Assembly (NCBI GenBank): GCA_025363655.1
Contig: JANYDK010000147.1
Span: forward strand, 1-64,000
DNA length: 64,000 bases
Source: Deltaproteobacteria bacterium
Lineage (GTDB): Bacteria; Myxococcota_A; Polyangia; Polyangiales; JADJMO01
Reading direction: 5' to 3'
Shown: positions 1 through 64,000 of the stretch, one piece after another
Position numbering within the stretch: position 1 is the first letter of the stretch
Layout of the letters: the number at the start of each line of letters is the position of its first letter
Notes under the pieces: generated by a model
Told to the model about the DNA's origin: nothing
Seen by the model: only the letters and a program-made list of their open reading frames with translations
Databases searched by the model: none
Made by a program: the position numbers and the translations under genes

Positions 1-2
1 TC

Positions 3-662
3 ATGCTCTGCGCGGGAGGTTGCTCGAGCTCCTCCAGCGACGTCGGCAGCACTCCCGACGCCAACGACGTCGGCGTCGCGCTCGACACAGCGGCCTCCGA
101 CACCGGTGGAGCGTCGGACACCGGCGGAGCTTCCGACACCAGCGGCGCGTCAGACACCGGCGGATCCTCGGACGCAGGCGAAACGTCCAGCGATACCGGC
201 ACGTCCACCGGAAGCGGCACCGTGACGGGCGCCTTCGGCACCGACGCCATCAAGCCCATCGTTGCGGCCTATTGGATTGGCGCACCCGGAAGCCCGGCCG
301 AATCAGGCGGCGGACCGTTCATTTACACGTTCTCCGGCCCCGTCACTTGCGACGATCTCTCGCACGGCTCCGGTTGGCGCGCGCGCCTCCCGGCAGGCAC
401 GCAAGTGCTCGAGCTCATCGTCGGAACCACCACCGTCGGCACCGCCGTTCCCACCGCGGCCCACGCCGCCGCCAACGTCGCGGAGGTGAACTACTCCTTC
501 GCGAAGACCACGACCGAGATGCGCGCCACCAGCGGCACGGTGACCTTGACGGCCTACACGGCGGCTACGAGCGTCGACGGCACGCTGGACGTGACCTTCC
601 CGACCGGCAGCGCCAAGGGAACATTTCACGCCGTGTATTGCGCAGCGGGGAATGAGCTCTAA
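3..662 (+). CDS. lipoprotein with Asp/Thr-Gly linker, 5'-partial
   Basis: The frame opens at the window edge. The first visible residues, LCAGGC, look like the end of a lipoprotein signal peptide with a lipobox Cys, so the true start probably lies upstream of this window and the gene is 5'-truncated here. After the Cys comes a low-complexity linker rich in Ser, Asp, Thr and Gly with repeated ASDTGG units. A ~150-residue globular C-terminal domain follows (from about residue 70) that I do not recognise; its two Cys are compatible with a periplasmic or surface disulfide. It converges on the kinase gene that ends at 725. Function unknown. Confidence 0.75.
   Translation: MLCAGGCSSSSSDVGSTPDANDVGVALDTAASDTGGASDTGGASDTSGASDTGGSSDAGETSSDTGTSTGSGTVTGAFGTDAIKPIVAAYWIGAPGSPAESGGGPFIYTFSGPVTCDDLSHGSGWRARLPAGTQVLELIVGTTTVGTAVPTAAHAAANVAEVNYSFAKTTTEMRATSGTVTLTAYTAATSVDGTLDVTFPTGSAKGTFHAVYCAAGNEL
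93..176 (+). repeat. 18-bp tandem repeats coding ASDTGG
   Basis: About four and a half degenerate 18-bp units encode the ASDTGG/ASDTSG linker of the first lipoprotein. It is an in-frame coding repeat, typical of the extended linkers after lipoboxes in this window. Confidence 0.7.
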
Positions 663-724
663 GCGACGTCGGGGCGGGCCTTTGATCGAAGACACGGGCG
701 ACGCCCGAGGCGAGCACGAGCCCC

Positions 725-2248
725 TCACCGCACCACGAACACCTCTTTGGCGAGCGCTGCGGCCGCCTCCTCGTCGGGTGGCTCGGTCACCGCGATGCCA
801 TACGTCTTGCTGCGGACGACGAACGTGGCCGTCGGCATCGCCGCTTGTGCGTGCCTCGCCCCCTCGGCGCACACCTTGGGGTCGATGAACGAGTAGACCG
901 AGACGGTCGCGTGCTTCTTTCCCTTTTCCAGCTCGAAGATGCGCCCGTCGTGTTCTTCGAAGGTGTAGTTCCGGTCGCTGACGAGCCTCCACGCCTTCTC
1001 GCGATCGATCCGGGCGCGCACGTCATCGCCGTCGATTTCGTGAGCCTCCTTCGTCGCCGCGGTCGGCGTCCCGGCCGGCTCACCCTTCTCGCCACCCGTG
1101 TCGCGACGCGCGAGGAGCACTACGAAGATGACGATCGCGACGATGACGACGGCTCCGAAGGCGATGACCGCGATCGAGAGGCGCGACGCACCTTCGCGAT
1201 CGGCGCGGGCACGAGACGGCGCGACCAACGGGGCGTTCATCGGCACGATCGGCGGCGGCCGAAACGAAGGCTCGGTGCGCGCCATTCCGATCGGCTCTGT
1301 CGGAACCGGAGGAGGGGCTACCGGCGCAGTGACGGGAAGCGTCGGCGGCAATCGCGGCCGCGACGCGACGTCGAGCGTGAGATGTGCCGTCGAGGCATCG
1401 CCAGCGATCGCGCGCAGCTCTCCGGCGACGACTTCGGCAGAGCCTCCGCGCGACGCCGGATCCTTCGACAAAAGGCGCGCGACGAGCGCTTCGAGTCGCG
1501 GCGGAAAGCGCAACATGACGAGCGCGTTCAGCGGCGGAGCCGGCGTCTGCACGTGCTGACGAATCAGCTCCATCAAGGGCCCGTCGAACGGCGGTCGCCC
1601 GGTCAGCACCTCGTAGAGAACACAGCCGAGCGCATACAAGTCGGTCGCTGGCGTGATCGGCTGCCCCGTCGCCTGCTCGGGCGCGATGTAGCGCGGGGTG
1701 CCGAGGAGCGCGCCGAGCTCGGTCGCCTTCGCGGTCGGATTCGCACTCTCGTTCGCGACGCGCTTGGCGATGCCGAAGTCGATCACCTTCAGCTCGCCGC
1801 GCGCCGTCACCAGCAGGTTGTCGGGTTTGACGTCACGATGGACGACCCCTTCGGCGTGCGCCGCGCCGAGCGCCTCGCAGGCTTGCGCGAGGAGCTGGCA
1901 GGCCTCGGCGGCGGAGATGGTCCCTCGCGCGCGGAGGTGATCGCTGAGCGGCTGCGCGTCGACCCACTCCATCACGTAGTAGGGAAAACCCTCCGGCAAG
2001 ACGCCGAGGTCGTGGATCTCGACGACGCCACGATGACGAATTCGAGCGAGGATTTTGGCCTCGCGGAGAAAGCGCGCGGCGACGTCGGTCGTGCCGTGAT
2101 CCTTCGAGACCTTGATGACGACGCGCCGACCGAGCGTCGGATCGTCGGCCAGATACGCGTCGCCGAAGCTCCCCTCGCCGAGCCTTCGCCGAAGGACGTA
2201 CCGCGTCCCGGCCAGCGGGAGGCCGCCTTCGGGGATCGCCAGCGCCAT
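725..2248 (-). CDS. transmembrane Ser/Thr protein kinase (Pkn2/PknB-like)
   Basis: A eukaryotic-type Ser/Thr kinase of 507 residues. The kinase domain occupies about residues 15-285: glycine loop GEGSFG (24-29), catalytic Lys46, HRDVKPDN (137-144), DFG (157-159) and APEQ (189-192). A Pro-rich juxtamembrane linker leads to one membrane helix (357-380). The ~125-residue C-terminal tail should be extracytoplasmic and matches no domain I know. All catalytic motifs are intact. I chose ATG 2248 because the frame upstream is Arg/Ser-rich shadow overlapping glnS, and because a TATCCT box sits exactly 6 nt upstream with no Shine-Dalgarno. The start lies 40 bp past the glnS stop, so it may also be cotranscribed with glnS. 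Confidence 0.9.
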   Translation of the reverse strand: MALAIPEGGLPLAGTRYVLRRRLGEGSFGDAYLADDPTLGRRVVIKVSKDHGTTDVAARFLREAKILARIRHRGVVEIHDLGVLPEGFPYYVMEWVDAQPLSDHLRARGTISAAEACQLLAQACEALGAAHAEGVVHRDVKPDNLLVTARGELKVIDFGIAKRVANESANPTAKATELGALLGTPRYIAPEQATGQPITPATDLYALGCVLYEVLTGRPPFDGPLMELIRQHVQTPAPPLNALVMLRFPPRLEALVARLLSKDPASRGGSAEVVAGELRAIAGDASTAHLTLDVASRPRLPPTLPVTAPVAPPPVPTEPIGMARTEPSFRPPPIVPMNAPLVAPSRARADREGASRLSIAVIAFGAVVIVAIVIFVVLLARRDTGGEKGEPAGTPTAATKEAHEIDGDDVRARIDREKAWRLVSDRNYTFEEHDGRIFELEKGKKHATVSVYSFIDPKVCAEGARHAQAAMPTATFVVRSKTYGIAVTEPPDEEAAAALAKEVFVVR

Positions 2249-2254
2249 CCCCGG

Positions 2255-2260
2255 AGGATA
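2255..2260 (-). promoter_or_regulatory. -10 box TATCCT, 6 nt before ATG 2248
   Basis: TATCCT followed by exactly six nucleotides and ATG. With a -10 to +1 distance of about 7 nt the transcript would begin at or next to the A of the start codon. One of five starts in the window with this geometry (see 6213, 22612, 36285, 56521). No convincing -35 seen. Confidence 0.45.
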
Positions 2261-2288
2261 ATCGACAACCGACTCAGCCGAGTCGTTC

Positions 2289-4580
<2,292 letters not shown>

Positions 4581-4641
4581 GGCAGCGCGCCGACCCTACG
4601 ACGCCAACGCGGCGAGGCCAACCTCACCCTCTTGCGTCCCC

Positions 4642-5370
4642 TCAGACGCCCCCATCCAGCCCCGAGCCGGTCGGTGGGTCGGTGCAAGGCGTGCCGTAGC
4701 AGGTCCACCTCGACAGGTAGCAAAGGCACGCAAACGAGCAGGTCGGGCCGAAGGTGTAGTCGCACGTCTCCCGCGGACGGAGCGCTTCGCATGCCGAGCC
4801 GATGGGAGGTGCCGCAAAGGGGCATTCGGGCTTGCAGGGGAATTCGGTGATGACCCAACCCCCAGGGGTGCATTGGGCCGCCACCACTGCGCCGCAGGCA
4901 TTGCCGTAATCGCAAATCTCGCTCGACGAGGGACAAGGGCTTCCCGCGGTCGGCGCCGTCGCCGGACAACCCGCCGTCGGTGGCGGACAAGGACCGACCG
5001 AAATCGACCATGCCGCGCCGGCGCAGGTGCCGCGATCGACACCCCCACAAGCGCTGTTCCACGAGCAAGTCTGCCCTTCGGTGGCGCAGCGCGTGCCAGC
5101 CGAAGGCTCGAGCGCCGAACAGGGAACGAAGGTATCCGGCGGAGCGGTGTCCGGTACCAAGGTGTCCGGTGACGAAGTGTCGGGCACGCGCGTATCGGGA
5201 ACGAAGGTATCCGGTACGGAGGTGTCGGGAAGGGTCGAGTCCGGTACCCCGGTATCTGGTGCGGCTGTTTCCTCGCCGAGGAGCAGATCTGTCTTGCCGC
5301 CACAGGCGAAGAGCGCGCAGGTGAGGACGACGCCGAGGACGATGGTGCTCTGCAAAGGGCGCTCGGTCAT
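4642..5370 (-). CDS. Cys-rich lipoprotein with PDT repeats
   Basis: A 242-residue predicted lipoprotein: signal peptide with lipobox LFAC (Cys near residue 23), then about nine PDT-containing pentad repeats (residues 38-82), then a Cys-rich C-terminal domain of about 150 residues that probably forms several disulfides outside the membrane. It contains two similar segments around CSWNSACGG and CDYGNACGA, suggesting internal duplication. The start ATG 5370 overlaps the stop of the upstream gene (ATGA), so translation is probably coupled to the PH-like protein. Function unknown; likely cell-surface. Confidence 0.85.
   Translation of the reverse strand: MTERPLQSTIVLGVVLTCALFACGGKTDLLLGEETAAPDTGVPDSTLPDTSVPDTFVPDTRVPDTSSPDTLVPDTAPPDTFVPCSALEPSAGTRCATEGQTCSWNSACGGVDRGTCAGAAWSISVGPCPPPTAGCPATAPTAGSPCPSSSEICDYGNACGAVVAAQCTPGGWVITEFPCKPECPFAAPPIGSACEALRPRETCDYTFGPTCSFACLCYLSRWTCYGTPCTDPPTGSGLDGGV
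5125..5259 (-). repeat. 15-bp tandem repeats coding PDTxV
   Basis: About nine degenerate 15-bp units (GTGTCCGG-like on the plus strand) encode the PDTxV/PDTxP linker of the lipoprotein at 4642-5370. The repeat is in frame and coding; not a CRISPR (no spacers). Confidence 0.8.
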
Positions 5371-6206
5371 CTGCACTCCGGAGATATAGCACCGCGTGCG
5401 CTTGCCTCTGCCTCGTCGAGCTCGGCGAGCGTCTCGGCGAGCCTCACCCGCGCATCTTTGCTCGTCGCATCCGGCGTGATCCGCAGCGCGATTTGCAGCG
5501 CGATTCGCAGCTTCGGAGCGACCGTCGTGCTCGCCGCCGTCGAGAGCCTGGCGCGTCCCTCCGCGTCCAAATACGGACCGAGCGCGATCGCGGCAGCGGC
5601 GCGGGTGAGCGGCCTCGCGTCGGGATCTTCGACTGCACGAAACAGCGCCTCGTTCGACGCGCCGAGCTCCCGAAAGGTATGCCGTCGACCCGCGAGCTGC
5701 GTGAGCGCTTCGATCCACGCCTCGAAGGTTCGATCACCGCGATCGAGCATCTGCACGTCGAGCGCGCCGAGGCCCGCGCCTCGCGCCTCCATCGCTTCGC
5801 GAATGCGCTGGTGAAGGGCCTCGGCGCGGCTCGCGTCGTCGAACGAAATTCGTCGCTGCCGCGCCTCGCCCTTTCGGCGAAGGATCACCGTGCCGTTGCG
5901 AGCGCGGTCATGGCGCTCGAGCTCCACCGATTCGACGTCGTGAAAGGCGATCAGCTCAGTGCGAAGCCCCTCGCGAATGCGCATGCCGTCGATTCCGACG
6001 TCGATCATCGTGCGGCCGACGCGCGCCGCGAGAACCGCCACCAGCAACGAAGCGAGCGCGAGGACGCCGAAGGACGCCGACGCACCCTCGAGCGCACGCG
6101 CCGCCGCGAGCCCGGCGACGACGAGCCCACCGATTTGGAAGAGGAGATCGCGAAGCACCGAACCGCGCGCGAAAAACTGCGCGGTCGGTCGTTCATCGGA
6201 AGCCAC
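5367..6206 (-). CDS. two-TM membrane protein with PH-like domain
   Basis: A 279-residue protein with two adjacent membrane helices (about residues 20-62), then a segment around GTVILRRKGEARQRRISF that looks like a bacterial PH-type domain (bPH/YdbT-like), then an all-helical C-terminal third. Function unknown. The only start that avoids the neighbour is GTG 6206; it has no Shine-Dalgarno, but a TATCAT box lies exactly 6 nt upstream, so a leaderless mRNA is plausible. It follows the alginate-lyase-like gene by 21 bp and its stop overlaps the lipoprotein start at 5370. Confidence 0.75.
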   Translation of the reverse strand: MASDERPTAQFFARGSVLRDLLFQIGGLVVAGLAAARALEGASASFGVLALASLLVAVLAARVGRTMIDVGIDGMRIREGLRTELIAFHDVESVELERHDRARNGTVILRRKGEARQRRISFDDASRAEALHQRIREAMEARGAGLGALDVQMLDRGDRTFEAWIEALTQLAGRRHTFRELGASNEALFRAVEDPDARPLTRAAAAIALGPYLDAEGRARLSTAASTTVAPKLRIALQIALRITPDATSKDARVRLAETLAELDEAEASARGAISPECR

Positions 6207-6212
6207 CCGCCG

Positions 6213-6218
6213 ATGATA
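6213..6218 (-). promoter_or_regulatory. -10 box TATCAT, 6 nt before GTG 6206
   Basis: TATCAT (5/6 of the TATAAT consensus), six nucleotides, then the GTG start. The predicted +1 falls on or beside the start codon. It is identical in box and spacing to 56521-56526. Confidence 0.45.
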
Positions 6219-6227
6219 CGCACTCCC

Positions 6228-7604
6228 TCACTCCACGTGCGTCAGCGTCTCCCAAACCATGTGATGGTCGGCGCCCGTCGGCCGATTCTTCTCCACCACG
6301 TTCTTCGTGTGCGGCAGTGAAACGCCGAGGCGAATGCCGATCGCCGCATAGGCGAGCTCCCAGGTCTCGCCGTTCTTCAAGTCGGTGAAGCTGCCGCCGC
6401 AGAGCCAACCGGGGTTTGCGACGCCGTCGAGATATTGGGTATTGAATTCGAGCGCGGCGGCGATGCGGTGTTGCTCGGCTTGAAAGAGGTCGACGCCCTG
6501 AATCGTCGCCGTCTGGGCGGCATTGAACATCGCCGCGAGGCCGTATTCGAGGTGGCCGTAGTCGCGGCAGGTCTCTTGGACCAAGCCGTCGACGAACTTG
6601 CCCGGCGAGTACCAATACTTCGTCAGGTCACTGGCCGACTTGGTCGAGCCGGCCGGCTTGACCGGCGTCGTACCGTCGGACGTCAGGTAAATGTAGGCGG
6701 GCACGCGCTTGCGCCACATCGCCACTGCCCCGTCGAAGAGCTTGCGATCGTCGGTGAAGACGGCGATGTCGACGGTCGCCTCGATCATCGAGAGCTCCCA
6801 ATTGCCATTGGTCTCGATGTCCCCTTTGACGACGAGCGGCAGATAGACGTCGGTCAGCATCTTGGCGAAACGTGCTTGGTTCGCCGCCGGCCATCCGGTC
6901 CACGTGTGCTTGAGGAGCTCTCCCGCGCGCGGGAAGACGGAGCCCACCCACGCTGATTGCAGAGGCGCGTTGGCGAGCGTGTGCTTCTTCACCGTCGACG
7001 ACCAGGCATCGAGAATTTCCGCGCTCTTCTTCGCATAGGCCTCTTCACCGGTGAGGGCCCAGAGGAGCGCTTGCGTGTAGGCGGCGATGGCGTCGCTTTT
7101 CTCGTCGGTGCATCCGTAGTCGGGTGTCGAGTACGAGCCGCAGTCGACGCTCTCACGGGGCTTCGCGGTGTAGGTCGACTTCGCCCACGCGCTGCCCTTG
7201 GCGGCATCGAGGGCGCCCTTCCACGGCGCAGTGCCGGCGGCGATCTTCGCTTTGACGAACGCGAGCTGCCTACCGTCGACCATGATGCCCGGATGGACGA
7301 AGCCGCCCGTAGGCGGGGGCGGCGGCGTGGTGTCGTCGCCGGCATCGTCGTGCGCACCCCCATCGGGTGTCGTCTCGCTCGAACCATCGTGCGCGCCCAC
7401 GCCCGTGTCCTCGTCGGGCGGATGCCCCGCGGTGTCCTCTCCAGGAGACGCATCGTCACGCGGACCGCCATCGTGCTTGGGATCGAGCGCGCCTCCATCT
7501 TCGCCGGTGTCACCCTCGCTCGCAGCAGCGCACGCGCCGAGGCTCGTGAGCATGAGCGCGATCGAGACCACCGAACCGAGCTCACCAAGATGGAGAAGGC
7601 GCAT
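6228..7604 (-). CDS. alginate-lyase-like lipoprotein (copy 1)
   Basis: A 458-residue lipoprotein: signal peptide ending LTSLGAC, an Asp/Gly/Pro-rich linker to about residue 105, then one (alpha/alpha) helical domain of the alginate lyase superfamily (Pfam Alginate_lyase type). Landmarks are NAPLQSAWVGSVFPRAGE, NGNWELSMIEA and QETCRDYGH. The canonical NNHG segment of alginate lyases reads NGNW here, so substrate and even catalysis are uncertain. It is a clear paralogue of 12928-14265. ATG 7604 gives the lipoprotein signal; a -24/-12 element lies 15 nt upstream. Likely acts on an acidic polysaccharide at the cell surface. Confidence 0.85.
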   Translation of the reverse strand: MRLLHLGELGSVVSIALMLTSLGACAAASEGDTGEDGGALDPKHDGGPRDDASPGEDTAGHPPDEDTGVGAHDGSSETTPDGGAHDDAGDDTTPPPPPTGGFVHPGIMVDGRQLAFVKAKIAAGTAPWKGALDAAKGSAWAKSTYTAKPRESVDCGSYSTPDYGCTDEKSDAIAAYTQALLWALTGEEAYAKKSAEILDAWSSTVKKHTLANAPLQSAWVGSVFPRAGELLKHTWTGWPAANQARFAKMLTDVYLPLVVKGDIETNGNWELSMIEATVDIAVFTDDRKLFDGAVAMWRKRVPAYIYLTSDGTTPVKPAGSTKSASDLTKYWYSPGKFVDGLVQETCRDYGHLEYGLAAMFNAAQTATIQGVDLFQAEQHRIAAALEFNTQYLDGVANPGWLCGGSFTDLKNGETWELAYAAIGIRLGVSLPHTKNVVEKNRPTGADHHMVWETLTHVE

Positions 7605-7619
7605 CGTGACCTGCGATGG

Positions 7620-7635
7620 AGCAAGGTCGGTGCCG
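7620..7635 (-). promoter_or_regulatory. sigma54-type -24/-12 promoter for 7604
   Basis: On the minus strand the 16-mer is CGGCACCGACCTTGCT: GG and GC separated by exactly 10 nt, with a CAC core and a perfect TTGCT. The -12 C is at 7621, giving a predicted +1 at about 7609, a leader of about 5 nt before ATG 7604. Same layout as 29273, 38662 and 42587. Confidence 0.6.
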
Positions 7636-7759
7636 AGTGACTTTTGCCTAGATTTCAGGCCTTCGAGCGCAGTGGACCGAGGTCGACGCCCATCGTGAGG
7701 AGTCGGCCCCCCATACTTGCAGACCTTGGAGCGAGACCGTGCTCGGGCAGAGTGCCGCA

Positions 7760-9049
7760 TCAGCCGACGCCCATCGCCGCGAGCACGTTGGCTCGGTGTC
7801 CGAGCGTGTGGGCGATGCCCGAGAGGAGCGAGAAGACGCGCCCGACGAGCACGAAATGCGTGGGAATCTCCACCACCGGATTCTCGCGCACCGCCTCGAA
7901 GAGCTCGTCGGTCATCCCTTCGGTGAACTCGCCCTCGAAGCGGCCGGTGCCGCTGCGCCGCAGCATGCGCTTGGCGAGCTCGATGAAGGTGGTCGTGTCA
8001 CCGGTCTTGGTGCGAAATCCGAGCTCGGTGAAGGCGCGGATCATCGCCGACTCGTTCATCGTCATCATCGAGAACATGAGCTCGAAGAGGCCGAGCCCGA
8101 AGCCGTCGGGGAGCTCTTTGCAGAGCCCGAAGTCCATCACCACCACCTGTCCGTCGGGCCGCACGAAGACGTTGCCCGGGTGCGGATCGGCCTGGAAAAA
8201 GCCTGCCGCCATGATCATTCGCACGTAGACGCTCATCAGCGCGTTGACCACGTGACCGAGGTCGAGGCCCGCTGCTCGCAAGCCCTCGACGTCGGTGATC
8301 TTGATGCCCTCGACGAGCTCCATCGTGATGATGCGCTGGGTCGACCACTCGCGATGCACCACCGGAATGGCGACGGTGGTATCGCCGGCGAAGATGGCGC
8401 GGATGCGCTCGGCGTTGTCGACCTCGCGGACGAAATCGAGCTCCAGCGCGAGGTGCTCGGTCATCTCGCGCACCAGGGGCAAGAGCGGCATCGGCTGCGG
8501 ATCGAATCGCTCGTAGACGCGGCAGATGCGCGCCATGTTCTTCAAGTCGACGGCGACGATGTCCTCGATGTCGGGATATTGCACTTTGACCGCCACCTGG
8601 CGGCCGTCGCGAAGACGCGCGCGGTGCACTTGCGCGAGCGAGGCTGCGGCGAGGGGAGTGGCATCGAACTCGGCGAAGACCTCGCCAATCGGCTTTCCCA
8701 GCTCGCGCTCGACGACGGCGCGCACGACCTCGAACTCATGGGGCGGCACCGCGTCGTGGCAGAGCTTGAGCGTGCGTACGAACTCCGGAGGGAAGACGTC
8801 GCTCCGCGTGCTCATCACCTGACACATCTTGATGTTCACGCCGCGCAGCTCGAGGGCGAGGTCGAGGATCTTCTTCGCCGCGCGCTCGTGCGTTTCGCCG
8901 AGGCTCTTCGGCTCCGGTCTCCCCAGACGTTTGCGCACGAATTCAGGCACTTTGTACATGCCCCAGACCGACGCCGCGGTGGTTGCAGCGCGCGTCGTCC
9001 GATAGGCGTGGGAGAGGCTCGGAAACCGAGCGAGAAGCCCGAGGCTCAC
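7760..9049 (-). CDS. UbiB/ABC1 (ADCK-like) atypical kinase
   Basis: A 429-residue ABC1/UbiB-family protein-kinase-like ATPase. Visible motifs: the family KxGQ motif reads KMCQ (74-77; Gly replaced by Cys), the Ala-rich loop AAASLAQVHRA, Lys in VAVKVQYP, DPHPGN and MDFG. Family members support quinone biosynthesis or lipid metabolism at membranes, but this one lacks the strongly hydrophobic C-terminal helices of E. coli UbiB. The start is GTG 9049, overlapping the stop of the diiron-like gene (GTGA), so the two proteins are probably made together. That pairing suggests an oxygenase/quinone-related role, unproven. Confidence 0.88.
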   Translation of the reverse strand: MSLGLLARFPSLSHAYRTTRAATTAASVWGMYKVPEFVRKRLGRPEPKSLGETHERAAKKILDLALELRGVNIKMCQVMSTRSDVFPPEFVRTLKLCHDAVPPHEFEVVRAVVERELGKPIGEVFAEFDATPLAAASLAQVHRARLRDGRQVAVKVQYPDIEDIVAVDLKNMARICRVYERFDPQPMPLLPLVREMTEHLALELDFVREVDNAERIRAIFAGDTTVAIPVVHREWSTQRIITMELVEGIKITDVEGLRAAGLDLGHVVNALMSVYVRMIMAAGFFQADPHPGNVFVRPDGQVVVMDFGLCKELPDGFGLGLFELMFSMMTMNESAMIRAFTELGFRTKTGDTTTFIELAKRMLRRSGTGRFEGEFTEGMTDELFEAVRENPVVEIPTHFVLVGRVFSLLSGIAHTLGHRANVLAAMGVG

Positions 9050-10113
9050 TCGGCGGCCTCGAAGCCCGTCTTCTCGCTCGGCGAAAACGGCGTCTCGAGC
9101 GCGTCGAAGCGTTCGAGGAGCGAGCGCACGCGGGCGGCATCGGCGACCTTCTCCAGCGAAGAGGTGATCGACGTGCGCGTGGCGTTGCGCTGCTCTTGGG
9201 GCCGCTGACGCGTGGTGAATTCGAGCGCGCGGTGGAGGAGCGCATCGACGACGATCCGCCCTTCGAGGAGCTCCCCGTCGCCCCCGTCGACCGTACGCAA
9301 CGTGCGCGCGCGCACCTCACTGAGCGCCGTCCGCAGATACTCGACGTGCGGCGCTTCGTCGGCGCGGATGTAACCGACCATCGCGCCGGCTTCCTTCGGG
9401 CGCGCCGAGATCTCCGGATCGGAGAGCAGCGTCTCGCCCCAATCGAAGGTGCCGCGGGCGAAGACCTCGATGACGAGGACGTTGACCATCGTCGCCAACA
9501 TGTCTTCGAGTGTCTCGTCGAGCCTCGGGAAGAGCCGCTCCCGACGGGTCCGCGCGCGCGCACCGCCCATCATGCGCATGAGAATGTCGGAAGGAATCTT
9601 CGGAGAATCAAGCGCCAAATCGCGCGCCGCCTCCCACATCTGCTTGTGACCGCCCTCGTCCTTGTGGCCGGCCTCGTCGCGCGCGTGCGCTTCGAAGAGC
9701 CCTCCCGAGAGGTGCGCCAGCGCGGTGCCTTCGATCGGCTCTCGCACCAGGCTCGCCAGATCGGGCACCGGAACGTCGCGGATGATGGCGCCGAAACCTT
9801 CGACGATCGAGATCATCGTCAGCGCACGGACGATCGGCTCGCGCACGCCTTCGAGCAAGAGAAGCCTGGCCTGCGCCACGTTGGGATGGTGCGGCGGAAG
9901 GAGCGAGTCGGGGATCGAGAGGAGCGCGTGCCCATCGGTCGCCAGACGCGCCTGCCACGCGGCGATCGCCGGCATGCGGTGCGAAGTCCGCGGCGAGCGA
10001 TAGCGGCCGTCGGCATCGAAGCCTCCGTGGCAGCGCACGCCCGAGGCGATCAGCGGCTCGAGGCCCGGCTCACGTTCGAGAAGCTCGACCGACGACCACT
10101 CGAGACGATCCAT
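9046..10113 (-). CDS. ferritin-like (diiron-type) protein of unknown function
   Basis: A 355-residue mainly helical protein I cannot assign to a named family. Numbered from the ATG at 10113, it has Glu in VEGFG (105), a DEAGH motif (146-150), Glu in VIEVFARG (216) and a DEAPH motif (252-256): an E...ExxH...E...ExxH pattern typical of ferritin-like four-helix diiron proteins. No signal peptide. ATG 10113 has a GGAG seven nt upstream; a GTG six nt earlier is too close to it. The stop overlaps the UbiB-like start, so the two are translationally coupled. A COQ7-like or other diiron oxygenase partnership is an inference. Confidence 0.7.
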   Translation of the reverse strand: MDRLEWSSVELLEREPGLEPLIASGVRCHGGFDADGRYRSPRTSHRMPAIAAWQARLATDGHALLSIPDSLLPPHHPNVAQARLLLLEGVREPIVRALTMISIVEGFGAIIRDVPVPDLASLVREPIEGTALAHLSGGLFEAHARDEAGHKDEGGHKQMWEAARDLALDSPKIPSDILMRMMGGARARTRRERLFPRLDETLEDMLATMVNVLVIEVFARGTFDWGETLLSDPEISARPKEAGAMVGYIRADEAPHVEYLRTALSEVRARTLRTVDGGDGELLEGRIVVDALLHRALEFTTRQRPQEQRNATRTSITSSLEKVADAARVRSLLERFDALETPFSPSEKTGFEAAE

Positions 10114-10183
10114 GGTCACACTCCGACCACGAAGATATCACGCGGGCGCGCGTCTCCAGATGAAGGCCCGATGACCCGAAAAA

Positions 10184-11218
10184 TCAGGTCTCGACGGCGA
10201 TCGAGGTGAGCCCGACGAGATCGCCGCAGGTCGTGCGGCCGACCAGGTACACGCCGACGAGCGCTTGGTCGATGCTGCCTTTGGGCGCGAAGATGGCGAC
10301 GTAGACGACGTCGTGGAGCTGCGCGGTGACGGCCGCTTGGATCGCTGCCGCCGCGCCCGGATCGGCCGTCCCGCTCGAGGGCTCGAGATCGACGTAGTAG
10401 TTGCCGACGTCGCGAAGCTGAGCCGTGCTCCCCGCCGGCGCACCCACCAAGGCGAGGACCGAGGCGGCCGTCGGAGCCGTGGTTCCCGCGCCGGGATAGG
10501 AGACGATCTGAATCTCGCGATCGCTCTCGCTGAGGAAGAGGACGTCGGCGAGGTGCGGACGAACGGCGGCGTCGAAGGTGGCGATGCACCCGGGCGGCGC
10601 GGCGTGCATCGCGCTCCAGAAGGAGGGCGCCGACTTGCGGAGCGCACCGAGCGCCGCGCCACCGACGTATGACTGCGGGCCCATCTGCGTCACGGTCGTG
10701 TACGGGCGGTGATCGACCAGGGCCTTCGCCGCGCGCGCATCCATCAGCTTGTCGAGCTGCGCGAGGTCGGCGTGGTTGACGCCAAAGGCGACGGCCACCG
10801 ATTCCCAGCCCGTGAAAGCGACACCCTCGACGGTCTCACCCGCGGGCGCCGGGTGGGTCGCTGCGTAGATGCGAAGCTTGGTGAAGGCCGCGTCGCCGAC
10901 GTAGGCAACCGCGTCGAGCGCAGCGATGCTGGCAAAGTGCGCGTCGTCGGCCGAGGGGGACACGCCGTCCTTGCCATTGCGCGCCGCGACGATTGCCTTG
11001 GCCGCCCGCGCGTCGAGCCCTGCGCCCCTGTCGAGGACGGCGAGGTCGGTGCCCGGGTAGTTCACGAGCGCGAGGATCGCCGCGCCATCGGGGGCCGAGA
11101 GCGCGCCGCCGACGTTCGACGCCGCGTCCGTCTCGGGATCGTCGTGCGCGCTGCTGACGGCGCAGGCAGACGAGAGGGCCGAAGCGAGGGCCAGCGAGAG
11201 GGCGAGGGTGCGGCGCAT
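10184..11218 (-). CDS. lipoprotein with helix-hairpin-helix (ComEA-like) repeats
   Basis: About 344 residues with a signal peptide ending in ALSSAC. Three related helix-hairpin-helix-like segments follow (for example around DARAAKAIVAAR and DARAAKALVDHR), each a ComEA-type motif used elsewhere for DNA or protein contacts. The C-terminal ~130 residues look like an independent beta-rich domain with a Cys pair. Such HhH lipoproteins are common in Polyangiales but have no known job. The start may be ATG 11218 or ATG 11227; AAGG sits 9 nt before 11218 but is adjacent to 11227, so I prefer 11218. Divergent from the sigma54 activator at 11329. Confidence 0.75.
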   Translation of the reverse strand: MRRTLALSLALASALSSACAVSSAHDDPETDAASNVGGALSAPDGAAILALVNYPGTDLAVLDRGAGLDARAAKAIVAARNGKDGVSPSADDAHFASIAALDAVAYVGDAAFTKLRIYAATHPAPAGETVEGVAFTGWESVAVAFGVNHADLAQLDKLMDARAAKALVDHRPYTTVTQMGPQSYVGGAALGALRKSAPSFWSAMHAAPPGCIATFDAAVRPHLADVLFLSESDREIQIVSYPGAGTTAPTAASVLALVGAPAGSTAQLRDVGNYYVDLEPSSGTADPGAAAAIQAAVTAQLHDVVYVAIFAPKGSIDQALVGVYLVGRTTCGDLVGLTSIAVET

Positions 11219-11287
11219 GAAGGCCATCCTTGCATGGTGCGCGCCGGACCTACATCGGCATTTTCAGCCACTATTTATCGTCTGTAG

Positions 11288-11317
11288 TTGCATCATTTCG
11301 ACTTTTGATTGCATGAT
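11288..11317. promoter_or_regulatory. paired TTGCATSAT direct repeats, 21-bp period
   Basis: TTGCATCAT (11288-11296) and TTGCATGAT (11309-11317) repeat in the same orientation exactly 21 bp apart, two helical turns, in the short space between divergent genes 10184-11218 and 11329-12834. This is the arrangement expected for a dimeric or tandem regulator site. The second copy ends 11 bp before the activator's ATG, so autoregulation is plausible. Confidence 0.4.
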
Positions 11318-11328
11318 CTCCATCTTCG

Positions 11329-12834
<1,506 letters not shown>

Positions 12835-12897
12835 GGCGCCATGCGCGATTCACTTCGGGGAAGGTGAAGACGACGCGGTGCGGAGGTCGTGGTTCGA

Positions 12898-12915
12898 CGG
12901 CGGCTTCAACCGCCG
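12898..12915. terminator. hairpin between convergent genes
   Basis: CGGCGG, a 6-nt loop, CCGCCG lies in the 93-bp gap between the convergent ends at 12834 and 12928. It could act as a bidirectional terminator but has no T-tract, so it is only a candidate. Confidence 0.3.
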
Positions 12916-12927
12916 CGCGCCGAGCGA

Positions 12928-14265
12928 TCAGCCCCCTACCCCATAGTGGGTGAGCGTCTCGTAGATCATCACCAACCCGTTGTGCGTGGGGCGCACCTTG
13001 CTCGCGATCGAAGCCACGTGCGTCATCGGGTGATGGAGCCGGCCGGACAGCGCATTGAGCGCGATTTCCCAGGTCGCCGAGGTAGACACGCCGGTGAGCG
13101 TGCCTCCACAAAGCGTCGAGGGCGGCGCCACCCCATCGAGCCACTGCGCGTTCCACTCGAGCCCGGTGGCGAGGCGCTTCTCTTCCTCGCCGTAGAGATC
13201 CACGCCTTGGATGTGCGCGGTCTCGGCGCCATCGATCATCGCGGCGAAGCCGAGCTGGACGTGGCCGAGATCGCGGCAGGTCTCCTGACAGAGCCCTTCG
13301 ACGTATTTTCCTGGGTTGTACCAGTAGGTCGCGAGATCGGCGCCGGTCTTCTTGGTGCCCGGCGGCGTCACCGGCTGGGCGCCGTCGCTGGCGAGATAGA
13401 GGTAGGCGGGCACGCGCTTGCGCCAGAGCGAGACGCCGCCCTCGAACGTCGGTCGATCGTCGTTGAAGACGCCGATCGCCATCGACGCCTCGGCCATGCT
13501 CAGCTCCCAATTGCCGTTGGCCGTCGAGCCCTTGGCGACCTTCGGAAGATAGACGTCCGTGAGCATCTTGGAGAAGCGCGCCACCTCGGCGGCTGGCCAC
13601 TTGCCGTACACGGTGCGGATGAGCTCGCCCGCGCGAGGGAAGACGCTCGCCACCCAGGCGGACTGGAGGGGCGCGTTGCTGTTCGTGTGATCGGTGATCA
13701 CCGCCGACCACGCATTCATGATCTCGATCGACTTGAGGGCGTACGCCTCCTCGCCGGTGAGCACGTAGAGCAGCGCTTGCACGTAGGCCGCCGTCGAGTC
13801 GCTCATCTCGTCGCTGCAGCCGTTGTCGGGGACCGAGAACGAGCCGCACTCGACGATCGCGCGAGGAGTCGCCTTGTACGTGGCATTGCCATACTTGCTC
13901 GACTTCGCGGTGGCCACGGCCGCGGTCCAGGGCGCCTCCTTGGCGGCGATTTTCGCCTTCACGAAGTCGAGCTGACTCTTGGTGACGAGGACGCCGGGAT
14001 GGACGAAGCCGCCCGTGCCCGCGTCGCCGGCCTCTGCATGCCCGTCACTCGAGACTTCGCTCGGCGCGTCGACCGGCCGATCACCAGAGGCGTCGCTCGA
14101 GGCATCGCCGGGCGCCGTGCCGTCGGCGGAGACGTCACTCGCGCCACCGGTGTCGTCCGTGCCGCTGGCGTCGTCGGTAGCGCCCGAGTCCGCGTTTCCG
14201 CACGCACCGAGGTCGACCAAGAGAAACCCGAGCACCAAGCACGAAGCACGGAGGGAGCGACCCAT
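12928..14265 (-). CDS. alginate-lyase-like lipoprotein (copy 2)
   Basis: A 445-residue paralogue of 6228-7604. Signal peptide ends LVDLGAC, followed by a Ser/Asp/Gly linker and the same alginate-lyase-like helical domain with NAPLQSAWVASVFPRAGE, NGNWELSMAEA and QETCRDLGH. The two copies share long identical stretches such as WRKRVPAY, so they arose by duplication, but their linkers and N-termini differ. ATG 14265 is chosen for the lipoprotein signal; no Shine-Dalgarno and no correctly spaced -24/-12 element are visible. Converges with the GAF activator. Surface polysaccharide lyase or binding protein. Confidence 0.85.
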   Translation of the reverse strand: MGRSLRASCLVLGFLLVDLGACGNADSGATDDASGTDDTGGASDVSADGTAPGDASSDASGDRPVDAPSEVSSDGHAEAGDAGTGGFVHPGVLVTKSQLDFVKAKIAAKEAPWTAAVATAKSSKYGNATYKATPRAIVECGSFSVPDNGCSDEMSDSTAAYVQALLYVLTGEEAYALKSIEIMNAWSAVITDHTNSNAPLQSAWVASVFPRAGELIRTVYGKWPAAEVARFSKMLTDVYLPKVAKGSTANGNWELSMAEASMAIGVFNDDRPTFEGGVSLWRKRVPAYLYLASDGAQPVTPPGTKKTGADLATYWYNPGKYVEGLCQETCRDLGHVQLGFAAMIDGAETAHIQGVDLYGEEEKRLATGLEWNAQWLDGVAPPSTLCGGTLTGVSTSATWEIALNALSGRLHHPMTHVASIASKVRPTHNGLVMIYETLTHYGVGG

Positions 14266-14518
14266 CGATCCAGATGAGCACGAAGCACCGATTGGCGCAT
14301 CGTGGTGGGAGGAGCAGACGGTGGGACAGGGTGCGACGATTCGTATCGATCGAAGCAGGGCCGCATACCGCTGCGTCGCGAGATCAATGAGTGAGCCGCA
14401 GATGCCGGCGCCGCGCACGCAGCTCGCGAAGGACGGTCGCGGCGGGCCGGACTCGTCGCACGACGAGGCATTTCATCAGCCCAACTTGACGCAGGTGGTC
14501 GGACTCGCCGGTGCGTCG
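14266..14518. other. 253-bp intergenic stretch, nothing recognised
   Basis: Between copy 2 of the alginate-lyase-like gene and the small ORF at 14519. I see no convincing ORF, tRNA, repeat or strong promoter here. A GG/GC pair near 14356-14368 on the minus strand resembles a -24/-12 element but has the wrong spacing. Confidence 0.5.
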
Positions 14519-14692
14519 TCAGATACGCAGATCGCGAACGCTCAGTGGCGCCCCATTGCCACGCCGTGAAGGAGGTGGCGCCCAAGCCGCTGTGTCGTTG
14601 ATCGCTTCGCGCGGGAAGATCGGCCCGTTGGCCACCGCCGCCGTGGCTTTCGCGGTCTTCACCTTCGTCTCCTGCGTTTCACCTTCGGACAT
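14519..14692 (-). CDS. 57-residue small protein, unknown
   Basis: A short open frame with an excellent ribosome binding site, GGAGG seven nt before ATG 14692. The product starts MSEGETQETKVKTAK, is charged at the N-terminus and has a Pro/Arg-rich middle (WAPPPSRRGNGAP); no signal peptide or membrane helix. An alternative ATG at 14782 with GGAG nine nt upstream would give 87 residues. It lies 118 bp downstream of the sigma-factor gene on the same strand. It could be a small regulator or a peptide precursor; no family recognised. Confidence 0.5.
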   Translation of the reverse strand: MSEGETQETKVKTAKATAAVANGPIFPREAINDTAAWAPPPSRRGNGAPLSVRDLRI

Positions 14693-14810
14693 GTTCGTGC
14701 CTCCGCGCTGAAGACGAGCAACCTTCGTTCCCGCGGCGATCGGCTTGTTTTGACGCACCAGCGCGTCCGGGCGCGTCGTCATGTGGCAACACTCCGAAGA
14801 CACTCTGTGA

Positions 14811-16091
14811 TTAAGTTGGCAGCGCTGCCGCACGATCGAGGAGGAGCGCGCGTTCTCTTTCGTTGTCGGTGAGCGAGGCGGCGCGCTCGAGGTCGACGCG
14901 GGCTTCGGCGTGACGACCGAGCTTCACGAGCAAGTCGGCGCGCACTGCATGGAGCAAGTGATAGCGCGCCATCGAGGGCTCTTCGGTGAGCTCGTCGACG
15001 AGCGCGAGGCCCTCGGCAGGACCGAAGGCCATGCCGACCGCGACGGCGCGATTGAGCTCCACTACTGGCGACCCTGCGAGCTCGGCGAGCGCGTCGTAGA
15101 AGGCGACGATGCGCGGCCAGTCGGTGGCCTCCTTGACGTTGGCGCGCGCATGACAGGCGGCGATCGCCGCTTGCAACGCGAACGGACCGCGCGAGCCACC
15201 GAGCTCCTGCGCGCGTTCGAGCGCCGCGAGCCCACGGCCGATGAGGAGTCGATCCCAGCGGCCGCGATCTTGTTCGTAGAGGAGAATCGGCGCGCCGTCC
15301 TTGCCGATTCGCGCGGGAATGCGCGAGGCCTGCAGCTCCATCAGCGCGACGAGGCCGTGCACCTCGGGCTCCTTCGGCATCAGCGCGGCGAGCACGCGAC
15401 CGAGACGAAGCGCCTCTTCGCAGAGCGCCGGACGCAGCCACGAGTCCCCGGCCGTCGCCGCGTAGCCCTCGTTGAAGACGAGATAGACGACCTCGAGCAC
15501 CGACGAGAGGCGCGCCACCAGCTCGGCTTCGCGGGGCACCTCGAAGGGCACCTTCGCTTCGCTGAGCGTTCGCTTCGCGCGGACGATGCGCTGCGCCACG
15601 GTGGGTTCGGGAATGAGATAGGCGCGCGCAATTTCCGCCGTGGTGAGGCCACCCAACATGCGCAGCGTGAGGGCCACGCGCCCTTCGGGAGAGAGCACCG
15701 GATGACACGCGGTGAAGACCAACCGGAGGAGATCGTCACCGACCTCGTCGTCGAGCGCGGCGTCGAGCGTATCGACGACGTCGCGCTCGGTCTTCTCGAG
15801 CAGGGCCTCGTGACCGAGCTGCTCGTGTTTGCGCTCGAGGAGCCGTCGTCGACGAAGCGCGTCGATCGCCCGGTGCTTCGCCGTGCCCATCAACCACGCG
15901 CCCGGGTTGTCGGGAATTCCAGCCGATGGCCACTGTTCGAGGGCAGCGATCAGGGCGTCCTGTGCGAGCTCTTCGGCGACGCCGACGTCACGGACGATGC
16001 GCGCGAGCCCGGCGATGAGACGCGCCGACTCCATTCGAAAGACCGTCTCGACCGTGCGATGGGTCGCCTCGTCGCTTCCGCCTACGCGCAT
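14811..16091 (-). CDS. ECF sigma factor with TPR-like C-terminus (ECF42-like)
   Basis: A 426-residue extracytoplasmic-function sigma factor. Sigma2 spans about 15-85 (around AEELAQDALIAALEQWP), and sigma4 about 115-170 (LTTAEIARAYLIPEPTVAQR). The remaining ~250 residues are a helical, TPR-like domain as found in the ECF42 group. ECF42 genes are normally paired with a DGPF/YCII-domain gene; none is present here. Instead the gene starts 6 bp after the stop of a kinase-FGE fusion and is probably cotranscribed with it, suggesting kinase-linked control. ATG 16091 gives the normal N-terminus. Confidence 0.92.
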   Translation of the reverse strand: MRVGGSDEATHRTVETVFRMESARLIAGLARIVRDVGVAEELAQDALIAALEQWPSAGIPDNPGAWLMGTAKHRAIDALRRRRLLERKHEQLGHEALLEKTERDVVDTLDAALDDEVGDDLLRLVFTACHPVLSPEGRVALTLRMLGGLTTAEIARAYLIPEPTVAQRIVRAKRTLSEAKVPFEVPREAELVARLSSVLEVVYLVFNEGYAATAGDSWLRPALCEEALRLGRVLAALMPKEPEVHGLVALMELQASRIPARIGKDGAPILLYEQDRGRWDRLLIGRGLAALERAQELGGSRGPFALQAAIAACHARANVKEATDWPRIVAFYDALAELAGSPVVELNRAVAVGMAFGPAEGLALVDELTEEPSMARYHLLHAVRADLLVKLGRHAEARVDLERAASLTDNERERALLLDRAAALPT

Positions 16092-16097
16092 GAATCC

Positions 16098-18731
16098 TCA
16101 TCGCCCAGATCGCCCGAGGGAGCGAGCGACACGCACGCCGATGTACGATCGTCGAAACGAGGAGAGAACGCGCATTCGCGAAGCTGCGCGGCAGTCGACG
16201 GGAGAAGCGCGCCAATATCCTCCGCGAGCGGCACGCATGCGCGCGGTGTCACGGGCGCTGCTGCCGGGCGGAGGTTCGAGCTCGAGGAGCGCGGCCTCGG
16301 CGGTGAGCTCACCTTGGATGTCCGCGGTCCAGGTGCGATGGCTGCCGCCCAAATCGCGCACGCCGTAGACACTCTCGTCGAGCTCGAAGGTGCCGACCGG
16401 CTCGGGTTGGCAGAAGCCCGGTCGCGACTCGCGCATCTTGCAGAAGGTGGCCTCGAACGCGTTGCCCCACGGGAAGATGCGCCCATCCGCGCCGCGCGCG
16501 CTCTTCTCCCATTCGGCTTCGGTGGGCAGTCGGAGGCCAGCGATGTCGCTCTTCTTCGCGAGCCAATGGCAGTAGGCGACGGCGTCGAACCAATCGATGC
16601 TGTCGACCGAGACCGAGCCGACGCGATCGGGCCGGCAGAGCTTGCGACCCTCTTCGCCCTCGATGATCTTCTCGTAGATCGGCACCCACTTTCCGGCGGC
16701 GTCTCGGGCGACCGAGACCCCATCGCCTGCGTCGCCCTGCGGGAGACGCTTCGTCGCCAACGTCGGATCATCGAGAAATAGCGCGTCGGCGAAGGCGAGA
16801 TACTCGGCGAAGGTCACCGCGAGGCGCGCGATCGCGAAGTCGGGCACAGCCACTTCTTGTCGCGGCAGACCGTCGGCTGCCTCGCCGTCACCACCGACGA
16901 TGCACGGGCCGCCGGGCACGTAGACGAAGCCCTCGCCGATTTCGGCGTCGGTGTAGAGCGTGACGTCGAACGAGAGCATCTCGCCGCGACGGCACGACAC
17001 CGGCAGGCGCGTATCGCGAAAACCGACCTTTCGCAGGATGAAGAGATAGCTTCCCGGCTCGAGGCGCACCTCGTTGCCGTGCACGAGCGGCGTCACGCCG
17101 ACGCGCACCTCCGCCGCCTCTCGCATGACCCTCTGGTGCTCGACGTAGCGATGGACGATCACCTCGGCGCCGGGCGGATTCGAGGAGATCGAGACCCGCG
17201 AGGGCGCGGTGAGCATCGCCTTGTAGCGACCGTCGTCGAACTCATGGACCATCGCCTCGTGGTGGGCTTGGGCGACGCGATCTTGCCCGCGCGCAGCGCG
17301 TTCGGCGCGCATCCAATGAAATTCCGAGAGCCCGGCGCGCACCTCGGCGATCGGCGCGAGTCCGAGCGCCTGCGTGTAGCGCTGTTCGACGAGCGCGAGC
17401 TCTCGCGCCTGCTCGGCCTCGATCTCGCGTGCGCGATCTTCCATCGCCCAGCCAGGGAGCTTCGTCTCGATCGGCTCGAACGGCTGCCTCGCTCCGAGAA
17501 GAGTCTTGGCTTCGGCGAGCGCAGCCTCGCGATCGAGCTCGAGCGAGGCGTGACGCGCGAGGTGGGTGCGGGCATCGGCGACCACGCGACGCGCCTCCTC
17601 GGCGCGACGACGCTGCTCCTTGTCACCCTCGAGGAAGGCCTCGAGCTCGTCGGCGACGGCATCGGCGGTCCCGGGCCTGTCGTCGCGATCTTTCTCCAGG
17701 AGGCGCATGCACAGCTCGTCGAGCACGATCGGACAGCGCGGCGAGAGATCGCGCGGCCGCTTCGGCGATTCTTCGACCGTCGCGTCGAGCGTCCCGTAAC
17801 TCGAGTCTCGCTGGAAGGGGCGACGACCGGTGAGGATGAGATAGAGGGTGACGCCGAGCGCGAAGAGATCGCCGCGACCATCGACCTGCTCGCCGCGTGC
17901 CTGTTCGGGCGGCATGAAGCCGACGGTGCCGACGACCGAGCCGTCGACGGTCGCATCCAGCGCGACGCTTCGATCTCCCAGCTTTTCTGGCCTGCCGCTC
18001 GCGGTGTCGGCTTCGGCCGCGTCCTTGGCGATGCCCCAGTCGGCGAGATAGACCTCGCCCCAGCCGCCGATGAGAATGTTCGCCGGCTTGACGTCGCGAT
18101 GGACGACGCCGCGCGTGTGGGCATAGGCGAGCGCCCGCGCGACCTGCACGAGGACCCGACAAAACCGGGCGATCGACCACTCGTCGCGGAGCTGCGGATC
18201 GGCGAGGACGTCGGCGAGCGAGCGCCGATCGACGATGCGCATGGTGTAGAACGGCTCACCGCTCTCGAGGACGCCGAAGTCGTAGACGGGGATGATGTTC
18301 GGGTGTTCGAGGCCCGCGGTGACGCACGCTTCGCCGAGAAGCAGTCGCGCGCTCGAGCCCTCGCCCAGGCCTTCGCGCATCGTTTTGAGGGCGACGGTGC
18401 GACCGAGCGTCCGATCGACCGCCGCGACGACGACGCCGCCACCGCCCCGCCCGAGCTCGAGGCCTTGCGCGTAGCGTCGTCCCGCCACCCAATCCGTCGA
18501 CGTCGACGGCAAAGACGCGCGCTCCGCGGCGACCGTGTTGCCGTACGCATTCACCACCGCGCGAATTTCGCTGGCGCGAGAGGCGCCGGCGGTGACCAGG
18601 GTCTCGATCGACGCGCTTTCACCGAGACGAGCTTGTTGGACCGCCGCGTCCCAGAGCGCCGGAAGATCGATGAGCCCACGCGCCGCGGCATCGAGGAGGA
18701 ACTCGCGGGCGTTCTTCGGACCAGGCTTCAT
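16098..18731 (-). CDS. Ser/Thr kinase fused to a PEGA-like and FGE-sulfatase domain
   Basis: An 877-residue fusion. After an ~85-residue N-terminal region, the kinase domain (about 88-350) has glycine loop GRGGGG, Lys116, [15 protein letters not shown] in place of DFG and a PPEQ activation-segment end. A charged helical linker leads to a PEGA-like beta segment (around [15 protein letters not shown]), then a formylglycine-generating-enzyme-fold domain ending [12 protein letters not shown]. The active-site Cys pair of true FGE is not evident, so that domain may bind rather than oxidise. ATG 18731 is preferred: upstream sequence is frame shadow and TATAAT sits 9 nt before it. The ECF sigma gene follows 6 bp later. 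Confidence 0.9.
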
Positions 18732-18740
18732 CGAGCGGCG

Positions 18741-18746
18741 ATTATA
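18741..18746 (-). promoter_or_regulatory. consensus -10 TATAAT before 18731
   Basis: A perfect TATAAT on the minus strand lies 9 nt before ATG 18731. The predicted +1 leaves a leader of about 3 nt. No good -35 at 16-18 bp. Confidence 0.5.
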
Positions 18747-18812
18747 GGCAGTCTCCCGTCCAACCGAGCTCATCGAGCTGGGCTTGCCAAACTGCCCTCT
18801 CGAATCTACTTT

Positions 18813-18827
18813 GAGCATGCAATGCTC
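18813..18827. promoter_or_regulatory. 15-bp palindrome GAGCATGCAATGCTC, operator candidate
   Basis: A perfect inverted repeat GAGCAT-gca-ATGCTC in the 117-bp divergent region, flanked by near-symmetric TTT and TAA. It sits 21 bp upstream of ATG 18849 and is well placed for repression or activation of the reductase/HemN-like operon. I cannot name the regulator from the motif. Confidence 0.45.
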
Positions 18828-18848
18828 TAACATGTGGGGAGGTGGGGA

Positions 18849-20501
18849 ATGGCGGAACGGACCATCGTCGTCTTGGGGGGCGCGCTCTCGGGGCCCACGG
18901 CCGCGGCGCGTGCACGTGAGCTCGACGATCGCGCGCGCATCGTCCTCGTCGAGCGCAACACGCGGGTGAGCTACGCCGTCGGAGGTCTGGCGTATCACCT
19001 GAGCGGCGAGGTCCCGGCGATGGACGCGCTCGACCGCGAGGACGACGGATTTCTCGAGGCGTACTACCGCGTCGACGTCCGCAAGCGCACCGAAGCGATC
19101 GCGCTCGACCCCACTGCACGCGTCGTCACCCTCCGCGACGGCGCCGGGGCGATCGAGCGACTGGCGTACGACGCGCTCATCTACGGCCTCGGCGCCGCGA
19201 GCCCGATCCCAGACGTACCGGGGCTCGCGGGCGACAACGTGCGGGCGCTGCGCACGATGGGAGATCTCGACGCCGTGGCGAGCGCGCTCGCAGCGGGGGC
19301 GCGCCGGTTCGCGATCGTCGGGGGCGGCCCCTTCGGGCTCGAGGCAGCCGACGGCCTCGTTCGACGCGGCGCCGAGGTCACGCTCCTCGAACGCAACGCG
19401 ACGCTCCTTCCGAGGTTCGGAGACGCGGTGAGCACGGCAGCTCGGCGCGCGCTCGCAGCCAAGGTCGACCTACGCCTCGGCGCTGCGCTGGCATCGGCCG
19501 AGAGCGCGAACGGCAAGGTGACGCGATTGCTGCTCGCCGACGGTGGCTCGATCGCGGTCGACTACGTGATCGTCGCGGCGGGTGTGCGTCCGCGGACCGA
19601 GCTCCTCGCCTCGGCCGGCGTCGCGCTCCATCCCGATGGCACCGCCCGCATCGACGATCGCACGCGCACCTCGGCCGAGGGCGTCTTCGCGTGCGGCAGC
19701 TGCGTCTCGGTGAGCCAGGTGATCAGCGGCGCGCCGGTCTGGTGGCCGCAGGCAGCAATCGCCGACAAAACAGCCCAAATCGCCGGTGCCAACGCGGCCG
19801 GTGGCGACGAGCGGCTGATGCCAGCGACGGGCTCGATGTTGATTCGCATCGTCGATCTCGTCGTCGCGCGCACCGGCCTCTCGTACGACGAGGCGCGCGT
19901 CGTCCTCGGCGACGACGTCGCTCGCACAGTGGTCAACGCGCGTTCGCAAGATACGTTCTTCCCCGGCGCGGCGCCGATGCTCCTCGAGTTGATCTGGCAG
20001 CGGAGCACCGGACGAGTGATCGGCGTCGAAGCGTCGGGACAAGTGGGCGTCGACAGGCGCATCGACGCGGCGTCGAGCGCGATCGCGGCCGGCCTCGGCG
20101 TCGAACAGCTGGCCCAGCTCGATCTCGGATACTCCCCACCTTTCGGCGCTGCGCGCGATCCGCTCAACGTCGTCGCCACCGCCGCGTCGTCGGAGCACAA
20201 GGGCCTCGGCGCGACGATCTCGCCAGGCGAGCTGCGGACGGCGTTGGGCTCGCTCCAACTCGTCGACGTTCGTCCCGAGGGCGACGACGCGGGCGGCATC
20301 GCGGGCGCGAAACGGATCCCGATCACGGCGCTCCGCGACCGGCTCGACGAGCTCGATGCGGCGAAGCCGATCGTCGTGTTCAGCGCTTCGGGTCGGCATG
20401 GTTGGCTCGCGGTGCGGATCCTCGCGCAACGCGGTTTTCCGGGTGCGCGCAACCTCGCCGGCGGGCTCTCGGCATTCGATCGCGAAGGAGTCGGCGGGTG
20501 A
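18849..20501 (+). CDS. CoA-disulfide-reductase-like flavoprotein fused to rhodanese domain, catalytic Cys lost
   Basis: A 550-residue fusion of the CoADR/NADH-oxidase architecture: FAD/NAD(P)H reductase (about 1-445) plus a C-terminal rhodanese domain (about 455-550). The NAD(P)H loop GGGPFGLE and the family segment [14 protein letters not shown] are present. The redox Cys that follows SFAN in CoADR is Gly45 here (SYAVGGLAY), the FAD-contact GD is GS (ACGSC), and the rhodanese active loop reads VFSASGRHG with Ser in place of Cys. It may therefore have another reductase or NADH-oxidase-like role. ATG 18849 has GGAGG six nt upstream. GTGA overlap couples it to the radical SAM gene. Confidence 0.85.
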
Positions 20502-21946
20502 GCGCGCGTTGGGTCGCGCCTTCCGCCGCCGACGCCGAGCGCCTTCCGCCAGAGGAGGTCTTCGCCGCGGGCGAACGTAACCACCACATCTCGAACACCG
20601 CATACCCGATCGCGCACGACGTGACGTGGCGTCCCTATCGCGTCACGCGAACCCGACACGCGTCGGTGCTCGCGCGCGCCTACGAAGGAATCGACGATCT
20701 CTGCCTCTACGCGCACGTGCCGTTCTGCGAGGTCCGTTGCTCGTTCTGCGAGTACACCGTCGTGCAAGGGCAAGATCTGAAGGCGACCGATGCGTACATG
20801 GATCGGCTCGAAAAAGAGCTCGACCTGTGGCTCACGCTCCTCGGCCGCAACACCCGCACGCTCCACGGCTTCGACATCGGCGGAGGCACACCGGCCTTCG
20901 TCGACGCCGTCCGCGTCGCGAGGCTCGTCGAGAAGGTCCATCAGGGTTTCCGCCAGGCGTCGCCGAGTGCCGAGCGCGCGGGACCGAGCGGCTACGGGAT
21001 CAGCATCGAGACGACGCCGAAGATCGCGGCCGCCGAACCAGAGAAAATGCGCGCGCTCCACGACGCCGGGATCGATCGCATCAGCATGGGCGTGCAGGTG
21101 ATCCAGCCCGATCTCTTGAGGGTGCTGAATCGCGACGGAAACGGCGCCGAGCTCCACCGGCGCGCGGTCGACCACTTGCGTGACGCGGGCTTTTGCCGGC
21201 TCAACCTCGACGTGATGTACGGCTTTGCCGATCAGACGCTTCCTGGCGTCGAGGCGACGATCGCGCACACGCTCTCGCTCGCGCCCGAGTACGTCACGCT
21301 CTATCGAATGCGCTACAAACTGACGCGCATCTCGCACCAAGCGCCGAGGGTGAAGCTCGATGACGTCCGCGCGCAAGCGTCGCTCGCGAAGGCGATGTTG
21401 AAGTCGGCCGGCTACGCGGCGACCCCGGGGAAGAACACGTTCAGCCGCATCGCCGGAGACGTGGGCACGAGCGAGTACCTGACCCGCCGCGTGATCGAGG
21501 GCATGCCCTACCTCGGGATTGGCCTCGGCGCCCAGTCGTTCACCCACACCACGATCTCGTACGGCGACGGCGCGGTCGGGAAGAATCTGCTGCCGTATTT
21601 CCGTGCGATCGACGCTGATCGTTTTCCGCTCCAAGATCTCTACGAGCTGCCGCTCGTGCAGATGATGGCGAAGTTCGTGGCGGTGTCGTTCTACTTCGGC
21701 GAGATCGATCGCGCGGCCTTCCACGCGAAATTCGGCCTCAGTGTCGACGAGGCGTTTCCCCGCGAGGTCGAGTGGCTCCTCGCCCGCGGCCTGATGGAGA
21801 ACACCGAGCACACGTTGCGCCTCACCGACGAGGGCGCTCGTCACTTCAACGGCGTGATCGCCCTCTTCTTCGCGCCCTCGATCCAGCGCTACCTGCTGGA
21901 CCGCGATCCCGACGTCGCCAAAGACATGTTGGTCAGGACGGGCTGA
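20498..21946 (+). CDS. HemN-like radical SAM protein (coproporphyrinogen oxidase family)
   Basis: A 482-residue radical SAM enzyme. CxxxCxxC is at Cys77/81/84 within HVPFCEVRCSFCEY, followed by the family's GGGTPAF (SAM-binding GGG motif) and a HemN-type C-terminal winged-helix-like region. True HemN makes protoporphyrinogen without oxygen; HemN-like relatives include HemW and heme-degrading or methylating enzymes, so the reaction is not settled. The start is GTG 20498, with AAGGAG seven nt upstream, and overlaps the stop of the flavoprotein gene (GTGA). A flavin reductase could supply its electrons. The 3' end overlaps a convergent gene by 14 bp. Confidence 0.88.
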   Translation: MSARWVAPSAADAERLPPEEVFAAGERNHHISNTAYPIAHDVTWRPYRVTRTRHASVLARAYEGIDDLCLYAHVPFCEVRCSFCEYTVVQGQDLKATDAYMDRLEKELDLWLTLLGRNTRTLHGFDIGGGTPAFVDAVRVARLVEKVHQGFRQASPSAERAGPSGYGISIETTPKIAAAEPEKMRALHDAGIDRISMGVQVIQPDLLRVLNRDGNGAELHRRAVDHLRDAGFCRLNLDVMYGFADQTLPGVEATIAHTLSLAPEYVTLYRMRYKLTRISHQAPRVKLDDVRAQASLAKAMLKSAGYAATPGKNTFSRIAGDVGTSEYLTRRVIEGMPYLGIGLGAQSFTHTTISYGDGAVGKNLLPYFRAIDADRFPLQDLYELPLVQMMAKFVAVSFYFGEIDRAAFHAKFGLSVDEAFPREVEWLLARGLMENTEHTLRLTDEGARHFNGVIALFFAPSIQRYLLDRDPDVAKDMLVRTG

Positions 21947-22481
21947 TCGAAGTGGTCAGCGGAAGGTACGCAGGGTCGGTGGTGAACTTGGTGGCCTCGC
22001 CGAAGGCGAAGAGGAAACCTGCGCTCTTCTTCCCGCCGACGCATTGGAACATGGTCCATTCGAGCTTCTGCGACGCCTGCTGACCGACGCCCGTACCCTT
22101 CGCTTGAAGGCAGTCGAGGCCGTTCACCACCACTTTGGTGTGCGGTCCCGAGAGCACGGCAGCGTGGATGTGGCCCTTCACGCCACCGAGCACGAACTTG
22201 TCGAAGTCGGCCTCGGGGACGGTGGCGTGCGAGAAGAGCTCGCCGACGAAGACGCTCGCCGTCGGCACCTGCGACTTGAAGCTGACACCCTGTCCGCTCG
22301 GCATCTGGTCGATCTGGAAGATCTGAGGCACGGCGACCTTCAGCAGCGCGGGGGTGGCGGTGGCCCACTTGAAGTTCGCCGGCAGCGTGTAGGCGGCCCC
22401 GGCGTCACGCGCCTCGACGACGATCGCGGCCGCGGCGAGCGAGAGGGCGACGAGGAAAGTGCTGCGGCGCGTGAGCTTCAT
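21933..22481 (-). CDS. secreted protein of unknown function
   Basis: A 182-residue protein with a clear signal peptide (KLTRR then a hydrophobic run, likely cleavage near AGAA). The mature part contains GHIHAAVLSGPHTKV and two Cys and is probably beta-rich. No domain recognised. ATG 22481 has GGAGG four nt upstream. The 3' end overlaps that of the HemN-like gene by 14 bp on the opposite strand. Confidence 0.75.
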   Translation of the reverse strand: MKLTRRSTFLVALSLAAAAIVVEARDAGAAYTLPANFKWATATPALLKVAVPQIFQIDQMPSGQGVSFKSQVPTASVFVGELFSHATVPEADFDKFVLGGVKGHIHAAVLSGPHTKVVVNGLDCLQAKGTGVGQQASQKLEWTMFQCVGGKKSAGFLFAFGEATKFTTDPAYLPLTTSISPS

Positions 22482-22611
22482 GAGACCTCCGGGGGCGTAG
22501 GGCGTCTTCTGCGTGAAGTGGAAGAATGCCCCGAGATGGACGGGCGTGGCGCCCTTTCCACGCAGACATGTCCGATCATGCAAACCAGCGACGAGACGCG
22601 AGCGCAGCGCG

Positions 22612-22617
22612 TACCCT
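22612..22617 (+). promoter_or_regulatory. -10 box TACCCT, 6 nt before ATG 22624
   Basis: TACCCT, six nucleotides, ATG, with no Shine-Dalgarno: the same leaderless-type geometry as 2255, 6213, 36285 and 56521. Confidence 0.35.
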
Positions 22618-22623
22618 TTCTCG

Positions 22624-23034
22624 ATGAGCTACCGAGCGCCTGCGCCGTCTTCGGTTCCCATCGTCGTCGTCGCCTTCGGGGGGTACGTGTACGGCCTCGA
22701 TCCGAGCACGGGCGCCATCGCCTGGCAGCACGAGGATGGCTCGGCACTGACGCGCATCCTCGTCACCGACACGCATGTGTTCGCGCAGGGATTCAAGCTG
22801 ACGTGCATCGGCTACCCACAGGGGCAGCTGCTGTGGCAGGTCGATTCGCCCACCTTCGTCGCGAGCTTCATCCTCGATGGCGAGCGGCTCTTCGTCGGCT
22901 CGGCCGGCGAGGTGGCCTGCCACTCTTCCGTCGACGGTAGGCAGCTCTGGAAGAACGAATTCAAGGGAAAGGGCCAGGGCGAAGTCGCGGTCGGCATTCC
23001 GTTCAACGTCATGCAGCTCGACCACGGGCGCTGA
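22624..23034 (+). CDS. PQQ-like beta-propeller fragment protein
   Basis: A 136-residue protein with two to three PQQ/WD-type beta-blades (YGLDPSTGAIAWQHED, CIGYPQGQLLWQVDS, CHSSVDGRQLWKNEF). These are the outer repeats of a PQQ_2-type propeller, but there are too few for a complete ring, so it may be a small oligomer or remnant. No signal peptide. ATG 22624 is the start that keeps the repeat register and has TACCCT six nt upstream. Confidence 0.7.
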   Translation: MSYRAPAPSSVPIVVVAFGGYVYGLDPSTGAIAWQHEDGSALTRILVTDTHVFAQGFKLTCIGYPQGQLLWQVDSPTFVASFILDGERLFVGSAGEVACHSSVDGRQLWKNEFKGKGQGEVAVGIPFNVMQLDHGR

Positions 23035-23074
23035 CGAAACGAGGCCGGGGCCAGATATTTAAACCCTGGTAATA

Positions 23075-23102
23075 TTGACTTCGGATTTTATCCGGGTAAA
23101 AC
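23075..23102 (+). promoter_or_regulatory. promoter TTGACT-N16-TAAAAC before 23111
   Basis: A -35-like TTGACT (23075-23080) and -10-like TAAAAC (23097-23102), 16 bp apart, in a locally AT-rich patch. The predicted +1 falls at about 23109-23111, on the ATG, so the mRNA would be leaderless. No Shine-Dalgarno precedes 23111. Confidence 0.5.
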
Positions 23103-23110
23103 ATCCCGCG

Positions 23111-24091
23111 ATGGAACACGCCCGCGCGCACATCGCCTTCGTCGGACCTCGTCGTCTCGTCCACGGCCCACTGCGCGAGGTGCTGCCGGTCCTCAAAACC
23201 CGCTACGAGAAGGACGCTGGCGAGACCTTGCTGGTCTTCGAGGTCGAGACCGGAAAGCAGGTCGACTTCGATCTTCGCGGCACGCTCGCCGAAGTGCTCG
23301 AACGCGCAGATGCGAGCGGCGAAGGCGGACCACGCGGGCCCGGTCGTCCCAAGCTCGGCGTCGTCGGCCGGGAGATCTCGCTCCTTCCACGTCATTGGGA
23401 CTGGCTCGAAGCGCAGACCCAAGGCGCGTCGGGGGCGCTCCGAAGGCTCGTCGAGCAAGCGCTCAAGCACCAACCAGGAAAGCAGCGCGCCGCACGGGTA
23501 CGCGCCGCGCTGGCGAAGATTCTCTCGGTCCTCGCCGGCGATCGTCCGCATTACGAAGAGGCGACGCGCGCGCTCTTCGCCGCCGACGTCGCGCGCTTCG
23601 AGTCGCTGATCGCGAAGTGGCCGAAGGACATTCACGCCTACGCCCTCGAGAAATTGCACGAGGCCGCGCGCGACGACCTGGTGCTCGAGCCGGGCGCGAC
23701 GATCGCCGAGCTTCATCGTGTGGTCTGGAGCGAAGGTGACTTTCGCGCGGTCGAGCGGCTGGTCGCGCCCGCGTACGTCATCCACTCCGATCCGGGCGAC
23801 CTCTGGAACGGCAAGACGCTCGATCGAAAGCAGTACGTCGAGCGCGTGCGCCACTCGCGGAAGGCGTTTCCCGATTTGGTCTTCCATGACGACGAGCTGA
23901 TCGTCGCCGGCACTCGCGTCGTCGCGCGATGGCACGCCGAAGGGACGCAGAAGGGCCCCCTCCCCGGCCTCCCGGCGACGGGAAAACGCCTGCACTTCGC
24001 CGGTCAAACGATCTACGAGGTGAAGGACGGATGGGTCGCCGGACACTGGCAGGTGGTCGATCGTCTCGGCTTCCTCGACCAGGTCCGCTGA
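23111..24091 (+). CDS. DUF2239-like protein fused to SnoaL-like domain
   Basis: A 326-residue fusion. The N-terminal ~195 residues match the DUF2239 pattern as I recall it (GRPKLGVVGREISLLPRHWDWL is its signature-like stretch). The C-terminal ~125 residues form a SnoaL-like/ester-cyclase fold, around VVWSEGDFRAVERLVAPAYVIH and ending QVVDRLGFLDQVR. SnoaL-like domains act as small-molecule cyclases, hydrolases or ligand binders. Cytoplasmic. ATG 23111 is preferred over the upstream TTG because a promoter ends just before it. Confidence 0.72.
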   Translation: MEHARAHIAFVGPRRLVHGPLREVLPVLKTRYEKDAGETLLVFEVETGKQVDFDLRGTLAEVLERADASGEGGPRGPGRPKLGVVGREISLLPRHWDWLEAQTQGASGALRRLVEQALKHQPGKQRAARVRAALAKILSVLAGDRPHYEEATRALFAADVARFESLIAKWPKDIHAYALEKLHEAARDDLVLEPGATIAELHRVVWSEGDFRAVERLVAPAYVIHSDPGDLWNGKTLDRKQYVERVRHSRKAFPDLVFHDDELIVAGTRVVARWHAEGTQKGPLPGLPATGKRLHFAGQTIYEVKDGWVAGHWQVVDRLGFLDQVR

Positions 24092-24179
24092 GCGCTCGAA
24101 GGGAGAACGGCCTCTCGGCGACATCGAAGCGGCCACCGAGGCGAAGGGGGACGAGTACGTCGATGGCCATGGGGCTGTA

Positions 24180-24208
24180 TTGAGCGCGCGTGCGCGGTCC
24201 AGTATCCT
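24180..24208 (+). promoter_or_regulatory. promoter TTGAGC-N17-TATCCT for 24245 operon
   Basis: TTGAGC (24180-24185) and TATCCT (24203-24208) with 17-bp spacing; +1 at about 24215 gives a leader of about 30 nt before ATG 24245. This is a plausible housekeeping promoter for the FHA-activator/kinase operon. Confidence 0.4.
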
Positions 24209-24244
24209 GGCCGAGCGCTGTCGCACGCTGCGCGGCCGAAGAAT

Positions 24245-25611
<1,367 letters not shown>

Positions 25612-25615
<4 letters not shown>

Positions 25616-26973
25616 CCGCGGCGCGTTCGATCGCCGGTCGATATCTCCTCTGCGACGAGCTCGCCTCGGGCGGCATGGCCACCGTGCACCTCGGTCAGCT
25701 CGTCGGCGCAGTCGGGTTTTCTCGTGCGGTCGCGATCAAGCGACTCCACCCGCAGTACGCCAAGGAGCCCGAGTTCGTCTCCATGTTCACCGACGAGGCG
25801 CGCATCGCGGCGCGCATTCGTCACCCGAACGTCGTCGCCACGCTCGACACGGTGGCCGAGGGTGGTGAGCTCTTCCTCGTCATGGAGCTGGTGGAGGGCG
25901 AGTCGGTCTCGCGTCTCTTGCGCACCGCCAAGGACGCGAAGCGGAGCGTGCCGCCGGAGATCGCGTCGGCGATCCTCGTGGGGACTTTGCACGGGCTCCA
26001 TGCCGCGCACGAGGCGACGAACGAAGCCGGCGAGCCGCTCGGCGTCGTCCATCGCGACGTCTCGCCGCAGAACATCCTCGTCGGCACCGATGGTCTGCCG
26101 CGCGTCCTCGACTTCGGCGTCGCCAAGGCGCTCGGTCGACTGCAGACCACCAGCGATGGGCAAATCAAGGGCAAAACGGCATACATGGCGCCCGAGCAGC
26201 TGCGCGGCCGGCCGGTCGATCGACGCACCGACGTCTACGCGGCGGCGGTCGTGCTCTGGGAGATGCTGAGCGGCGAGCGACTCTTCGTCGGCGACTCCCC
26301 CGGCGAAACGATGGCGCGCGTGCTCGAACAACCGGTGACGCCGCCGAGCGAGCGTTCGATTGCTGTCTCCCCGGCGCTCGATGCGATTGTCCTCCGTGGT
26401 CTCTCGCGCAATCCCGAGACGCGCTTCTCGAGCGCGGAAGCGATGGCCGACGCGCTCGAAGCGGCGCAGCCGATCGCCAAGCCGCGCGTCGTCGGACAAT
26501 GGGTGACCGAGCTCGCCGGCGAGGGCTTGTCACGACGAACCGAGCTGAAAACGAGGCTCGATACGATCGGAATCAGCAGCGTCTCGGTGGCGACGCCGGT
26601 TCCGATTCCCATGCACGTCCGCGAGCCGCGGAGGCGCCGTCTTTGGCCGTGGCTGCTCGCCGCGCTGGCGTCGGCGTCGCTCGTCGTCGCCTTCGTGCTC
26701 ACCTCGCGCACACCGACATCGGGTTCGCCCGTGCCCCGTGAGCTCGCTTCCGCCTCGGTGACGACGGCAGCGGCATCGAGCACGACCATCGCGGCGTCGA
26801 ACACGTCCGATGCCTCGATCGAAATCTTCAGCACGACGGCCAGCGCCACGGCGCCGCCCAAACCGAAGCCGACGTTCCTCGCGAAGCCGCCTCCGCCGAA
26901 GAAGCCGGACTGTACGCCGCCGTACACCATCGATGCCGAAGGCGTGCACGTCCCCAAGAAAGAGTGCCGATGA
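25612..26973 (+). CDS. transmembrane Ser/Thr protein kinase
   Basis: A 453-residue kinase: glycine-loop region ASGGMATV, Lys43, HRDVSPQNILV (147-157; the usual myxobacterial HRDVSPQN variant), DFG, APEQ. After the catalytic domain (to about 285) and a linker comes one membrane helix (about 344-364) and a Ser/Thr/Ala-rich extracytoplasmic tail with a Cys near KKPDC. Start ATG 25612 overlaps the stop of the FHA activator and its own stop overlaps the next start, so the trio is translationally coupled. The FHA activator is its obvious candidate substrate. Confidence 0.92.
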
Positions 26974-27797
26974 GGCGGCGTTCTTCGTGCCTACTCGGCA
27001 TGCTCGGGCTGGTCCTCGGTGCCCGCAGCGTCGCAGCCGAGGTCGCGGCGCCGACGGAAGAGCGATGTTTGACGGCCTACGAGCAAGGTCAACGTCTGCG
27101 AAAGAAGCACGCGCTGCTCGCCTCACGGGCCGAGCTGCTGCTCTGCGCACAGTCGGCGTGCCCAGCGACGTTCAGGCCGGAGTGTGTGCAATGGCTCGCC
27201 GAAGTCCAGGAGCTGATTCCTTCGATCGTCGTGCGGCTCGAAGGTGGTGATGGCACGAGCGCGGCGGCCGACGTCCGCGTCACCGTCGACGGAGTGGTCG
27301 TCGCCGAGCGTCTCGACGGCGTCCCCATCGAGCTCGATCCCGGCCCGCATGTCGTTCGATTCGCCTCGAAAACAGGCTTGAAGAGCGAGCAGACGATCGT
27401 GGTCATCGAAGGCGAGCGACTGCGCGTGCTCACCTTCACCCTGCCTACCTCGACGCAGGTGACGACTCCACAGCACGACGAGGTGAAGCCGCCGCTCCCC
27501 TCGGCGTCGCGCTCGTGGACGCCGTGGATCTTCGCCGGCCTCGGCACCGTGGCGCTCGGTTCATTCGCCTACTTCGGCGCGACGGGGCTCTCGAAGCGGC
27601 ACGAGCTCGAGCAGTGCACGCCGCGCTGTCAGCAAGGAGACATCGACGCGACGGGGCGACGCTTCCTCGTCGCCGACGTCTCGCTCGCGGTCTCGATCGT
27701 CAGCTTCGGGATCGCCACCTGGTCGTGGCTCACCCCGCGGGTGCGCGCCGAGGTGTCGTCGAGCGGCGCGTCGATCCAAATCTCCGGCGCGTTTTGA
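26970..27797 (+). CDS. secreted PEGA-like/two-TM protein
   Basis: A 275-residue protein: signal peptide (to about residue 23), a Cys-containing helical region around CLTAYEQGQRLRKKHALL, a PEGA-like beta domain (VRVTVDGVVVAERLDGVPIELDPGPH), and two C-terminal hydrophobic helices flanking a Cys pair. This layout recurs downstream of Pkn-type kinases in Polyangiales. ATG 26970 overlaps the kinase stop (ATGA). Likely envelope sensor or partner of the kinase; function unproven. Confidence 0.75.
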   Translation: MRRRSSCLLGMLGLVLGARSVAAEVAAPTEERCLTAYEQGQRLRKKHALLASRAELLLCAQSACPATFRPECVQWLAEVQELIPSIVVRLEGGDGTSAAADVRVTVDGVVVAERLDGVPIELDPGPHVVRFASKTGLKSEQTIVVIEGERLRVLTFTLPTSTQVTTPQHDEVKPPLPSASRSWTPWIFAGLGTVALGSFAYFGATGLSKRHELEQCTPRCQQGDIDATGRRFLVADVSLAVSIVSFGIATWSWLTPRVRAEVSSSGASIQISGAF

Positions 27798-27805
27798 GCC
27801 CATTT

Positions 27806-29131
27806 TCAAGGGATCGAAGATGCCTTGACGACGACCGGGCTCGCGCTCGCCGCGTGCATGGTGTCGCCGTTGCCGAGCTCACCTTTGGCGTTCTCACCCC
27901 AACAGACGACGCGACCTCCTTCGACGACGGCACATGCATGCGACCCGCCGACGGCGATGGCCGTGGCGTCGGCGATGCCGCTCACCGCCTTTGGTTCGGC
28001 GACGCCATTGCCGAAGCACCAGACGGCGCCACTGCGACGAAGCACGCAGGTCCCCGATCCCCCAGTGTCGACCGCGACCACGTCATCGAGCGCGCCGCCT
28101 TCGCCAGTGCCCATCACTCGATGTGGTTTGGGATCGCTGCCGTGGATGCCGGTGGCGCCGTCGGCGGGATCTCCCCAGCAAAATAGGGCGGAAGCGTCGC
28201 CGACGATCGCGACCGCGCAGGCGTGTCGCACGCCGACCGAGACCGCGCGGGGCGAGACGCCGGCCCCGAGCGCGGCGGGCACCGCGGTCGAACAGCAGGG
28301 CGTCGACGAAGCACACGTCGGGGCGCAGGGCGCGTGGGCGAGCTGTTCGGCGCCATCGAGTCCCCAACAGGAGAGCGCGCTCGCGGCGTCGCTCCCGGTG
28401 ATCGCGCAACTGAAAAACTCACCGACGTCGACCAGGCGGGCGTCGGAGACGCCTGCGAGCTTGGTCGGCACCGAGACGCGCAGCTCATGGCCGAGTCCGA
28501 GCGCGCCGTAGTCGCCGAGACCCCAGCAGTAGACGTCTCCCCGCGCGACCGCGCACGAGTGACCATGCCCGGCGCTGATCGAGGTCGCGCCGGTGACGAC
28601 GCTCGCCGGGCCAGGACGAAAGGCCGCGAAATCCTCGACTCCGCGACCGAGTTGACCGAATCCATCACTGCCCCAACACCAAACGCCTCCGGTGTCGGAG
28701 GCGATGGCGCACGTATGTCGTTCCCCGCCCGCGAGCGCGATCATTTTCGGGATCGGCGTGACGTCGCCAGGTTCGAGATGCACTGGCACCACCGACGACG
28801 CGCCGGCGAAGCCCTCGTCGCCAAGCGTCCCCGATTCATCCGTGCCCCAACAGAGGACGTCTCCTTGCACACGCAGCGCGCACGTGTGGTTGGTCCCGGC
28901 GCTGAGGCGCAGGACGTCGCAGAGGTCGTGCTTCGGATCGCAACTGCCGCCATCGAGACGCGCACCGAGACGCGCATCGAGACCCGCGTCGCCTACGTCG
29001 TCAGGGTCGGCGCGAAACGAACCGAGTGGATAGGCGAGGCTGCAGCTCGAGGCGACGACGGCCGCACTGCTGGTCGCGATCGTGACGAGGACACCCGTCA
29101 CCCGTCGGACCCACCTCCTGCCGCACGCCAC
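27806..29131 (-). CDS. RCC1-repeat lipoprotein
   Basis: A 441-residue lipoprotein: signal peptide ending ASSC, short linker, then about seven RCC1-type blades, each with the pattern HxCAxxxxGxVxCWGxxxxGxLG (for example CALRVQGDVLCWG and CAVARGDVYCWG). The Cys in each blade suggest disulfide stapling outside the cell. Such propellers are binding scaffolds. The start is GTG 29131; GTG 29101 is an alternative that still keeps the signal peptide. It ends 8 bp from the convergent PEGA-like gene. Confidence 0.85.
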   Translation of the reverse strand: MACGRRWVRRVTGVLVTIATSSAAVVASSCSLAYPLGSFRADPDDVGDAGLDARLGARLDGGSCDPKHDLCDVLRLSAGTNHTCALRVQGDVLCWGTDESGTLGDEGFAGASSVVPVHLEPGDVTPIPKMIALAGGERHTCAIASDTGGVWCWGSDGFGQLGRGVEDFAAFRPGPASVVTGATSISAGHGHSCAVARGDVYCWGLGDYGALGLGHELRVSVPTKLAGVSDARLVDVGEFFSCAITGSDAASALSCWGLDGAEQLAHAPCAPTCASSTPCCSTAVPAALGAGVSPRAVSVGVRHACAVAIVGDASALFCWGDPADGATGIHGSDPKPHRVMGTGEGGALDDVVAVDTGGSGTCVLRRSGAVWCFGNGVAEPKAVSGIADATAIAVGGSHACAVVEGGRVVCWGENAKGELGNGDTMHAASASPVVVKASSIP

Positions 29132-29272
29132 CTGCCTACGATGTCACGGACGACGGGTCTGTGCATCCACGGCGACGAGCTCGTCGCTCGACGTGTGTGA
29201 CCTGCGACGTCTCACGAGACCTCCGAGGTCTCAGCTTTGACGAGAAATAGGCCCAAGTTCTCGACCCATCGA

Positions 29273-29288
29273 TGGCGCATCGCTTGCT
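29273..29288 (+). promoter_or_regulatory. sigma54-type -24/-12 promoter for 29303
   Basis: TGGCGCATCGCTTGCT: GG and GC exactly 10 nt apart, perfect TTGCT. The -12 C at 29287 predicts +1 at about 29299, four nt before ATG 29303. This supports 29303 over the later ATG 29324 as the start. Confidence 0.6.
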
Positions 29289-29302
29289 CTTCGTCTCGCC
29301 GC

Positions 29303-31513
29303 ATGTCGACACGTGGTTGTTCGATGACTCGTTTCTTCTCACGCATGCCACTCGTGCTGCTCGCGCTCGTCGCTTGTGTCGGTTGCGGCAGTGCTAGCGA
29401 GGCGCCTGCCAACGCCGACGGCGGGGACGGTCCAGCGAACGACAGCGCCGCGCCTCCGGACGAGACGGGCAAGCCCGCCGACGACGCCGGGACCGATGCA
29501 CCGGCGGCGCCGCCACCGAAGTTGGGAGAGACCGTCGCGCACGTGATGTTCGACGCACGAACGGTGGCCACGCCGGTGACCTTCGGACACGTCTTCGTCG
29601 CCGGTGACGTCCCGAAGACCGCGAGCGTCGTCCTGCGTACGGCGACTGGCGTCGTCCTCCCGACGCAAGTCGAGCGCAAGGCGAACGCGCCCGATGGCTC
29701 ACTTCGCCACGCCCTTCTGAGCACGATCCTTCCGGTCGGCGCTGCCGGCTCGTTCGACGTGGTTCTCACCGACGCTGTGCCCGCGACCGGGACGCCGCGC
29801 GCCTTGAAATCGCTGCTCGACGACGGATTCGACGCTGTCGTCACGGCTCGCCTCGGCGGCCGCACGTACATCGCGTCGGCGAAATCGATGCTGTCCGGTG
29901 AGCCGCGCAGTGTCACACGCTGGCTCGACGGTGCGATCGTCACCGAGTGGGACGTCAGCGGCGCGCTCGCCGACACCACCGGCGCCCATCCGCACTTGCA
30001 TGTGCGATTCGCGGTGCGCAGTTATCTCGGTGTGCCCGGCGAGCGCGTCGACGTGACGCTCGAAAACGATTGGGCCTTCGTCACGGGACCAGCCAATTTC
30101 ACGTACGATCTCGTCCTCGCGGTGCGGGGCAAATCGGTCTTCGCCAAGAGCGGAGTCGTGCATCGGGCCCACACCCGCATCCGTCGCGTGGTCACGCCGT
30201 TCGTCGATCCGTCGCCACATCTCGAGCGCGCCTATCTCGACCGAACCGGCGCGGTGCCACACTACGATCCTTCGGTCGTCGTCGCCGAGCATGCTCTCGC
30301 CGAATGGGGAAAGGCAGCCGACGCGGCCACGGATCTGGCCGCCGTCGTGCTCGTGGAAAAGGCGATGGAGACCACCGGCGGACGGCCCGATCTCGGCGTT
30401 CTCCCCGCCTGGAGCGCGGCGTACGTGATGACGGGAGATCCTCGCGCCCGGCGCGCCGTCCTCGCGGTCGGAGACACCGCGGGGCAATTCTCGACGCACT
30501 ATCGGGACGAGAAAACACGGGACATCGTCTCGATCGTCACCTACCCCGACGTGACGCTGCTCGGCGACCCGGGGGACACCACGCATCCCTTCCCGGCCTG
30601 CACCGACTGCGCGAGCCCGCTCTCCGCCGACTCCGCCCATCAACCTTCGATGTCCTATTTGCCCTATCTGTTGACGGGCGATCGCTTTCATCTCGAAGAG
30701 CTGGAGCTATGGGCCAATTACAACGTCATGCAGGCCAATCCCGAATATCGTGGACGGGCACTCGGCCTCGTGAAGTTCGATCAAGTGCGTGGCATGGCGT
30801 GGTCGATGCGAACCTTTGGACAGGTCGCCTTCCTCGCGCCCGATGCCGATCCGCAAAAGGCCTATTTCACCAAGCTCCTGCGCGACAACCTCGCTTGGTT
30901 CGTCGATCATCAAGTGAACGGTGAAGGCAAGAACGCGCTCGGCCTCGTCACTTTCGGATACGCGTTCTCCTACGACGACGAGACGGGCATCGCGCCGTGG
31001 CAGGACGACTTCTTCACCTCGGCCATTCACCAGGTGGCATCCATGGGTTTCACGGAGGCCAACACGCTCCTCGCCTTCAAGGGCACCGCTCCGGTGCAAC
31101 GGATGATGGATGGCTGCTTCATCGACGCTGCGACCTACGCGCTGGTCGTTCGATCGAGCAAATCAGGCGCAGTTTTCCCGACCTATGAAGCCGCGCGGGT
31201 GGCCACTTTCGCCACCAGCATCCTCGGCGACGGCACCAAGTATCTCGATCAACCGTGCGGCAGCAAACAGATGGCCGACTTCCTCACCCGCCAAGACATC
31301 GAGCACGGCACTGGGCGCTCGCCCTGGGCGGTCGGCGAAATGACCGGCTATGCCGCCTCGGACGAGGGATATCCCTCGAACATGCAACCCGCGCTCGCGG
31401 CCGCCGTCGACGCCAAGATCGATCGCGCAGCCGCCGCCTGGGCCGTCTTCGCCGCTCGCTCCGTCAAACCCACTTACGCGGAAGAACCGCAGTTTGCGAT
31501 CGTCCCCCGATGA
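29303..31513 (+). CDS. large lipoprotein resembling PcRGLX/YetA-type polysaccharide lyases
   Basis: A 736-residue lipoprotein (lipobox LVACVGC, then Ala/Asp/Gly linker). The N-terminal domain, with TPVTFGHVFVAGDVP and APDGSLRHALL, resembles the beta domain that starts PcRGLX/YetA-like exo-rhamnogalacturonan lyases. The rest is a helical, catalytic-size domain with many Trp and His. I infer a surface polysaccharide lyase, but catalytic residues cannot be placed. ATG 29303 is chosen because a -24/-12 element ends 14 nt upstream; ATG 29324 also fits the signal peptide. Stop overlaps the next start (ATGA). Confidence 0.72.
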   Translation: MSTRGCSMTRFFSRMPLVLLALVACVGCGSASEAPANADGGDGPANDSAAPPDETGKPADDAGTDAPAAPPPKLGETVAHVMFDARTVATPVTFGHVFVAGDVPKTASVVLRTATGVVLPTQVERKANAPDGSLRHALLSTILPVGAAGSFDVVLTDAVPATGTPRALKSLLDDGFDAVVTARLGGRTYIASAKSMLSGEPRSVTRWLDGAIVTEWDVSGALADTTGAHPHLHVRFAVRSYLGVPGERVDVTLENDWAFVTGPANFTYDLVLAVRGKSVFAKSGVVHRAHTRIRRVVTPFVDPSPHLERAYLDRTGAVPHYDPSVVVAEHALAEWGKAADAATDLAAVVLVEKAMETTGGRPDLGVLPAWSAAYVMTGDPRARRAVLAVGDTAGQFSTHYRDEKTRDIVSIVTYPDVTLLGDPGDTTHPFPACTDCASPLSADSAHQPSMSYLPYLLTGDRFHLEELELWANYNVMQANPEYRGRALGLVKFDQVRGMAWSMRTFGQVAFLAPDADPQKAYFTKLLRDNLAWFVDHQVNGEGKNALGLVTFGYAFSYDDETGIAPWQDDFFTSAIHQVASMGFTEANTLLAFKGTAPVQRMMDGCFIDAATYALVVRSSKSGAVFPTYEAARVATFATSILGDGTKYLDQPCGSKQMADFLTRQDIEHGTGRSPWAVGEMTGYAASDEGYPSNMQPALAAAVDAKIDRAAAAWAVFAARSVKPTYAEEPQFAIVPR

Positions 31514-32922
31514 AGTCTCGTCATGCCCTTCCCCTCGCGCTCTCGGCACTCATTTGTGCATGTGACGACCCCGTCGGAGCCACGGAAGATCCCAATCCCG
31601 ACGCCGCGACGTCGCTCGACGTCTCCATCACCGAAGTCTCGCCCGACGGCAGCCCTCTGCCCGAGGGGGGTGTCGACGCCGTCTCCGAGACAGGCGTCGA
31701 CGCGTCATCGCCGCCGAGCGACACGAGCCCCACCGACACGACGCCGATCCCTCCGGGAGATGCTGGCGGTCTCACGCCGGGCCCCGCCGACGCGATCATC
31801 GCCGCGATGCCACCTGGGAGCTGGAAGCGCCTCACCGGCACCGAGATGAAGGACGTCTGTCCGACGCCGTACAATCATTACTTGTGCGGCGCGGTGATGA
31901 ATTCGTGGAGCGGAGGCGCCTACGACCACTTGCGTGACCGTTTGATCGTCTTCGGTGGTGGGCACGACGACTCTCCGTACAACAACGTCTTCACGTTCGA
32001 TTTGGCGAGCATGAAGTGGCAGCGGAGGAGCGAGCTCCCGGCCGGCATCGGCGGCGACAGCGTCACCGACGTCGAGCGAGACAAGCGCATCGAGACTTGC
32101 GGCCTCTATCCGAGCGGAAAAACCCTGACCATCCCCGACGCCTGGCTGGGATCGACGGGATATCTGATGGAGTCGAAGTGCGACGACGCGAGCATCGTCC
32201 CCCAGCTCGACCCGCAACAACCACGTAGCCGGCACACCTACGGCAACATCGCCTTCAGCGGCGCGAGCGGGCAATTCCACATTCTCGGCGCCGTCGCCCT
32301 CTACCCCACGGGTCAAAGTGGCACCGCACGCACGATGAGCTTCTCCTTCGGCAGCAACTCCTGGACGCGCGGCAGCGACAACCCCGAACCGGGCTTCGGC
32401 ACCAGCGCCACCGACGTCGCCGGTCACATTTGGTACATGGCGAGCGGCGGAAGCGATCACCTCCTCGAGTACGATCCCGTCGCCGACAAATGGACGGTCC
32501 ACACCTCGGAGTCCCACGAGGCCTACTACGGCGCGGCCGACGTCGACACCAAGCGCAAAGTCCTCGTCAGCACCACCGACGGCACCAAGCTCGCCACCTA
32601 CGCAATCGGCACCGCCGCCGCGACCTATACGGCAATCACCCCTACGGGCCTATCGCCCAAGCTCGGCTCCGCGCCGGGAATGGCCTATTCGCCCGTCCTC
32701 GACCGCTTCGTCGCCTGGTCGGGCGGCGCCGGATTGGCGATGTTGGATCCGGTCACTTGGAAGTGGACCCGGGTCACGGGGACCGGCGACGATCCGGGGG
32801 TGCCGGCGGCGAATGGCACGTTCGGGCGATTTCGCTACAGCCCTTCGCGGGATGTATTTGTATTGGTGAATAGTACGGAGACGGATGTCTATTTGTACAA
32901 GGCGCCGAAGACTGCGCCGTGA
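31510..32922 (+). CDS. kelch-like beta-propeller lipoprotein
   Basis: A 470-residue lipoprotein (lipobox SALICAC, then a Pro/Asp/Ser linker to about residue 95) with a kelch-type propeller: GGAYDHLRDRLIVFGGGH, FTFDLASMKWQRRSELP, LLEYDPVADKWTVHTS and LAMLDPVTWKWTRVTG mark the blades. Galactose-oxidase-like propellers bind sugars. It is translationally coupled to the lyase-like gene by an ATGA overlap, which supports a shared role in handling a surface polysaccharide. Ends 5 bp from the convergent NAT gene. Confidence 0.82.
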   Translation: MKSRHALPLALSALICACDDPVGATEDPNPDAATSLDVSITEVSPDGSPLPEGGVDAVSETGVDASSPPSDTSPTDTTPIPPGDAGGLTPGPADAIIAAMPPGSWKRLTGTEMKDVCPTPYNHYLCGAVMNSWSGGAYDHLRDRLIVFGGGHDDSPYNNVFTFDLASMKWQRRSELPAGIGGDSVTDVERDKRIETCGLYPSGKTLTIPDAWLGSTGYLMESKCDDASIVPQLDPQQPRSRHTYGNIAFSGASGQFHILGAVALYPTGQSGTARTMSFSFGSNSWTRGSDNPEPGFGTSATDVAGHIWYMASGGSDHLLEYDPVADKWTVHTSESHEAYYGAADVDTKRKVLVSTTDGTKLATYAIGTAAATYTAITPTGLSPKLGSAPGMAYSPVLDRFVAWSGGAGLAMLDPVTWKWTRVTGTGDDPGVPAANGTFGRFRYSPSRDVFVLVNSTETDVYLYKAPKTAP

Positions 32923-32927
32923 GTCGA

Positions 32928-33749
32928 TCAGGTAGCCCAAGGAAGAGACTCGCCCGTACCGAAGCGCGTTCCCGCTGGGAATTCGAGCCCAAATGATTCT
33001 GCGAGGACCTTCAAGAGCTCCTCGGGAGTATCGATGCTGCGGGTCTCGGTGCTGCCGTCTCGCGCGCGCATCGTCAGCTCGCGATTGAGGAGCGTCAGTC
33101 GACGGCCGTCGTCGAGGGCGCGCGCGGCCATCAGACGATCGCGAAAGTGCGAATGCGGATGGGCGCTGGTGAACCAGCTGGCGACGGTGCGATCGACGAG
33201 GGGCATCTCTTCCCCGGTGAACTCGTAGACGTCGTTCCAGACCTCGCCGTGGCGCACTTGGTGGAAGTCGACGCTGCCCTCGCGAACGATGCGGCGCGGC
33301 TCGTGGTCCGTCGGCTGTTCGAGGTCGTGGACGAAGCGAATCGCGCTGGTGAGTGACGCGGCCCCGACCCCGACATCGGTGAGCCAGCTCTCGCCCTCGA
33401 GCTCGACGCGGAGAAACACGTGCGTGCGAGGCGGGAGGAAGTCGCGAGGGCGCTGCAACCGAACGCGCGCGGAGAGCGGCTTCACCGAATAGCCGAGGGC
33501 CTCCAGCACGTGGAGAAATAGGCCGTTTTGCTCGAAGCAATACCCTCCGCGGCGATCGGTCACCAGCTTGCGAAAGAGGGCGACGGGCTCGAGGTCGATG
33601 GGGCGTCCGAGGAGCACGTCGAGGTTCTCGAAGGGGATCGACTTCGTGTGCGCCGCCGTCAGCGCGTGCAGGTTGACGAGCGTCGGGGAGCGATCGCCGC
33701 GGTAGCCGATGCGGGCGAGGTAGGCGTGGAGGTCGAGGACGTCGGTCAT
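32928..33749 (-). CDS. arylamine N-acetyltransferase
   Basis: A 273-residue NAT that moves acetyl from acetyl-CoA to arylamines or hydrazines. The catalytic triad is visible: Cys71 in RRGGYCFEQNG, His110 in RTHVFLRV and Asp125 in LTDVGVG. Length is normal for bacterial NATs. ATG 33749 gives the canonical start. It lies 16 bp after the methyltransferase gene, at the end of the EAL-porin-transporter operon, suggesting xenobiotic modification alongside transport. Confidence 0.93.
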   Translation of the reverse strand: MTDVLDLHAYLARIGYRGDRSPTLVNLHALTAAHTKSIPFENLDVLLGRPIDLEPVALFRKLVTDRRGGYCFEQNGLFLHVLEALGYSVKPLSARVRLQRPRDFLPPRTHVFLRVELEGESWLTDVGVGAASLTSAIRFVHDLEQPTDHEPRRIVREGSVDFHQVRHGEVWNDVYEFTGEEMPLVDRTVASWFTSAHPHSHFRDRLMAARALDDGRRLTLLNRELTMRARDGSTETRSIDTPEELLKVLAESFGLEFPAGTRFGTGESLPWAT

Positions 33750-33765
33750 GACGCAACCAACTACG

Positions 33766-34470
33766 CTAGCGAGTCGCCTCGCGCCACCAGAGACCGGTGC
33801 ATTCTGGGAGCCTCGCTCCCGCTTCTGTGACCATGAAGTCGAAGTCGCGACCGAAGAACGACTTGGTGATGTGCTTGGCTTCGTCGAGCGACGGAAAGAC
33901 GTAGTCGGTGCGAATCGACTTCTGCGTGAAGCCGACGCTGACGAGCCAGGCGTACATCGCGGCGAGCTCGGCGTTGGGCGGCGCCGGTTCGGTCTTGCCG
34001 GTGCCGAGGGTCTCGAGGATGACGAGCGTGCCCGAGGGACGGAGCAGGCGCGTCGCCTCATCGACGTAGCGGGCGACGACCGATCGCCAATCACCTGGAA
34101 AATAGTGCGTGGCGTGACCGAAAGCCCAACCCTCGACGACGAGATCGGCGGTCGCGTCGGGGAGGCCCGTCTCGGCGTGATCGGCGACGGCGAAGCTGAC
34201 GTGGGGCGCGCCTTCGAGATGTCGCGTCGCGACTTCCAACATCGCCGGGGCGGAGTCGAAGGCTCGCAAGGTCTTGACGTGCGGCGCGAGGAGACGCGTC
34301 AGACGTCCGGTCCCTGCGCCGAGCTCGACGCAGTCGAGGCCCTCCAGCGGAACGATCGCGCGCAAGGCCGGGAGGAGCGCCCCGTCGTGGTCTTCGTGAC
34401 GCACGAGCGCGTCGTAGAGGTCGGCCTTCGATTGGTAGACATTCGAATAGCGTTCCTTTTCGGCGCTCAT
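33766..34470 (-). CDS. class I SAM-dependent methyltransferase
   Basis: A 234-residue Rossmann-fold methyltransferase. Motif I is ELGAGTGRLTRLL, followed by an acidic residue in AFDSAPAMLEVA and the post-I segment FAVADHAETGLPD. Probably acts on a small molecule. ATG 34470 overlaps the stop of the MFS gene (ATGA), so the two are coupled. Substrate unknown. Confidence 0.9.
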   Translation of the reverse strand: MSAEKERYSNVYQSKADLYDALVRHEDHDGALLPALRAIVPLEGLDCVELGAGTGRLTRLLAPHVKTLRAFDSAPAMLEVATRHLEGAPHVSFAVADHAETGLPDATADLVVEGWAFGHATHYFPGDWRSVVARYVDEATRLLRPSGTLVILETLGTGKTEPAPPNAELAAMYAWLVSVGFTQKSIRTDYVFPSLDEAKHITKSFFGRDFDFMVTEAGARLPECTGLWWREATR

Positions 34471-36278
34471 GGAGTGGCTCTTTCGGGTCGCTCGCGCGTG
34501 AGGAGGTGCGCGAAGACGAGCACTGCTGCGTAGAAGGCGAGGATCATCGCGCCGCCGAAGAATCGCGTGGCCCCGCCCGCGCGCGCGAACATCGGATGGA
34601 CGATCGAGGCGACGCCGAGGGAGACGGCGAAGGCTCCGAAGACGCGCACGATCGCCGCCACTCGATCGAGCTCGAGCCGGAAGAAGATCGTCGGCAGCCC
34701 GAAGGCGACGAACGTCGGAATGAGCGTGAAGAGAGCGCTCCCGATGGAGGTGACGCTCACTCCGAATCCGCCGACGAACGGGAAGAGAGGTCTGGCGCTG
34801 ACGAGGACGCCGTACCCGAGGGCGATCGCGAGAAGAACGGCGGTCCAATCGAAGGGCGCTTCCTCGGCCACTTCCCCAGCGCCGGCTCCGTGCGCCTCGA
34901 TGACGTGATCTTTCGTCTCGCGAATGAAGAGCGCGCCGACGACCAGAGTCACCAGCGCTACCGCAATGGGATAGAGGAGGCCCGCGTACATCGCGCCCGA
35001 GCCGAAGGCCGCTTTGGCAGCGGGGGACGTGGTGAGCGCAGTGGCGATGAGCGGGAGAAAGCCGCCGAACCATCCATTGCCGAGGTGATACGGGAGCGAC
35101 ATCGAGGTGTAGCGGATGCGCGTCGGGAAGAGCTCGACGAGGAAGGCGGCGATCGGACCGTAGACCATCGTCACATAGACGATTTGCACGAAAACGAGCC
35201 CGATCATCGCCGCCAGCCGACCGGCGGAGAGATCGGCCCAGGCGACCTTCGCGACCCCCTCGGGGTTTCCGATGGCTTTCATTGCCATGTAGATGGGCAA
35301 ATAGGTGAGCGCGCCGAGGAGACACCCCGCGAGGATGATCTTCTTGCGACCGATGCGATCGGAGAGGTGCCCGAAGAAGAGGAAGAGCGGAGTTCCGAGG
35401 AGGAGCGCTACCGAGACGATGGCGTACGCAGGGAGCCAGTCGAGCTTGAGCTGCGACTGGAGAAACGTCAGCGCGTAGAACTGACCGGTGTACCAGACGA
35501 CCCCCTGCCCGGCCGTCGCACCGAAGAGCGCGAGGAGCACGTAACGAAGATTCGTCTTCTGGGTGAAGCTCTCCTTGAGGGGATTCTTCGAGAGCTTCTT
35601 CTCGCTCTTGAGCTTGGAAAAGAGCGGGCTCTCCTTCATCGCGACGCGGATGTAGAGGCTGACCGCGAGGAGAAGGAACGAGAGGAGGAAGGGCACGCGC
35701 CAACCGGCGATTCCGAAGAGCGCCTTGCCCCCCACCTTGAACGCCTCTTCGCCGAAGACGAAGCGCGTCGTGCCGATGACGCCCATGCTGAGGAAGAAGC
35801 CGAGCGTCGCCGTCGTCTGGATGAACGCGGTGTAATAGCCGCGACGCGCGTCGGGCACGTGCTCGGCGACGTAGGTGGCGGCGCCGCCGTACTCACCTCC
35901 GAGGGCGAGACCTTGGAGGAGCCTGAGGACGACGAGGATGATCGTCGCCGCGATGCCGATGCGATCGTAGGTCGGGAGGAAACCGACCAACGCGGTCGAG
36001 AGTCCCATCGTCGCCATCGTCACGAGGAACGTGTATTTGCGACCGATCAGATCGCCGATGTGCCCGAAGACGAGCGCGCCGAGCGGCCTCACGCCGAAGC
36101 CGGCGCCGAAGGTGGCGAGGCTGGCGAGCAGCTGCGCGGTCTCGTTGCCGGGCGGGAAGAACCTCCCACCGAAGAAGACCGCGAGGCTGCCGTAGAGGTA
36201 GAAGTCGTACCACTCGAAGAGCGTTCCGAGCGACGACGCGAGGATGACCCCCTTCCCTCGTTCGTCCCCGGCGCCCAT
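34467..36278 (-). CDS. MFS transporter, metabolite:H+ symporter family, with C-terminal extension
   Basis: An inner-membrane carrier of the MHS branch (shikimate/ProP/KgtP-like). Signatures include LFEWYDFYLYG at the start, GHIGDLIGRKYTF between TM2 and TM3, and LQGLALGGEYGG in TM4. At 603 residues it exceeds the usual 430-550: after twelve helices and a soluble stretch (about 480-495) there are about four more membrane helices to the end. ATG 36278 has no Shine-Dalgarno but TACCTT six nt upstream. It follows the porin by 15 bp, suggesting linked outer- and inner-membrane uptake. Confidence 0.92.
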   Translation of the reverse strand: MGAGDERGKGVILASSLGTLFEWYDFYLYGSLAVFFGGRFFPPGNETAQLLASLATFGAGFGVRPLGALVFGHIGDLIGRKYTFLVTMATMGLSTALVGFLPTYDRIGIAATIILVVLRLLQGLALGGEYGGAATYVAEHVPDARRGYYTAFIQTTATLGFFLSMGVIGTTRFVFGEEAFKVGGKALFGIAGWRVPFLLSFLLLAVSLYIRVAMKESPLFSKLKSEKKLSKNPLKESFTQKTNLRYVLLALFGATAGQGVVWYTGQFYALTFLQSQLKLDWLPAYAIVSVALLLGTPLFLFFGHLSDRIGRKKIILAGCLLGALTYLPIYMAMKAIGNPEGVAKVAWADLSAGRLAAMIGLVFVQIVYVTMVYGPIAAFLVELFPTRIRYTSMSLPYHLGNGWFGGFLPLIATALTTSPAAKAAFGSGAMYAGLLYPIAVALVTLVVGALFIRETKDHVIEAHGAGAGEVAEEAPFDWTAVLLAIALGYGVLVSARPLFPFVGGFGVSVTSIGSALFTLIPTFVAFGLPTIFFRLELDRVAAIVRVFGAFAVSLGVASIVHPMFARAGGATRFFGGAMILAFYAAVLVFAHLLTRERPERATP

Positions 36279-36284
36279 CCGGGG

Positions 36285-36290
36285 AAGGTA
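36285..36290 (-). promoter_or_regulatory. -10 box TACCTT, 6 nt before ATG 36278
   Basis: TACCTT, six nucleotides, ATG, in the 15-bp gap after the porin stop. The extended context GTTACCTTCC resembles GTTATCATCC at 56519. It may be an internal leaderless promoter of the operon. Confidence 0.3.
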
Positions 36291-36293
36291 ACA

Positions 36294-37841
36294 TCAGAGC
36301 GCGACCGCGAGGCGGAAGAGGACCTCGTGAAGCACGTGCGCCGAGTCACGCGCGCTGTCGTTGATGCCCTTTCCCAGCGTCTGGGCCGGCGCCACCGCCC
36401 GCTGATCGCTCGACTGCGGAGCGGTGCTCGCGTCCGACGGCTTGGTCGGGGCCGAGTCGGGGAACATGTCGAGCACGTAGTTGAGCGAGAGGCGGAGGTG
36501 CTTGGTCATCCAGTAGTTGGCGCCGAAGCTGAAGGCGTTGACCTTGATTTTCCCGTCGATGGCGTTGGGGTCGGCGACGCCGCTGGTGCTGGCGCTCTGG
36601 TAATCGACGTTCAGTTGCTCCCATTTGACGAGGAGCTGGAGGGCATTCTTGATCTCCGGATTCTTCTTCTTGAAATCGATGTGCGAAGGATTCTCGTATC
36701 CCGGCGCGCCATTGATGTCGCGGCCCCCGAGAGGCCAGAATCCGAGCTGCGCGTAATAGGCATATCCCTTCATCGCCCCGAAGCGCTCGCTGTTGGTGGC
36801 GGCGAAGGTGTCGACCGCTTCGCGGGTGTGGTTTTCGATGTAGACGACCTCGCTCGTGAAGTCGAAGTGCTCGCCCACCGGCACGCGGAGCTCACCGGCG
36901 AGAGCCAGCTGACTCCCCGCAGGAATGACGTGCGTCGTGCCCTTGCTGCCGGCGTAGCTCGAGCTCCAGAAGGTGAAATTTCCCTGCGTGGTCATCGAGG
37001 GATAATCGTAATAGACGTAGTTCCTGTCGCGGACTCCGTAATGGGCACTGACGCCGAGCTGAAGGTCTTTGAGGCCGCCTCCCGATTCGGCGAGCGGGTG
37101 AAAGAAGAATCGGCCATACCAGTCGGCTCGATTGTCGACGCTGGGGCGATTCTGGCCATCACCGTTGAAGAGCCCGAGGGACCAGAAGGCGAGCTTGCTC
37201 GGCGTCTCGCCCCACACCATCGCCCCGATGTCCTTGTTCGTCGGCACCCCGAGCGCGCGCACCGCCAGCGAACGCTCCATGAATTGCAGGTATTTGTCGC
37301 TGGTGCGGTTCTCCATCGTGAAGGGGACGTCGAATTGGCCGACCTGCAGGTTGAGGAGCCCGCTCGGGTGCCAATTGACGAAGACATCGGTCGGCACGCC
37401 GGTCACGCGCGAGGTCTCGGCGCCGCCTGCCGTCTTCCCCTTGGGGTTGTCCGTCGCCGGATTGCCCATTCCCCAGTCTCCCGCGAGCATCCATTGAATC
37501 TTCCCTTGGAGCATCTCTCCGGTGAGCTCGGGGCGGACGCGACGAAGGAACATCGTCGACTTGAGGCTGGTGTCCGCCACGCCCGGGCCGAAGTAATTGA
37601 ACATGTCGATCTGCGCGCGACCCTGGAAATACAGGCGAAAATCGTCCTTCTCGTCGCGCAGGTAGAAGAGCCCCCCGTGCCAACCGGCTTGGAGCGCGCT
37701 CTCGCCTTCGGGCTTCGATTCCGGTTTCGGCTCGGCCGCTTTCTCCTCGAGCTTCTCTTCGCTCCCGGCGCTGGCCGCGAGCGCTTGGGTGGTGACGAGC
37801 AAACTGACAATCGCGACGACGGACGACATGAGGACTCGCAT
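36294..37841 (-). CDS. OprO/OprP-type outer-membrane porin
   Basis: A 515-residue porin with a signal peptide (cleavage near ALAASA), a short coiled Glu/Lys/Pro segment, and a barrel typical of the phosphate-selective porin O/P family: FRLYFQGRAQIDMFNYF, FLRRVRPELTGEML and LQVGQFDVPFTMENRTS. Aromatic-ended strands run to a final DSAHVLHEVLFRLAVAL. ATG 37841 has AAGGAG five nt upstream. It follows the EAL gene by 41 bp and precedes the MFS gene; together they could take up an anionic nutrient. Confidence 0.93.
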   Translation of the reverse strand: MRVLMSSVVAIVSLLVTTQALAASAGSEEKLEEKAAEPKPESKPEGESALQAGWHGGLFYLRDEKDDFRLYFQGRAQIDMFNYFGPGVADTSLKSTMFLRRVRPELTGEMLQGKIQWMLAGDWGMGNPATDNPKGKTAGGAETSRVTGVPTDVFVNWHPSGLLNLQVGQFDVPFTMENRTSDKYLQFMERSLAVRALGVPTNKDIGAMVWGETPSKLAFWSLGLFNGDGQNRPSVDNRADWYGRFFFHPLAESGGGLKDLQLGVSAHYGVRDRNYVYYDYPSMTTQGNFTFWSSSYAGSKGTTHVIPAGSQLALAGELRVPVGEHFDFTSEVVYIENHTREAVDTFAATNSERFGAMKGYAYYAQLGFWPLGGRDINGAPGYENPSHIDFKKKNPEIKNALQLLVKWEQLNVDYQSASTSGVADPNAIDGKIKVNAFSFGANYWMTKHLRLSLNYVLDMFPDSAPTKPSDASTAPQSSDQRAVAPAQTLGKGINDSARDSAHVLHEVLFRLAVAL

Positions 37842-37882
37842 GGGGGCTCCTTGGTGGGGACTTGTGGACGACGGACGGCGCA

Positions 37883-38647
37883 TCAGGCGCTTGCGCGGAA
37901 AAATGAGTGCGCACGGAGATCGGCGGCGCGGGTCGGTCCTCCGAAGAGGAGGCCTTGGACGAGTCGCGCACCGAGAGAGCGAAGGAGCGTGAGCTGCTCT
38001 TCGCCTTCGACGCCCTCGACGATGACGCCGGCGCCGACGCGTTCGGCGAGCTCGAGGACGCACTCGACGACGGCGCGTCGCCAAGGGTCGACCGTGAGCC
38101 CGTCGATGACGTAGCGGTCGATCTTGAGAAATTCAGGCCGCAAATCGAGCAACATCCGGAAATCGCTGGCGCCGGAGCCGATGTCGTCGAGGGCGATGCG
38201 CACGCCCCGCGCACGAAGTCCTTCGAGCGCGCGCGCGAGGCCGCAGCCGCTCTGGCTCTGCGAATGCTCGAGGATCTCCAGAGTGATGCGTTCGGGAGCG
38301 ACGTCGTGCGAGGCGAGGATGTGCATCAGCGCCGAAGCGAAGTCCGACGAAGTGGTCACCGTCGTGCGATGGACGTTGAGCGCGAGCGCGGTCGACGAAG
38401 GAAACGCCTTCGCCGCACCGAGGGCCGCGGAGATGCAGAGACGATCGACGAAGGGTTCGAGTCCAGCCTTACGGACGTGCGCGAAGAGGTCGTCGGCGCG
38501 CTCGACCATCGTGCCGGCGGGACCACGCGTCAGGCCTTCGAGCGCGTGGAGGCGAGGTGCGCACGAGGCCGCGTCACCGACGTCGACGATCGGTTGGAAG
38601 ACCGAGGACAGCGCACCAGGCGCCGCCAGCAACTCGAGGAAGTTCAT
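37883..38647 (-). CDS. EAL-domain c-di-GMP phosphodiesterase
   Basis: A stand-alone 254-residue EAL domain. The key residues are present: EGL at 37-39 (signature), Asn91, Glu124/Glu127 region, DD at 154-155, Lys175, Glu211 and QG at 231-232. It should therefore hydrolyse cyclic di-GMP. No sensor domain is attached. ATG 38647 is preceded at 14 nt by a -24/-12 element, so its expression probably depends on sigma54 and an activator, most simply the adjacent response regulator. First gene of the EAL-porin-transporter operon. Confidence 0.92.
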   Translation of the reverse strand: MNFLELLAAPGALSSVFQPIVDVGDAASCAPRLHALEGLTRGPAGTMVERADDLFAHVRKAGLEPFVDRLCISAALGAAKAFPSSTALALNVHRTTVTTSSDFASALMHILASHDVAPERITLEILEHSQSQSGCGLARALEGLRARGVRIALDDIGSGASDFRMLLDLRPEFLKIDRYVIDGLTVDPWRRAVVECVLELAERVGAGVIVEGVEGEEQLTLLRSLGARLVQGLLFGGPTRAADLRAHSFFRASA

Positions 38648-38661
38648 CGGCTACGCGCCAC

Positions 38662-38677
38662 AGCAAGCGCGATACCA
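38662..38677 (-). promoter_or_regulatory. sigma54-type -24/-12 promoter for 38647
   Basis: On the minus strand TGGTATCGCGCTTGCT: GG and GC exactly 10 nt apart and perfect TTGCT. The -12 C at 38663 predicts +1 at about 38651, four nt before ATG 38647. Confidence 0.6.
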
Positions 38678-38740
38678 GCGCAGGAGCGCGGGAAAATCCG
38701 GAGAAACGTCGGCGCTCGTCCCGCTGGTGGACGATCGGTT

Positions 38741-40100
<1,360 letters not shown>

Positions 40101-40111
<11 letters not shown>

Positions 40112-42473
40112 CGAGCGTCTCCGGCGTCGGCGCGCTCATGAGCGCAAGCGTCATCACCAAGCCTCCCCCCGCAGGCCCCCCGGCCGCCGTGATTCTACCG
40201 CCGTGTTGCTCGACGATCCGCTGCACGATGGACAACGCTAGCCCGGTTACGCGTCCGCGGAGGACGAAGAACGGATCGAAGAGCCGGGCCAGCTCCGCCT
40301 CGGTGAGCGCGGGGCCTCGATCTTCGATCGTGATCGTGGCCGTGCCGAGAGACTCCGACACACGCACGCCGACCACGGACGACGCAGGAGAACGGGCGAT
40401 CGCGTGCTCGATGAGCGTCTGCAATGCCACCGCCAGTCGACCGCGATCGACACTCACGCGGGCGGGCGGCGACGATCGATCGTGCAACAATGCAATGTCG
40501 CTCTTTTCGAGCCGATCCGCGCTGCGGGCCAGGACCTCGTCGAGGATCGCGTCGAGTCCATGGACGCTTCGCGTGAGACGCGGAGGCTTCCCATAGGCGA
40601 CGAGGTCGTTCATCAGGTGGGTGAGACGCGTCAGCTCTCCGCGGAGGATGCGCAGGTGCGCCGCGTAGTCCGACGATTGTCCGAGTCGTGCTTCGACGGC
40701 GTCGAGCGTGGCGCCGATTCCAAAGACTGGATTGCGCACGTCATGGACGATGCCGCCGACGATGCGACCGAGCTCGGCGAGCACGCCAGCGCGCTGTTGG
40801 TCTTCCTCGACCTTGCCGGCGATGTCGATCTCGCGGGCCATGACGACGACGCCTCTTTGTCGAGCGTTGGCAGGCGCGAGCACCGCTGCCGTGACCATCC
40901 ACGTACGACCGCGCGCCGCGTCGGGCACGTTCGTCGAACGACCACGCCCCGTTCGCAGCGCGTCCTCGACGAGCGCGTCGGTGCTCGACCATGGCTCTCC
41001 CGCCCCGAGCTCGCGGAGGGTCTTGCCGAGCGTGAGGCTCATCGGTTGCCCCAACATCGAGACGGCAGCCGCGTTGCCTGCTTCGATTTTTCCGGAGGGC
41101 GAGAGGAGGATCACCGGTAGCTCGAGGGCATCGAAGATCTGACGCCAGGCGATCTCGGCCTCCCGCGCCGCCGACTCGGGCGGCTCGCTCTTCTTCGACC
41201 GACGATCTATCGAGCCCACTGGACGCCAGAAGGTCACGTACGTCACCTCCGAGCCGTCGTCGGAAGGAACCGGAGTCACCGAGATTTCGAGCTCGCGCGC
41301 CTTGCCGGTGGCGTCGTAGAAGAAGAGCTCGGCGCGCGAGGTGCGTCTGGCGGCGAGGTCGTGCGAGACGCGCACGAGCTCCTCCCGATCGGTGGCCGGT
41401 CCATGGAGGATGTTCGGATGGCGACCGAGGATCGCCGCCGGCTCGAAGCCGAGCAGCCGCTTGAAGGCGGGGTTCGCGTACTCGAAACGAACACTCTCTC
41501 CACGACGGATGGTCACCGTCGCTGCGTCGTCCATGTGACGGAGCGCCGTCGCGAGCACCTCGAAGCCTCGCTCGACCCGTCGTCGCTCGAGGATCGCACC
41601 GACCTGCGCTGCGCACACGGCGGCGAGATCGAGCATGCGGCGATCTTCCGGACGGTTCGACGTGGAGAAGAACTCGAGGAGCGCGACCACGGCTCCCTCG
41701 GCGACGATCGGCACGCAGAAGGAGACGATCAGCCCCAGCTCGCGCGCGATTTTCACCCGGGGAAAACCCCGCGCCTCCGCCTCGGTGGCATCGAGCCACC
41801 ACGCCTTCTTGGTCAGCCAGACGCGGCCCACCATCCCCTCGCCAGGTGCGTATTTCAGCGTCCTCGAGAACTCGCGGAAGGGCTCGAAGCGGGCGTCGCG
41901 GGAAAACCACGCCGAGGTCGGCTCGACGTGCAGCCCGTCCGTCGTCGTCGTCCACGCCTGGCCGATCTCCCAGCCGGTGCGCTCGACGAGCGTCCGCAGC
42001 ATGAGGAACAGCGCGCCGTCGAAGTCTTTGGCGTCGGCGATGGCGAAGGCGAAGGTCTTCAGGACCTCCACCTCTTGGTTTCGTCGCTCCGCCACCAACT
42101 CGGCCTCGCGCCGCTCGGTGACGTCGCGCCGGTAGATGAGCAAGTGTTGGTCGTCGATGCGCGTCGCGTGGACCTCCATCCACCGCGTCGAGCCGTTCCG
42201 ATGCCGAAATCGAAAGACGCGCACGCCCGCCTCGCCCGACCAGGCGGCGTCGGCGAGCGACCACGCCGAATCGAAGTCGTCCGGATGGAGGAGCATGCGC
42301 CCGATCTGTCCGACCACCTCGTCGGGACGAAAGCCGAGCGAGGCCGCGATGGCCTCACTCTCGTAGACGACGATGCCGTCACGGCGAAGGACGCCGAACA
42401 TCGCGTGCTTGCCGAGGAGGGCAATCGAGGGGACCTGCTCCCAGGTGCTGCGCGCGGCGGCGTCCGACGACAT
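40101..42473 (-). CDS. multi-PAS/GAF soluble histidine kinase, ATP-binding motifs degenerate
   Basis: A 790-residue cytoplasmic sensor: PAS (about 15-125), GAF (about 140-300), PAS (about 305-425), PAS (about 445-555), then HisKA with phospho-His in GGIVHDVRNPVFGI and a HATPase-like domain. The N-box reads TLIEHA where the magnesium-binding Asn is expected, and the G1 box reads DRGPAL rather than DxGxG. It may be a weak kinase, a phosphatase or rely on another kinase. ATG 42473 was chosen; upstream frame is shadow. Cognate partner of the sigma54 regulator it overlaps by 11 bp. No membrane helix. Confidence 0.88.
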
Positions 42474-42586
42474 CGGAGCCCAAGCTAACAAGACCTGAGC
42501 GTTCTCTGTAGTCCACGACTCGGACAAGGCTGTCCACCAGCGGGACGACCGACGACGGGATGGCTTGTTTTCAGCCAAATCATCGT

Positions 42587-42602
42587 TGGTACATCGGTTG
42601 CT
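42587..42602 (+). promoter_or_regulatory. sigma54-type -24/-12 promoter for the chemosensory operon
   Basis: TGGTACATCGGTTGCT: GG and GC exactly 10 nt apart, near-consensus TGGYAC and TTGCT. The -12 C at 42601 predicts +1 at about 42613. ATG 42604 would then lie upstream of the transcript, so ATG 42616, three nt into the mRNA, is the more likely start. An inverted repeat TGGCT-N7-AGCCA (42561-42577) lies just upstream. Confidence 0.6.
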
Positions 42603-42615
42603 GATGGCACCGACC

Positions 42616-43113
42616 ATGAACGGCCTCCTCTCGCCTTTCGCCTCTCCTCTGCACGACGGGTCCTACCTTCACGCCATCGAGTGCGTCGCTCACGGCGCGC
42701 GCGTGGCCCTCGCCGCCGACGCGATCGAGCGCATCGTCGAGTACGAGGTCTCCCCCTTGCCGCTGGCCGGCCCGTGGGTCGCCGGATTCGCGGCCCACGA
42801 TGCCTTCGTCATCGTCTCGGTGCGTCTCCAGTCGGGGACACGAACGAACGCGCGCAGGCAAGTGAAGGCCGCGCTGCTCACGACGAACACCACTGAATTT
42901 CAAGGCTCGAGTCGACGGACGCGTTGGGCGGTCGAGGTCGACGAAGTGCTCACGCTCGTCCGCGTGAAGCCGAGCCAGCTCGACCCTCGCAGCGAACCGG
43001 AGGGCGACGCGCCGCCGTGGCTCGGACCGGCGATCACCACCGACGGCCGCGCGGTGCAGTGGCTCGACGTCGCCTACATGCTCCGCACGTTCGGAGCTGG
43101 GGCCGGGGCTTGA
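42616..43113 (+). CDS. CheW-like protein (first gene of chemosensory operon)
   Basis: A 165-residue divergent CheW-fold protein: AHGARVALAADAIERIVEYEVSPLPLAG matches the start of CheW domains and it ends with a strand pattern seen in that fold. Likely an adaptor between receptor and CheA-type kinase. Start chosen from the -24/-12 element ending 13 nt upstream; ATG 42604 is the alternative. Two bp separate it from the next gene. Confidence 0.75.
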   Translation: MNGLLSPFASPLHDGSYLHAIECVAHGARVALAADAIERIVEYEVSPLPLAGPWVAGFAAHDAFVIVSVRLQSGTRTNARRQVKAALLTTNTTEFQGSSRRTRWAVEVDEVLTLVRVKPSQLDPRSEPEGDAPPWLGPAITTDGRAVQWLDVAYMLRTFGAGAGA

Positions 43114-43115
43114 CG

Positions 43116-44021
43116 ATGCGGCCCGTGATCATGCATCCGCGGTTCGGCGGGGCACGTGCGCAGCAAGTGCGAGCTGCGTGCGCGCGGATCGGTGCGAGCA
43201 TCTCGACCGCCGAGCGCCAAGCGCGCAACCTCGGGACCGCGCCCCTCCTCGTCGCCGCGCTGCCCGCCGGAAGCCGCGTCGTCCCCGCCGAGGCGTTCGA
43301 GCTCGCCGCGGTCGCCGACGAGGACGCCACGTTGCTCCTCTTCGCCGACGAACCGCTGGTGCTTCCGGTCGTCACCTTGCAACGCGGGCGCGTCGTCGTC
43401 GTCTCGCCCAACGCCTCGCCTGCACGTCTTGCCGGCGTCCTCTCCATGCTCCTCGGCGTCGTTCGGCCGGCCAATGACACCAGCCGGGAGCGGCTCGGAA
43501 CGCGCGCGTGGAGCATCGAGGGCGGCGCGACGGTGACCCTTGCACGCAAGGGTCCGGTGAGCGCGCTCGTCCCCTTCGAAGACGGCCAGGCGCCCTCCGC
43601 CGACCTCGTCGAACGAACGCGCAGCGCGCTCGCGCTCGCCAACCCGGCGCGCATCCGTGAGCTGATCGGCGCCTCCGCCGGCGTCGTCCACCTCTCGCGT
43701 TCGCCGCGCGAGTGGATCATCTACTGGCCGCGCACCGATCGACGAATCTGGATCCACTCGCCGGTGCGGTTGCCGCACGTCGTCGAGCTCGGCTCGGTCG
43801 CCTCGCGCACCGACGATCGCATCGTCCGCATGCCGGCTCGAAGCGGCGACGTCGCGCTCGCCGTCGGGAGCGATCTCGATCGCGGACCGCAACACCTGCA
43901 ACATCTCCGGCAACTCCAGGGCGTCGAGCAACTGATGAACGAAGGCGGGCCGACCACCTTCGAGCGCTTTCGCGGAACGACGTCGCTGCCGATGAACGCG
44001 CTCGTCGCGGAGGTGCGCTGA
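43116..44021 (+). CDS. chemosensory-operon protein, unknown
   Basis: A 301-residue cytoplasmic protein with no domain I recognise. It begins MRPVIMHPRFGG; residues 1-120 read like an alternating alpha/beta domain (ARIGASISTAERQARN, then three hydrophobic strands), possibly a degenerate receiver lacking acidic-pocket residues. The second half has WIIYWPRTDRRIWIHSPVRL. Position between a CheW-like protein and a REC-DUF4388 regulator, with a 1-bp overlap downstream, makes it a signalling component. Confidence 0.7.
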   Translation: MRPVIMHPRFGGARAQQVRAACARIGASISTAERQARNLGTAPLLVAALPAGSRVVPAEAFELAAVADEDATLLLFADEPLVLPVVTLQRGRVVVVSPNASPARLAGVLSMLLGVVRPANDTSRERLGTRAWSIEGGATVTLARKGPVSALVPFEDGQAPSADLVERTRSALALANPARIRELIGASAGVVHLSRSPREWIIYWPRTDRRIWIHSPVRLPHVVELGSVASRTDDRIVRMPARSGDVALAVGSDLDRGPQHLQHLRQLQGVEQLMNEGGPTTFERFRGTTSLPMNALVAEVR

Positions 44022-45799
44022 TGTCTCCTCGCGTCCTCGTCGTCGACGACAGCCCCACCATTCGCAAGCTCGTCGAGCTGGCGTTTCGTCCGACCGGCTT
44101 CGAGCTGGAGTACGCCGCTACCGGCCAGGACGGCGTGCGCCGCGCGCGTGAACAGGCGCCCGACGTCATCCTCCTCGACTTCGTCCTCCCCGACATGCGC
44201 GGCATCGACGTCTGCGCCCAGCTCGCGCAGATCGAGTCGACGCGGAAGACGCCGATCGTCGTCATGAGCGCGAAGGAAGAGCTGCGGACGCTGTTCGCTC
44301 CCTATGCCGCGGTCGCCGACATCCTCCCGAAGCCGTTCTCCTCGGAGCAGCTCGTCGCCAGCGTCCGCAAGATCGTCGACGTCGACGCGACGCAATCGCG
44401 CTTCAGCCAAGCGCAGAAAGAAGCCGCCGCGGCGGTCCTCTATGCGTGCCTGAAGAAGCCCTTCGCCTTCATCCCCTCGTGGTGCGCCCAAATGGGCGCG
44501 AGCCCGGCTGCGCCTTTTTTCGCGCGCAAAATGCTCACCGCCGAGGTCGTCGGTCAGCTCCTCGAAGCCCTCGCGCCGACGTTCCGCGAGGCGCTCCGCG
44601 AGCCGACGTCCAATGCGAGCGCGAAGGCCGAGACTCCGCGCGCGCCTTCGGTCGAGAATCGTGGTCGCCGCCCCGCGCTCGCCGGTGAGCTCGAAGGATG
44701 GCCAGTGTCCGACGTCTTGACGATGGTCGGCGCCTCCGGCCGAACCGGCGTGCTCCGGCTCTCCGGTGGGCTCTCGGGAGGGGTCTCGAGTGGAACGGCG
44801 AGCGTCGACACGCTCGTCTACTTCCGCAGCGGCGAGATCGTCCTCGTCACCTCCACGCGTCACGATCCATCGGGCAAGCCGGAGGTCATCCTCGAGGCCG
44901 AGCGCGGCGTCTCGTCGAATGGTGGAGCTCGCGACCTCGTGCAGGCGCTCCATGAGGCCGGCCGCAAGCAGCTCCTCGACGTCCTCGATCAAGGCTCGCA
45001 TCGCACCTCGCATCCCACCTCGCAGCGCTTCGGCTTCGAGGAGCTCGCCGCCCTCCCCGACTACGTCGAGGCCTACGGGCGACACATGTCGATGGGTCGC
45101 AAGACGCTGCTTTTTCCGGCTCCGTCCGATCGCGAGGCGACGCCGGCGCAATCGCTCTCTGGCCTCGGTCTCGATCACGTACGTCATCGAGTCGAGGGCG
45201 CGCGCGAGCTCTGGCCCGACGCTTCGGTGGTGTTCGATCGCGTCGCCGGCTTCAGCACCAAGGTGAAGGGCATCGCCTTCGACGCCGACGAGCGCCGAGT
45301 CCTCGCCCTCGTCGATGGTCGCTGGTCGCTCCAAGGCATCGCCACCCGCGCGGCGGTCAGCCTCGAGGTCGCCCGTCGCGTCGCCTGGTGCCTCGCCGAA
45401 ATCGGCCTGGTCGCGCCGGTGTCGTCGAAGAGCGACGCGCGCCCGGTCCTCATCGTCGAGCCCGACGTCGAAGGTTTCCAGCGTCAGCTCGAGTCGATGC
45501 TGGCGAAGCGTCCCGATCCGGTGCCGCTGGTCAGCGTCGCCTCGGTGGTCGACGTCGCCGAAGTGGCGCGGCGGGCTCGCCCGAGCCTCGTCATCGTCAA
45601 CGCCGGCGGCGAAGGCGGCGTCGCCACCAAGGCGGCGCGGGCCTTGCGAGACGACGTCGCGCTCGAAGGCGTGTCGCTCGTCGCCATCCTCGATCTGACC
45701 GCCGGAAACCGACGCGCCGAGCTCACCGCCGCCGGCTTCGACGCCGTGCTCGTCAAGCCCGTCGACTACGCCGATCTCGAACGCCTCATCCGCCACTGA
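44021..45799 (+). CDS. REC-DUF4388 (PATAN) response regulator with second REC-like domain
   Basis: A 592-residue regulator. An N-terminal receiver (1-120; DDS at the acidic pocket, Asp in VILLDFVLPDM, Lys in LPKPFS) is followed by a helical linker, a DUF4388/PATAN-type domain (about 220-330, around LEGWPVSDVLTMVGASGRTGVLRL), a middle region with a winged-helix-like segment, and a C-terminal receiver-like domain ending LVKPVDYADLERLI whose acceptor Asp is not obvious. In cyanobacteria PATAN-CheY proteins bind the type IV pilus motor. GGAGG lies seven nt before ATG 44021. Confidence 0.85.
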   Translation: MSPRVLVVDDSPTIRKLVELAFRPTGFELEYAATGQDGVRRAREQAPDVILLDFVLPDMRGIDVCAQLAQIESTRKTPIVVMSAKEELRTLFAPYAAVADILPKPFSSEQLVASVRKIVDVDATQSRFSQAQKEAAAAVLYACLKKPFAFIPSWCAQMGASPAAPFFARKMLTAEVVGQLLEALAPTFREALREPTSNASAKAETPRAPSVENRGRRPALAGELEGWPVSDVLTMVGASGRTGVLRLSGGLSGGVSSGTASVDTLVYFRSGEIVLVTSTRHDPSGKPEVILEAERGVSSNGGARDLVQALHEAGRKQLLDVLDQGSHRTSHPTSQRFGFEELAALPDYVEAYGRHMSMGRKTLLFPAPSDREATPAQSLSGLGLDHVRHRVEGARELWPDASVVFDRVAGFSTKVKGIAFDADERRVLALVDGRWSLQGIATRAAVSLEVARRVAWCLAEIGLVAPVSSKSDARPVLIVEPDVEGFQRQLESMLAKRPDPVPLVSVASVVDVAEVARRARPSLVIVNAGGEGGVATKAARALRDDVALEGVSLVAILDLTAGNRRAELTAAGFDAVLVKPVDYADLERLIRH

Positions 45800-45870
45800 C
45801 ATCGACGAATGCGCCGGGCGGGCCGCAATTTTCAGTCGTTTTCTCATCACAACCCATCAAGGAGACAGCC

Positions 45871-46233
45871 ATGGAGACCATTCTCGTCATCGATGACGTG
45901 CAGACCGATCGTGAGCTCGTGGGCAAGGTCGTGACCAGCGCCGGACATCAGGCGGTCTACGCATCGGACGGCGCGGAGGCGCTTGCAAAGGCGAAGTCGA
46001 TCAAGCCGGCGATGATCTTCCTCGACGTGGTGATGCCGATTCAAGACGGCTTCAAGACCACGCGGGCGCTGAAGAACGATCCGGAGACGGCGAAGATCCC
46101 GGTCGTCCTCGTGACGAGCAAGGGGACCGAGAGCGATCGCTTCTGGGGCAAGCGTCAGGGCGCCGACGACCACGTCGCCAAGCCCTTCAGCCCCGACACG
46201 CTCCTCCAAATCATCCGCCGCTACGCCCGCTAG
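45871..46233 (+). CDS. CheY/PilH-like single-domain response regulator
   Basis: A 120-residue receiver: acidic pair in VIDD, acceptor Asp in MIFLDVVMPIQDG, Thr/Ser in LVTSKGT and Lys in AKPFSPD. The SDRFWGKRQGADDHVAKPF segment is typical of PilH/PilG-type regulators of type IV pili. GGAG precedes ATG 45871 by six nt. Seven bp separate it from cheW. Confidence 0.93.
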   Translation: METILVIDDVQTDRELVGKVVTSAGHQAVYASDGAEALAKAKSIKPAMIFLDVVMPIQDGFKTTRALKNDPETAKIPVVLVTSKGTESDRFWGKRQGADDHVAKPFSPDTLLQIIRRYAR

Positions 46234-46240
46234 GAGGAAC

Positions 46241-46783
46241 ATGTCGAGCCAATCCCACGGCAACGGAGAGTCGTCTGGCCGCGAGAGCCACCAGATGAGG
46301 GCTCGTGATCCGGAGAAGGCGAACCAGACGTCGAGCTCGCACGGCGGCGTCTGCACGTTCTTCCTCGGCGAAAAGCAGTACGGCCTCGACGTCTCGCTCG
46401 TCGGCGAGGTGGTCAGCATCACCGACGTCGCGCCCATCCCGATGTCACCCACCTCCGTCCGCGGGATCTTCAGCCTCCGCGGAACGCCGGTGGCGCTCCT
46501 CGATTTCGGCGACGTGCTCGCCCTCGAGGGCGGACGCATCCGCGAGGCCAAGACGGCCTTGGTGGTGCGTCGCGACGACCTCCTCGTCGGCTTCGTGATC
46601 GATCGGATGGAGGCGGTCGTGCCCGATGGGCGCGGCGTCTTCACCGACGCCAGCGCCGAAGATCACGCTGCCGTGCGCGGCTTCCTCGAGCTCGACGACG
46701 CGCGCGGCGTCGTCACCGTCATCGACCCGCGAACCCTCCTCGAACGCATCGAGGCCACGCGATTCCTCAAGACCGAAGATTGA
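46241..46783 (+). CDS. cheW: CheW adaptor
   Basis: A 180-residue canonical Che[21 protein letters not shown], the conserved [16 protein letters not shown] and the final strand block around [14 protein letters not shown] 35-residue hydrophilic N-terminal extension precedes the domain. GGAGG is four nt before ATG 46241. It should couple the MCP and CheA encoded downstream. Confidence 0.95.
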
Positions 46784-46797
46784 AAGAGAGACTCACC

Positions 46798-48621
46798 ATG
46801 AACAAAATTATGCAATTCCTGCGAGATCTTCGCGTCGGCCAGCGCATCAGCACTGGCTTCGCGTTGATCACGATCCTCATGATCGTATCGGCCGCGGTCG
46901 GCTACATGACGCTCAACACCATCTCGACCGAAGTGCAGCACGCGCTCACCTCGAACGCTCCGATGAGCGAGCACGCCTCGCGCGCCCGCATCGACGCCTC
47001 CGACTTGCGCCGCTTCGAGAAGGACATCTTCCTCAACATGAAGGACGCGACGAAGCTCGCCGAGTACGAGGTGAAGTGGAGCACGCAACGCGACGACCTC
47101 TCGAAGGACCTCGACACCCTCACCGCCGGCGCCGACAGCGCCAGCGAGAAGCGCACCATCGGCTCGATGCGCACCGAGCTCGCCGCCTACGTCGAGGGCA
47201 TGCAAGGCATCCTCGCCAAGATTCACTCCGGCGAAATCAACGACGAAATCGCCGCCAACGTCGCGATCGGCCCCTACAAGGACCGCATCCACGAGCTCGA
47301 GACCGCGGCCGACGAGCTGGTCGGCGAACAGCACGGGATCATGGCGAACATCGACGAGGACGTCGAAGCCAAGGCGCGTCGCGCCCGCTCGCTGACGCTC
47401 GTCATCGGCGTCCTCGCCTTCGCCTTCGCGGTCATGATCAGCATCTACCTCACGCGTAGCATCACCGGCCCGCTCGCCGACACGGTGAAGCAGGCGCAGG
47501 AAATCGCCGCCGGTCGCGCGCAGATCACCGCCAAGGAAGAGCTCGCCCAGGTGCGCCAGGCCTTCGACGGCGTCCGCGGCGCTCTGCAGGAGACCCGTGA
47601 AATCAAGGACAAGGTCGAGAAGGACAACAAGGAGCTGCAGGAGAACATCATCGACCTCCTCAGCACCGTCGCCGATGCCTCCGACGGCGATCTCACGGTC
47701 CGCGCGAAGATCACCGCCGGCTCGCTCGGCAACGTGGCCGACGCGTTCAATACCCTCCTCGAGCAGCACCGGGACGTGTTCGCCCTCGTGCGTAGCCAGA
47801 TCGATCGCACGAACCTGGCGGTCGCCGAAATCCGCGAAGCCGCAGGCGAGGTGGCGAACGGCGCCGCGACCCAGGCCAAGGAAGTCATCTCGGCGACGGC
47901 CCTGGTCGAGATCTTGAGCAAGGAGATCGGCCGCGTCAGCAACAACGCCGGTCAGGCCGCCGATGCTGCCAAGCGCACCGAAGAGAGCGCGAAGGAAGGC
48001 ACCAAGGCCGTCCAAGAGGTCATCACCGGCATGGGCACCCTCCGCGCGAACGTGCAAGCGGGCGCCAAGAAGATGAAGAACCTCGGCGATCGCTCGATGG
48101 AAATCACCGGCATCGTCGGCACCATCAGCCGCATCAGCGAGCAGACCAACATGCTCGCGCTCAACGCCGCGATCGAAGCGGCGCGCGCCGGCGAACACGG
48201 CCGCGGCTTCTCGGTCGTCGCCGAAGAGGTGCGCAAGCTCGCCGAGCGTACCGCGACGGCGACCCAGGAAATCGACCGCTTGGTGAAGACGATCCACCTC
48301 GAGACGAACGAGACGGTCGACGCCATCGAGCAGCAGACCCAGGTCGTGGAGCAGGAGTCGATCGTCGTCGGACGCGCCGGCGAGTCGCTGCAGAGAATTC
48401 GTCAGGTGTCGACCGACGCCGCGACGATCGTCATCGACATCTCCGCGATCGCGAAGAAGCAGGCCGAAGGCACCGGCGTCGTGGTGCGCGCGATGGAGTC
48501 GATCTCCCAGATCGCCAAGGCCACCGCGGCCGGCGTCCAGGGAACGACCGCCAACGTGCTCCAGCTCTCGGCGCTCTCCGACGAGCTGAAGAACAGCGTC
48601 TCGCGATTCAAAGTCGCCTGA
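46798..48621 (+). CDS. methyl-accepting chemotaxis protein (PilJ/Frz-like)
   Basis: A 607-residue transmembrane receptor: TM1 (17-38), a ~160-residue helical sensor of the four-helix-bundle type, TM2 (198-218), HAMP (about 219-270), a HAMP-like second linker, and the signalling hairpin [15 protein letters not shown] near residue 450, followed by RKLAERT. It clusters with CheW, CheY and the hybrid CheA. No CheR or CheB is encoded in the window, so adaptation by methylation is not supported locally. Confidence 0.96.
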
Positions 48622-48664
48622 ACAATCGCACTGCCCGAACGAACGGATGGGACGGAGGAAGCAC

Positions 48665-51600
48665 ATGGCGAGCTTTTCGATCGACGACGTACGCGAAACG
48701 ATGACGGCCGACGTTACGGCCTTCCTGACTCGAATCGAGGAAGCATCGATTCGCCTCTCGGACGCGACCACTCCGCACCCATCCGGGCAGCCCGCCCCTT
48801 CGTTCCGGGCCATCGAGGACGCTGGACATGCCATCTACGGCACGTCCTCGCTGGTCGGTGCCGACTCGCTCGCCGTCAGCGCGAAGCTGATCGAAGAGCT
48901 GGCCGTCTGCGGTCAAGAGGCCCTCGAGCTCGCCGCACACCACGCCGAACGGGCCCGCCGCATCGCCAGCCTCGCGCTCTCGGGCGCAGCCGAGATGCGC
49001 GGAATGCTCGACCTCGAGCTCGATCGTCGTGGTGACGACGCGCAGTGGCTGGCGATCGACTGGCAAGGTCGAGCGCAAGCGGTCCTCACCGAGCCGACGC
49101 TCGTCACGCCCCCCCGCAACGCGACTACGCCGGCTGTGCCGAAGCCGGTGACGAGCATGCCGCCCGGTGACCTCGAGATCCTCGGGGCCGTCGGCGAAGA
49201 AGACAACGACCTGCGCCACGCGACCGACGTCGCCGAAGAAGCGGCGCCCGATTTCGTCTTCACCGACGACGCTGTCCCGGTCGCTACTTCTCCGATGATG
49301 GCCTTCGACGACGAGCTGCAGGCCGTCTTCCAACAGGAAGCGCGCGAGTGCATCGTCTCGCTCCAAGGTCACCTCGAAGCGCTCTTCGGCGATCCGACCG
49401 ATCTGGTGCCCGCGCGGCACCTCGAGCGCCTCTATCACACGCTGAAGGGCGCGGCCGCGACGGTCGGCCTCGAGTCGGTCAGCGCCTTCGCGCATCAGCT
49501 GCAGAGCCGGATGCAAGACGTCGTCGAACGCGGCGCCCGCGTCACCCCCGAGCTCCTCGAGCTCGTCGTCGCCGACACCACGCTCCTCCTCGAGTCCGCA
49601 GGGCTCAAGGGTGCCTCGTTCTCGCCGAAGCGAGACGAAAAGGCGCAGTCGCGTGGACCGGCCGACCTCCGCGCCGGCTTCCGCGAGGAAGTGCGCATCG
49701 CCTACGAAGAGAGCTCGGCGTGGATCGCGCAGATGAGCGACGACGACGGTTCCTTCACCGACGTCCGCGCCAACCTCGAGACGCTCTTCCATCGTCTCAA
49801 GGGCTCGGCGTTGGTGGTCGACGCGCGTGAGCTCTCCGCCGAAGCAGCGCGCCTGCAGGCCGAGTGCGCCACCGGCAAGCCTTCCCGGGCCGAGCTCGCC
49901 CGAGGCCTCGCGCGCATCGCCGCGCTGGCCGGCGTCCCCGGCGTCCCCGCCGTCCCTGCCGAGCATGCACCCGTCATCGAAGCCGACGACGACGCCCGCG
50001 CCACGTTCGCCCTCGAAGCACGTCGCATCTGCGACGAGGCCGAAGAGATCGCACGCTCCCTCGAACAGTCGGCGCAGTCCGGCGGGCTCGACACCCTCGA
50101 GACGCTGGGTCGACTCTTCCACCGACTCCGCGGCTCGGCGCTGCTCATCGGCGAGACGGCGATCGGCGAGATCGCGACGCGTCTGCAGGCCGGTTGCGAT
50201 GGCGAGAGCATGGCCTCGATGGGCCCAATCCACGAAGGATTGCAGTCGATCCGCGACACCCTCGGCGGCGGCTCGGGCCCCGTCGCCGGCTCCGAGACGC
50301 TCGAACGTCACACCCTCGACGCGCCCGATCCGGAGCTGTGGCAGGCGTTCACGCAAGAGTGCGCCGAGCTCCTCGAGGCCATCGACAAGACGGTCCTCTC
50401 GCTCGAAGAGTCACGCGCTCCCGAGGCCGAGCTGAAGAAGCTCCTCTCGCCGCTGCACACGCTGAAGGGCGTGGTCAACACGATGGGCCTGACGCCGACG
50501 GGGAAGCTCCTCCATCGCGTCGAAGACTTCATCGACAGTCTGGCCGCCGCGAAGATGCTCCCTCCCGTCCGTTCGATCGCGTCGTTCCTCCTCGACGTGC
50601 AGGCGGAGGTGCGGCGCAACCTGCGGCAGGCGAAGAAAGGCTTCGTCGAGGTCGCGCTCGCCAAGCTCGAGGCGCGCGCTGCTCGAGTGCTCCGTAGCAC
50701 GTCCGCCAAGACCTCGGCGTCTCGCGAGTCGCGCGAATCCGAGTCGCGGCAGTCGCAGGGTGAGAGCGAGTCGCGAGGTGACGAGAGCGCCTCGAAGGCG
50801 ACCCCCGAGCGAGCCTTCGTCCGCGTCGCCACCGCGCGCCTCGATGGCCTGATGAACCTCGCCGGCGAAGCGGTCGTCAGTCGCTCGCGCATCCTCTCCC
50901 GGGTCGAAGCCCTCCGCGCGCTTCAACTGGAGCTCGGACGCGGCAGCCGTCGCCTCGTCGAGACGGTCGAAAAATTCGTCGAGGAGCACGAGTTCGCGCG
51001 CATGGACGCCGGCGCTGGGACGCGCGCAGGCTCTCTCGCGCTCGCCGCCGGCGCCGAATGGATGTCCGAGCCCGTCGCCTCGGGTTCGACACGAAGCACC
51101 GCGAAACATGGCGCGAACGGTGACGCACAGGACGACTCGGCGTGGAGCGCGTTCGGCGAGCTGGAGCTCGATCGATACCAAGACATCCATATCCTCTCGC
51201 GCAGCCTCGCCGAGCTGACCAACGACTTCGGCGAGATGTACGGGCAGCTCGCGCAAGGCCTCGGCGCGCTCACCGACGACTCCGACGCCTTCGGCGGCAT
51301 CGTCAGCGGCATCCAGTCCGAGGTGACGCGGGCGCGCATGGTCCCGCTCGAGGTCCTCTACTCGCGCCTCCGCCTCCCGATCCGCGACGCCGCGCACCGC
51401 GAAGAGAAAGAGGTCCGCGTCGTCACCGAAGGCGAGGAAGTCAACCTCGACAAGACGATCGCGGACGGCCTCTTCCAACCGATGCTCCACCTCGTGCGCA
51501 ACGCCGTCGCCCACGGGCTCGAAGACGCGGCGGGTCGTGCACGCGCTGGAAAACAAGGCACCGGCGTGATCACCCTCTCGGCGCGCCAAGAGCTCGGGCA

Positions 51601-52849
51601 GATCATCCTCGAGGTGCGCGACGACGGCGGCGGCCTCGATCTGGTGAAGCTCCGCGATCAAGGCGTGGCGCTCGGGCTCATCCCCGAAGGCACCGACCTC
51701 GACGACCCGCGGGTGCCCGAGCTCGTCTTCGCAGCTGGGCTCTCGACGCTGACCACCGCGCGCGCAGTCGCCGGACGCGGCGTCGGATGCGACGTGGTCC
51801 GACGCGCAGTCGAGCGTCTCAACGGCAGCGCGCACGTGGAGACCACGCCTGGACGCGGCACTCGCTTCGTCCTCACGTTGCCGCTCACCCTCGCCATCAC
51901 CAAGGCCCTCCTCGTCGAGGACGCGGGCCAACAGTTCGCGATTCCCCTCTACTTCGCCGAGCGCATCCTCGACGCGCACGGGCTGGAAATCGTCGAGTCC
52001 GCGGGGGTTCGTCGAGTCCGACTCGACGGGGTCTGGTCGCCGATGCAACGCCTCGGCGCGCTCCTCGGTCGCCACGATGCCGCTGCCACCGGTCCGGTCG
52101 TCGTCCTCCGCATCGGCACCGAGCGCACGCTCCTCCAAGTGGACGCCGTCCGCGGCCAGGAGGAGATCGTCGTCAAGACCCTCGGCTCGGTGCTCCACGG
52201 TCATCCTCTCTTCGCCGGCGTCACCGCGCGCGGCACGGGGCAGATGGTGCTCATTCTCGACGTGCCGGGCCTCATGGAGTCACGAACCTCGCGCTTGCAA
52301 CCGATGCGCAAAGCGAGCCCTGCGGCGCCGATGCACGGGAAGATGGAAAAGAACGAGAAGTTCGACAAGAACGAGAAGAACGACAAGAACGACGACGCCC
52401 CGGCGAGCGAGCCGCGGCGGCGCAAGGAGAAGGTCGAGGAGCGATCGCTCGCCAGCGAGCAGCGCAAGCTCCGCGTCATGTTCGTCGACGACTCACTCTC
52501 GGTGCGCAAGGTCGCCGAGCGCGCGCTCGGGGCGATGGGCGTCGAGGTCACCACCGCGGTCGACGGGCTCGATGCGCTCGCGAAGATGCGCGAGGCCAGC
52601 TTCGACCTCCTCTTCACCGACCTGGAGATGCCGCGCATGCACGGATTCGAGCTCATTCGTGAGCTCCGCTTCATCAAAGCGCACCAAGATCTCCCGATCG
52701 TCGTCGTCACCAGTCGCTCGGGTCAGAAGCATCAGGAACAGGCGCGCATCCTCGGCGCCAACGAGTACCTGACCAAGCCCTTCACCCAGCAGACGCTCGC
52801 CGCCGCTCTCGAGAAGTGGGGCCGTGTCCGTGAGGAGAGTGCCAAGTGA
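48665..52849 (+). CDS. hybrid CheA kinase with five HPt-like domains and a receiver (ChpA-like)
   Basis: A 1394-residue hub kinase. HPt-type sites are His55 (HAIYGTSS, divergent), His258 (HTLKGAA), His376 (HRLKGSA), His486 (HRLRGSA) and His598 (HTLKGVV). A Ser/Glu/Arg linker precedes the dimerisation helix pair (around LMNLAGEAVVSRSRIL), an intact HATPase with N-box HLVRNAVAHGLED and DDGGG, a CheW-like P5 domain, a Lys/Asn-rich linker and a receiver (MFVDD, LLFTDLEMP, TKPF). The layout matches ChpA/PilL of type IV pilus systems more than flagellar CheA. ATG 48665 has GGAGG six nt upstream. GTGA overlap joins the next gene. Confidence 0.95.
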   Translation: MASFSIDDVRETMTADVTAFLTRIEEASIRLSDATTPHPSGQPAPSFRAIEDAGHAIYGTSSLVGADSLAVSAKLIEELAVCGQEALELAAHHAERARRIASLALSGAAEMRGMLDLELDRRGDDAQWLAIDWQGRAQAVLTEPTLVTPPRNATTPAVPKPVTSMPPGDLEILGAVGEEDNDLRHATDVAEEAAPDFVFTDDAVPVATSPMMAFDDELQAVFQQEARECIVSLQGHLEALFGDPTDLVPARHLERLYHTLKGAAATVGLESVSAFAHQLQSRMQDVVERGARVTPELLELVVADTTLLLESAGLKGASFSPKRDEKAQSRGPADLRAGFREEVRIAYEESSAWIAQMSDDDGSFTDVRANLETLFHRLKGSALVVDARELSAEAARLQAECATGKPSRAELARGLARIAALAGVPGVPAVPAEHAPVIEADDDARATFALEARRICDEAEEIARSLEQSAQSGGLDTLETLGRLFHRLRGSALLIGETAIGEIATRLQAGCDGESMASMGPIHEGLQSIRDTLGGGSGPVAGSETLERHTLDAPDPELWQAFTQECAELLEAIDKTVLSLEESRAPEAELKKLLSPLHTLKGVVNTMGLTPTGKLLHRVEDFIDSLAAAKMLPPVRSIASFLLDVQAEVRRNLRQAKKGFVEVALAKLEARAARVLRSTSAKTSASRESRESESRQSQGESESRGDESASKATPERAFVRVATARLDGLMNLAGEAVVSRSRILSRVEALRALQLELGRGSRRLVETVEKFVEEHEFARMDAGAGTRAGSLALAAGAEWMSEPVASGSTRSTAKHGANGDAQDDSAWSAFGELELDRYQDIHILSRSLAELTNDFGEMYGQLAQGLGALTDDSDAFGGIVSGIQSEVTRARMVPLEVLYSRLRLPIRDAAHREEKEVRVVTEGEEVNLDKTIADGLFQPMLHLVRNAVAHGLEDAAGRARAGKQGTGVITLSARQELGQIILEVRDDGGGLDLVKLRDQGVALGLIPEGTDLDDPRVPELVFAAGLSTLTTARAVAGRGVGCDVVRRAVERLNGSAHVETTPGRGTRFVLTLPLTLAITKALLVEDAGQQFAIPLYFAERILDAHGLEIVESAGVRRVRLDGVWSPMQRLGALLGRHDAAATGPVVVLRIGTERTLLQVDAVRGQEEIVVKTLGSVLHGHPLFAGVTARGTGQMVLILDVPGLMESRTSRLQPMRKASPAAPMHGKMEKNEKFDKNEKNDKNDDAPASEPRRRKEKVEERSLASEQRKLRVMFVDDSLSVRKVAERALGAMGVEVTTAVDGLDALAKMREASFDLLFTDLEMPRMHGFELIRELRFIKAHQDLPIVVVTSRSGQKHQEQARILGANEYLTKPFTQQTLAAALEKWGRVREESAK

Positions 52850-53349
52850 GCGCCGCCGCTGCCTCCGTCACCGATCCCACGAGTGAGCTCGCCGTCGCCT
52901 GTCGTCTGCACCAACTGGTAGTCGCCATTCCGGCGCGATGGGTCAGTCGCCTCGTGCTCCCTCACGAGGTCCGGAATCTTCGCGAGCCCGTTGACGAGCC
53001 CGCCGGATTGCCTGCCGTCGTCGAGTGCGCCGGCGTCGCGCACGCAGCGTGGGATCTCGGCCTCCTCCTCGGAGAGCCCGAGGTCTCGGGAGCCTGGTTT
53101 CTCATGCGGATTCCTCATCGCGGAAAGATCCTCGCCCTCGCGCTCCGCACCGGTGAGTGCCTCGCGGTCGCCGCCACCCCGAAGGCCTTCGAGCTTCCGC
53201 CGCGGGCTTTCGAGCGAAGGCCTTTGGCGATTGGGCGCGCCTTCACCGGCCAGCTCGCGCGGGGCGGTGGCCTCATCCTCGACGTCTCCCATCTGTGGAC
53301 GGAAGCCGAGCTCGACGCCTCGGTGCGCGCGCTGAAGGTGGCGCCGTGA
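52846..53349 (+). CDS. CheW-like protein (third copy)
   Basis: A 167-residue divergent CheW-fold protein: LAVACRLHQLVVAIPARWVSRLV at the start and LARGGGLILDVSHLWTEAEL at the end match the first and last strands of CheW domains. Start is GTG 52846 within the end of the CheA gene, with GGAG about nine nt upstream; its stop overlaps the next start (GTGA). Probably an alternative adaptor. Confidence 0.75.
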   Translation: MSAAAASVTDPTSELAVACRLHQLVVAIPARWVSRLVLPHEVRNLREPVDEPAGLPAVVECAGVAHAAWDLGLLLGEPEVSGAWFLMRIPHRGKILALALRTGECLAVAATPKAFELPPRAFERRPLAIGRAFTGQLARGGGLILDVSHLWTEAELDASVRALKVAP

Positions 53350-54929
53350 ACGCGCCCGTCCCGCCGCAAGCGACGAGGCCGCGCGGCGACGGCACCCCGG
53401 TGGCGCTGATCGTCGACGGCGACGCGACGTCACGACGCTTCGTCGAGCTCGCCCTCGAGCGCAGCGGCACCTTCGTGGTCGAGTCGGCGAAGGACGCAGC
53501 GAGCGCGCTCGAGATCCTCCGCTCCGCCCGGGTCGACCTCATCATCTCGGACACCGATCTCGTCGACACCGGCGGGCTCGCCTTCTTCCGTCGTCTCTCC
53601 CACGAGAGCCGCCTCCGCAGCGTTCCCTTCGTATTTCTCAGCGCCGATCGCGCCGTCGAGACCAAGGTCGCCGCCCTCCGCGCCGGGGTCGACGAGTACC
53701 TGACCAAGCCGTGCGACGTCGCCGAGCTCATCGCACGCATGGAGTCGCTCGTCAGCAAACAGCAACGCGTGCGCGAGGCCTTGCGTCAGCGCTCGTACGC
53801 GCTCGCCGGTGATTTCGCGGCGATGGCCTTTCCCGAGTTCGTCGGCATCGTCGAGATGGGTCGTCGAAGCGGCGTCCTCTCGGTCGTCACCACCACCGGC
53901 GTCGGCAACGTCCACTTCGACGCCGGCGCGATCGTCCACGTCGCCTTCGGCAACCTCTGCGGCGAGACCGCGTTCCAAGAAATCTTCGCCGCCCCCGCCG
54001 GTCACTTCGAGTTCACCCCCGGCCCCTGCAGCGTTCGTCCGGAAGATCACACCATCCACGCTTCGGTCACCGCGCTGATCATGGAAGCCGCGCGGGTGAT
54101 GGACGACTCGGCGCGCATCAGCGTGAACCCGCCACCGCGCGCGGTCGTCAGCCCGAGGCGGCTCGCGACCAGGCCTCCCTTCGCGGAGAATGAGCGTGTT
54201 CCGGCGCTCGACGCCGAACCGCTCTTGGCGGCGCAATACGAGCTCGCGCTCCGTGATCCCTTCGCGCTCGCCGAGATGCGCGTCTGGAGTCACGCCGACC
54301 TCGGACGATGGACGAGGCGCGAGGTCGGCCGCGATCGACTCCACGTGGTGCTCGTCGCCGGATTGAGCGAAGGCGTCTCCGCCATGCTCGCGCTCGCCGG
54401 CGCGCCGTCAGAGCGTTGGGTGGTCGACAGCCTCAGCCCCGATCAGAAAATCTTCGGTCTCACGTTCTATCTCCGGCACGAGCGCACCGTCGACGTCGTC
54501 CTCGTCGACGCTGCCGATCCGGCGGCGACCCTCCGCGCGCTGCAACGAACGCCTGCGATCGTCCTCGTCGCGCCGCCCGATGGCGACCTCCTCTCGCTCG
54601 GCACGGCTGCGCGCGTCGGGCTCGAAGATCTCCTCGAGAGCCTTTCGTCGCCGGCGGTCGTCGCGGTCGGCAACGCCTCGCTCGCGCAAGGAATGAACGC
54701 GATGCGCAGGGTCGTCGATCGCCCAGGCGAGACGATGGTCCGCTGCACCGTCGGTGCGCTCGGCGAAGGCGCGGACGATCTCCGCGGCCTCCTGGTGAAG
54801 GGCATTCGTCTCTGGGCCTCGAACGCGCCGCCGAGCACCGTCCCACCTCCCACGCGCGACAAGGCAATTCGCCCGAGCGCGTCGATTCCTCTCGCCCCGA
54901 GGCGTCCGCGCAACGAAGGACGGTTTTGA
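53346..54929 (+). CDS. REC-DUF4388 regulator with C-terminal GTPase-fold-like region
   Basis: A 527-residue regulator: receiver (about 18-135; Asp in LIISDTDLVDTGG, Lys in YLTKPCD), DUF4388/PATAN-type domain (about 155-250, around GIVEMGRRSGVLSVV), then a region (about 340-480) whose strand pattern (LHVVLVAGL, VDVVLVDAAD, AIVLVAPPDG) resembles the small-GTPase-like domain often fused to DUF4388 but has no P-loop GxxxxGKS. Start GTG 53346. It parallels 44021-45799, so the operon has two PATAN outputs. Confidence 0.8.
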   Translation: MNAPVPPQATRPRGDGTPVALIVDGDATSRRFVELALERSGTFVVESAKDAASALEILRSARVDLIISDTDLVDTGGLAFFRRLSHESRLRSVPFVFLSADRAVETKVAALRAGVDEYLTKPCDVAELIARMESLVSKQQRVREALRQRSYALAGDFAAMAFPEFVGIVEMGRRSGVLSVVTTTGVGNVHFDAGAIVHVAFGNLCGETAFQEIFAAPAGHFEFTPGPCSVRPEDHTIHASVTALIMEAARVMDDSARISVNPPPRAVVSPRRLATRPPFAENERVPALDAEPLLAAQYELALRDPFALAEMRVWSHADLGRWTRREVGRDRLHVVLVAGLSEGVSAMLALAGAPSERWVVDSLSPDQKIFGLTFYLRHERTVDVVLVDAADPAATLRALQRTPAIVLVAPPDGDLLSLGTAARVGLEDLLESLSSPAVVAVGNASLAQGMNAMRRVVDRPGETMVRCTVGALGEGADDLRGLLVKGIRLWASNAPPSTVPPPTRDKAIRPSASIPLAPRRPRNEGRF

Positions 54930-55831
54930 TGGTCCGGATCGATCCGCGTCTACCGTTCACGATGTTCGCGCCGATGCGACGCACCGGCCCGACGCCGCCG
55001 CCGCCCCGTCGCCCGAACATCAGCGGGCTCCTCGCCCCGGGGACGATCCTCGACAAGTATAGGATCGAGGAGTTGGTCGGCACCGGAGGCTTCGGTGCCG
55101 TCTACCGGGCGACGCATCTGCTCTTGCAGACGACGGTGGCGATCAAGCACCTGCGCGCCGACGTGCTCGCCCGCGATCCACGCGTCGTCGCCCAACTCCT
55201 CGACGAAGCGCGATGGGCGGCGCGCGTGCAACACCCGAACGTGGTGCGCGTCTTCGACGTCACGCAGTCACCGAGCCTGACGTACGTGGTGATGGAGTAC
55301 CTCGAAGGCAAGAGTCTCGCGGCGCTGATCGACGAGCACGGCTCTCTCGAGTGGACCCAAGTGGTACGCGTCGGCATCGACGTCGCCGAAGGTCTCGCGG
55401 CTGGCCTCGCCTCGGGCGTCGTCCATCGCGACATCAAGCCCGCCAACATCGTCCTCGGACGCGACGGCTCCGCGCGCATCGTCGACCTCGGGCTCGCGCG
55501 CGCCGGCGACGGACCGCGCACGCCCAAGACGAGCCCGAAGGCCGGCGCAGCGAACGAGGCGAGCACCCCGAGGGGTGGCATGATCGGCACGCGAGGTTAC
55601 GCGGCGCCCGAGCAATTGGCCGACGCCGCGGGGGCCGATCATCGCGCCGACATCTATTCGCTGGGCGTCACGCTCGACGAGGCCCTCCGCGGTCGCAAGC
55701 GGACGAACGGCCCTCTCGCCGACACGCCGCTGGGGTCAATCCTCGGGCGCATGCTCTCTCGCGATCCCGACAATCGCCCCTCGTACGAAGTCCTCCTCGC
55801 GGACCTGCGCGCCGCCCTCGAGTCGCGATGA
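54929..55831 (+). CDS. soluble Ser/Thr protein kinase
   Basis: A 300-residue kinase with nothing but a catalytic domain after a 35-residue Pro-rich N-terminus: glycine loop GTGGFG (51-56), Lys73, HRD (166-168) in HRDIKPANIVLG, DLG instead of DFG, APEQ. No membrane helix. ATG 54929 overlaps the upstream stop (TGATG) and has GAAGGA eight nt upstream. Its place inside a chemosensory operon suggests Ser/Thr phosphorylation of a chemosensory component. Confidence 0.92.
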   Translation: MVRIDPRLPFTMFAPMRRTGPTPPPPRRPNISGLLAPGTILDKYRIEELVGTGGFGAVYRATHLLLQTTVAIKHLRADVLARDPRVVAQLLDEARWAARVQHPNVVRVFDVTQSPSLTYVVMEYLEGKSLAALIDEHGSLEWTQVVRVGIDVAEGLAAGLASGVVHRDIKPANIVLGRDGSARIVDLGLARAGDGPRTPKTSPKAGAANEASTPRGGMIGTRGYAAPEQLADAAGADHRADIYSLGVTLDEALRGRKRTNGPLADTPLGSILGRMLSRDPDNRPSYEVLLADLRAALESR

Positions 55832-56517
55832 GCAGCGCCGAGCCGCCGCCATCGGGAATGCGTCGCGACGAGGTGGTCGTCACCAGCATCGCCCGCATCG
55901 CGCACGAAATCCGCAACGCGCTCTTCGGCGTGGCGGCGACCCTCGATGCCTTCGACGAACGCTTCCAAGGCACGGCGAGCCGCGATCCGTACGTGCGCGT
56001 GATCCGCGAAGAGCTCGACCGCGTCTCCTCGCTGATGCGCAGCTTCCTCGCGCTCGGCGATTCGCGGCGCACGATGCCGACGTCGATGTCCGAAGTCCTC
56101 GAAGCCACGCAGAGCAGCTGCCGCGCCGAGGCCGAGGCTGCCGACGTCGCCCTCACGTTCGACATCGAGCCCGGTCTTCCTCCGCTCGGTTTCGATCGCA
56201 AGCTGCTCACGAGAGCGTTCGGCGAGGCGACGCTCGACGCGATCCAAGTCTCCCCCCGCGGCGCCCGGGTACAGGTACGCGTGCATCGCAGCGAAGAGGC
56301 GGAAGGTTCGTTCGCCATCTGCGACGTCACCGACGAAGGTCCTCGCCTCGCCGACGCCGACGACGACGCGATGGCACAACCGTTCTTCACGCGCAGACGC
56401 GGCGGCGGCGCCACGCTCGCAGCCACGAGGCGAATCATCGCCGGCTGCGGAGGCACGGTCGAAGTCGGAAATCGCGTCGGCGGCGGCTGCCTCGTGCGAT
56501 TGCGAATTCCCCTTTAG
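55828..56517 (+). CDS. small histidine-kinase-like protein, degenerate ATPase
   Basis: A 229-residue protein with a HisKA helix (His26 in IARIAHEIRNALFGV) and a HATPase-like fold in which the N-box (FGEATLDAI) lacks Asn, the G1 box reads DEGPRL and the final box is GGGATLAATRRII. It resembles the kinase core at 40101-42473 (both have a FGIG/FGVA-ATLDA segment). It may act as a phosphotransfer or phosphatase protein. ATGA overlap with the kinase gene. Confidence 0.78.
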   Translation: MSSAEPPPSGMRRDEVVVTSIARIAHEIRNALFGVAATLDAFDERFQGTASRDPYVRVIREELDRVSSLMRSFLALGDSRRTMPTSMSEVLEATQSSCRAEAEAADVALTFDIEPGLPPLGFDRKLLTRAFGEATLDAIQVSPRGARVQVRVHRSEEAEGSFAICDVTDEGPRLADADDDAMAQPFFTRRRGGGATLAATRRIIAGCGGTVEVGNRVGGGCLVRLRIPL

Positions 56518-56520
56518 AGT

Positions 56521-56526
56521 TATCAT
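56521..56526 (+). promoter_or_regulatory. -10 box TATCAT, 6 nt before ATG 56533
   Basis: TATCAT, six nucleotides, ATG. The predicted +1 falls on the start codon. No Shine-Dalgarno precedes 56533. The last gene of the operon could thus also be expressed separately. Confidence 0.5.
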
Positions 56527-56532
56527 CCGAAG

Positions 56533-56916
56533 ATGAGTGTCGCGGGTAAAGGGGGCCTCGTCCTCGTCGTCGACGACGAGGATGCGATCCGCACGTGCGC
56601 CGAACGCATCCTCGAGGACGGCGGTTTCCGCGTGGCGTTGGCGGTCGACGGCGACGAAGCGTGGGAGCAATTCCATCGACATCACGTCGACATCACCGCC
56701 GTCATCCTCGACCTCCAGACCCCGGGCCGACCCACCGAAGATCTCGTGCGCGCGATCCTCGATCTGAAACCAAACGTGCGCATCGTCCTCTCGTCGGGCT
56801 TCTTCGACTACGATCTCAAAGACCGCCTCGACCGCGCCGGCGTCGCCGCGTTCCTCGAAAAACCCTGGTCACGCGACGACTTGCTCGAAGCGCTGCAGTC
56901 CCCGCTCATCGGCTGA
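56533..56916 (+). CDS. single-domain response regulator
   Basis: A 127-residue receiver: acidic pocket VVDDED, acceptor Asp in VILDLQTPG, Ser in LSSGFF and Lys in LEKPWS. It lies 15 bp after the histidine-kinase-like gene and is its likely partner. Complete for phosphorylation. Confidence 0.92.
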   Translation: MSVAGKGGLVLVVDDEDAIRTCAERILEDGGFRVALAVDGDEAWEQFHRHHVDITAVILDLQTPGRPTEDLVRAILDLKPNVRIVLSSGFFDYDLKDRLDRAGVAAFLEKPWSRDDLLEALQSPLIG

Positions 56917-56948
56917 CGCCTGCGCGACTCCAACCGTTGGGACGGCGT
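56916..56948 (+). terminator. possible hairpin after the chemosensory operon
   Basis: Nested arms ACGCC/GGCGT (56916-56920, 56944-56948) and CCAA/TTGG with a 3-nt loop (56930-56940). Placement at the operon end is right, but the hairpin is interrupted and has no T-tract. Confidence 0.25.
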
Positions 56949-57001
56949 AAGGCAGCGCGTCGGCGATGTACGCCCGGAGGTGACGCGGTTAGTTCGCGTC
57001 G

Positions 57002-57895
57002 ATGTCCGCGCGAATCGATCCCCTCATGAGCGCCCGTCCGCACGCCGGCCTCGGCCTCGTCACCACCGTACGCGCGACCGGCCGCGGCCTCATTCTCCTC
57101 GCCGGCCCGTCGTCCTGCGGAAAGGGCGCGATCGCCCTCGCGCTCCGGCGCACGCTGCAGCTCCCGGCGAAGAACCACGTCTCGATGGGCGAGGTGCTGC
57201 GCACGCTGATCGACGACGCCCGCCGCGACGCCACCTTCCGCGCCACGCTCGGTTGGCGCTACGGGGTCCACGCCGATCGCGGCGTCCTCGACGAGGCGGC
57301 GACGGCGCCCGAGGTCATCGTCAGCGCCAAAAAACGCGAGGCCGAGCTCGTCGCCCGCTACGGCGCGCAGCCGAGTCAACTCGACTGGCTCGAGCACTGC
57401 GTCACTCGCGGTCTCCTCGTCCCCGACAAGTGGAGCGAGCGCATCCTCGAAGGCGCCATCTCCGATCGACGTGACGCGCTCGTGCTCCTCGACGGCTACC
57501 CACGCAGCGAAGCCGCCGCGAGCCATGTGCTCGAGCTCTCCGAGCGCCTGCAGGTGCCCATCCTCCACGTCATCCATCTCAGTATCGGCAAGCGCGAGAT
57601 GCAAAGGCGCGCGCTCGGTCGCCAGCGCTCCGACGACACGCCCGAATCACTCGAACGTCGCTACCAGTTCTACATCGACCACGTGCAACCGGCGATGGAG
57701 CTCCTGAAGCAGAAGCTCGGCGGGCACACCGTCGCCCTCATCGACGCTCACCAACCCGCGTATCGCGTCGATGGCTCGATCGATCTCGAGGCCTCGGTGC
57801 GCGCGGTGGCGAGCGCGGTGATGGTGGCGATGGGCGTGTCGCGTCAAATCCTCGAGCACCTCGAGGAGCGCTCGCTGACCGCTCCCGAGCGCTGA
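57002..57895 (+). CDS. adenylate-kinase-like P-loop kinase
   Basis: A 297-residue P-loop phosphotransferase. GPSSCGKG (35-42), LLDGYPRSE (cf. LLDGFPRT of adenylate kinase) and RQRSDDTPESLERRYQFY (cf. the RxDD...R segment of ADKs) place it in the nucleoside-monophosphate-kinase family. It is ~80 residues longer than usual ADK and has an enlarged segment where the NMP-binding/LID parts should be, so the substrate is uncertain. ATG 57002 and ATG 57026 are both possible starts. Confidence 0.8.
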   Translation: MSARIDPLMSARPHAGLGLVTTVRATGRGLILLAGPSSCGKGAIALALRRTLQLPAKNHVSMGEVLRTLIDDARRDATFRATLGWRYGVHADRGVLDEAATAPEVIVSAKKREAELVARYGAQPSQLDWLEHCVTRGLLVPDKWSERILEGAISDRRDALVLLDGYPRSEAAASHVLELSERLQVPILHVIHLSIGKREMQRRALGRQRSDDTPESLERRYQFYIDHVQPAMELLKQKLGGHTVALIDAHQPAYRVDGSIDLEASVRAVASAVMVAMGVSRQILEHLEERSLTAPER

Positions 57896-57980
57896 GGCAC
57901 TGGAAATTACGGCATTTCAAGCGGGACGGCGCGAGGCTGGCCGACTCGCGAGAGCCGGTGATTCGTGAAACGTTCGACGG

Positions 57981-59042
57981 ATGCGCTCACGAACCGGAGG
58001 TCGGCGGATCGGGGCCGTTGCGTGCGTGGCGTGGCTGGCGTGCGTGACGTCTCTCGCGTGCTCGGCCGGCGCGAGCCACGACGGCAACGGTGGCGGTGAC
58101 GCATCGGTCGTCGACACCGGCGGCAGCACGGGCGACGACTCGGCGGCGATCTTCGACGTCTCCTCGAGCGACATCTCCATCGACGGCGGCGGCGACGGCG
58201 GCGCCACCTGCATCCCCGGCAGCATCGACATGAAGGGCTGCGTCTGTCCGACCGAAGGCGCGACGCGCCCGTGTTTCAGCGGCGATCCGTCGAACCGCGG
58301 CATCGGCGCGTGCAAGGACGGCACGCAGACGTGCACGGGCGGTGAGATCAAGACGTGGGGCACGTGCGCCGGCGACAAGCTCCCTGCGAAAGAGGTCTGC
58401 ACCGACGCGCTCGACCACGACTGCAACCATCTCCTCGGTTGCAAAGATCCCTCGTGCGCCACCGACCCTGCATGCAAGACGAGCTGCACGACCGGCGACA
58501 CGCGCGACTGTTACACCGGCCCCGCCGGCACGCTCGGCGTCGGCACCTGCAAGGCCGGAAAGCAGAAGTGCACTGCTGGCGCCTGGGAGACGACGTGCGG
58601 CGGCGAGGTGCTCCCGACCGCTGAAATCTGCAGCGATCCACTCGATCACAACTGCAACCACGCGCCCGGCTGCCTCGATCTCTTCTTCTGCATCGCCGAC
58701 CCGGCGTGCGGCGAAAAATGCAAAGCGCCGCTCGATCCCGGGTGCGTCTGCGCGGAAGGAAGTGGCGACACGGCGACCTGTCCGAAGGGCACGCACGGCG
58801 TCAGCGGAGGCTCGCTCGGCTCACCGACGCTCGAATGCTGTCCATGCAAGGCGAGCGACTGCGGCGACGCCAACTGCTGCGGCGAGACCCTCTGCAAAGG
58901 GAGCAGCAAGTGTGGCGGCGTGACCTGCGCGCCGCTTCCCTCGTCGTGCGGCGGCAAAGTGAGCGCCGACTGCGACGACTTCCCGGAAGACTGCGACGAA
59001 CCTTGCTGCGAGTGCTACGGCGACTGCTCGTCGACGCCTTGA
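57981..59042 (+). CDS. Cys-rich lipoprotein (MopE-like repeats)
   Basis: A 353-residue lipoprotein: signal peptide ending TSLAC, then an Asp/Gly/Ser linker and at least two repeats of the form EVCTDALDHDCNH...GC/EICSDPLDHNCNHAPGC, with about forty Cys in all. The repeats resemble the Asp/Cys motifs of myxobacterial surface proteins such as MopE-like metal-binding lipoproteins. It probably binds calcium or other metals or forms a disulfide-rich surface layer. ATG 57981 fits the signal peptide. Confidence 0.82.
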   Translation: MRSRTGGRRIGAVACVAWLACVTSLACSAGASHDGNGGGDASVVDTGGSTGDDSAAIFDVSSSDISIDGGGDGGATCIPGSIDMKGCVCPTEGATRPCFSGDPSNRGIGACKDGTQTCTGGEIKTWGTCAGDKLPAKEVCTDALDHDCNHLLGCKDPSCATDPACKTSCTTGDTRDCYTGPAGTLGVGTCKAGKQKCTAGAWETTCGGEVLPTAEICSDPLDHNCNHAPGCLDLFFCIADPACGEKCKAPLDPGCVCAEGSGDTATCPKGTHGVSGGSLGSPTLECCPCKASDCGDANCCGETLCKGSSKCGGVTCAPLPSSCGGKVSADCDDFPEDCDEPCCECYGDCSSTP

Positions 59043-59045
59043 GTC

Positions 59046-59061
59046 AGGCGCCCACGCGCCT
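59046..59061. terminator. hairpin between convergent lipoprotein genes
   Basis: AGGCGC, 4-nt loop, GCGCCT, between the stops at 59042 and 59061. A six-bp GC stem in the 18-bp convergent gap; no T-tract. Confidence 0.3.
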
Positions 59062-59465
59062 CACGCGCAGTGCGCGGTGATCTCGTGCTGGTGCGCGCCG
59101 GACGTGGTGGTGGTGACCTTCACCGGCGTGCCCCCGGCGATGCTCTTGCGTTGCGGCTCGGTGAAGGTGATCGAGTGCGTGTGCGTCGCGGTGCCGTGGA
59201 TGTCGTAGGTCTTGTCGCCCGTGGCGGTGAGATCGGCGACCGGCATGTCGAGGACGTGGCCGTGGTTGAAGTCGAAATCGCCTGCGATCGAGCCGCAGCT
59301 CCCGCCAGTGTCGGCCTTCGTGCCCGTGTCGGTCGGCGCAGTGCCCGTGTCGCCCGTGCTCGGACCGCTGTCGCTCGAGCTGCTGCAACCGGCGAGCGCA
59401 GTGAGCGCCGAAGCGCCGCCGAGGGTGACGATCACGCGAAGAAAGTCCTTGCGGGTAGTGCTCAT
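59061..59465 (-). CDS. small His-rich lipoprotein, possible Tat substrate
   Basis: A 134-residue lipoprotein. The signal TTRKDFLRVI resembles a Tat motif with RK in place of RR; the lipobox is LTALAGC. A Thr/Asp/Gly linker leads to a short beta-type domain with NHGHVLDMP, HTHSITF and HQHEITAHC, a His pattern that could bind a metal. ATG 59465 chosen; TATGAT lies 12 nt upstream on the minus strand. Confidence 0.75.
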   Translation of the reverse strand: MSTTRKDFLRVIVTLGGASALTALAGCSSSSDSGPSTGDTGTAPTDTGTKADTGGSCGSIAGDFDFNHGHVLDMPVADLTATGDKTYDIHGTATHTHSITFTEPQRKSIAGGTPVKVTTTTSGAHQHEITAHCA

Positions 59466-59477
59466 GGGCAAAAACCT

Positions 59478-59483
59478 ATCATA
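59478..59483 (-). promoter_or_regulatory. -10 box TATGAT before 59465
   Basis: TATGAT (5/6 consensus), 12 nt before ATG 59465, inside the near-palindrome CCTATGATAGG. The predicted leader is about 6 nt. Confidence 0.4.
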
Positions 59484-59624
59484 GGGTCCGCGTCGCCGCG
59501 TTGCGTCCTCTAGACCGCAACGAGCTGCGGTCTGCAGGCTTCAAAAGAGCAAGCCAAAGCTCACGCGATCGGCCATATTTCCCGGGTGTTCTTCACGCGA
59601 CCGATTCTTGCTGAGCGCCTCGCG

Positions 59625-60449
59625 ATGCCAAGTTCACGTCGCTTGCCTCCGATCCCGTGGTGGATCCTCGCCGTCGACGCCATCTTGATCGCCATCAGCA
59701 TCGCGAGCGGCGCGCGCTCGGCACCGCCGTGGGTCGAGAGGCCGATCACGCTCCCTCGTCACGACGTCTCGTTCGACGTCGGCTTCGGGCTCCTCAGCAC
59801 CGCGCCTCCCGATCCCGCGACGCGACGCACCGGCCCGGGGCTCGACTTCGAGCTCGGCGTCGGCATCACGCAGCACCTCGAGCTCGGCGTTCGCGCTGGC
59901 GTCCGCCTCGGTGAGCAAGGAACCGATCTGCACGGCGACGAGGCCGGACGCATCTTCGATCGGCAGACGTTCGACGGGCAATACCAACGATGGGCAAACC
60001 CCGAGGTACGCCTCCGAGGGAGCCTCCTCCACGGCCGCGTTGCCGAGCTCGCGCTCGAAGGTCGATTGGTGCTCCCGTTCTCGGGTCACCTCGGCGCGCT
60101 CTTCGGGATGCCCCTCGCGTTCCACGCGGGAAACAGCGTCCGCGTCGACACCGGCGTCTTCGTGCCGGTGATCTTCGACGAGCCCACCTTCACCGGCTTC
60201 AACGTGCCGGTCGATGTCTGGATCCAGGCTACGCGCACGCTCTTCCTCGGGCCGATGACCGGCGTTCGCATCGTCGATTTCGGCCGCCAAGATCGCTCGC
60301 GCACCGACGTCTCGCTCGGCTTCGGGCTCGGCGTCGCGCTCGACCGCGCCATCGACTTGAAGACGATGGGCCTCTTTCCCCGCATCAACGGCGAAGGCGG
60401 CGCACGCACCTTCGAGGCCGGCATCGCCTTCCAGTTCCGCATCGAGTGA
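59625..60449 (+). CDS. predicted outer-membrane beta-barrel protein
   Basis: A 274-residue protein with an N-terminal hydrophobic signal (SSRRLPPIPWWILAVDAIL, a long charged n-region) and a C-terminus that alternates short amphipathic strands (LDFELGVGITQHLELGVRAG; VSLGFGLGVALDRAIDL) ending EAGIAFQFRIE, the typical aromatic-ended last strand of outer-membrane barrels. No named family recognised. ATG 59625 is preferred to GTG 59586 because it leaves a compact signal peptide. Confidence 0.7.
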   Translation: MPSSRRLPPIPWWILAVDAILIAISIASGARSAPPWVERPITLPRHDVSFDVGFGLLSTAPPDPATRRTGPGLDFELGVGITQHLELGVRAGVRLGEQGTDLHGDEAGRIFDRQTFDGQYQRWANPEVRLRGSLLHGRVAELALEGRLVLPFSGHLGALFGMPLAFHAGNSVRVDTGVFVPVIFDEPTFTGFNVPVDVWIQATRTLFLGPMTGVRIVDFGRQDRSRTDVSLGFGLGVALDRAIDLKTMGLFPRINGEGGARTFEAGIAFQFRIE

Positions 60450-60487
60450 CCCTTGTGGCCCGCAGAATTGGCCTCTAGCAAGGTCGC

Positions 60488-61141
60488 ATGCAGCGTCTCG
60501 TCGCCGGCGCGCACGCGTTCCGGGCGCAGTATTTCGCGAAAAAGCGCGATCTCTTCCGCAGCCTCGAGCGCGGACAAAGACCGGACGCGCTCTTCATCAC
60601 GTGCTCCGACGCGCGGGTCGTTCCTCACCTCATCACCGGCTCCGAACCGGGCGATCTCTTCATCGTCCGCAACGTCGCCAACATCGTCCCGCACCCGACA
60701 CTTCCGGGAGGCACCGCGGCGGCGCTCGAGTACGCCGTCGAGGTCCTCGGCGTGCCCAACATCGTCGTCTGCGGTCACACCGACTGTGGCGGCGTTCGCG
60801 CCATCCTCGAGCCCCCGTCGATGGACCGACTCCCGCTCGTCCGCCGCTGGCTTTCGCAGGCCGAGCGCGTGCGTGAAATCGTCCGCGAGCGGTATGCGCA
60901 CCTCGAGGGTGACGAACGCATCAGCGCCGCGGTCGAAGAGAACGTCCTCGTCCAGCTCGAGAATTTGCGGGCGTTTCCCTTCATCTCCGAGCGCCTCGAT
61001 CGCGGAGAGCTGCGCATCGCCGGCTGGGTCTATCGCATCGCCAGCGGCCAGGTGTTCACCTACGATCCGACGCACGAGCAGTTCCTGGAGATGACGGCCG
61101 ACAGCGTGCCGCCTCCACCTGCAGCACCTGGGCCTCCCTGA
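60488..61141 (+). CDS. beta-class carbonic anhydrase
   Basis: A 217-residue carbonic anhydrase that hydrates CO2. Zinc ligands Cys39 (CSDAR, with the Asp41-Arg43 dyad), His97 and Cys100 (CGHTDCGG) are present. Length and motifs match bacterial beta-CAs. The stop overlaps the start of the serine hydrolase gene (TGATG). Confidence 0.96.
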   Translation: MQRLVAGAHAFRAQYFAKKRDLFRSLERGQRPDALFITCSDARVVPHLITGSEPGDLFIVRNVANIVPHPTLPGGTAAALEYAVEVLGVPNIVVCGHTDCGGVRAILEPPSMDRLPLVRRWLSQAERVREIVRERYAHLEGDERISAAVEENVLVQLENLRAFPFISERLDRGELRIAGWVYRIASGQVFTYDPTHEQFLEMTADSVPPPPAAPGPP

Positions 61142-62364
61142 TGATCGCGCGCCACGTCCTCGTCGCCGTCGCGGTCCTCGCTCTCGCGAGCGCCGCCGTC
61201 GGTTGTCCGTCGAAGACGTCGTCCGGGGTCGAAGGCGCGAAGCCGAATGGCACACCAGAGCCCAAGAGCACGAGCGCGAGCAAACCGAAGAAGACGATCT
61301 CGCTCCCCAAGCTCGACGCCTTCCTCGACGACCAGCGAAAGAGCGCCGATCTGCCCGCGCTCACCGCGGCGATCATCGCCCACGGTGACGTCGCCTGGGC
61401 CTCCGGCTACGGCTCGGCCGACTTGGCGAAGAAGACGCCGGCGAGCGCCGACACCGTCTTCTACTCGGCCTCGATCGGCAAGACGATCACCGCCACCGCG
61501 CTCATGCAACACTGGGAAAAAGGGCTCTTCGCGCTCGACGACGACGTCTCGACCTACCTCCCGATGAAGGTGCGGAACCCGAAGCACAAGAGCGCGAAGA
61601 TCACCTTCCGACAGCTGCTCACGCACACCTCGAGCCTCCTCGACTCCGACGTCGTCGACGATCTGGTGACCCCTGGCGATGGCACCGTCTCGCTCGACGC
61701 GTTCATGCGCGGCTACCTCGTCGAAGAGGGCGCCTACTGGGACGATCGCAACTTCGGCGACCACGCACCGGGCGAGAAGTACGTCTACTCCAACGCCGGC
61801 GCGACGCTGCTCGGATGGCTCGCCGAACGCATCGGAAAGAAACCGTTCGACACCCAGTGCGACGAGCGCATCTTCCAACCTCTCGGCATGGACCACACCT
61901 CGTGGCGCCTCGCCGGCCTCCCCGAGGGGAGCGTCATCGCGCTCGGATACCGCGGAAAAGGCAGCGCCAAAAAAGCATTGCCTCGTTATGGACAAGATCC
62001 GGCGTACCCGTCGGGCGCCTTGCAGACGACCGTCCGCGACATGGGGCGCTTCCTCGCGGCGTTCTCCCACGAGGGCAAGCTCGACGGCGCACGCATCCTC
62101 GCGGCGGCGACGGTCTCCGAGATGCAGAAGCCGCAAGCGGGCCCTGCCGGCGACGAAGGCTACGGGCTCATCTGGTATCGGCAGAAATGGGGCGACGCCG
62201 AGCTCACCGGGCACAGCGGCTCCTACGACGGCTTCAACACCGAAATGTGGTTCCGGCCGGGCACGGGCGCTGGCGTCGTCTTCTTCGTCAACGCCGACGA
62301 AATCGCCGAGGACGACAGCGAGGCCATCGTCACCCACCTCCTCGCTGAAGCCGACGCGCTCTAG
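61141..62364 (+). CDS. serine hydrolase lipoprotein (class C beta-lactamase family)
   Basis: A 407-residue lipoprotein (lipobox ending SAAVGC, Cys22) with a Lys/Ser/Pro linker and a penicillin-binding/beta-lactamase-type domain. The active-site SxxK is Ser111-Ile-Gly-Lys114, the second motif is YSN (216-218) and the third is HSG in TGHSGSYDG. Likely an esterase, peptidase or D-aminopeptidase of the envelope; beta-lactam hydrolysis is not implied. Translationally coupled to the carbonic anhydrase gene. Confidence 0.93.
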   Translation: MIARHVLVAVAVLALASAAVGCPSKTSSGVEGAKPNGTPEPKSTSASKPKKTISLPKLDAFLDDQRKSADLPALTAAIIAHGDVAWASGYGSADLAKKTPASADTVFYSASIGKTITATALMQHWEKGLFALDDDVSTYLPMKVRNPKHKSAKITFRQLLTHTSSLLDSDVVDDLVTPGDGTVSLDAFMRGYLVEEGAYWDDRNFGDHAPGEKYVYSNAGATLLGWLAERIGKKPFDTQCDERIFQPLGMDHTSWRLAGLPEGSVIALGYRGKGSAKKALPRYGQDPAYPSGALQTTVRDMGRFLAAFSHEGKLDGARILAAATVSEMQKPQAGPAGDEGYGLIWYRQKWGDAELTGHSGSYDGFNTEMWFRPGTGAGVVFFVNADEIAEDDSEAIVTHLLAEADAL

Positions 62365-62421
62365 ACACGCATCGTCATTCTCGACCTTCCGTCATCCCAA
62401 CCGAGAAAAAGAGGCCTCGCC

Positions 62422-62916
62422 ATGATCGAAGTGGGTGCACGCATTCCCGACGCCACGCTGACCGAGTCGACCGAGTTCGGCGAGGCTTGTCCCGTCGCTC
62501 CGACTGCGTTCTCGGTCGCGGAAGCCCTCGCCGGCAAACGCGTCGTCGTCTTCGGGCTCCCCGGCGCCTACACGCCGACCTGCTCGGCCAATCATGTGCC
62601 CGGCTTCCTCGCCAACCTCGACGCGTTCAAGGCGAAGAAGGTGGACGAGGTTTGGTGCCTCTCGGTCAACGACGGCTACGTGATGGCCGCGTGGGGTCGC
62701 GATCAACACGCCATCGGCAAGATTCGCTTCGTCGGTGACGGCACCGCCGACTTCACCAAGAAGCTCGGCCTGCAAATGGAACACCCCACCTTGGGCCTGC
62801 GCTGCCGCCGCTTCTCGATGCTCGTCGACGACGGCGTGGTCAAGCACCTCAACGTCGAAGACGGCGGCAAGCTGACCATCAGCGACGCCGCCACCCTGCT
62901 CGCGCAATTGGCCTAG
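62422..62916 (+). CDS. peroxiredoxin (Prx5 type)
   Basis: A 164-residue thiol peroxidase of the Prx5 group. Peroxidatic Cys54 lies in PGAYTPTC and the Arg-containing loop is present. Further Cys at 23 and near LGLRCRRF could resolve the sulfenate. ATG 62422 has AGAGG upstream. Reduces hydroperoxides in the cytoplasm. Confidence 0.95.
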   Translation: MIEVGARIPDATLTESTEFGEACPVAPTAFSVAEALAGKRVVVFGLPGAYTPTCSANHVPGFLANLDAFKAKKVDEVWCLSVNDGYVMAAWGRDQHAIGKIRFVGDGTADFTKKLGLQMEHPTLGLRCRRFSMLVDDGVVKHLNVEDGGKLTISDAATLLAQLA

Positions 62917-63051
62917 CGCACGATTGCCGCAGGGCCGGCGTGCACGTTCGCACGGGAAAACAAGATACTTCGGCAGTGGGGACGAACTCGCACCACCCGA
63001 ACGGACGATGAGCGCTCGAGGCCGGTCGAGCTGCTACCGTCGTGCGACTTC

Positions 63052-64000
63052 ATGAGGACCATGCCGCCGTTACCGACGGACTCCGCGCGCGCTCCCATCC
63101 TCCTCGCCAACGCCGACTTCTACGGCACTCTCGCCGCGACGCGCGCCTATGGCGAGCACGGCATCCCGGTGACCATCGCCGACCCGCGCATCTTGGCGCC
63201 GGCCCGTTGGTCGCAACACACGTCGCGCTTCGTCCACGCCCCGGCCATCGCCACCGGCGCGCGCTTCGTCGAATGGCTCCTCGACTTCGGCGCCCGCAAC
63301 CCCGGGCACGTCCTCCACCCGACGAGCGACGAGTTCACCTTCCTCGTCGCGCTCCATCGTGAAGAGCTCTCGCGCGTCTTCCACCTCGATCAGCCCGACG
63401 TCGGCACCGCGCTGCGCGTGCTCGACAAGAAGCGGCTCTATGCGCACGCCGCCGAAGCGGGCGTCCTCGTTCCTCCGACGTGGTTCCCCGAGAGCGATGC
63501 CGACATCGAACGCGCGCTCCGCGAAGCCGACGGGCCGCTCCTCATCAAGCCGCGATCGCAGGTGTTGCACCACAGCAAATCGAAGGGACGCGTCGTCCCC
63601 GAGCCCGACCAGCTCGTCGCCGCCTATCGCAAATTCGCGCGTGAAAACACCTATGGCGCCCCGCTGCGCGCGCTCGTCCCCGACATCGATCAGCCGATGT
63701 TGCAGCGCTACTACCCCGAAGCGGCGGAGGCGATTTACTCGATCGCCGGCTACGTCGGCCCCGGGGGTGATCAGTTCGCCGCGCTCGCCGCCTACAAGGT
63801 GCTGCAAAGGCCGCGCAACCTCGGCATCGGACTCTGCTTCGAGGCCGCCACGCTCGACGCCGAGCTCGCCGACGGCATCCGTCGCACGTGCGTCGCCATG
63901 GGCTACCACGGCATGTTCCAGGTCGAGATGATTCGCGTCGAGGGGCGGCACATGCTCATCGACTTCAATCCGCGCTTCTACAACCAGCTCGCCCTCGACG
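63052..64000 (+). CDS. ATP-grasp domain protein, 3'-partial
   Basis: The frame runs open from ATG 63052 to the window end (at least 316 residues). An N-terminal alpha/beta domain (ILLANADFYGTLAATRAYG) leads to an ATP-grasp fold: LLIKPRSQ (ATP-binding Lys) and, near the end, the metal-binding LIDFNPRFYNQ. It resembles carbamoyl-phosphate-synthase-like or D-aspartate-ligase-like enzymes that join a carboxylate and an amine. Substrate unknown. TACCGT lies 11 nt before the ATG and no Shine-Dalgarno is visible. Confidence 0.88.
   Translation, partial: MRTMPPLPTDSARAPILLANADFYGTLAATRAYGEHGIPVTIADPRILAPARWSQHTSRFVHAPAIATGARFVEWLLDFGARNPGHVLHPTSDEFTFLVALHREELSRVFHLDQPDVGTALRVLDKKRLYAHAAEAGVLVPPTWFPESDADIERALREADGPLLIKPRSQVLHHSKSKGRVVPEPDQLVAAYRKFARENTYGAPLRALVPDIDQPMLQRYYPEAAEAIYSIAGYVGPGGDQFAALAAYKVLQRPRNLGIGLCFEAATLDAELADGIRRTCVAMGYHGMFQVEMIRVEGRHMLIDFNPRFYNQLALD

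Follow-up and report, generated by a model that had tools for sequence, protein, structure and literature searches.

The question raised by this locus, which lies in a window of 64,000 nucleotides (the whole stretch of DNA that was analysed), is whether a diiron-like protein and an ABC1/UbiB-family protein encoded by two overlapping genes form a dedicated system outside ubiquinone synthesis. The upstream gene, here called D, was read as an open reading frame of 355 residues at 9046..10113 on the minus strand, with the ATG at 10113 as its start and an in-frame GTG at 10119 as an alternative start; its product is dimetal-carboxylate-like according to its AF2 model and showed no match to any Pfam family at E <= 1 or to NCBIfam. 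The downstream gene (7760..9049, minus strand) encodes an ABC1/UbiB-family atypical kinase of 429 residues. Both frames and the overlap between them, which the earlier note had described, were present: within the GTGA read at 9046..9049 (minus strand), the TGA at 9046-9048 is the stop of D and the GTG at 9047-9049 opens the ABC1 gene, giving an overlap of 4 bases. A start with this 4-base overlap was possible in 20 of the 41 distinct D-ABC1 pairs examined, once repeats of the same D sequence had been left out. D is single-copy in its own genome. No clear transmembrane stretch was found in D or ABC1 by hydropathy (top 19-residue mean of about 1.64 for each), so that membrane anchoring was dropped, and plasmid carriage was dropped as well because tblastn with D gave no match in a plasmid collection.

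When genome contigs were scanned with D, 59 loci were obtained, of which 35 belonged to a Myxococcota-type clade (subtype A, the type of the window), 4 were Binatota-type and 20 were labelled as Actinomycetota or as one of its classes or genera. An ABC1 gene was located directly downstream of D and on the same strand in 33 of the 34 judgeable loci of the Myxococcota-type clade; locus L053 was not scored for its downstream neighbour because the contig ends inside D. The sole exception, L038, had no adjacent ABC1, but its genome carries the ABC1 orthologue elsewhere (L126, 538 bits) and therefore keeps both partners. No ABC1 was found within the DNA fetched for the 4 Binatota-type loci, and among the actinobacterial loci, several of which are contig ends, ABC1 adjoined D in 1 of 20 (L063).

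A profile search of 282 Myxococcota genomes was positive for D in 38. Subtype A was found in 29 of them, and ABC1 was downstream in all the loci that had room for it (28/28). The reverse search with ABC1, carried out on 266 Myxococcota genomes (the two samples differ slightly in size), yielded 29 close orthologues with 58-100% identity and 476-954 bits, after which the next matches dropped to <= 47% identity and <= 349 bits. The 29 genomes bearing these orthologues were the same 29 that have subtype-A D, and the two genes were adjacent in each one of them by coordinates; in G272, ABC1 adjoins a fragment of D at the contig start. Adjacency by chance is very unlikely, because the genome of the window (9.0 Mb) has just 8 strong ABC1 genes at E < 1e-50. 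These results, which bear on the conservation that the earlier note had proposed to check, establish D and ABC1 as a genuine, dedicated two-gene unit, and from this linkage it is likely that ABC1 acts on or for D.

Myxococcota also have a second subtype of D (subtype B: L094-L114, L004 and L005), which matched in the 282-genome search at E near 1e-90. ABC1 adjoined it in none of its 21 loci in that search, and likewise in neither L004 nor L005. An adjacent ABC1 is thus not needed for the chemistry of D, since most of the other D subtypes are without such a neighbour. In a tree of the 85 distinct D members, some branches of which were weakly supported, the ABC1-linked members grouped apart from subtype B and from the actinobacterial clade. 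L038 fell within the ABC1-linked group, and the Binatota-type members were placed close to it; the subtype-B-like L095 was on its own long branch. The distances of D and ABC1 were correlated over 37 pairs (r 0.845; the largest of 1000 permutations was 0.314), but little weight was given to this correlation, as common ancestry would be enough to explain it. The distribution of D was sparse: it was found in 3 of 144 relatives searched, the own genome included, and was absent from the four same-family genomes. In the phylum of L063, 296 genomes were searched and 4 had family members, one being a marginal case; the 148 genomes searched in the phylum of L037 gave 2. The patchy occurrence of the pair fits transfer or repeated loss.

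With moderate confidence, we propose that D is a dimetal oxidase or oxygenase served by a dedicated ABC1 ATPase or small-molecule kinase, the two forming a module that acts on a lipophilic substrate other than ubiquinone. D would represent an unnamed family of dimetal (probably diiron) carboxylate oxidases/oxygenases in which the first metal half-site is altered, and its ABC1 partner would be made by translational coupling. In this mechanism D would most likely bind metal and use oxygen in order to oxidise its lipophilic substrate, and ABC1 would most likely hydrolyse ATP and either bring the substrate to D or hold D active, by analogy with the support that COQ8 gives to the enzymes of coenzyme Q synthesis.

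The assignment of the downstream protein to the ABC1/UbiB family, made in the earlier note, was borne out by a Pfam match to ABC1 (PF03109) at E 3.7e-75, with 252.6 bits against a cut-off of 22.9. The same protein remained below the UbiB equivalog TIGR01982 (276.3 bits vs a cut-off of 487.55). Its predicted model (pLDDT 86.5) had COQ8A as the best Foldseek match (7udq, E 2.5e-16), followed by the mycobacterial ABC1 proteins MSMEG_1954 and Rv3197. These two are also its nearest solved ABC1 relatives by sequence (7cy2, E 8.8e-36, and 5yjz, E 2.7e-34), although their identity to it is about 25%, and we know of no D partner for either. The Ala-rich nucleotide loop A(A/S)ASLAQVH (8624..8650, minus strand) and the catalytic-loop motif DPHPGN (8171..8188, minus strand), both expected of the ABC1 family, were present in 43/43 aligned rows. 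At the position of the UbiB KxGQ motif the protein reads KMCQ (8819..8830, minus strand), and KxCQ was found in all 43 rows instead of KxGQ; since related ABC1 clades that do not adjoin D read KGCQ or KASQ, we take this as variation within the ABC1 superfamily and not as a reason for expulsion from it. For the same reason KxCQ was discarded as a special mark of the pair, near outgroup ABC1 proteins located away from D also having KGCQ. Loci L115, L117 and L174 represent a neighbouring ABC1 clade of the same phylum, away from D, with KGCQ in place of KxGQ.

These motifs bear on an alternative in which the two proteins are consecutive enzymes of a short pathway, ABC1, instead of helping D, acting as a small-molecule kinase on the substrate or the product of D. 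The ABC1 fold is common to small-molecule kinases, APH/RIO-type matches were obtained for the ABC1 proteins studied here, PMC11050807 describes COQ8A with small-molecule kinase activity, and the tight coupling and equal presence of the pair fit this alternative as well. However, the 43 rows retain most of the occluding elements typical of UbiB (the Ala-rich loop, and KxCQ for KxGQ, each in 43/43), and in COQ8A such elements hinder phosphotransfer, as stated in PMC4718504; PMC4718504 and PMC11050807 describe the KxGQ motif of COQ8A as folding into the active site and limiting autophosphorylation. We consider it unlikely that ABC1 catalyses such a separate kinase step.

As for the proposed helper role, the pair resembles COQ8/UbiB and COQ7 in that an ABC1/UbiB-family ATPase is linked with a diiron-type protein and that COQ8A is the best match of the partner model, but the two systems are not orthologous: D has no COQ7 match, and its partner is far below the UbiB cut-off and has KxCQ, not KxGQ. 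The idea put forward in the earlier note, that COQ8 licenses COQ7, proved to be a weak premise. In PMC7615680, COQ8B plus ATP gave on its own no rise in COQ7:COQ9 activity, though the output of the whole pathway went up about five-fold. A 'licensing' of D by ABC1 is what we infer at most. Our literature search found no paper on UbiB together with diiron proteins in myxobacteria, with oxygenase operons or with ferritin-like proteins in gene clusters, or on ABC1 atypical kinases in actinobacteria.

In D, the ferritin-like diiron pattern E...DEAGH...E...DEAPH noticed earlier is present on the minus strand at E105 (9799..9801), D146-E147-A-G-H150 (9664..9678), E216 (9466..9468) and D252-E253-A-P-H256 (9346..9360). 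Conservation was counted over 85 distinct relatives, a set from which rows with a stop, with < 300 residues or identical to others were removed, and from whose counts the contig-end fragments L053 and L093 were excluded. All 85 keep E105, D146, E147, H156 (9646..9648, minus strand), E216, D252, E253 and H256, and 83 of them keep H143; a chance motif was ruled out by this invariance. H150, the His of the first DEAGH, was found in only 5/85 and was absent in 80/85, the position being mostly Tyr, Trp, Phe or Glu (in subtype A, 27 of 40 rows have Tyr, 9 Trp and 4 His; in subtype B, 20 of 23 have Glu). The diiron pattern therefore stood in its four carboxylate positions and its second DExxH and failed in the first His; because H150 varies across relatives, the first DEAGH is a trait of the D of the window and a few others.

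The motif of the ferritin-like diiron oxidases (FDO) is E ... DExxH ... E ... DExxH. D presents its second half in 85/85 relatives and the first His in the five already mentioned, so that a canonical E/DExxH/E/DExxH site is unsupported and D is filed as FDO-like, not as a canonical FDO member. The missing His ligand of the first half may be supplied by H143 or by H156, the latter being a candidate replacement metal ligand because of its invariance. An N-terminal block of D is also invariant (HGGF 29-32, Y38, P41-R42, R46 and W53).

Comparisons with known families gave weak or no matches. COQ7 (PF03232; Pfam, E <= 1) and AurF (PF11583) matched neither D nor any of 56 relatives, and the D profile aligned with AurF-like proteins with an hhalign probability of 18%, spanning one or two helices, and with R2 with a probability of 0.2%; membership of D in the COQ7 or AurF families was rejected on account of the blank Pfam results and the weak profile alignments. 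There was no credible match of D among PDB sequences. Ferritin_2 matched weakly in 8 of 56 members of the D family (best E 0.026), and helix 4 of D gave weak profile matches to bacterioferritins (E 0.042 and weaker), with PDB matches spanning about one ExxH helix. Diiron genes of the AurF family (PF11583) are themselves common, each of the 11 genomes searched (G034, G185, G157, G350 and others) having between 3 and 9 matches.

The AF2 model of D (pLDDT 92.4, pTM 0.90) consists mostly of helices, together with a small pair of strands at the N-terminus. Helices 92-113, which holds E105, 132-148, 200-230, which holds E216, and 239-268 each bear invariant acidic residues, so that four core helices with candidate ligands, as expected of an FDO, are found in the model together with the 85-row alignment. 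The structure prediction suggested as a check in the earlier note thus gave a dimetal-carboxylate-like helical fold with four predicted core helices (AF2, VIA-align). The best Foldseek match in the PDB was CmlI (E 0.098, with none below E 0.001), followed among the top entries by CADD-like and, third, AurF. VIA-align listed 50 PDB entries from several dimetal families at Z 10.3-11.3, in a range (under about 13) that is common for helical bundles. Judged by their titles, 49 of the 50 belong to dimetal-carboxylate protein families (R2, R2lox, sMMO, T4MO, ADO, HrmI, UndA and CADD), two of these being R2 proteins of class Ie, whose function requires no metal; the other entry is PqqC. A helix-face calculation placed E105, E216, E253 and H256 at <= 43 degrees from the conserved face, which favours an inward orientation, and in helix 132-148 the conserved face was toward D146 (+34 degrees), with E147 at +134 and H143 at +94. 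D probably holds two iron atoms, and diiron-like chemistry with a non-canonical set of candidate ligands is likely.

The AurF/CmlI ferritin-like diiron N-oxygenases (PF11583) resemble D in being the first (CmlI) and third (AurF) Foldseek matches and in the DExRH of AurF-like proteins, with which the DExxH of D helix 4 aligns, but D differs from them in its lack of a Pfam match, the profile probability given above, its broken first DExxH and its own N-terminal block. CADD, UndA and HrmI, which are heme-oxygenase-like dimetal oxidases, ranked near the top of the structural alignments, with Z 10.5-11.0; the ligands of that group are 3 His and 3 carboxylates on three helices, according to PMC13108848, whereas the invariant residues of D follow E / DE / E / DExxH on four helices.

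The loss of the first His, the modest structural Z and the lack of a significant profile match to AurF-like proteins or R2 would also be expected if D had retained the helical bundle but bound one metal or none, its likeness to E/DExxH being partly a relic. Against this, the subtypes never vary at the four carboxylate positions or at H256, although they have diverged at many sites elsewhere, and the control alignment of AurF-like with R2 reached a probability of only 14%, although both are diiron proteins, which is no better than the score of D with AurF-like proteins; a D devoid of a dimetal site is improbable. A redox or metal-handling role of the rubrerythrin or bacterioferritin kind, with D engaged in peroxide detoxification or iron storage and ABC1 as a stress partner, is distinctly improbable: the weak matches of helix 4 to bacterioferritin and of eight members to Ferritin_2 speak for it, but the matches in the PDB extend over about one ExxH helix of a protein of 355 residues with an invariant N-terminal block, and in other lineages D is found next to genes for monooxygenases, P450 and TetR, as would better suit a metabolic enzyme.

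Those neighbours point to organic-substrate metabolism rather than iron storage. In the actinobacterial D loci, Pfam identified one upstream gene as TetR, and at other places D has luciferase-like monooxygenase genes, two in all, next to it; in subtype B, TetR-like genes were upstream in several loci and alpha/beta-hydrolase-like genes downstream in three (labels assigned by eye). The genes beside the pair vary (AlgH-like, zinc alcohol dehydrogenase, APH, Cys/Met PLP enzyme, P450, MFS and mechanosensitive channel; the Pfam scan took in 10 of the 52 adjacent genes found), and no flanking gene that would name the substrate was common across Myxococcota or recurred beyond close relatives. Deducing the substrate from neighbours failed, since the adjoining genes differ from locus to locus.

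COQ7 was absent from 9/9 genomes searched, with Caulobacter giving a match as the control, and this agreed with the earlier note's placing of the pair outside a ubi cluster. Two MqnA/MqnD-family genes are present in the own genome, where no MenD match exceeded the cut-off, and MenD was above the cut-off in 4/9 genomes; together with the lack of COQ7, these genes argue, at the sequence level, for menaquinone users. As the pair is found in bacteria without sign of the coenzyme Q step, it probably takes part in another oxygen-using reaction. That it serves quinone metabolism, as a menaquinone-modifying counterpart of COQ7/UbiB, would suit the UbiB-family relation and the menaquinone genes but is highly improbable given its patchy occurrence (subtype A in 29/282, D absent in the four same-family relatives), the lack of a quinone gene among the ten neighbours scanned by Pfam, and the missed UbiB cut-off.

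Returning to the oxygenase module with its dedicated ABC1, a second association was found in one actinobacterial clade. At L063 the genes for ABC1, D, an FMO-like protein and a P450 follow each other in this order on one strand, and the ABC1, just upstream of D, belongs to a different, unrelated subfamily that reads KLAQ. In L056, whose D is 89% identical to that of L063, an FMO-like gene lies downstream of D near the contig start, and another contig of this genome ends within the frame of an ABC1 that is 75% identical, suggesting that L056 shares the arrangement of L063. These two loci are the best hint that the link between D and ABC1 arose more than once. A portable oxygenase/ATPase system, in which a dimetal oxygenase with a rebuilt half-site and a dedicated ABC1 ATPase work outside quinone biosynthesis, linked with unrelated ABC1 proteins at least twice (in Myxococcota and in this actinobacterial clade with FMO-like and P450 genes), is a tentative possibility; if true, ABC1 proteins would assist, as a general role, oxygenases whose substrates are lipophilic. 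The molecular role of UbiB/COQ8 is debated, and most work on it concerns the many-protein coenzyme Q complex, so a pair with a single oxidase-like partner would be a minimal system for testing whether ABC1 stabilises, feeds or modifies its client. D would also put on the map an unnamed diiron-like family of Myxococcota, Binatota and Actinomycetota.

Locus L055 is titled Bifidobacterium breve but has almost the same D as the Acidimicrobiia MAG L058, so that the title is probably a mislabel, as judged from the tree. An operon role of the alginate-lyase gene downstream of the pair was unsupported, no such neighbour having been found among the ten scanned. In the window, genes of the alginate-lyase family flank the pair region at 6231-7760 and 12931-14418, both on the minus strand (Pfam E 3.2e-16 and 7e-12), and they look like paralogues, with similar Asp/Thr-rich N-terminal stretches. 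Just upstream of D, 70 bases apart, the gene at 10184-11227 (minus strand) matched NuiA (nuclease A inhibitor-like, E 5.3e-7) and a helix-hairpin-helix motif.

Follow-up and report, generated by a model that had tools for sequence, protein, structure and literature searches.

PATAN response regulators of Synechocystis interact with PilB (PMC10519157, PMC7690835), and SgmX, a pilus regulator of Myxococcus xanthus, co-occurs with two PATAN proteins of that species (PMC11580455). MglA/MglB genes are linked to PATAN genes by genomic context (PMC4316618), and a CheA with multiple Hpt domains and a C-terminal receiver, without a P2 domain, is typical of the Tfp and ACF classes (PMC10782961). The locus described here lies in a 64,000-nucleotide stretch of DNA (the window) from a Deltaproteobacteria bacterium with a large, myxobacterium-like genome; in it, 12 consecutive plus-strand genes at 42616-56916 form a real and operon-like cluster. 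Pfam domains and conserved gene order uphold a preliminary description of the operon as Chp-like, with two REC-PATAN outputs and a Ser/Thr kinase. New here is the third domain of one output protein (RP9), a predicted MglA-like pseudo-GTPase which is not visible to sequence profiles alone. The genes and domains are, in order:

42616..43113, plus strand: cheW1, a divergent CheW of 165 aa (Pfam CheW, E 1.1e-9)
43116..44021, plus strand: g2, 301 aa, no recognised fold and no significant family (Pfam, profile searches)
44021..45799, plus strand: RP3, with receiver, helical linker, PATAN, wHTH-like segment and C-terminal receiver-like domain (Pfam, alignment, hhalign)
about 44033-44365, plus strand: RP3 N-terminal receiver (Pfam)
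44681-44986, plus strand: RP3 PATAN (Pfam)
about 45431-45796, plus strand: RP3 C-terminal receiver-like domain, lacking a phospho-acceptor Asp (hhalign to receivers, probability 96.5; alignment)
45871..46233, plus strand: CheY, PilH-like, REC only (Pfam REC, E 2.7e-22; conserved SDxFWxKxQGADD motif)
46241..46783, plus strand: cheW2 (Pfam CheW, E 3.5e-19)
46798..48621, plus strand: MCP, with a 4HB-type periplasmic domain between two TM segments, a weak HAMP and an MCP signalling domain (Pfam, hydropathy)
48647..52849, plus strand: CheA, 1400 aa, with five Hpt, dimerisation, ATPase, CheW and C-terminal receiver domains (Pfam, motif scan)
52846..53349, plus strand: divergent protein of 167 aa in a CheW-like position (orthologs 37-39%)
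53346..54929, plus strand: RP9, with receiver, PATAN and a third, C-terminal domain (Pfam, AlphaFold, Foldseek)
about 53406-53741, plus strand: RP9 receiver (Pfam)
53805-54107, plus strand: RP9 PATAN (Pfam)
54228-54842, plus strand: RP9 C-terminal MglA-like predicted pseudo-GTPase domain (AlphaFold, Foldseek)
54929..55831, plus strand: STK, a soluble Hanks-type Ser/Thr kinase of 300 aa (Pfam Pkinase, E 3.4e-40)
55828..56517, plus strand: HK, small, with H-box HEIRN and an N-box without Asn (Pfam HisKA, HATPase_c)
56533..56916, plus strand: RR, a single receiver (Pfam REC, E 1.1e-17)

Adjoining genes overlap by 1 bp at g2-RP3 and RP9-STK (stop/start) and by 4 bp at STK-HK and on both sides of the divergent gene at 52846-53349 (with cheA and with RP9), and are separated by gaps of 2 bp (cheW1-g2), 71 bp (RP3-cheY), 7 bp (cheY-cheW2), 14 bp (cheW2-mcp), 25 bp (mcp-cheA) and 15 bp (HK-RR). 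Overlaps of 1-4 bp, previously said to join most of the genes, were found at only 5 of the 11 junctions. The first ATG of cheW1 overlaps the first ATG of a divergent PAS/GAF kinase ORF (40101-42617, minus strand), and at least one of the true starts must therefore lie further in.

The gene order from cheW1 to STK was also present in two other genomes (G119 and G169), giving three carriers, in two families, among 184 genomes of the order. Because these two genomes share the gene order a chance arrangement was excluded, and the absence of synteny which the preliminary description had named as counting against it was not observed. The mcp gene is in the same place in G169 and displaced upstream of the operon in G119. 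Identities to the orthologs in these two genomes were 59%-66% for CheY, 42%-48% for CheA, 35%-44% for cheW2, 27%-34% for g2 (in the same place in both) and approximately 30% for cheW1. The one-base overlap of g2 and RP3 was kept in all three carriers (the genome studied here, G000, with G119 and G169) and the RP9-STK stop/start overlap in four out of four genomes (these three and G255). A search of 318 genomes of the class detected no further copies apart from a remnant in G255, which consists of the RP9 C-terminus and STK beside a tRNA-Lys gene, with the receiver, PATAN and the rest of the operon absent at that place. G119 and G169 belong to the same family; their operons were not more alike than either was to that of G000, and identities did not follow the family labels, a pattern which, from three sequences only, fits either horizontal transfer or an old divergence followed by loss. 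A tblastn search of plasmids with RP9 gave no match covering most of the protein, and there was therefore no sign of plasmid transfer, while a scan of genome contigs with the RP9 pair returned generic receiver matches only. Given its rarity, the operon is dispensable for pili in the order; rare yet conserved, the cluster may represent a new wiring for the control of surface movement.

The five Hpt domains, C-terminal REC domain and lack of a P2 match (Pfam) of CheA fit the earlier label of ChpA-like. The Hpt histidines are at positions 61, 264, 382, 492 and 604, with a canonical HxLKG/HxLRG motif at four of the five (motif scan), and the catalytic motifs are intact. Identity to the two other CheA proteins of the genome was 31%-33%, over the kinase core only. 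The receivers of CheA and CheY and the N-terminal receivers of RP3 and RP9 are likewise intact. Pfam also confirmed the two REC-DUF4388/PATAN proteins (RP3 and RP9), each with an additional C-terminal domain, and CheY proved to be REC-only, with a PilH-like motif. Two other assignments held in part. The MCP matched 4HB_MCP_1 and MCPsignal only (Pfam), with no PilJ-domain match behind the label PilJ-like, and of three proposed CheW-like proteins cheW1 and cheW2 matched CheW (Pfam) but the third (52846-53349) did not. This last protein matched no Pfam or NCBIfam family and no PDB profile, and its identity as a CheW was not confirmed by any sequence method (hhalign against the CheW profile, probability 1.8). 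The g2 gene had been missed in the preliminary description; its assignment as a receiver or a CheW was unsupported by hhalign. At the end of the cluster the degenerate HK (HisKA and HATPase without the N-box Asn) and the response regulator (REC) were found as described (Pfam, sequence). No orthologs of either follow STK in G119, and the two are probably a local addition, peripheral to the pathway.

We view the operon as a CheA pathway of the Tfp/ACF type with a branched output and two PATAN arms, probably directed at type IV pili or polarity, a reading which we hold at about even confidence. The MCP would sense a periplasmic signal and, through CheW1 and CheW2, control the multi-Hpt CheA. RP3 and RP9 would receive phosphoryl groups from CheA, and CheY and the receiver of CheA itself would serve as a phosphoryl sink or brake. 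One effector arm would consist of RP3 and g2, the other of RP9 and STK, and the pathway as a whole would most likely control pilus assembly, polarity or reversal. We infer the pilus link from the analogy with cyanobacterial PATAN-CheY proteins and from genome context: the genome encodes PilT-family ATPases and MglA, and its PATAN genes elsewhere cluster with genes for an MglA-like GTPase and roadblock-like proteins.

No pil genes were found in or adjoining the operon, no motility genes in its neighbourhood, and no CheR/CheB (PilK/ChpB homologs) among the twelve operon genes (Pfam; operon only). The lack of motility genes and of CheR/CheB would also suit an ACF system, in which this CheA pathway would act on exopolysaccharide, development or gene expression instead of pili, and STK on transcription or metabolism; the ACF class also has a multi-Hpt CheA with a receiver (PMC10782961), and the myxobacterial CheA DifE acts on EPS via the receiver protein EpsW (PMC4671073). 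We consider such a system rather unlikely, given that the PATAN outputs whose function is known target type IV pilus motors, that CheY carries a PilH-like motif and that the PATAN-GTPase context points to polarity (PMC4316618).

Modelled alone, the C-terminal domain of RP9 gave a confident AlphaFold structure (pLDDT 85.2, pTM 0.86), for which Foldseek returned M. xanthus MglA as the top PDB match, with GTPases making up nearly all of the top 50 among 350,542 chains. Full-length RP9 was poorly modelled (pLDDT 51), with a Foldseek list of mostly receivers. The G1 motif GxxxxGK[ST] is absent from the domain, the three orthologs having AxxxxG[VA]S, and so is the G4 motif NKxD, where they have [NQ][AP][ST]L. 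From the model, the domain is predicted to have the small-GTPase fold of MglA with the nucleotide-binding motifs lost, that is, to be a pseudo-GTPase. Sequence profiles against PDB and Pfam gave no support for a GTPase, a comparison with MglA by hhalign was negative (probability below 1%), and the TM-scores of the Foldseek matches were moderate (0.42-0.56, rmsd 5-8), all of which is in line with another alpha/beta fold (Rossmann- or receiver-like) and a Foldseek list reflecting general alpha/beta similarity. In the model, however, strands and helices follow one another as in small GTPases, and the second strand is antiparallel, as it is there; together with the list of GTPases headed by MglA this makes another fold improbable.

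In STK the Gly loop, VAIK Lys, alpha-C Glu, HRD and APE are intact in alignments, with DLG in place of DFG, and the C-lobe is approximately 22 residues shorter than that of the G119 STK. Its Pkinase match and invariant catalytic columns bear out the soluble Ser/Thr kinase originally proposed. Because G255 keeps the RP9 C-terminus and STK alone, the pair can exist apart from the receiver, PATAN and the rest of the operon, which would also be expected if STK were a co-transcribed partner with an unrelated target and no direct link to CheA, and the RP9 C-terminus merely a structural extension. We regard this as improbable: G255 retains exactly STK and the adjoining domain, which argues for a link between both, and the RP9-STK overlap persists in four genomes whose neighbouring genes have otherwise diverged.

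The predicted pseudo-GTPase domain of RP9, coupled to STK, is the most unusual part of the operon and was not seen in the preliminary description. Phosphorylation of RP9 may alter how its PATAN and pseudo-GTPase domains bind their candidate partners, which for PATAN are polarity factors or the motor of type IV pili and for the pseudo-GTPase STK itself or a partner of the mimicked MglA; STK would add Ser/Thr phosphorylation to the output. A possible, though doubtful, form of this is a phosphorylation-gated pseudo-GTPase, in which CheA-dependent receiver phosphorylation would switch the partner of the nucleotide-free MglA-like domain, directly switching STK or decoying the GAP and effectors of MglA. 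The literature searched, which was mostly without subscription journals, yielded no paper that places an STK within a che operon, and a chemosensory-to-Hanks-kinase relay via a Ras-like scaffold, if true, would be a wiring absent from that literature. One operon would then unite a chemotaxis array, a response regulator carrying a nucleotide-dead Ras-like domain, and a eukaryote-like kinase, providing a compact, testable case of CheA phosphotransfer coupled to Ser/Thr phosphorylation in bacteria and a hint as to why PATAN genes recur beside MglA/MglB genes.

Compared with MglA-family small GTPases, the RP9 C-terminus is alike in predicted fold but is fused to a receiver-PATAN protein and is without the G1 and G4 motifs; the PATAN-MglA/MglB genomic association is shared with described MglA/MglB-PATAN neighbourhoods (PMC4316618). 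The operon resembles Pil-Chp of Pseudomonas aeruginosa (PilGHIJK-ChpABC) in several respects: CheA has multiple Hpt domains and a C-terminal receiver but no P2, there is more than one receiver output, CheY is PilH-like, and two CheWs and an MCP are encoded within the operon. It falls short of a full Pil-Chp system, as the MCP has no PilJ-domain match and CheR/CheB are absent from the operon; PATAN outputs replace the bare PilG, and g2, the pseudo-GTPase and STK are added. With the Synechocystis Tax/Pix/Pil systems (PixG, PilG, TaxP2, PixE) it shares a chemosensory cluster with a PATAN response regulator and a second, CheY-like regulator (PixH, PilH there), whereas here the receiver is N-terminal with PATAN after it, two PATAN outputs occur in one operon, and an extra C-terminal pseudo-receiver (RP3), the pseudo-GTPase (RP9) and STK are present. 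M. xanthus Frz and other che operons are alike in that several receiver outputs serve the CheA pathway and the host bears MglA, and Frz also in having two CheW-like proteins, one divergent (FrzA/FrzB there), while the present operon differs from them in its multi-Hpt CheA, PATAN outputs and STK.

The source contig is 204 kb long, with the window as its first 64 kb, and belongs to a genome of 9.0 Mb. A chemosensory operon of twelve consecutive genes, with no more than 71 bp between neighbours or with overlaps of 1–4 bp, occupies the region considered here, with the following features.

42616-56916, + strand, operon cheW1, g2, RP3, cheY, cheW2, mcp, cheA, divergent gene, RP9, STK, HK and RR
between cheW1 and RP3, + strand, g2, encoding a protein of 301 aa
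52846-53349, + strand, divergent gene
40101-42617, - strand, PAS/GAF histidine kinase ORF

The preliminary description, which had proposed a Chp-like operon with three CheW-like proteins, two receiver-PATAN outputs and a Ser/Thr kinase, was essentially right: domain scans confirmed two CheWs, CheY, an MCP, CheA, the two receiver-PATAN (DUF4388) proteins RP3 and RP9, the protein kinase STK, a small histidine kinase and a receiver. It had missed g2, however, and its third CheW-like protein, the product of the divergent gene, was recognized as CheW by none of the methods used; position and a by-eye pattern are suggestive of CheW. In the scan CheA contained five Hpt stretches as well as dimerisation, ATPase and CheW domains and a C-terminal receiver. 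At the upstream boundary cheW1 and the divergently oriented PAS/GAF kinase ORF overlap in a CATG at 42615-42618 that holds the first ATG of each, so the start calls at this site need revision.

Genomes of the same order (145, then 184) were searched with g2, RP3 and RP9 as queries, and the set was found besides the window's genome only in G119 and G169. On contig C9 of G119 mcp and then a porin-like gene come first, followed by cheW1, g2, RP3, cheY, cheW2, cheA, the divergent gene, RP9 and STK, and nothing resembling HK-RR was found downstream of STK. The G169 operon is divided between two contig ends, one carrying cheW1, g2, RP3, cheY, cheW2, mcp and the N-terminal part of cheA, the other the C-terminal part of cheA, the divergent gene, RP9 and STK, within which the contig stops. 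Ortholog identities ranged from 27% (g2) to 66% (cheY), and both the one-base overlap of g2 with RP3 and the overlap of RP9 with STK were present in all three operons. A class-wide search of 318 genomes returned one further trace, on contig C42 of G255, where the RP9 C-terminal domain breaks off at a tRNA-Lys gene and an intact STK comes next, the two overlapping in an ATGA. Since the order is kept in G119 and G169 and a single further trace was found among 318 genomes, the operon is a unit that holds together but is rare. The core runs no further than STK; the HK-RR pair looks like a local addition from the comparison with G119, the G169 contig ending inside STK.

The remnant in G255 (4777-6300 of locus L163) begins exactly at the 3' end of the tRNA-Lys gene, resembling what an integration or a deletion at such a tRNA site would leave. 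A looser relative on contig C4 of G513 comprises a REC-PATAN gene, a cheY, an mcp and a CheA that has both Hpt and a C-terminal receiver; at 4402-10235 of its locus (L208) lie two neighbouring genes, divergent from the REC-PATAN/cheA cluster, each encoding two tandem protein kinase domains. The CheA ortholog of G119 (11090-16873 of locus L064) is about 1900 aa long with seven canonical Hpt motifs, compared with four canonical among the five of the window CheA, so that orthologs of the operon differ in how many Hpt they carry.

The region of RP9 following PATAN gave no sequence match in Pfam or PDB, and its motifs appeared small-GTPase-like by eye. The structure model of full-length RP9 was poor; a model of residues 295-499, for which four orthologs were used, had a pLDDT of 85.2 and a pTM of 0.86. 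Among PDB entries it matched Myxococcus xanthus MglA-GDP best (E 1.7e-4, probability 1.00); Arf, EngB, Arl and more MglA entries came next, and GTPases made up nearly all of the top 50. TM-scores of 0.42-0.56 place the match at the level of the fold. In every ortholog this domain lacks the P-loop Lys and the NKxD motif, and it should therefore be called a predicted pseudo-GTPase. The main weakness of this reading is that profile-profile comparison of the domain with MglA of this order was negative.

RP3 ends in a receiver-like domain in which Asn replaces Asp. RP3 and RP9 are thus alike in that each is predicted to combine PATAN and an active receiver with a signalling fold that is itself inert and may serve as a binding platform. 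STK retains its catalytic motifs; its C-lobe is about 22 residues short relative to the G119 STK, and substrate docking may differ as a result. What is most novel here is the predicted RP9 pseudo-GTPase, together with its coupling to STK.

Elsewhere in the window's genome (contig C21, 74000-90000, locus L177) an MglA-like GTPase, two PATAN proteins and roadblock-like proteins (roadblock by eye) are packed together, a putative second PATAN-GTPase signalling locus. Its genes encode a histidine kinase, the MglA-like GTPase (which has a long extension at its C-terminus), a PATAN protein, a roadblock-like protein, a coiled-coil protein that is GTPase-like but degenerate, and a REC-PATAN protein whose end is roadblock-like. 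The genome also encodes a canonical MglA, several PilT-family ATPases and two further CheAs, both dissimilar to that of the operon.

We infer that the signal would pass from the MCP through CheW to CheA, which would phosphorylate RP3 and RP9, with CheY and the CheA receiver as sink and with two effector arms, RP3 with g2 and RP9 with STK. CheAs that combine several Hpt domains with a receiver and lack P2 belong mostly to the Tfp or ACF class (PMC10782961). The operon most likely controls pili or polarity, and control of EPS or development is a less likely possibility; the earlier suggestion of pili or gliding is a plausible conjecture. In cyanobacteria, response regulators with PATAN domains interact with PilB (PMC10519157, PMC7690835), two of the ten proteins co-occurring with the pilus regulator SgmX in M. 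xanthus are PATAN proteins (PMC11580455), and a published survey reported that MglA genes lie near PATAN genes and cited the same for MglB genes (PMC4316618).
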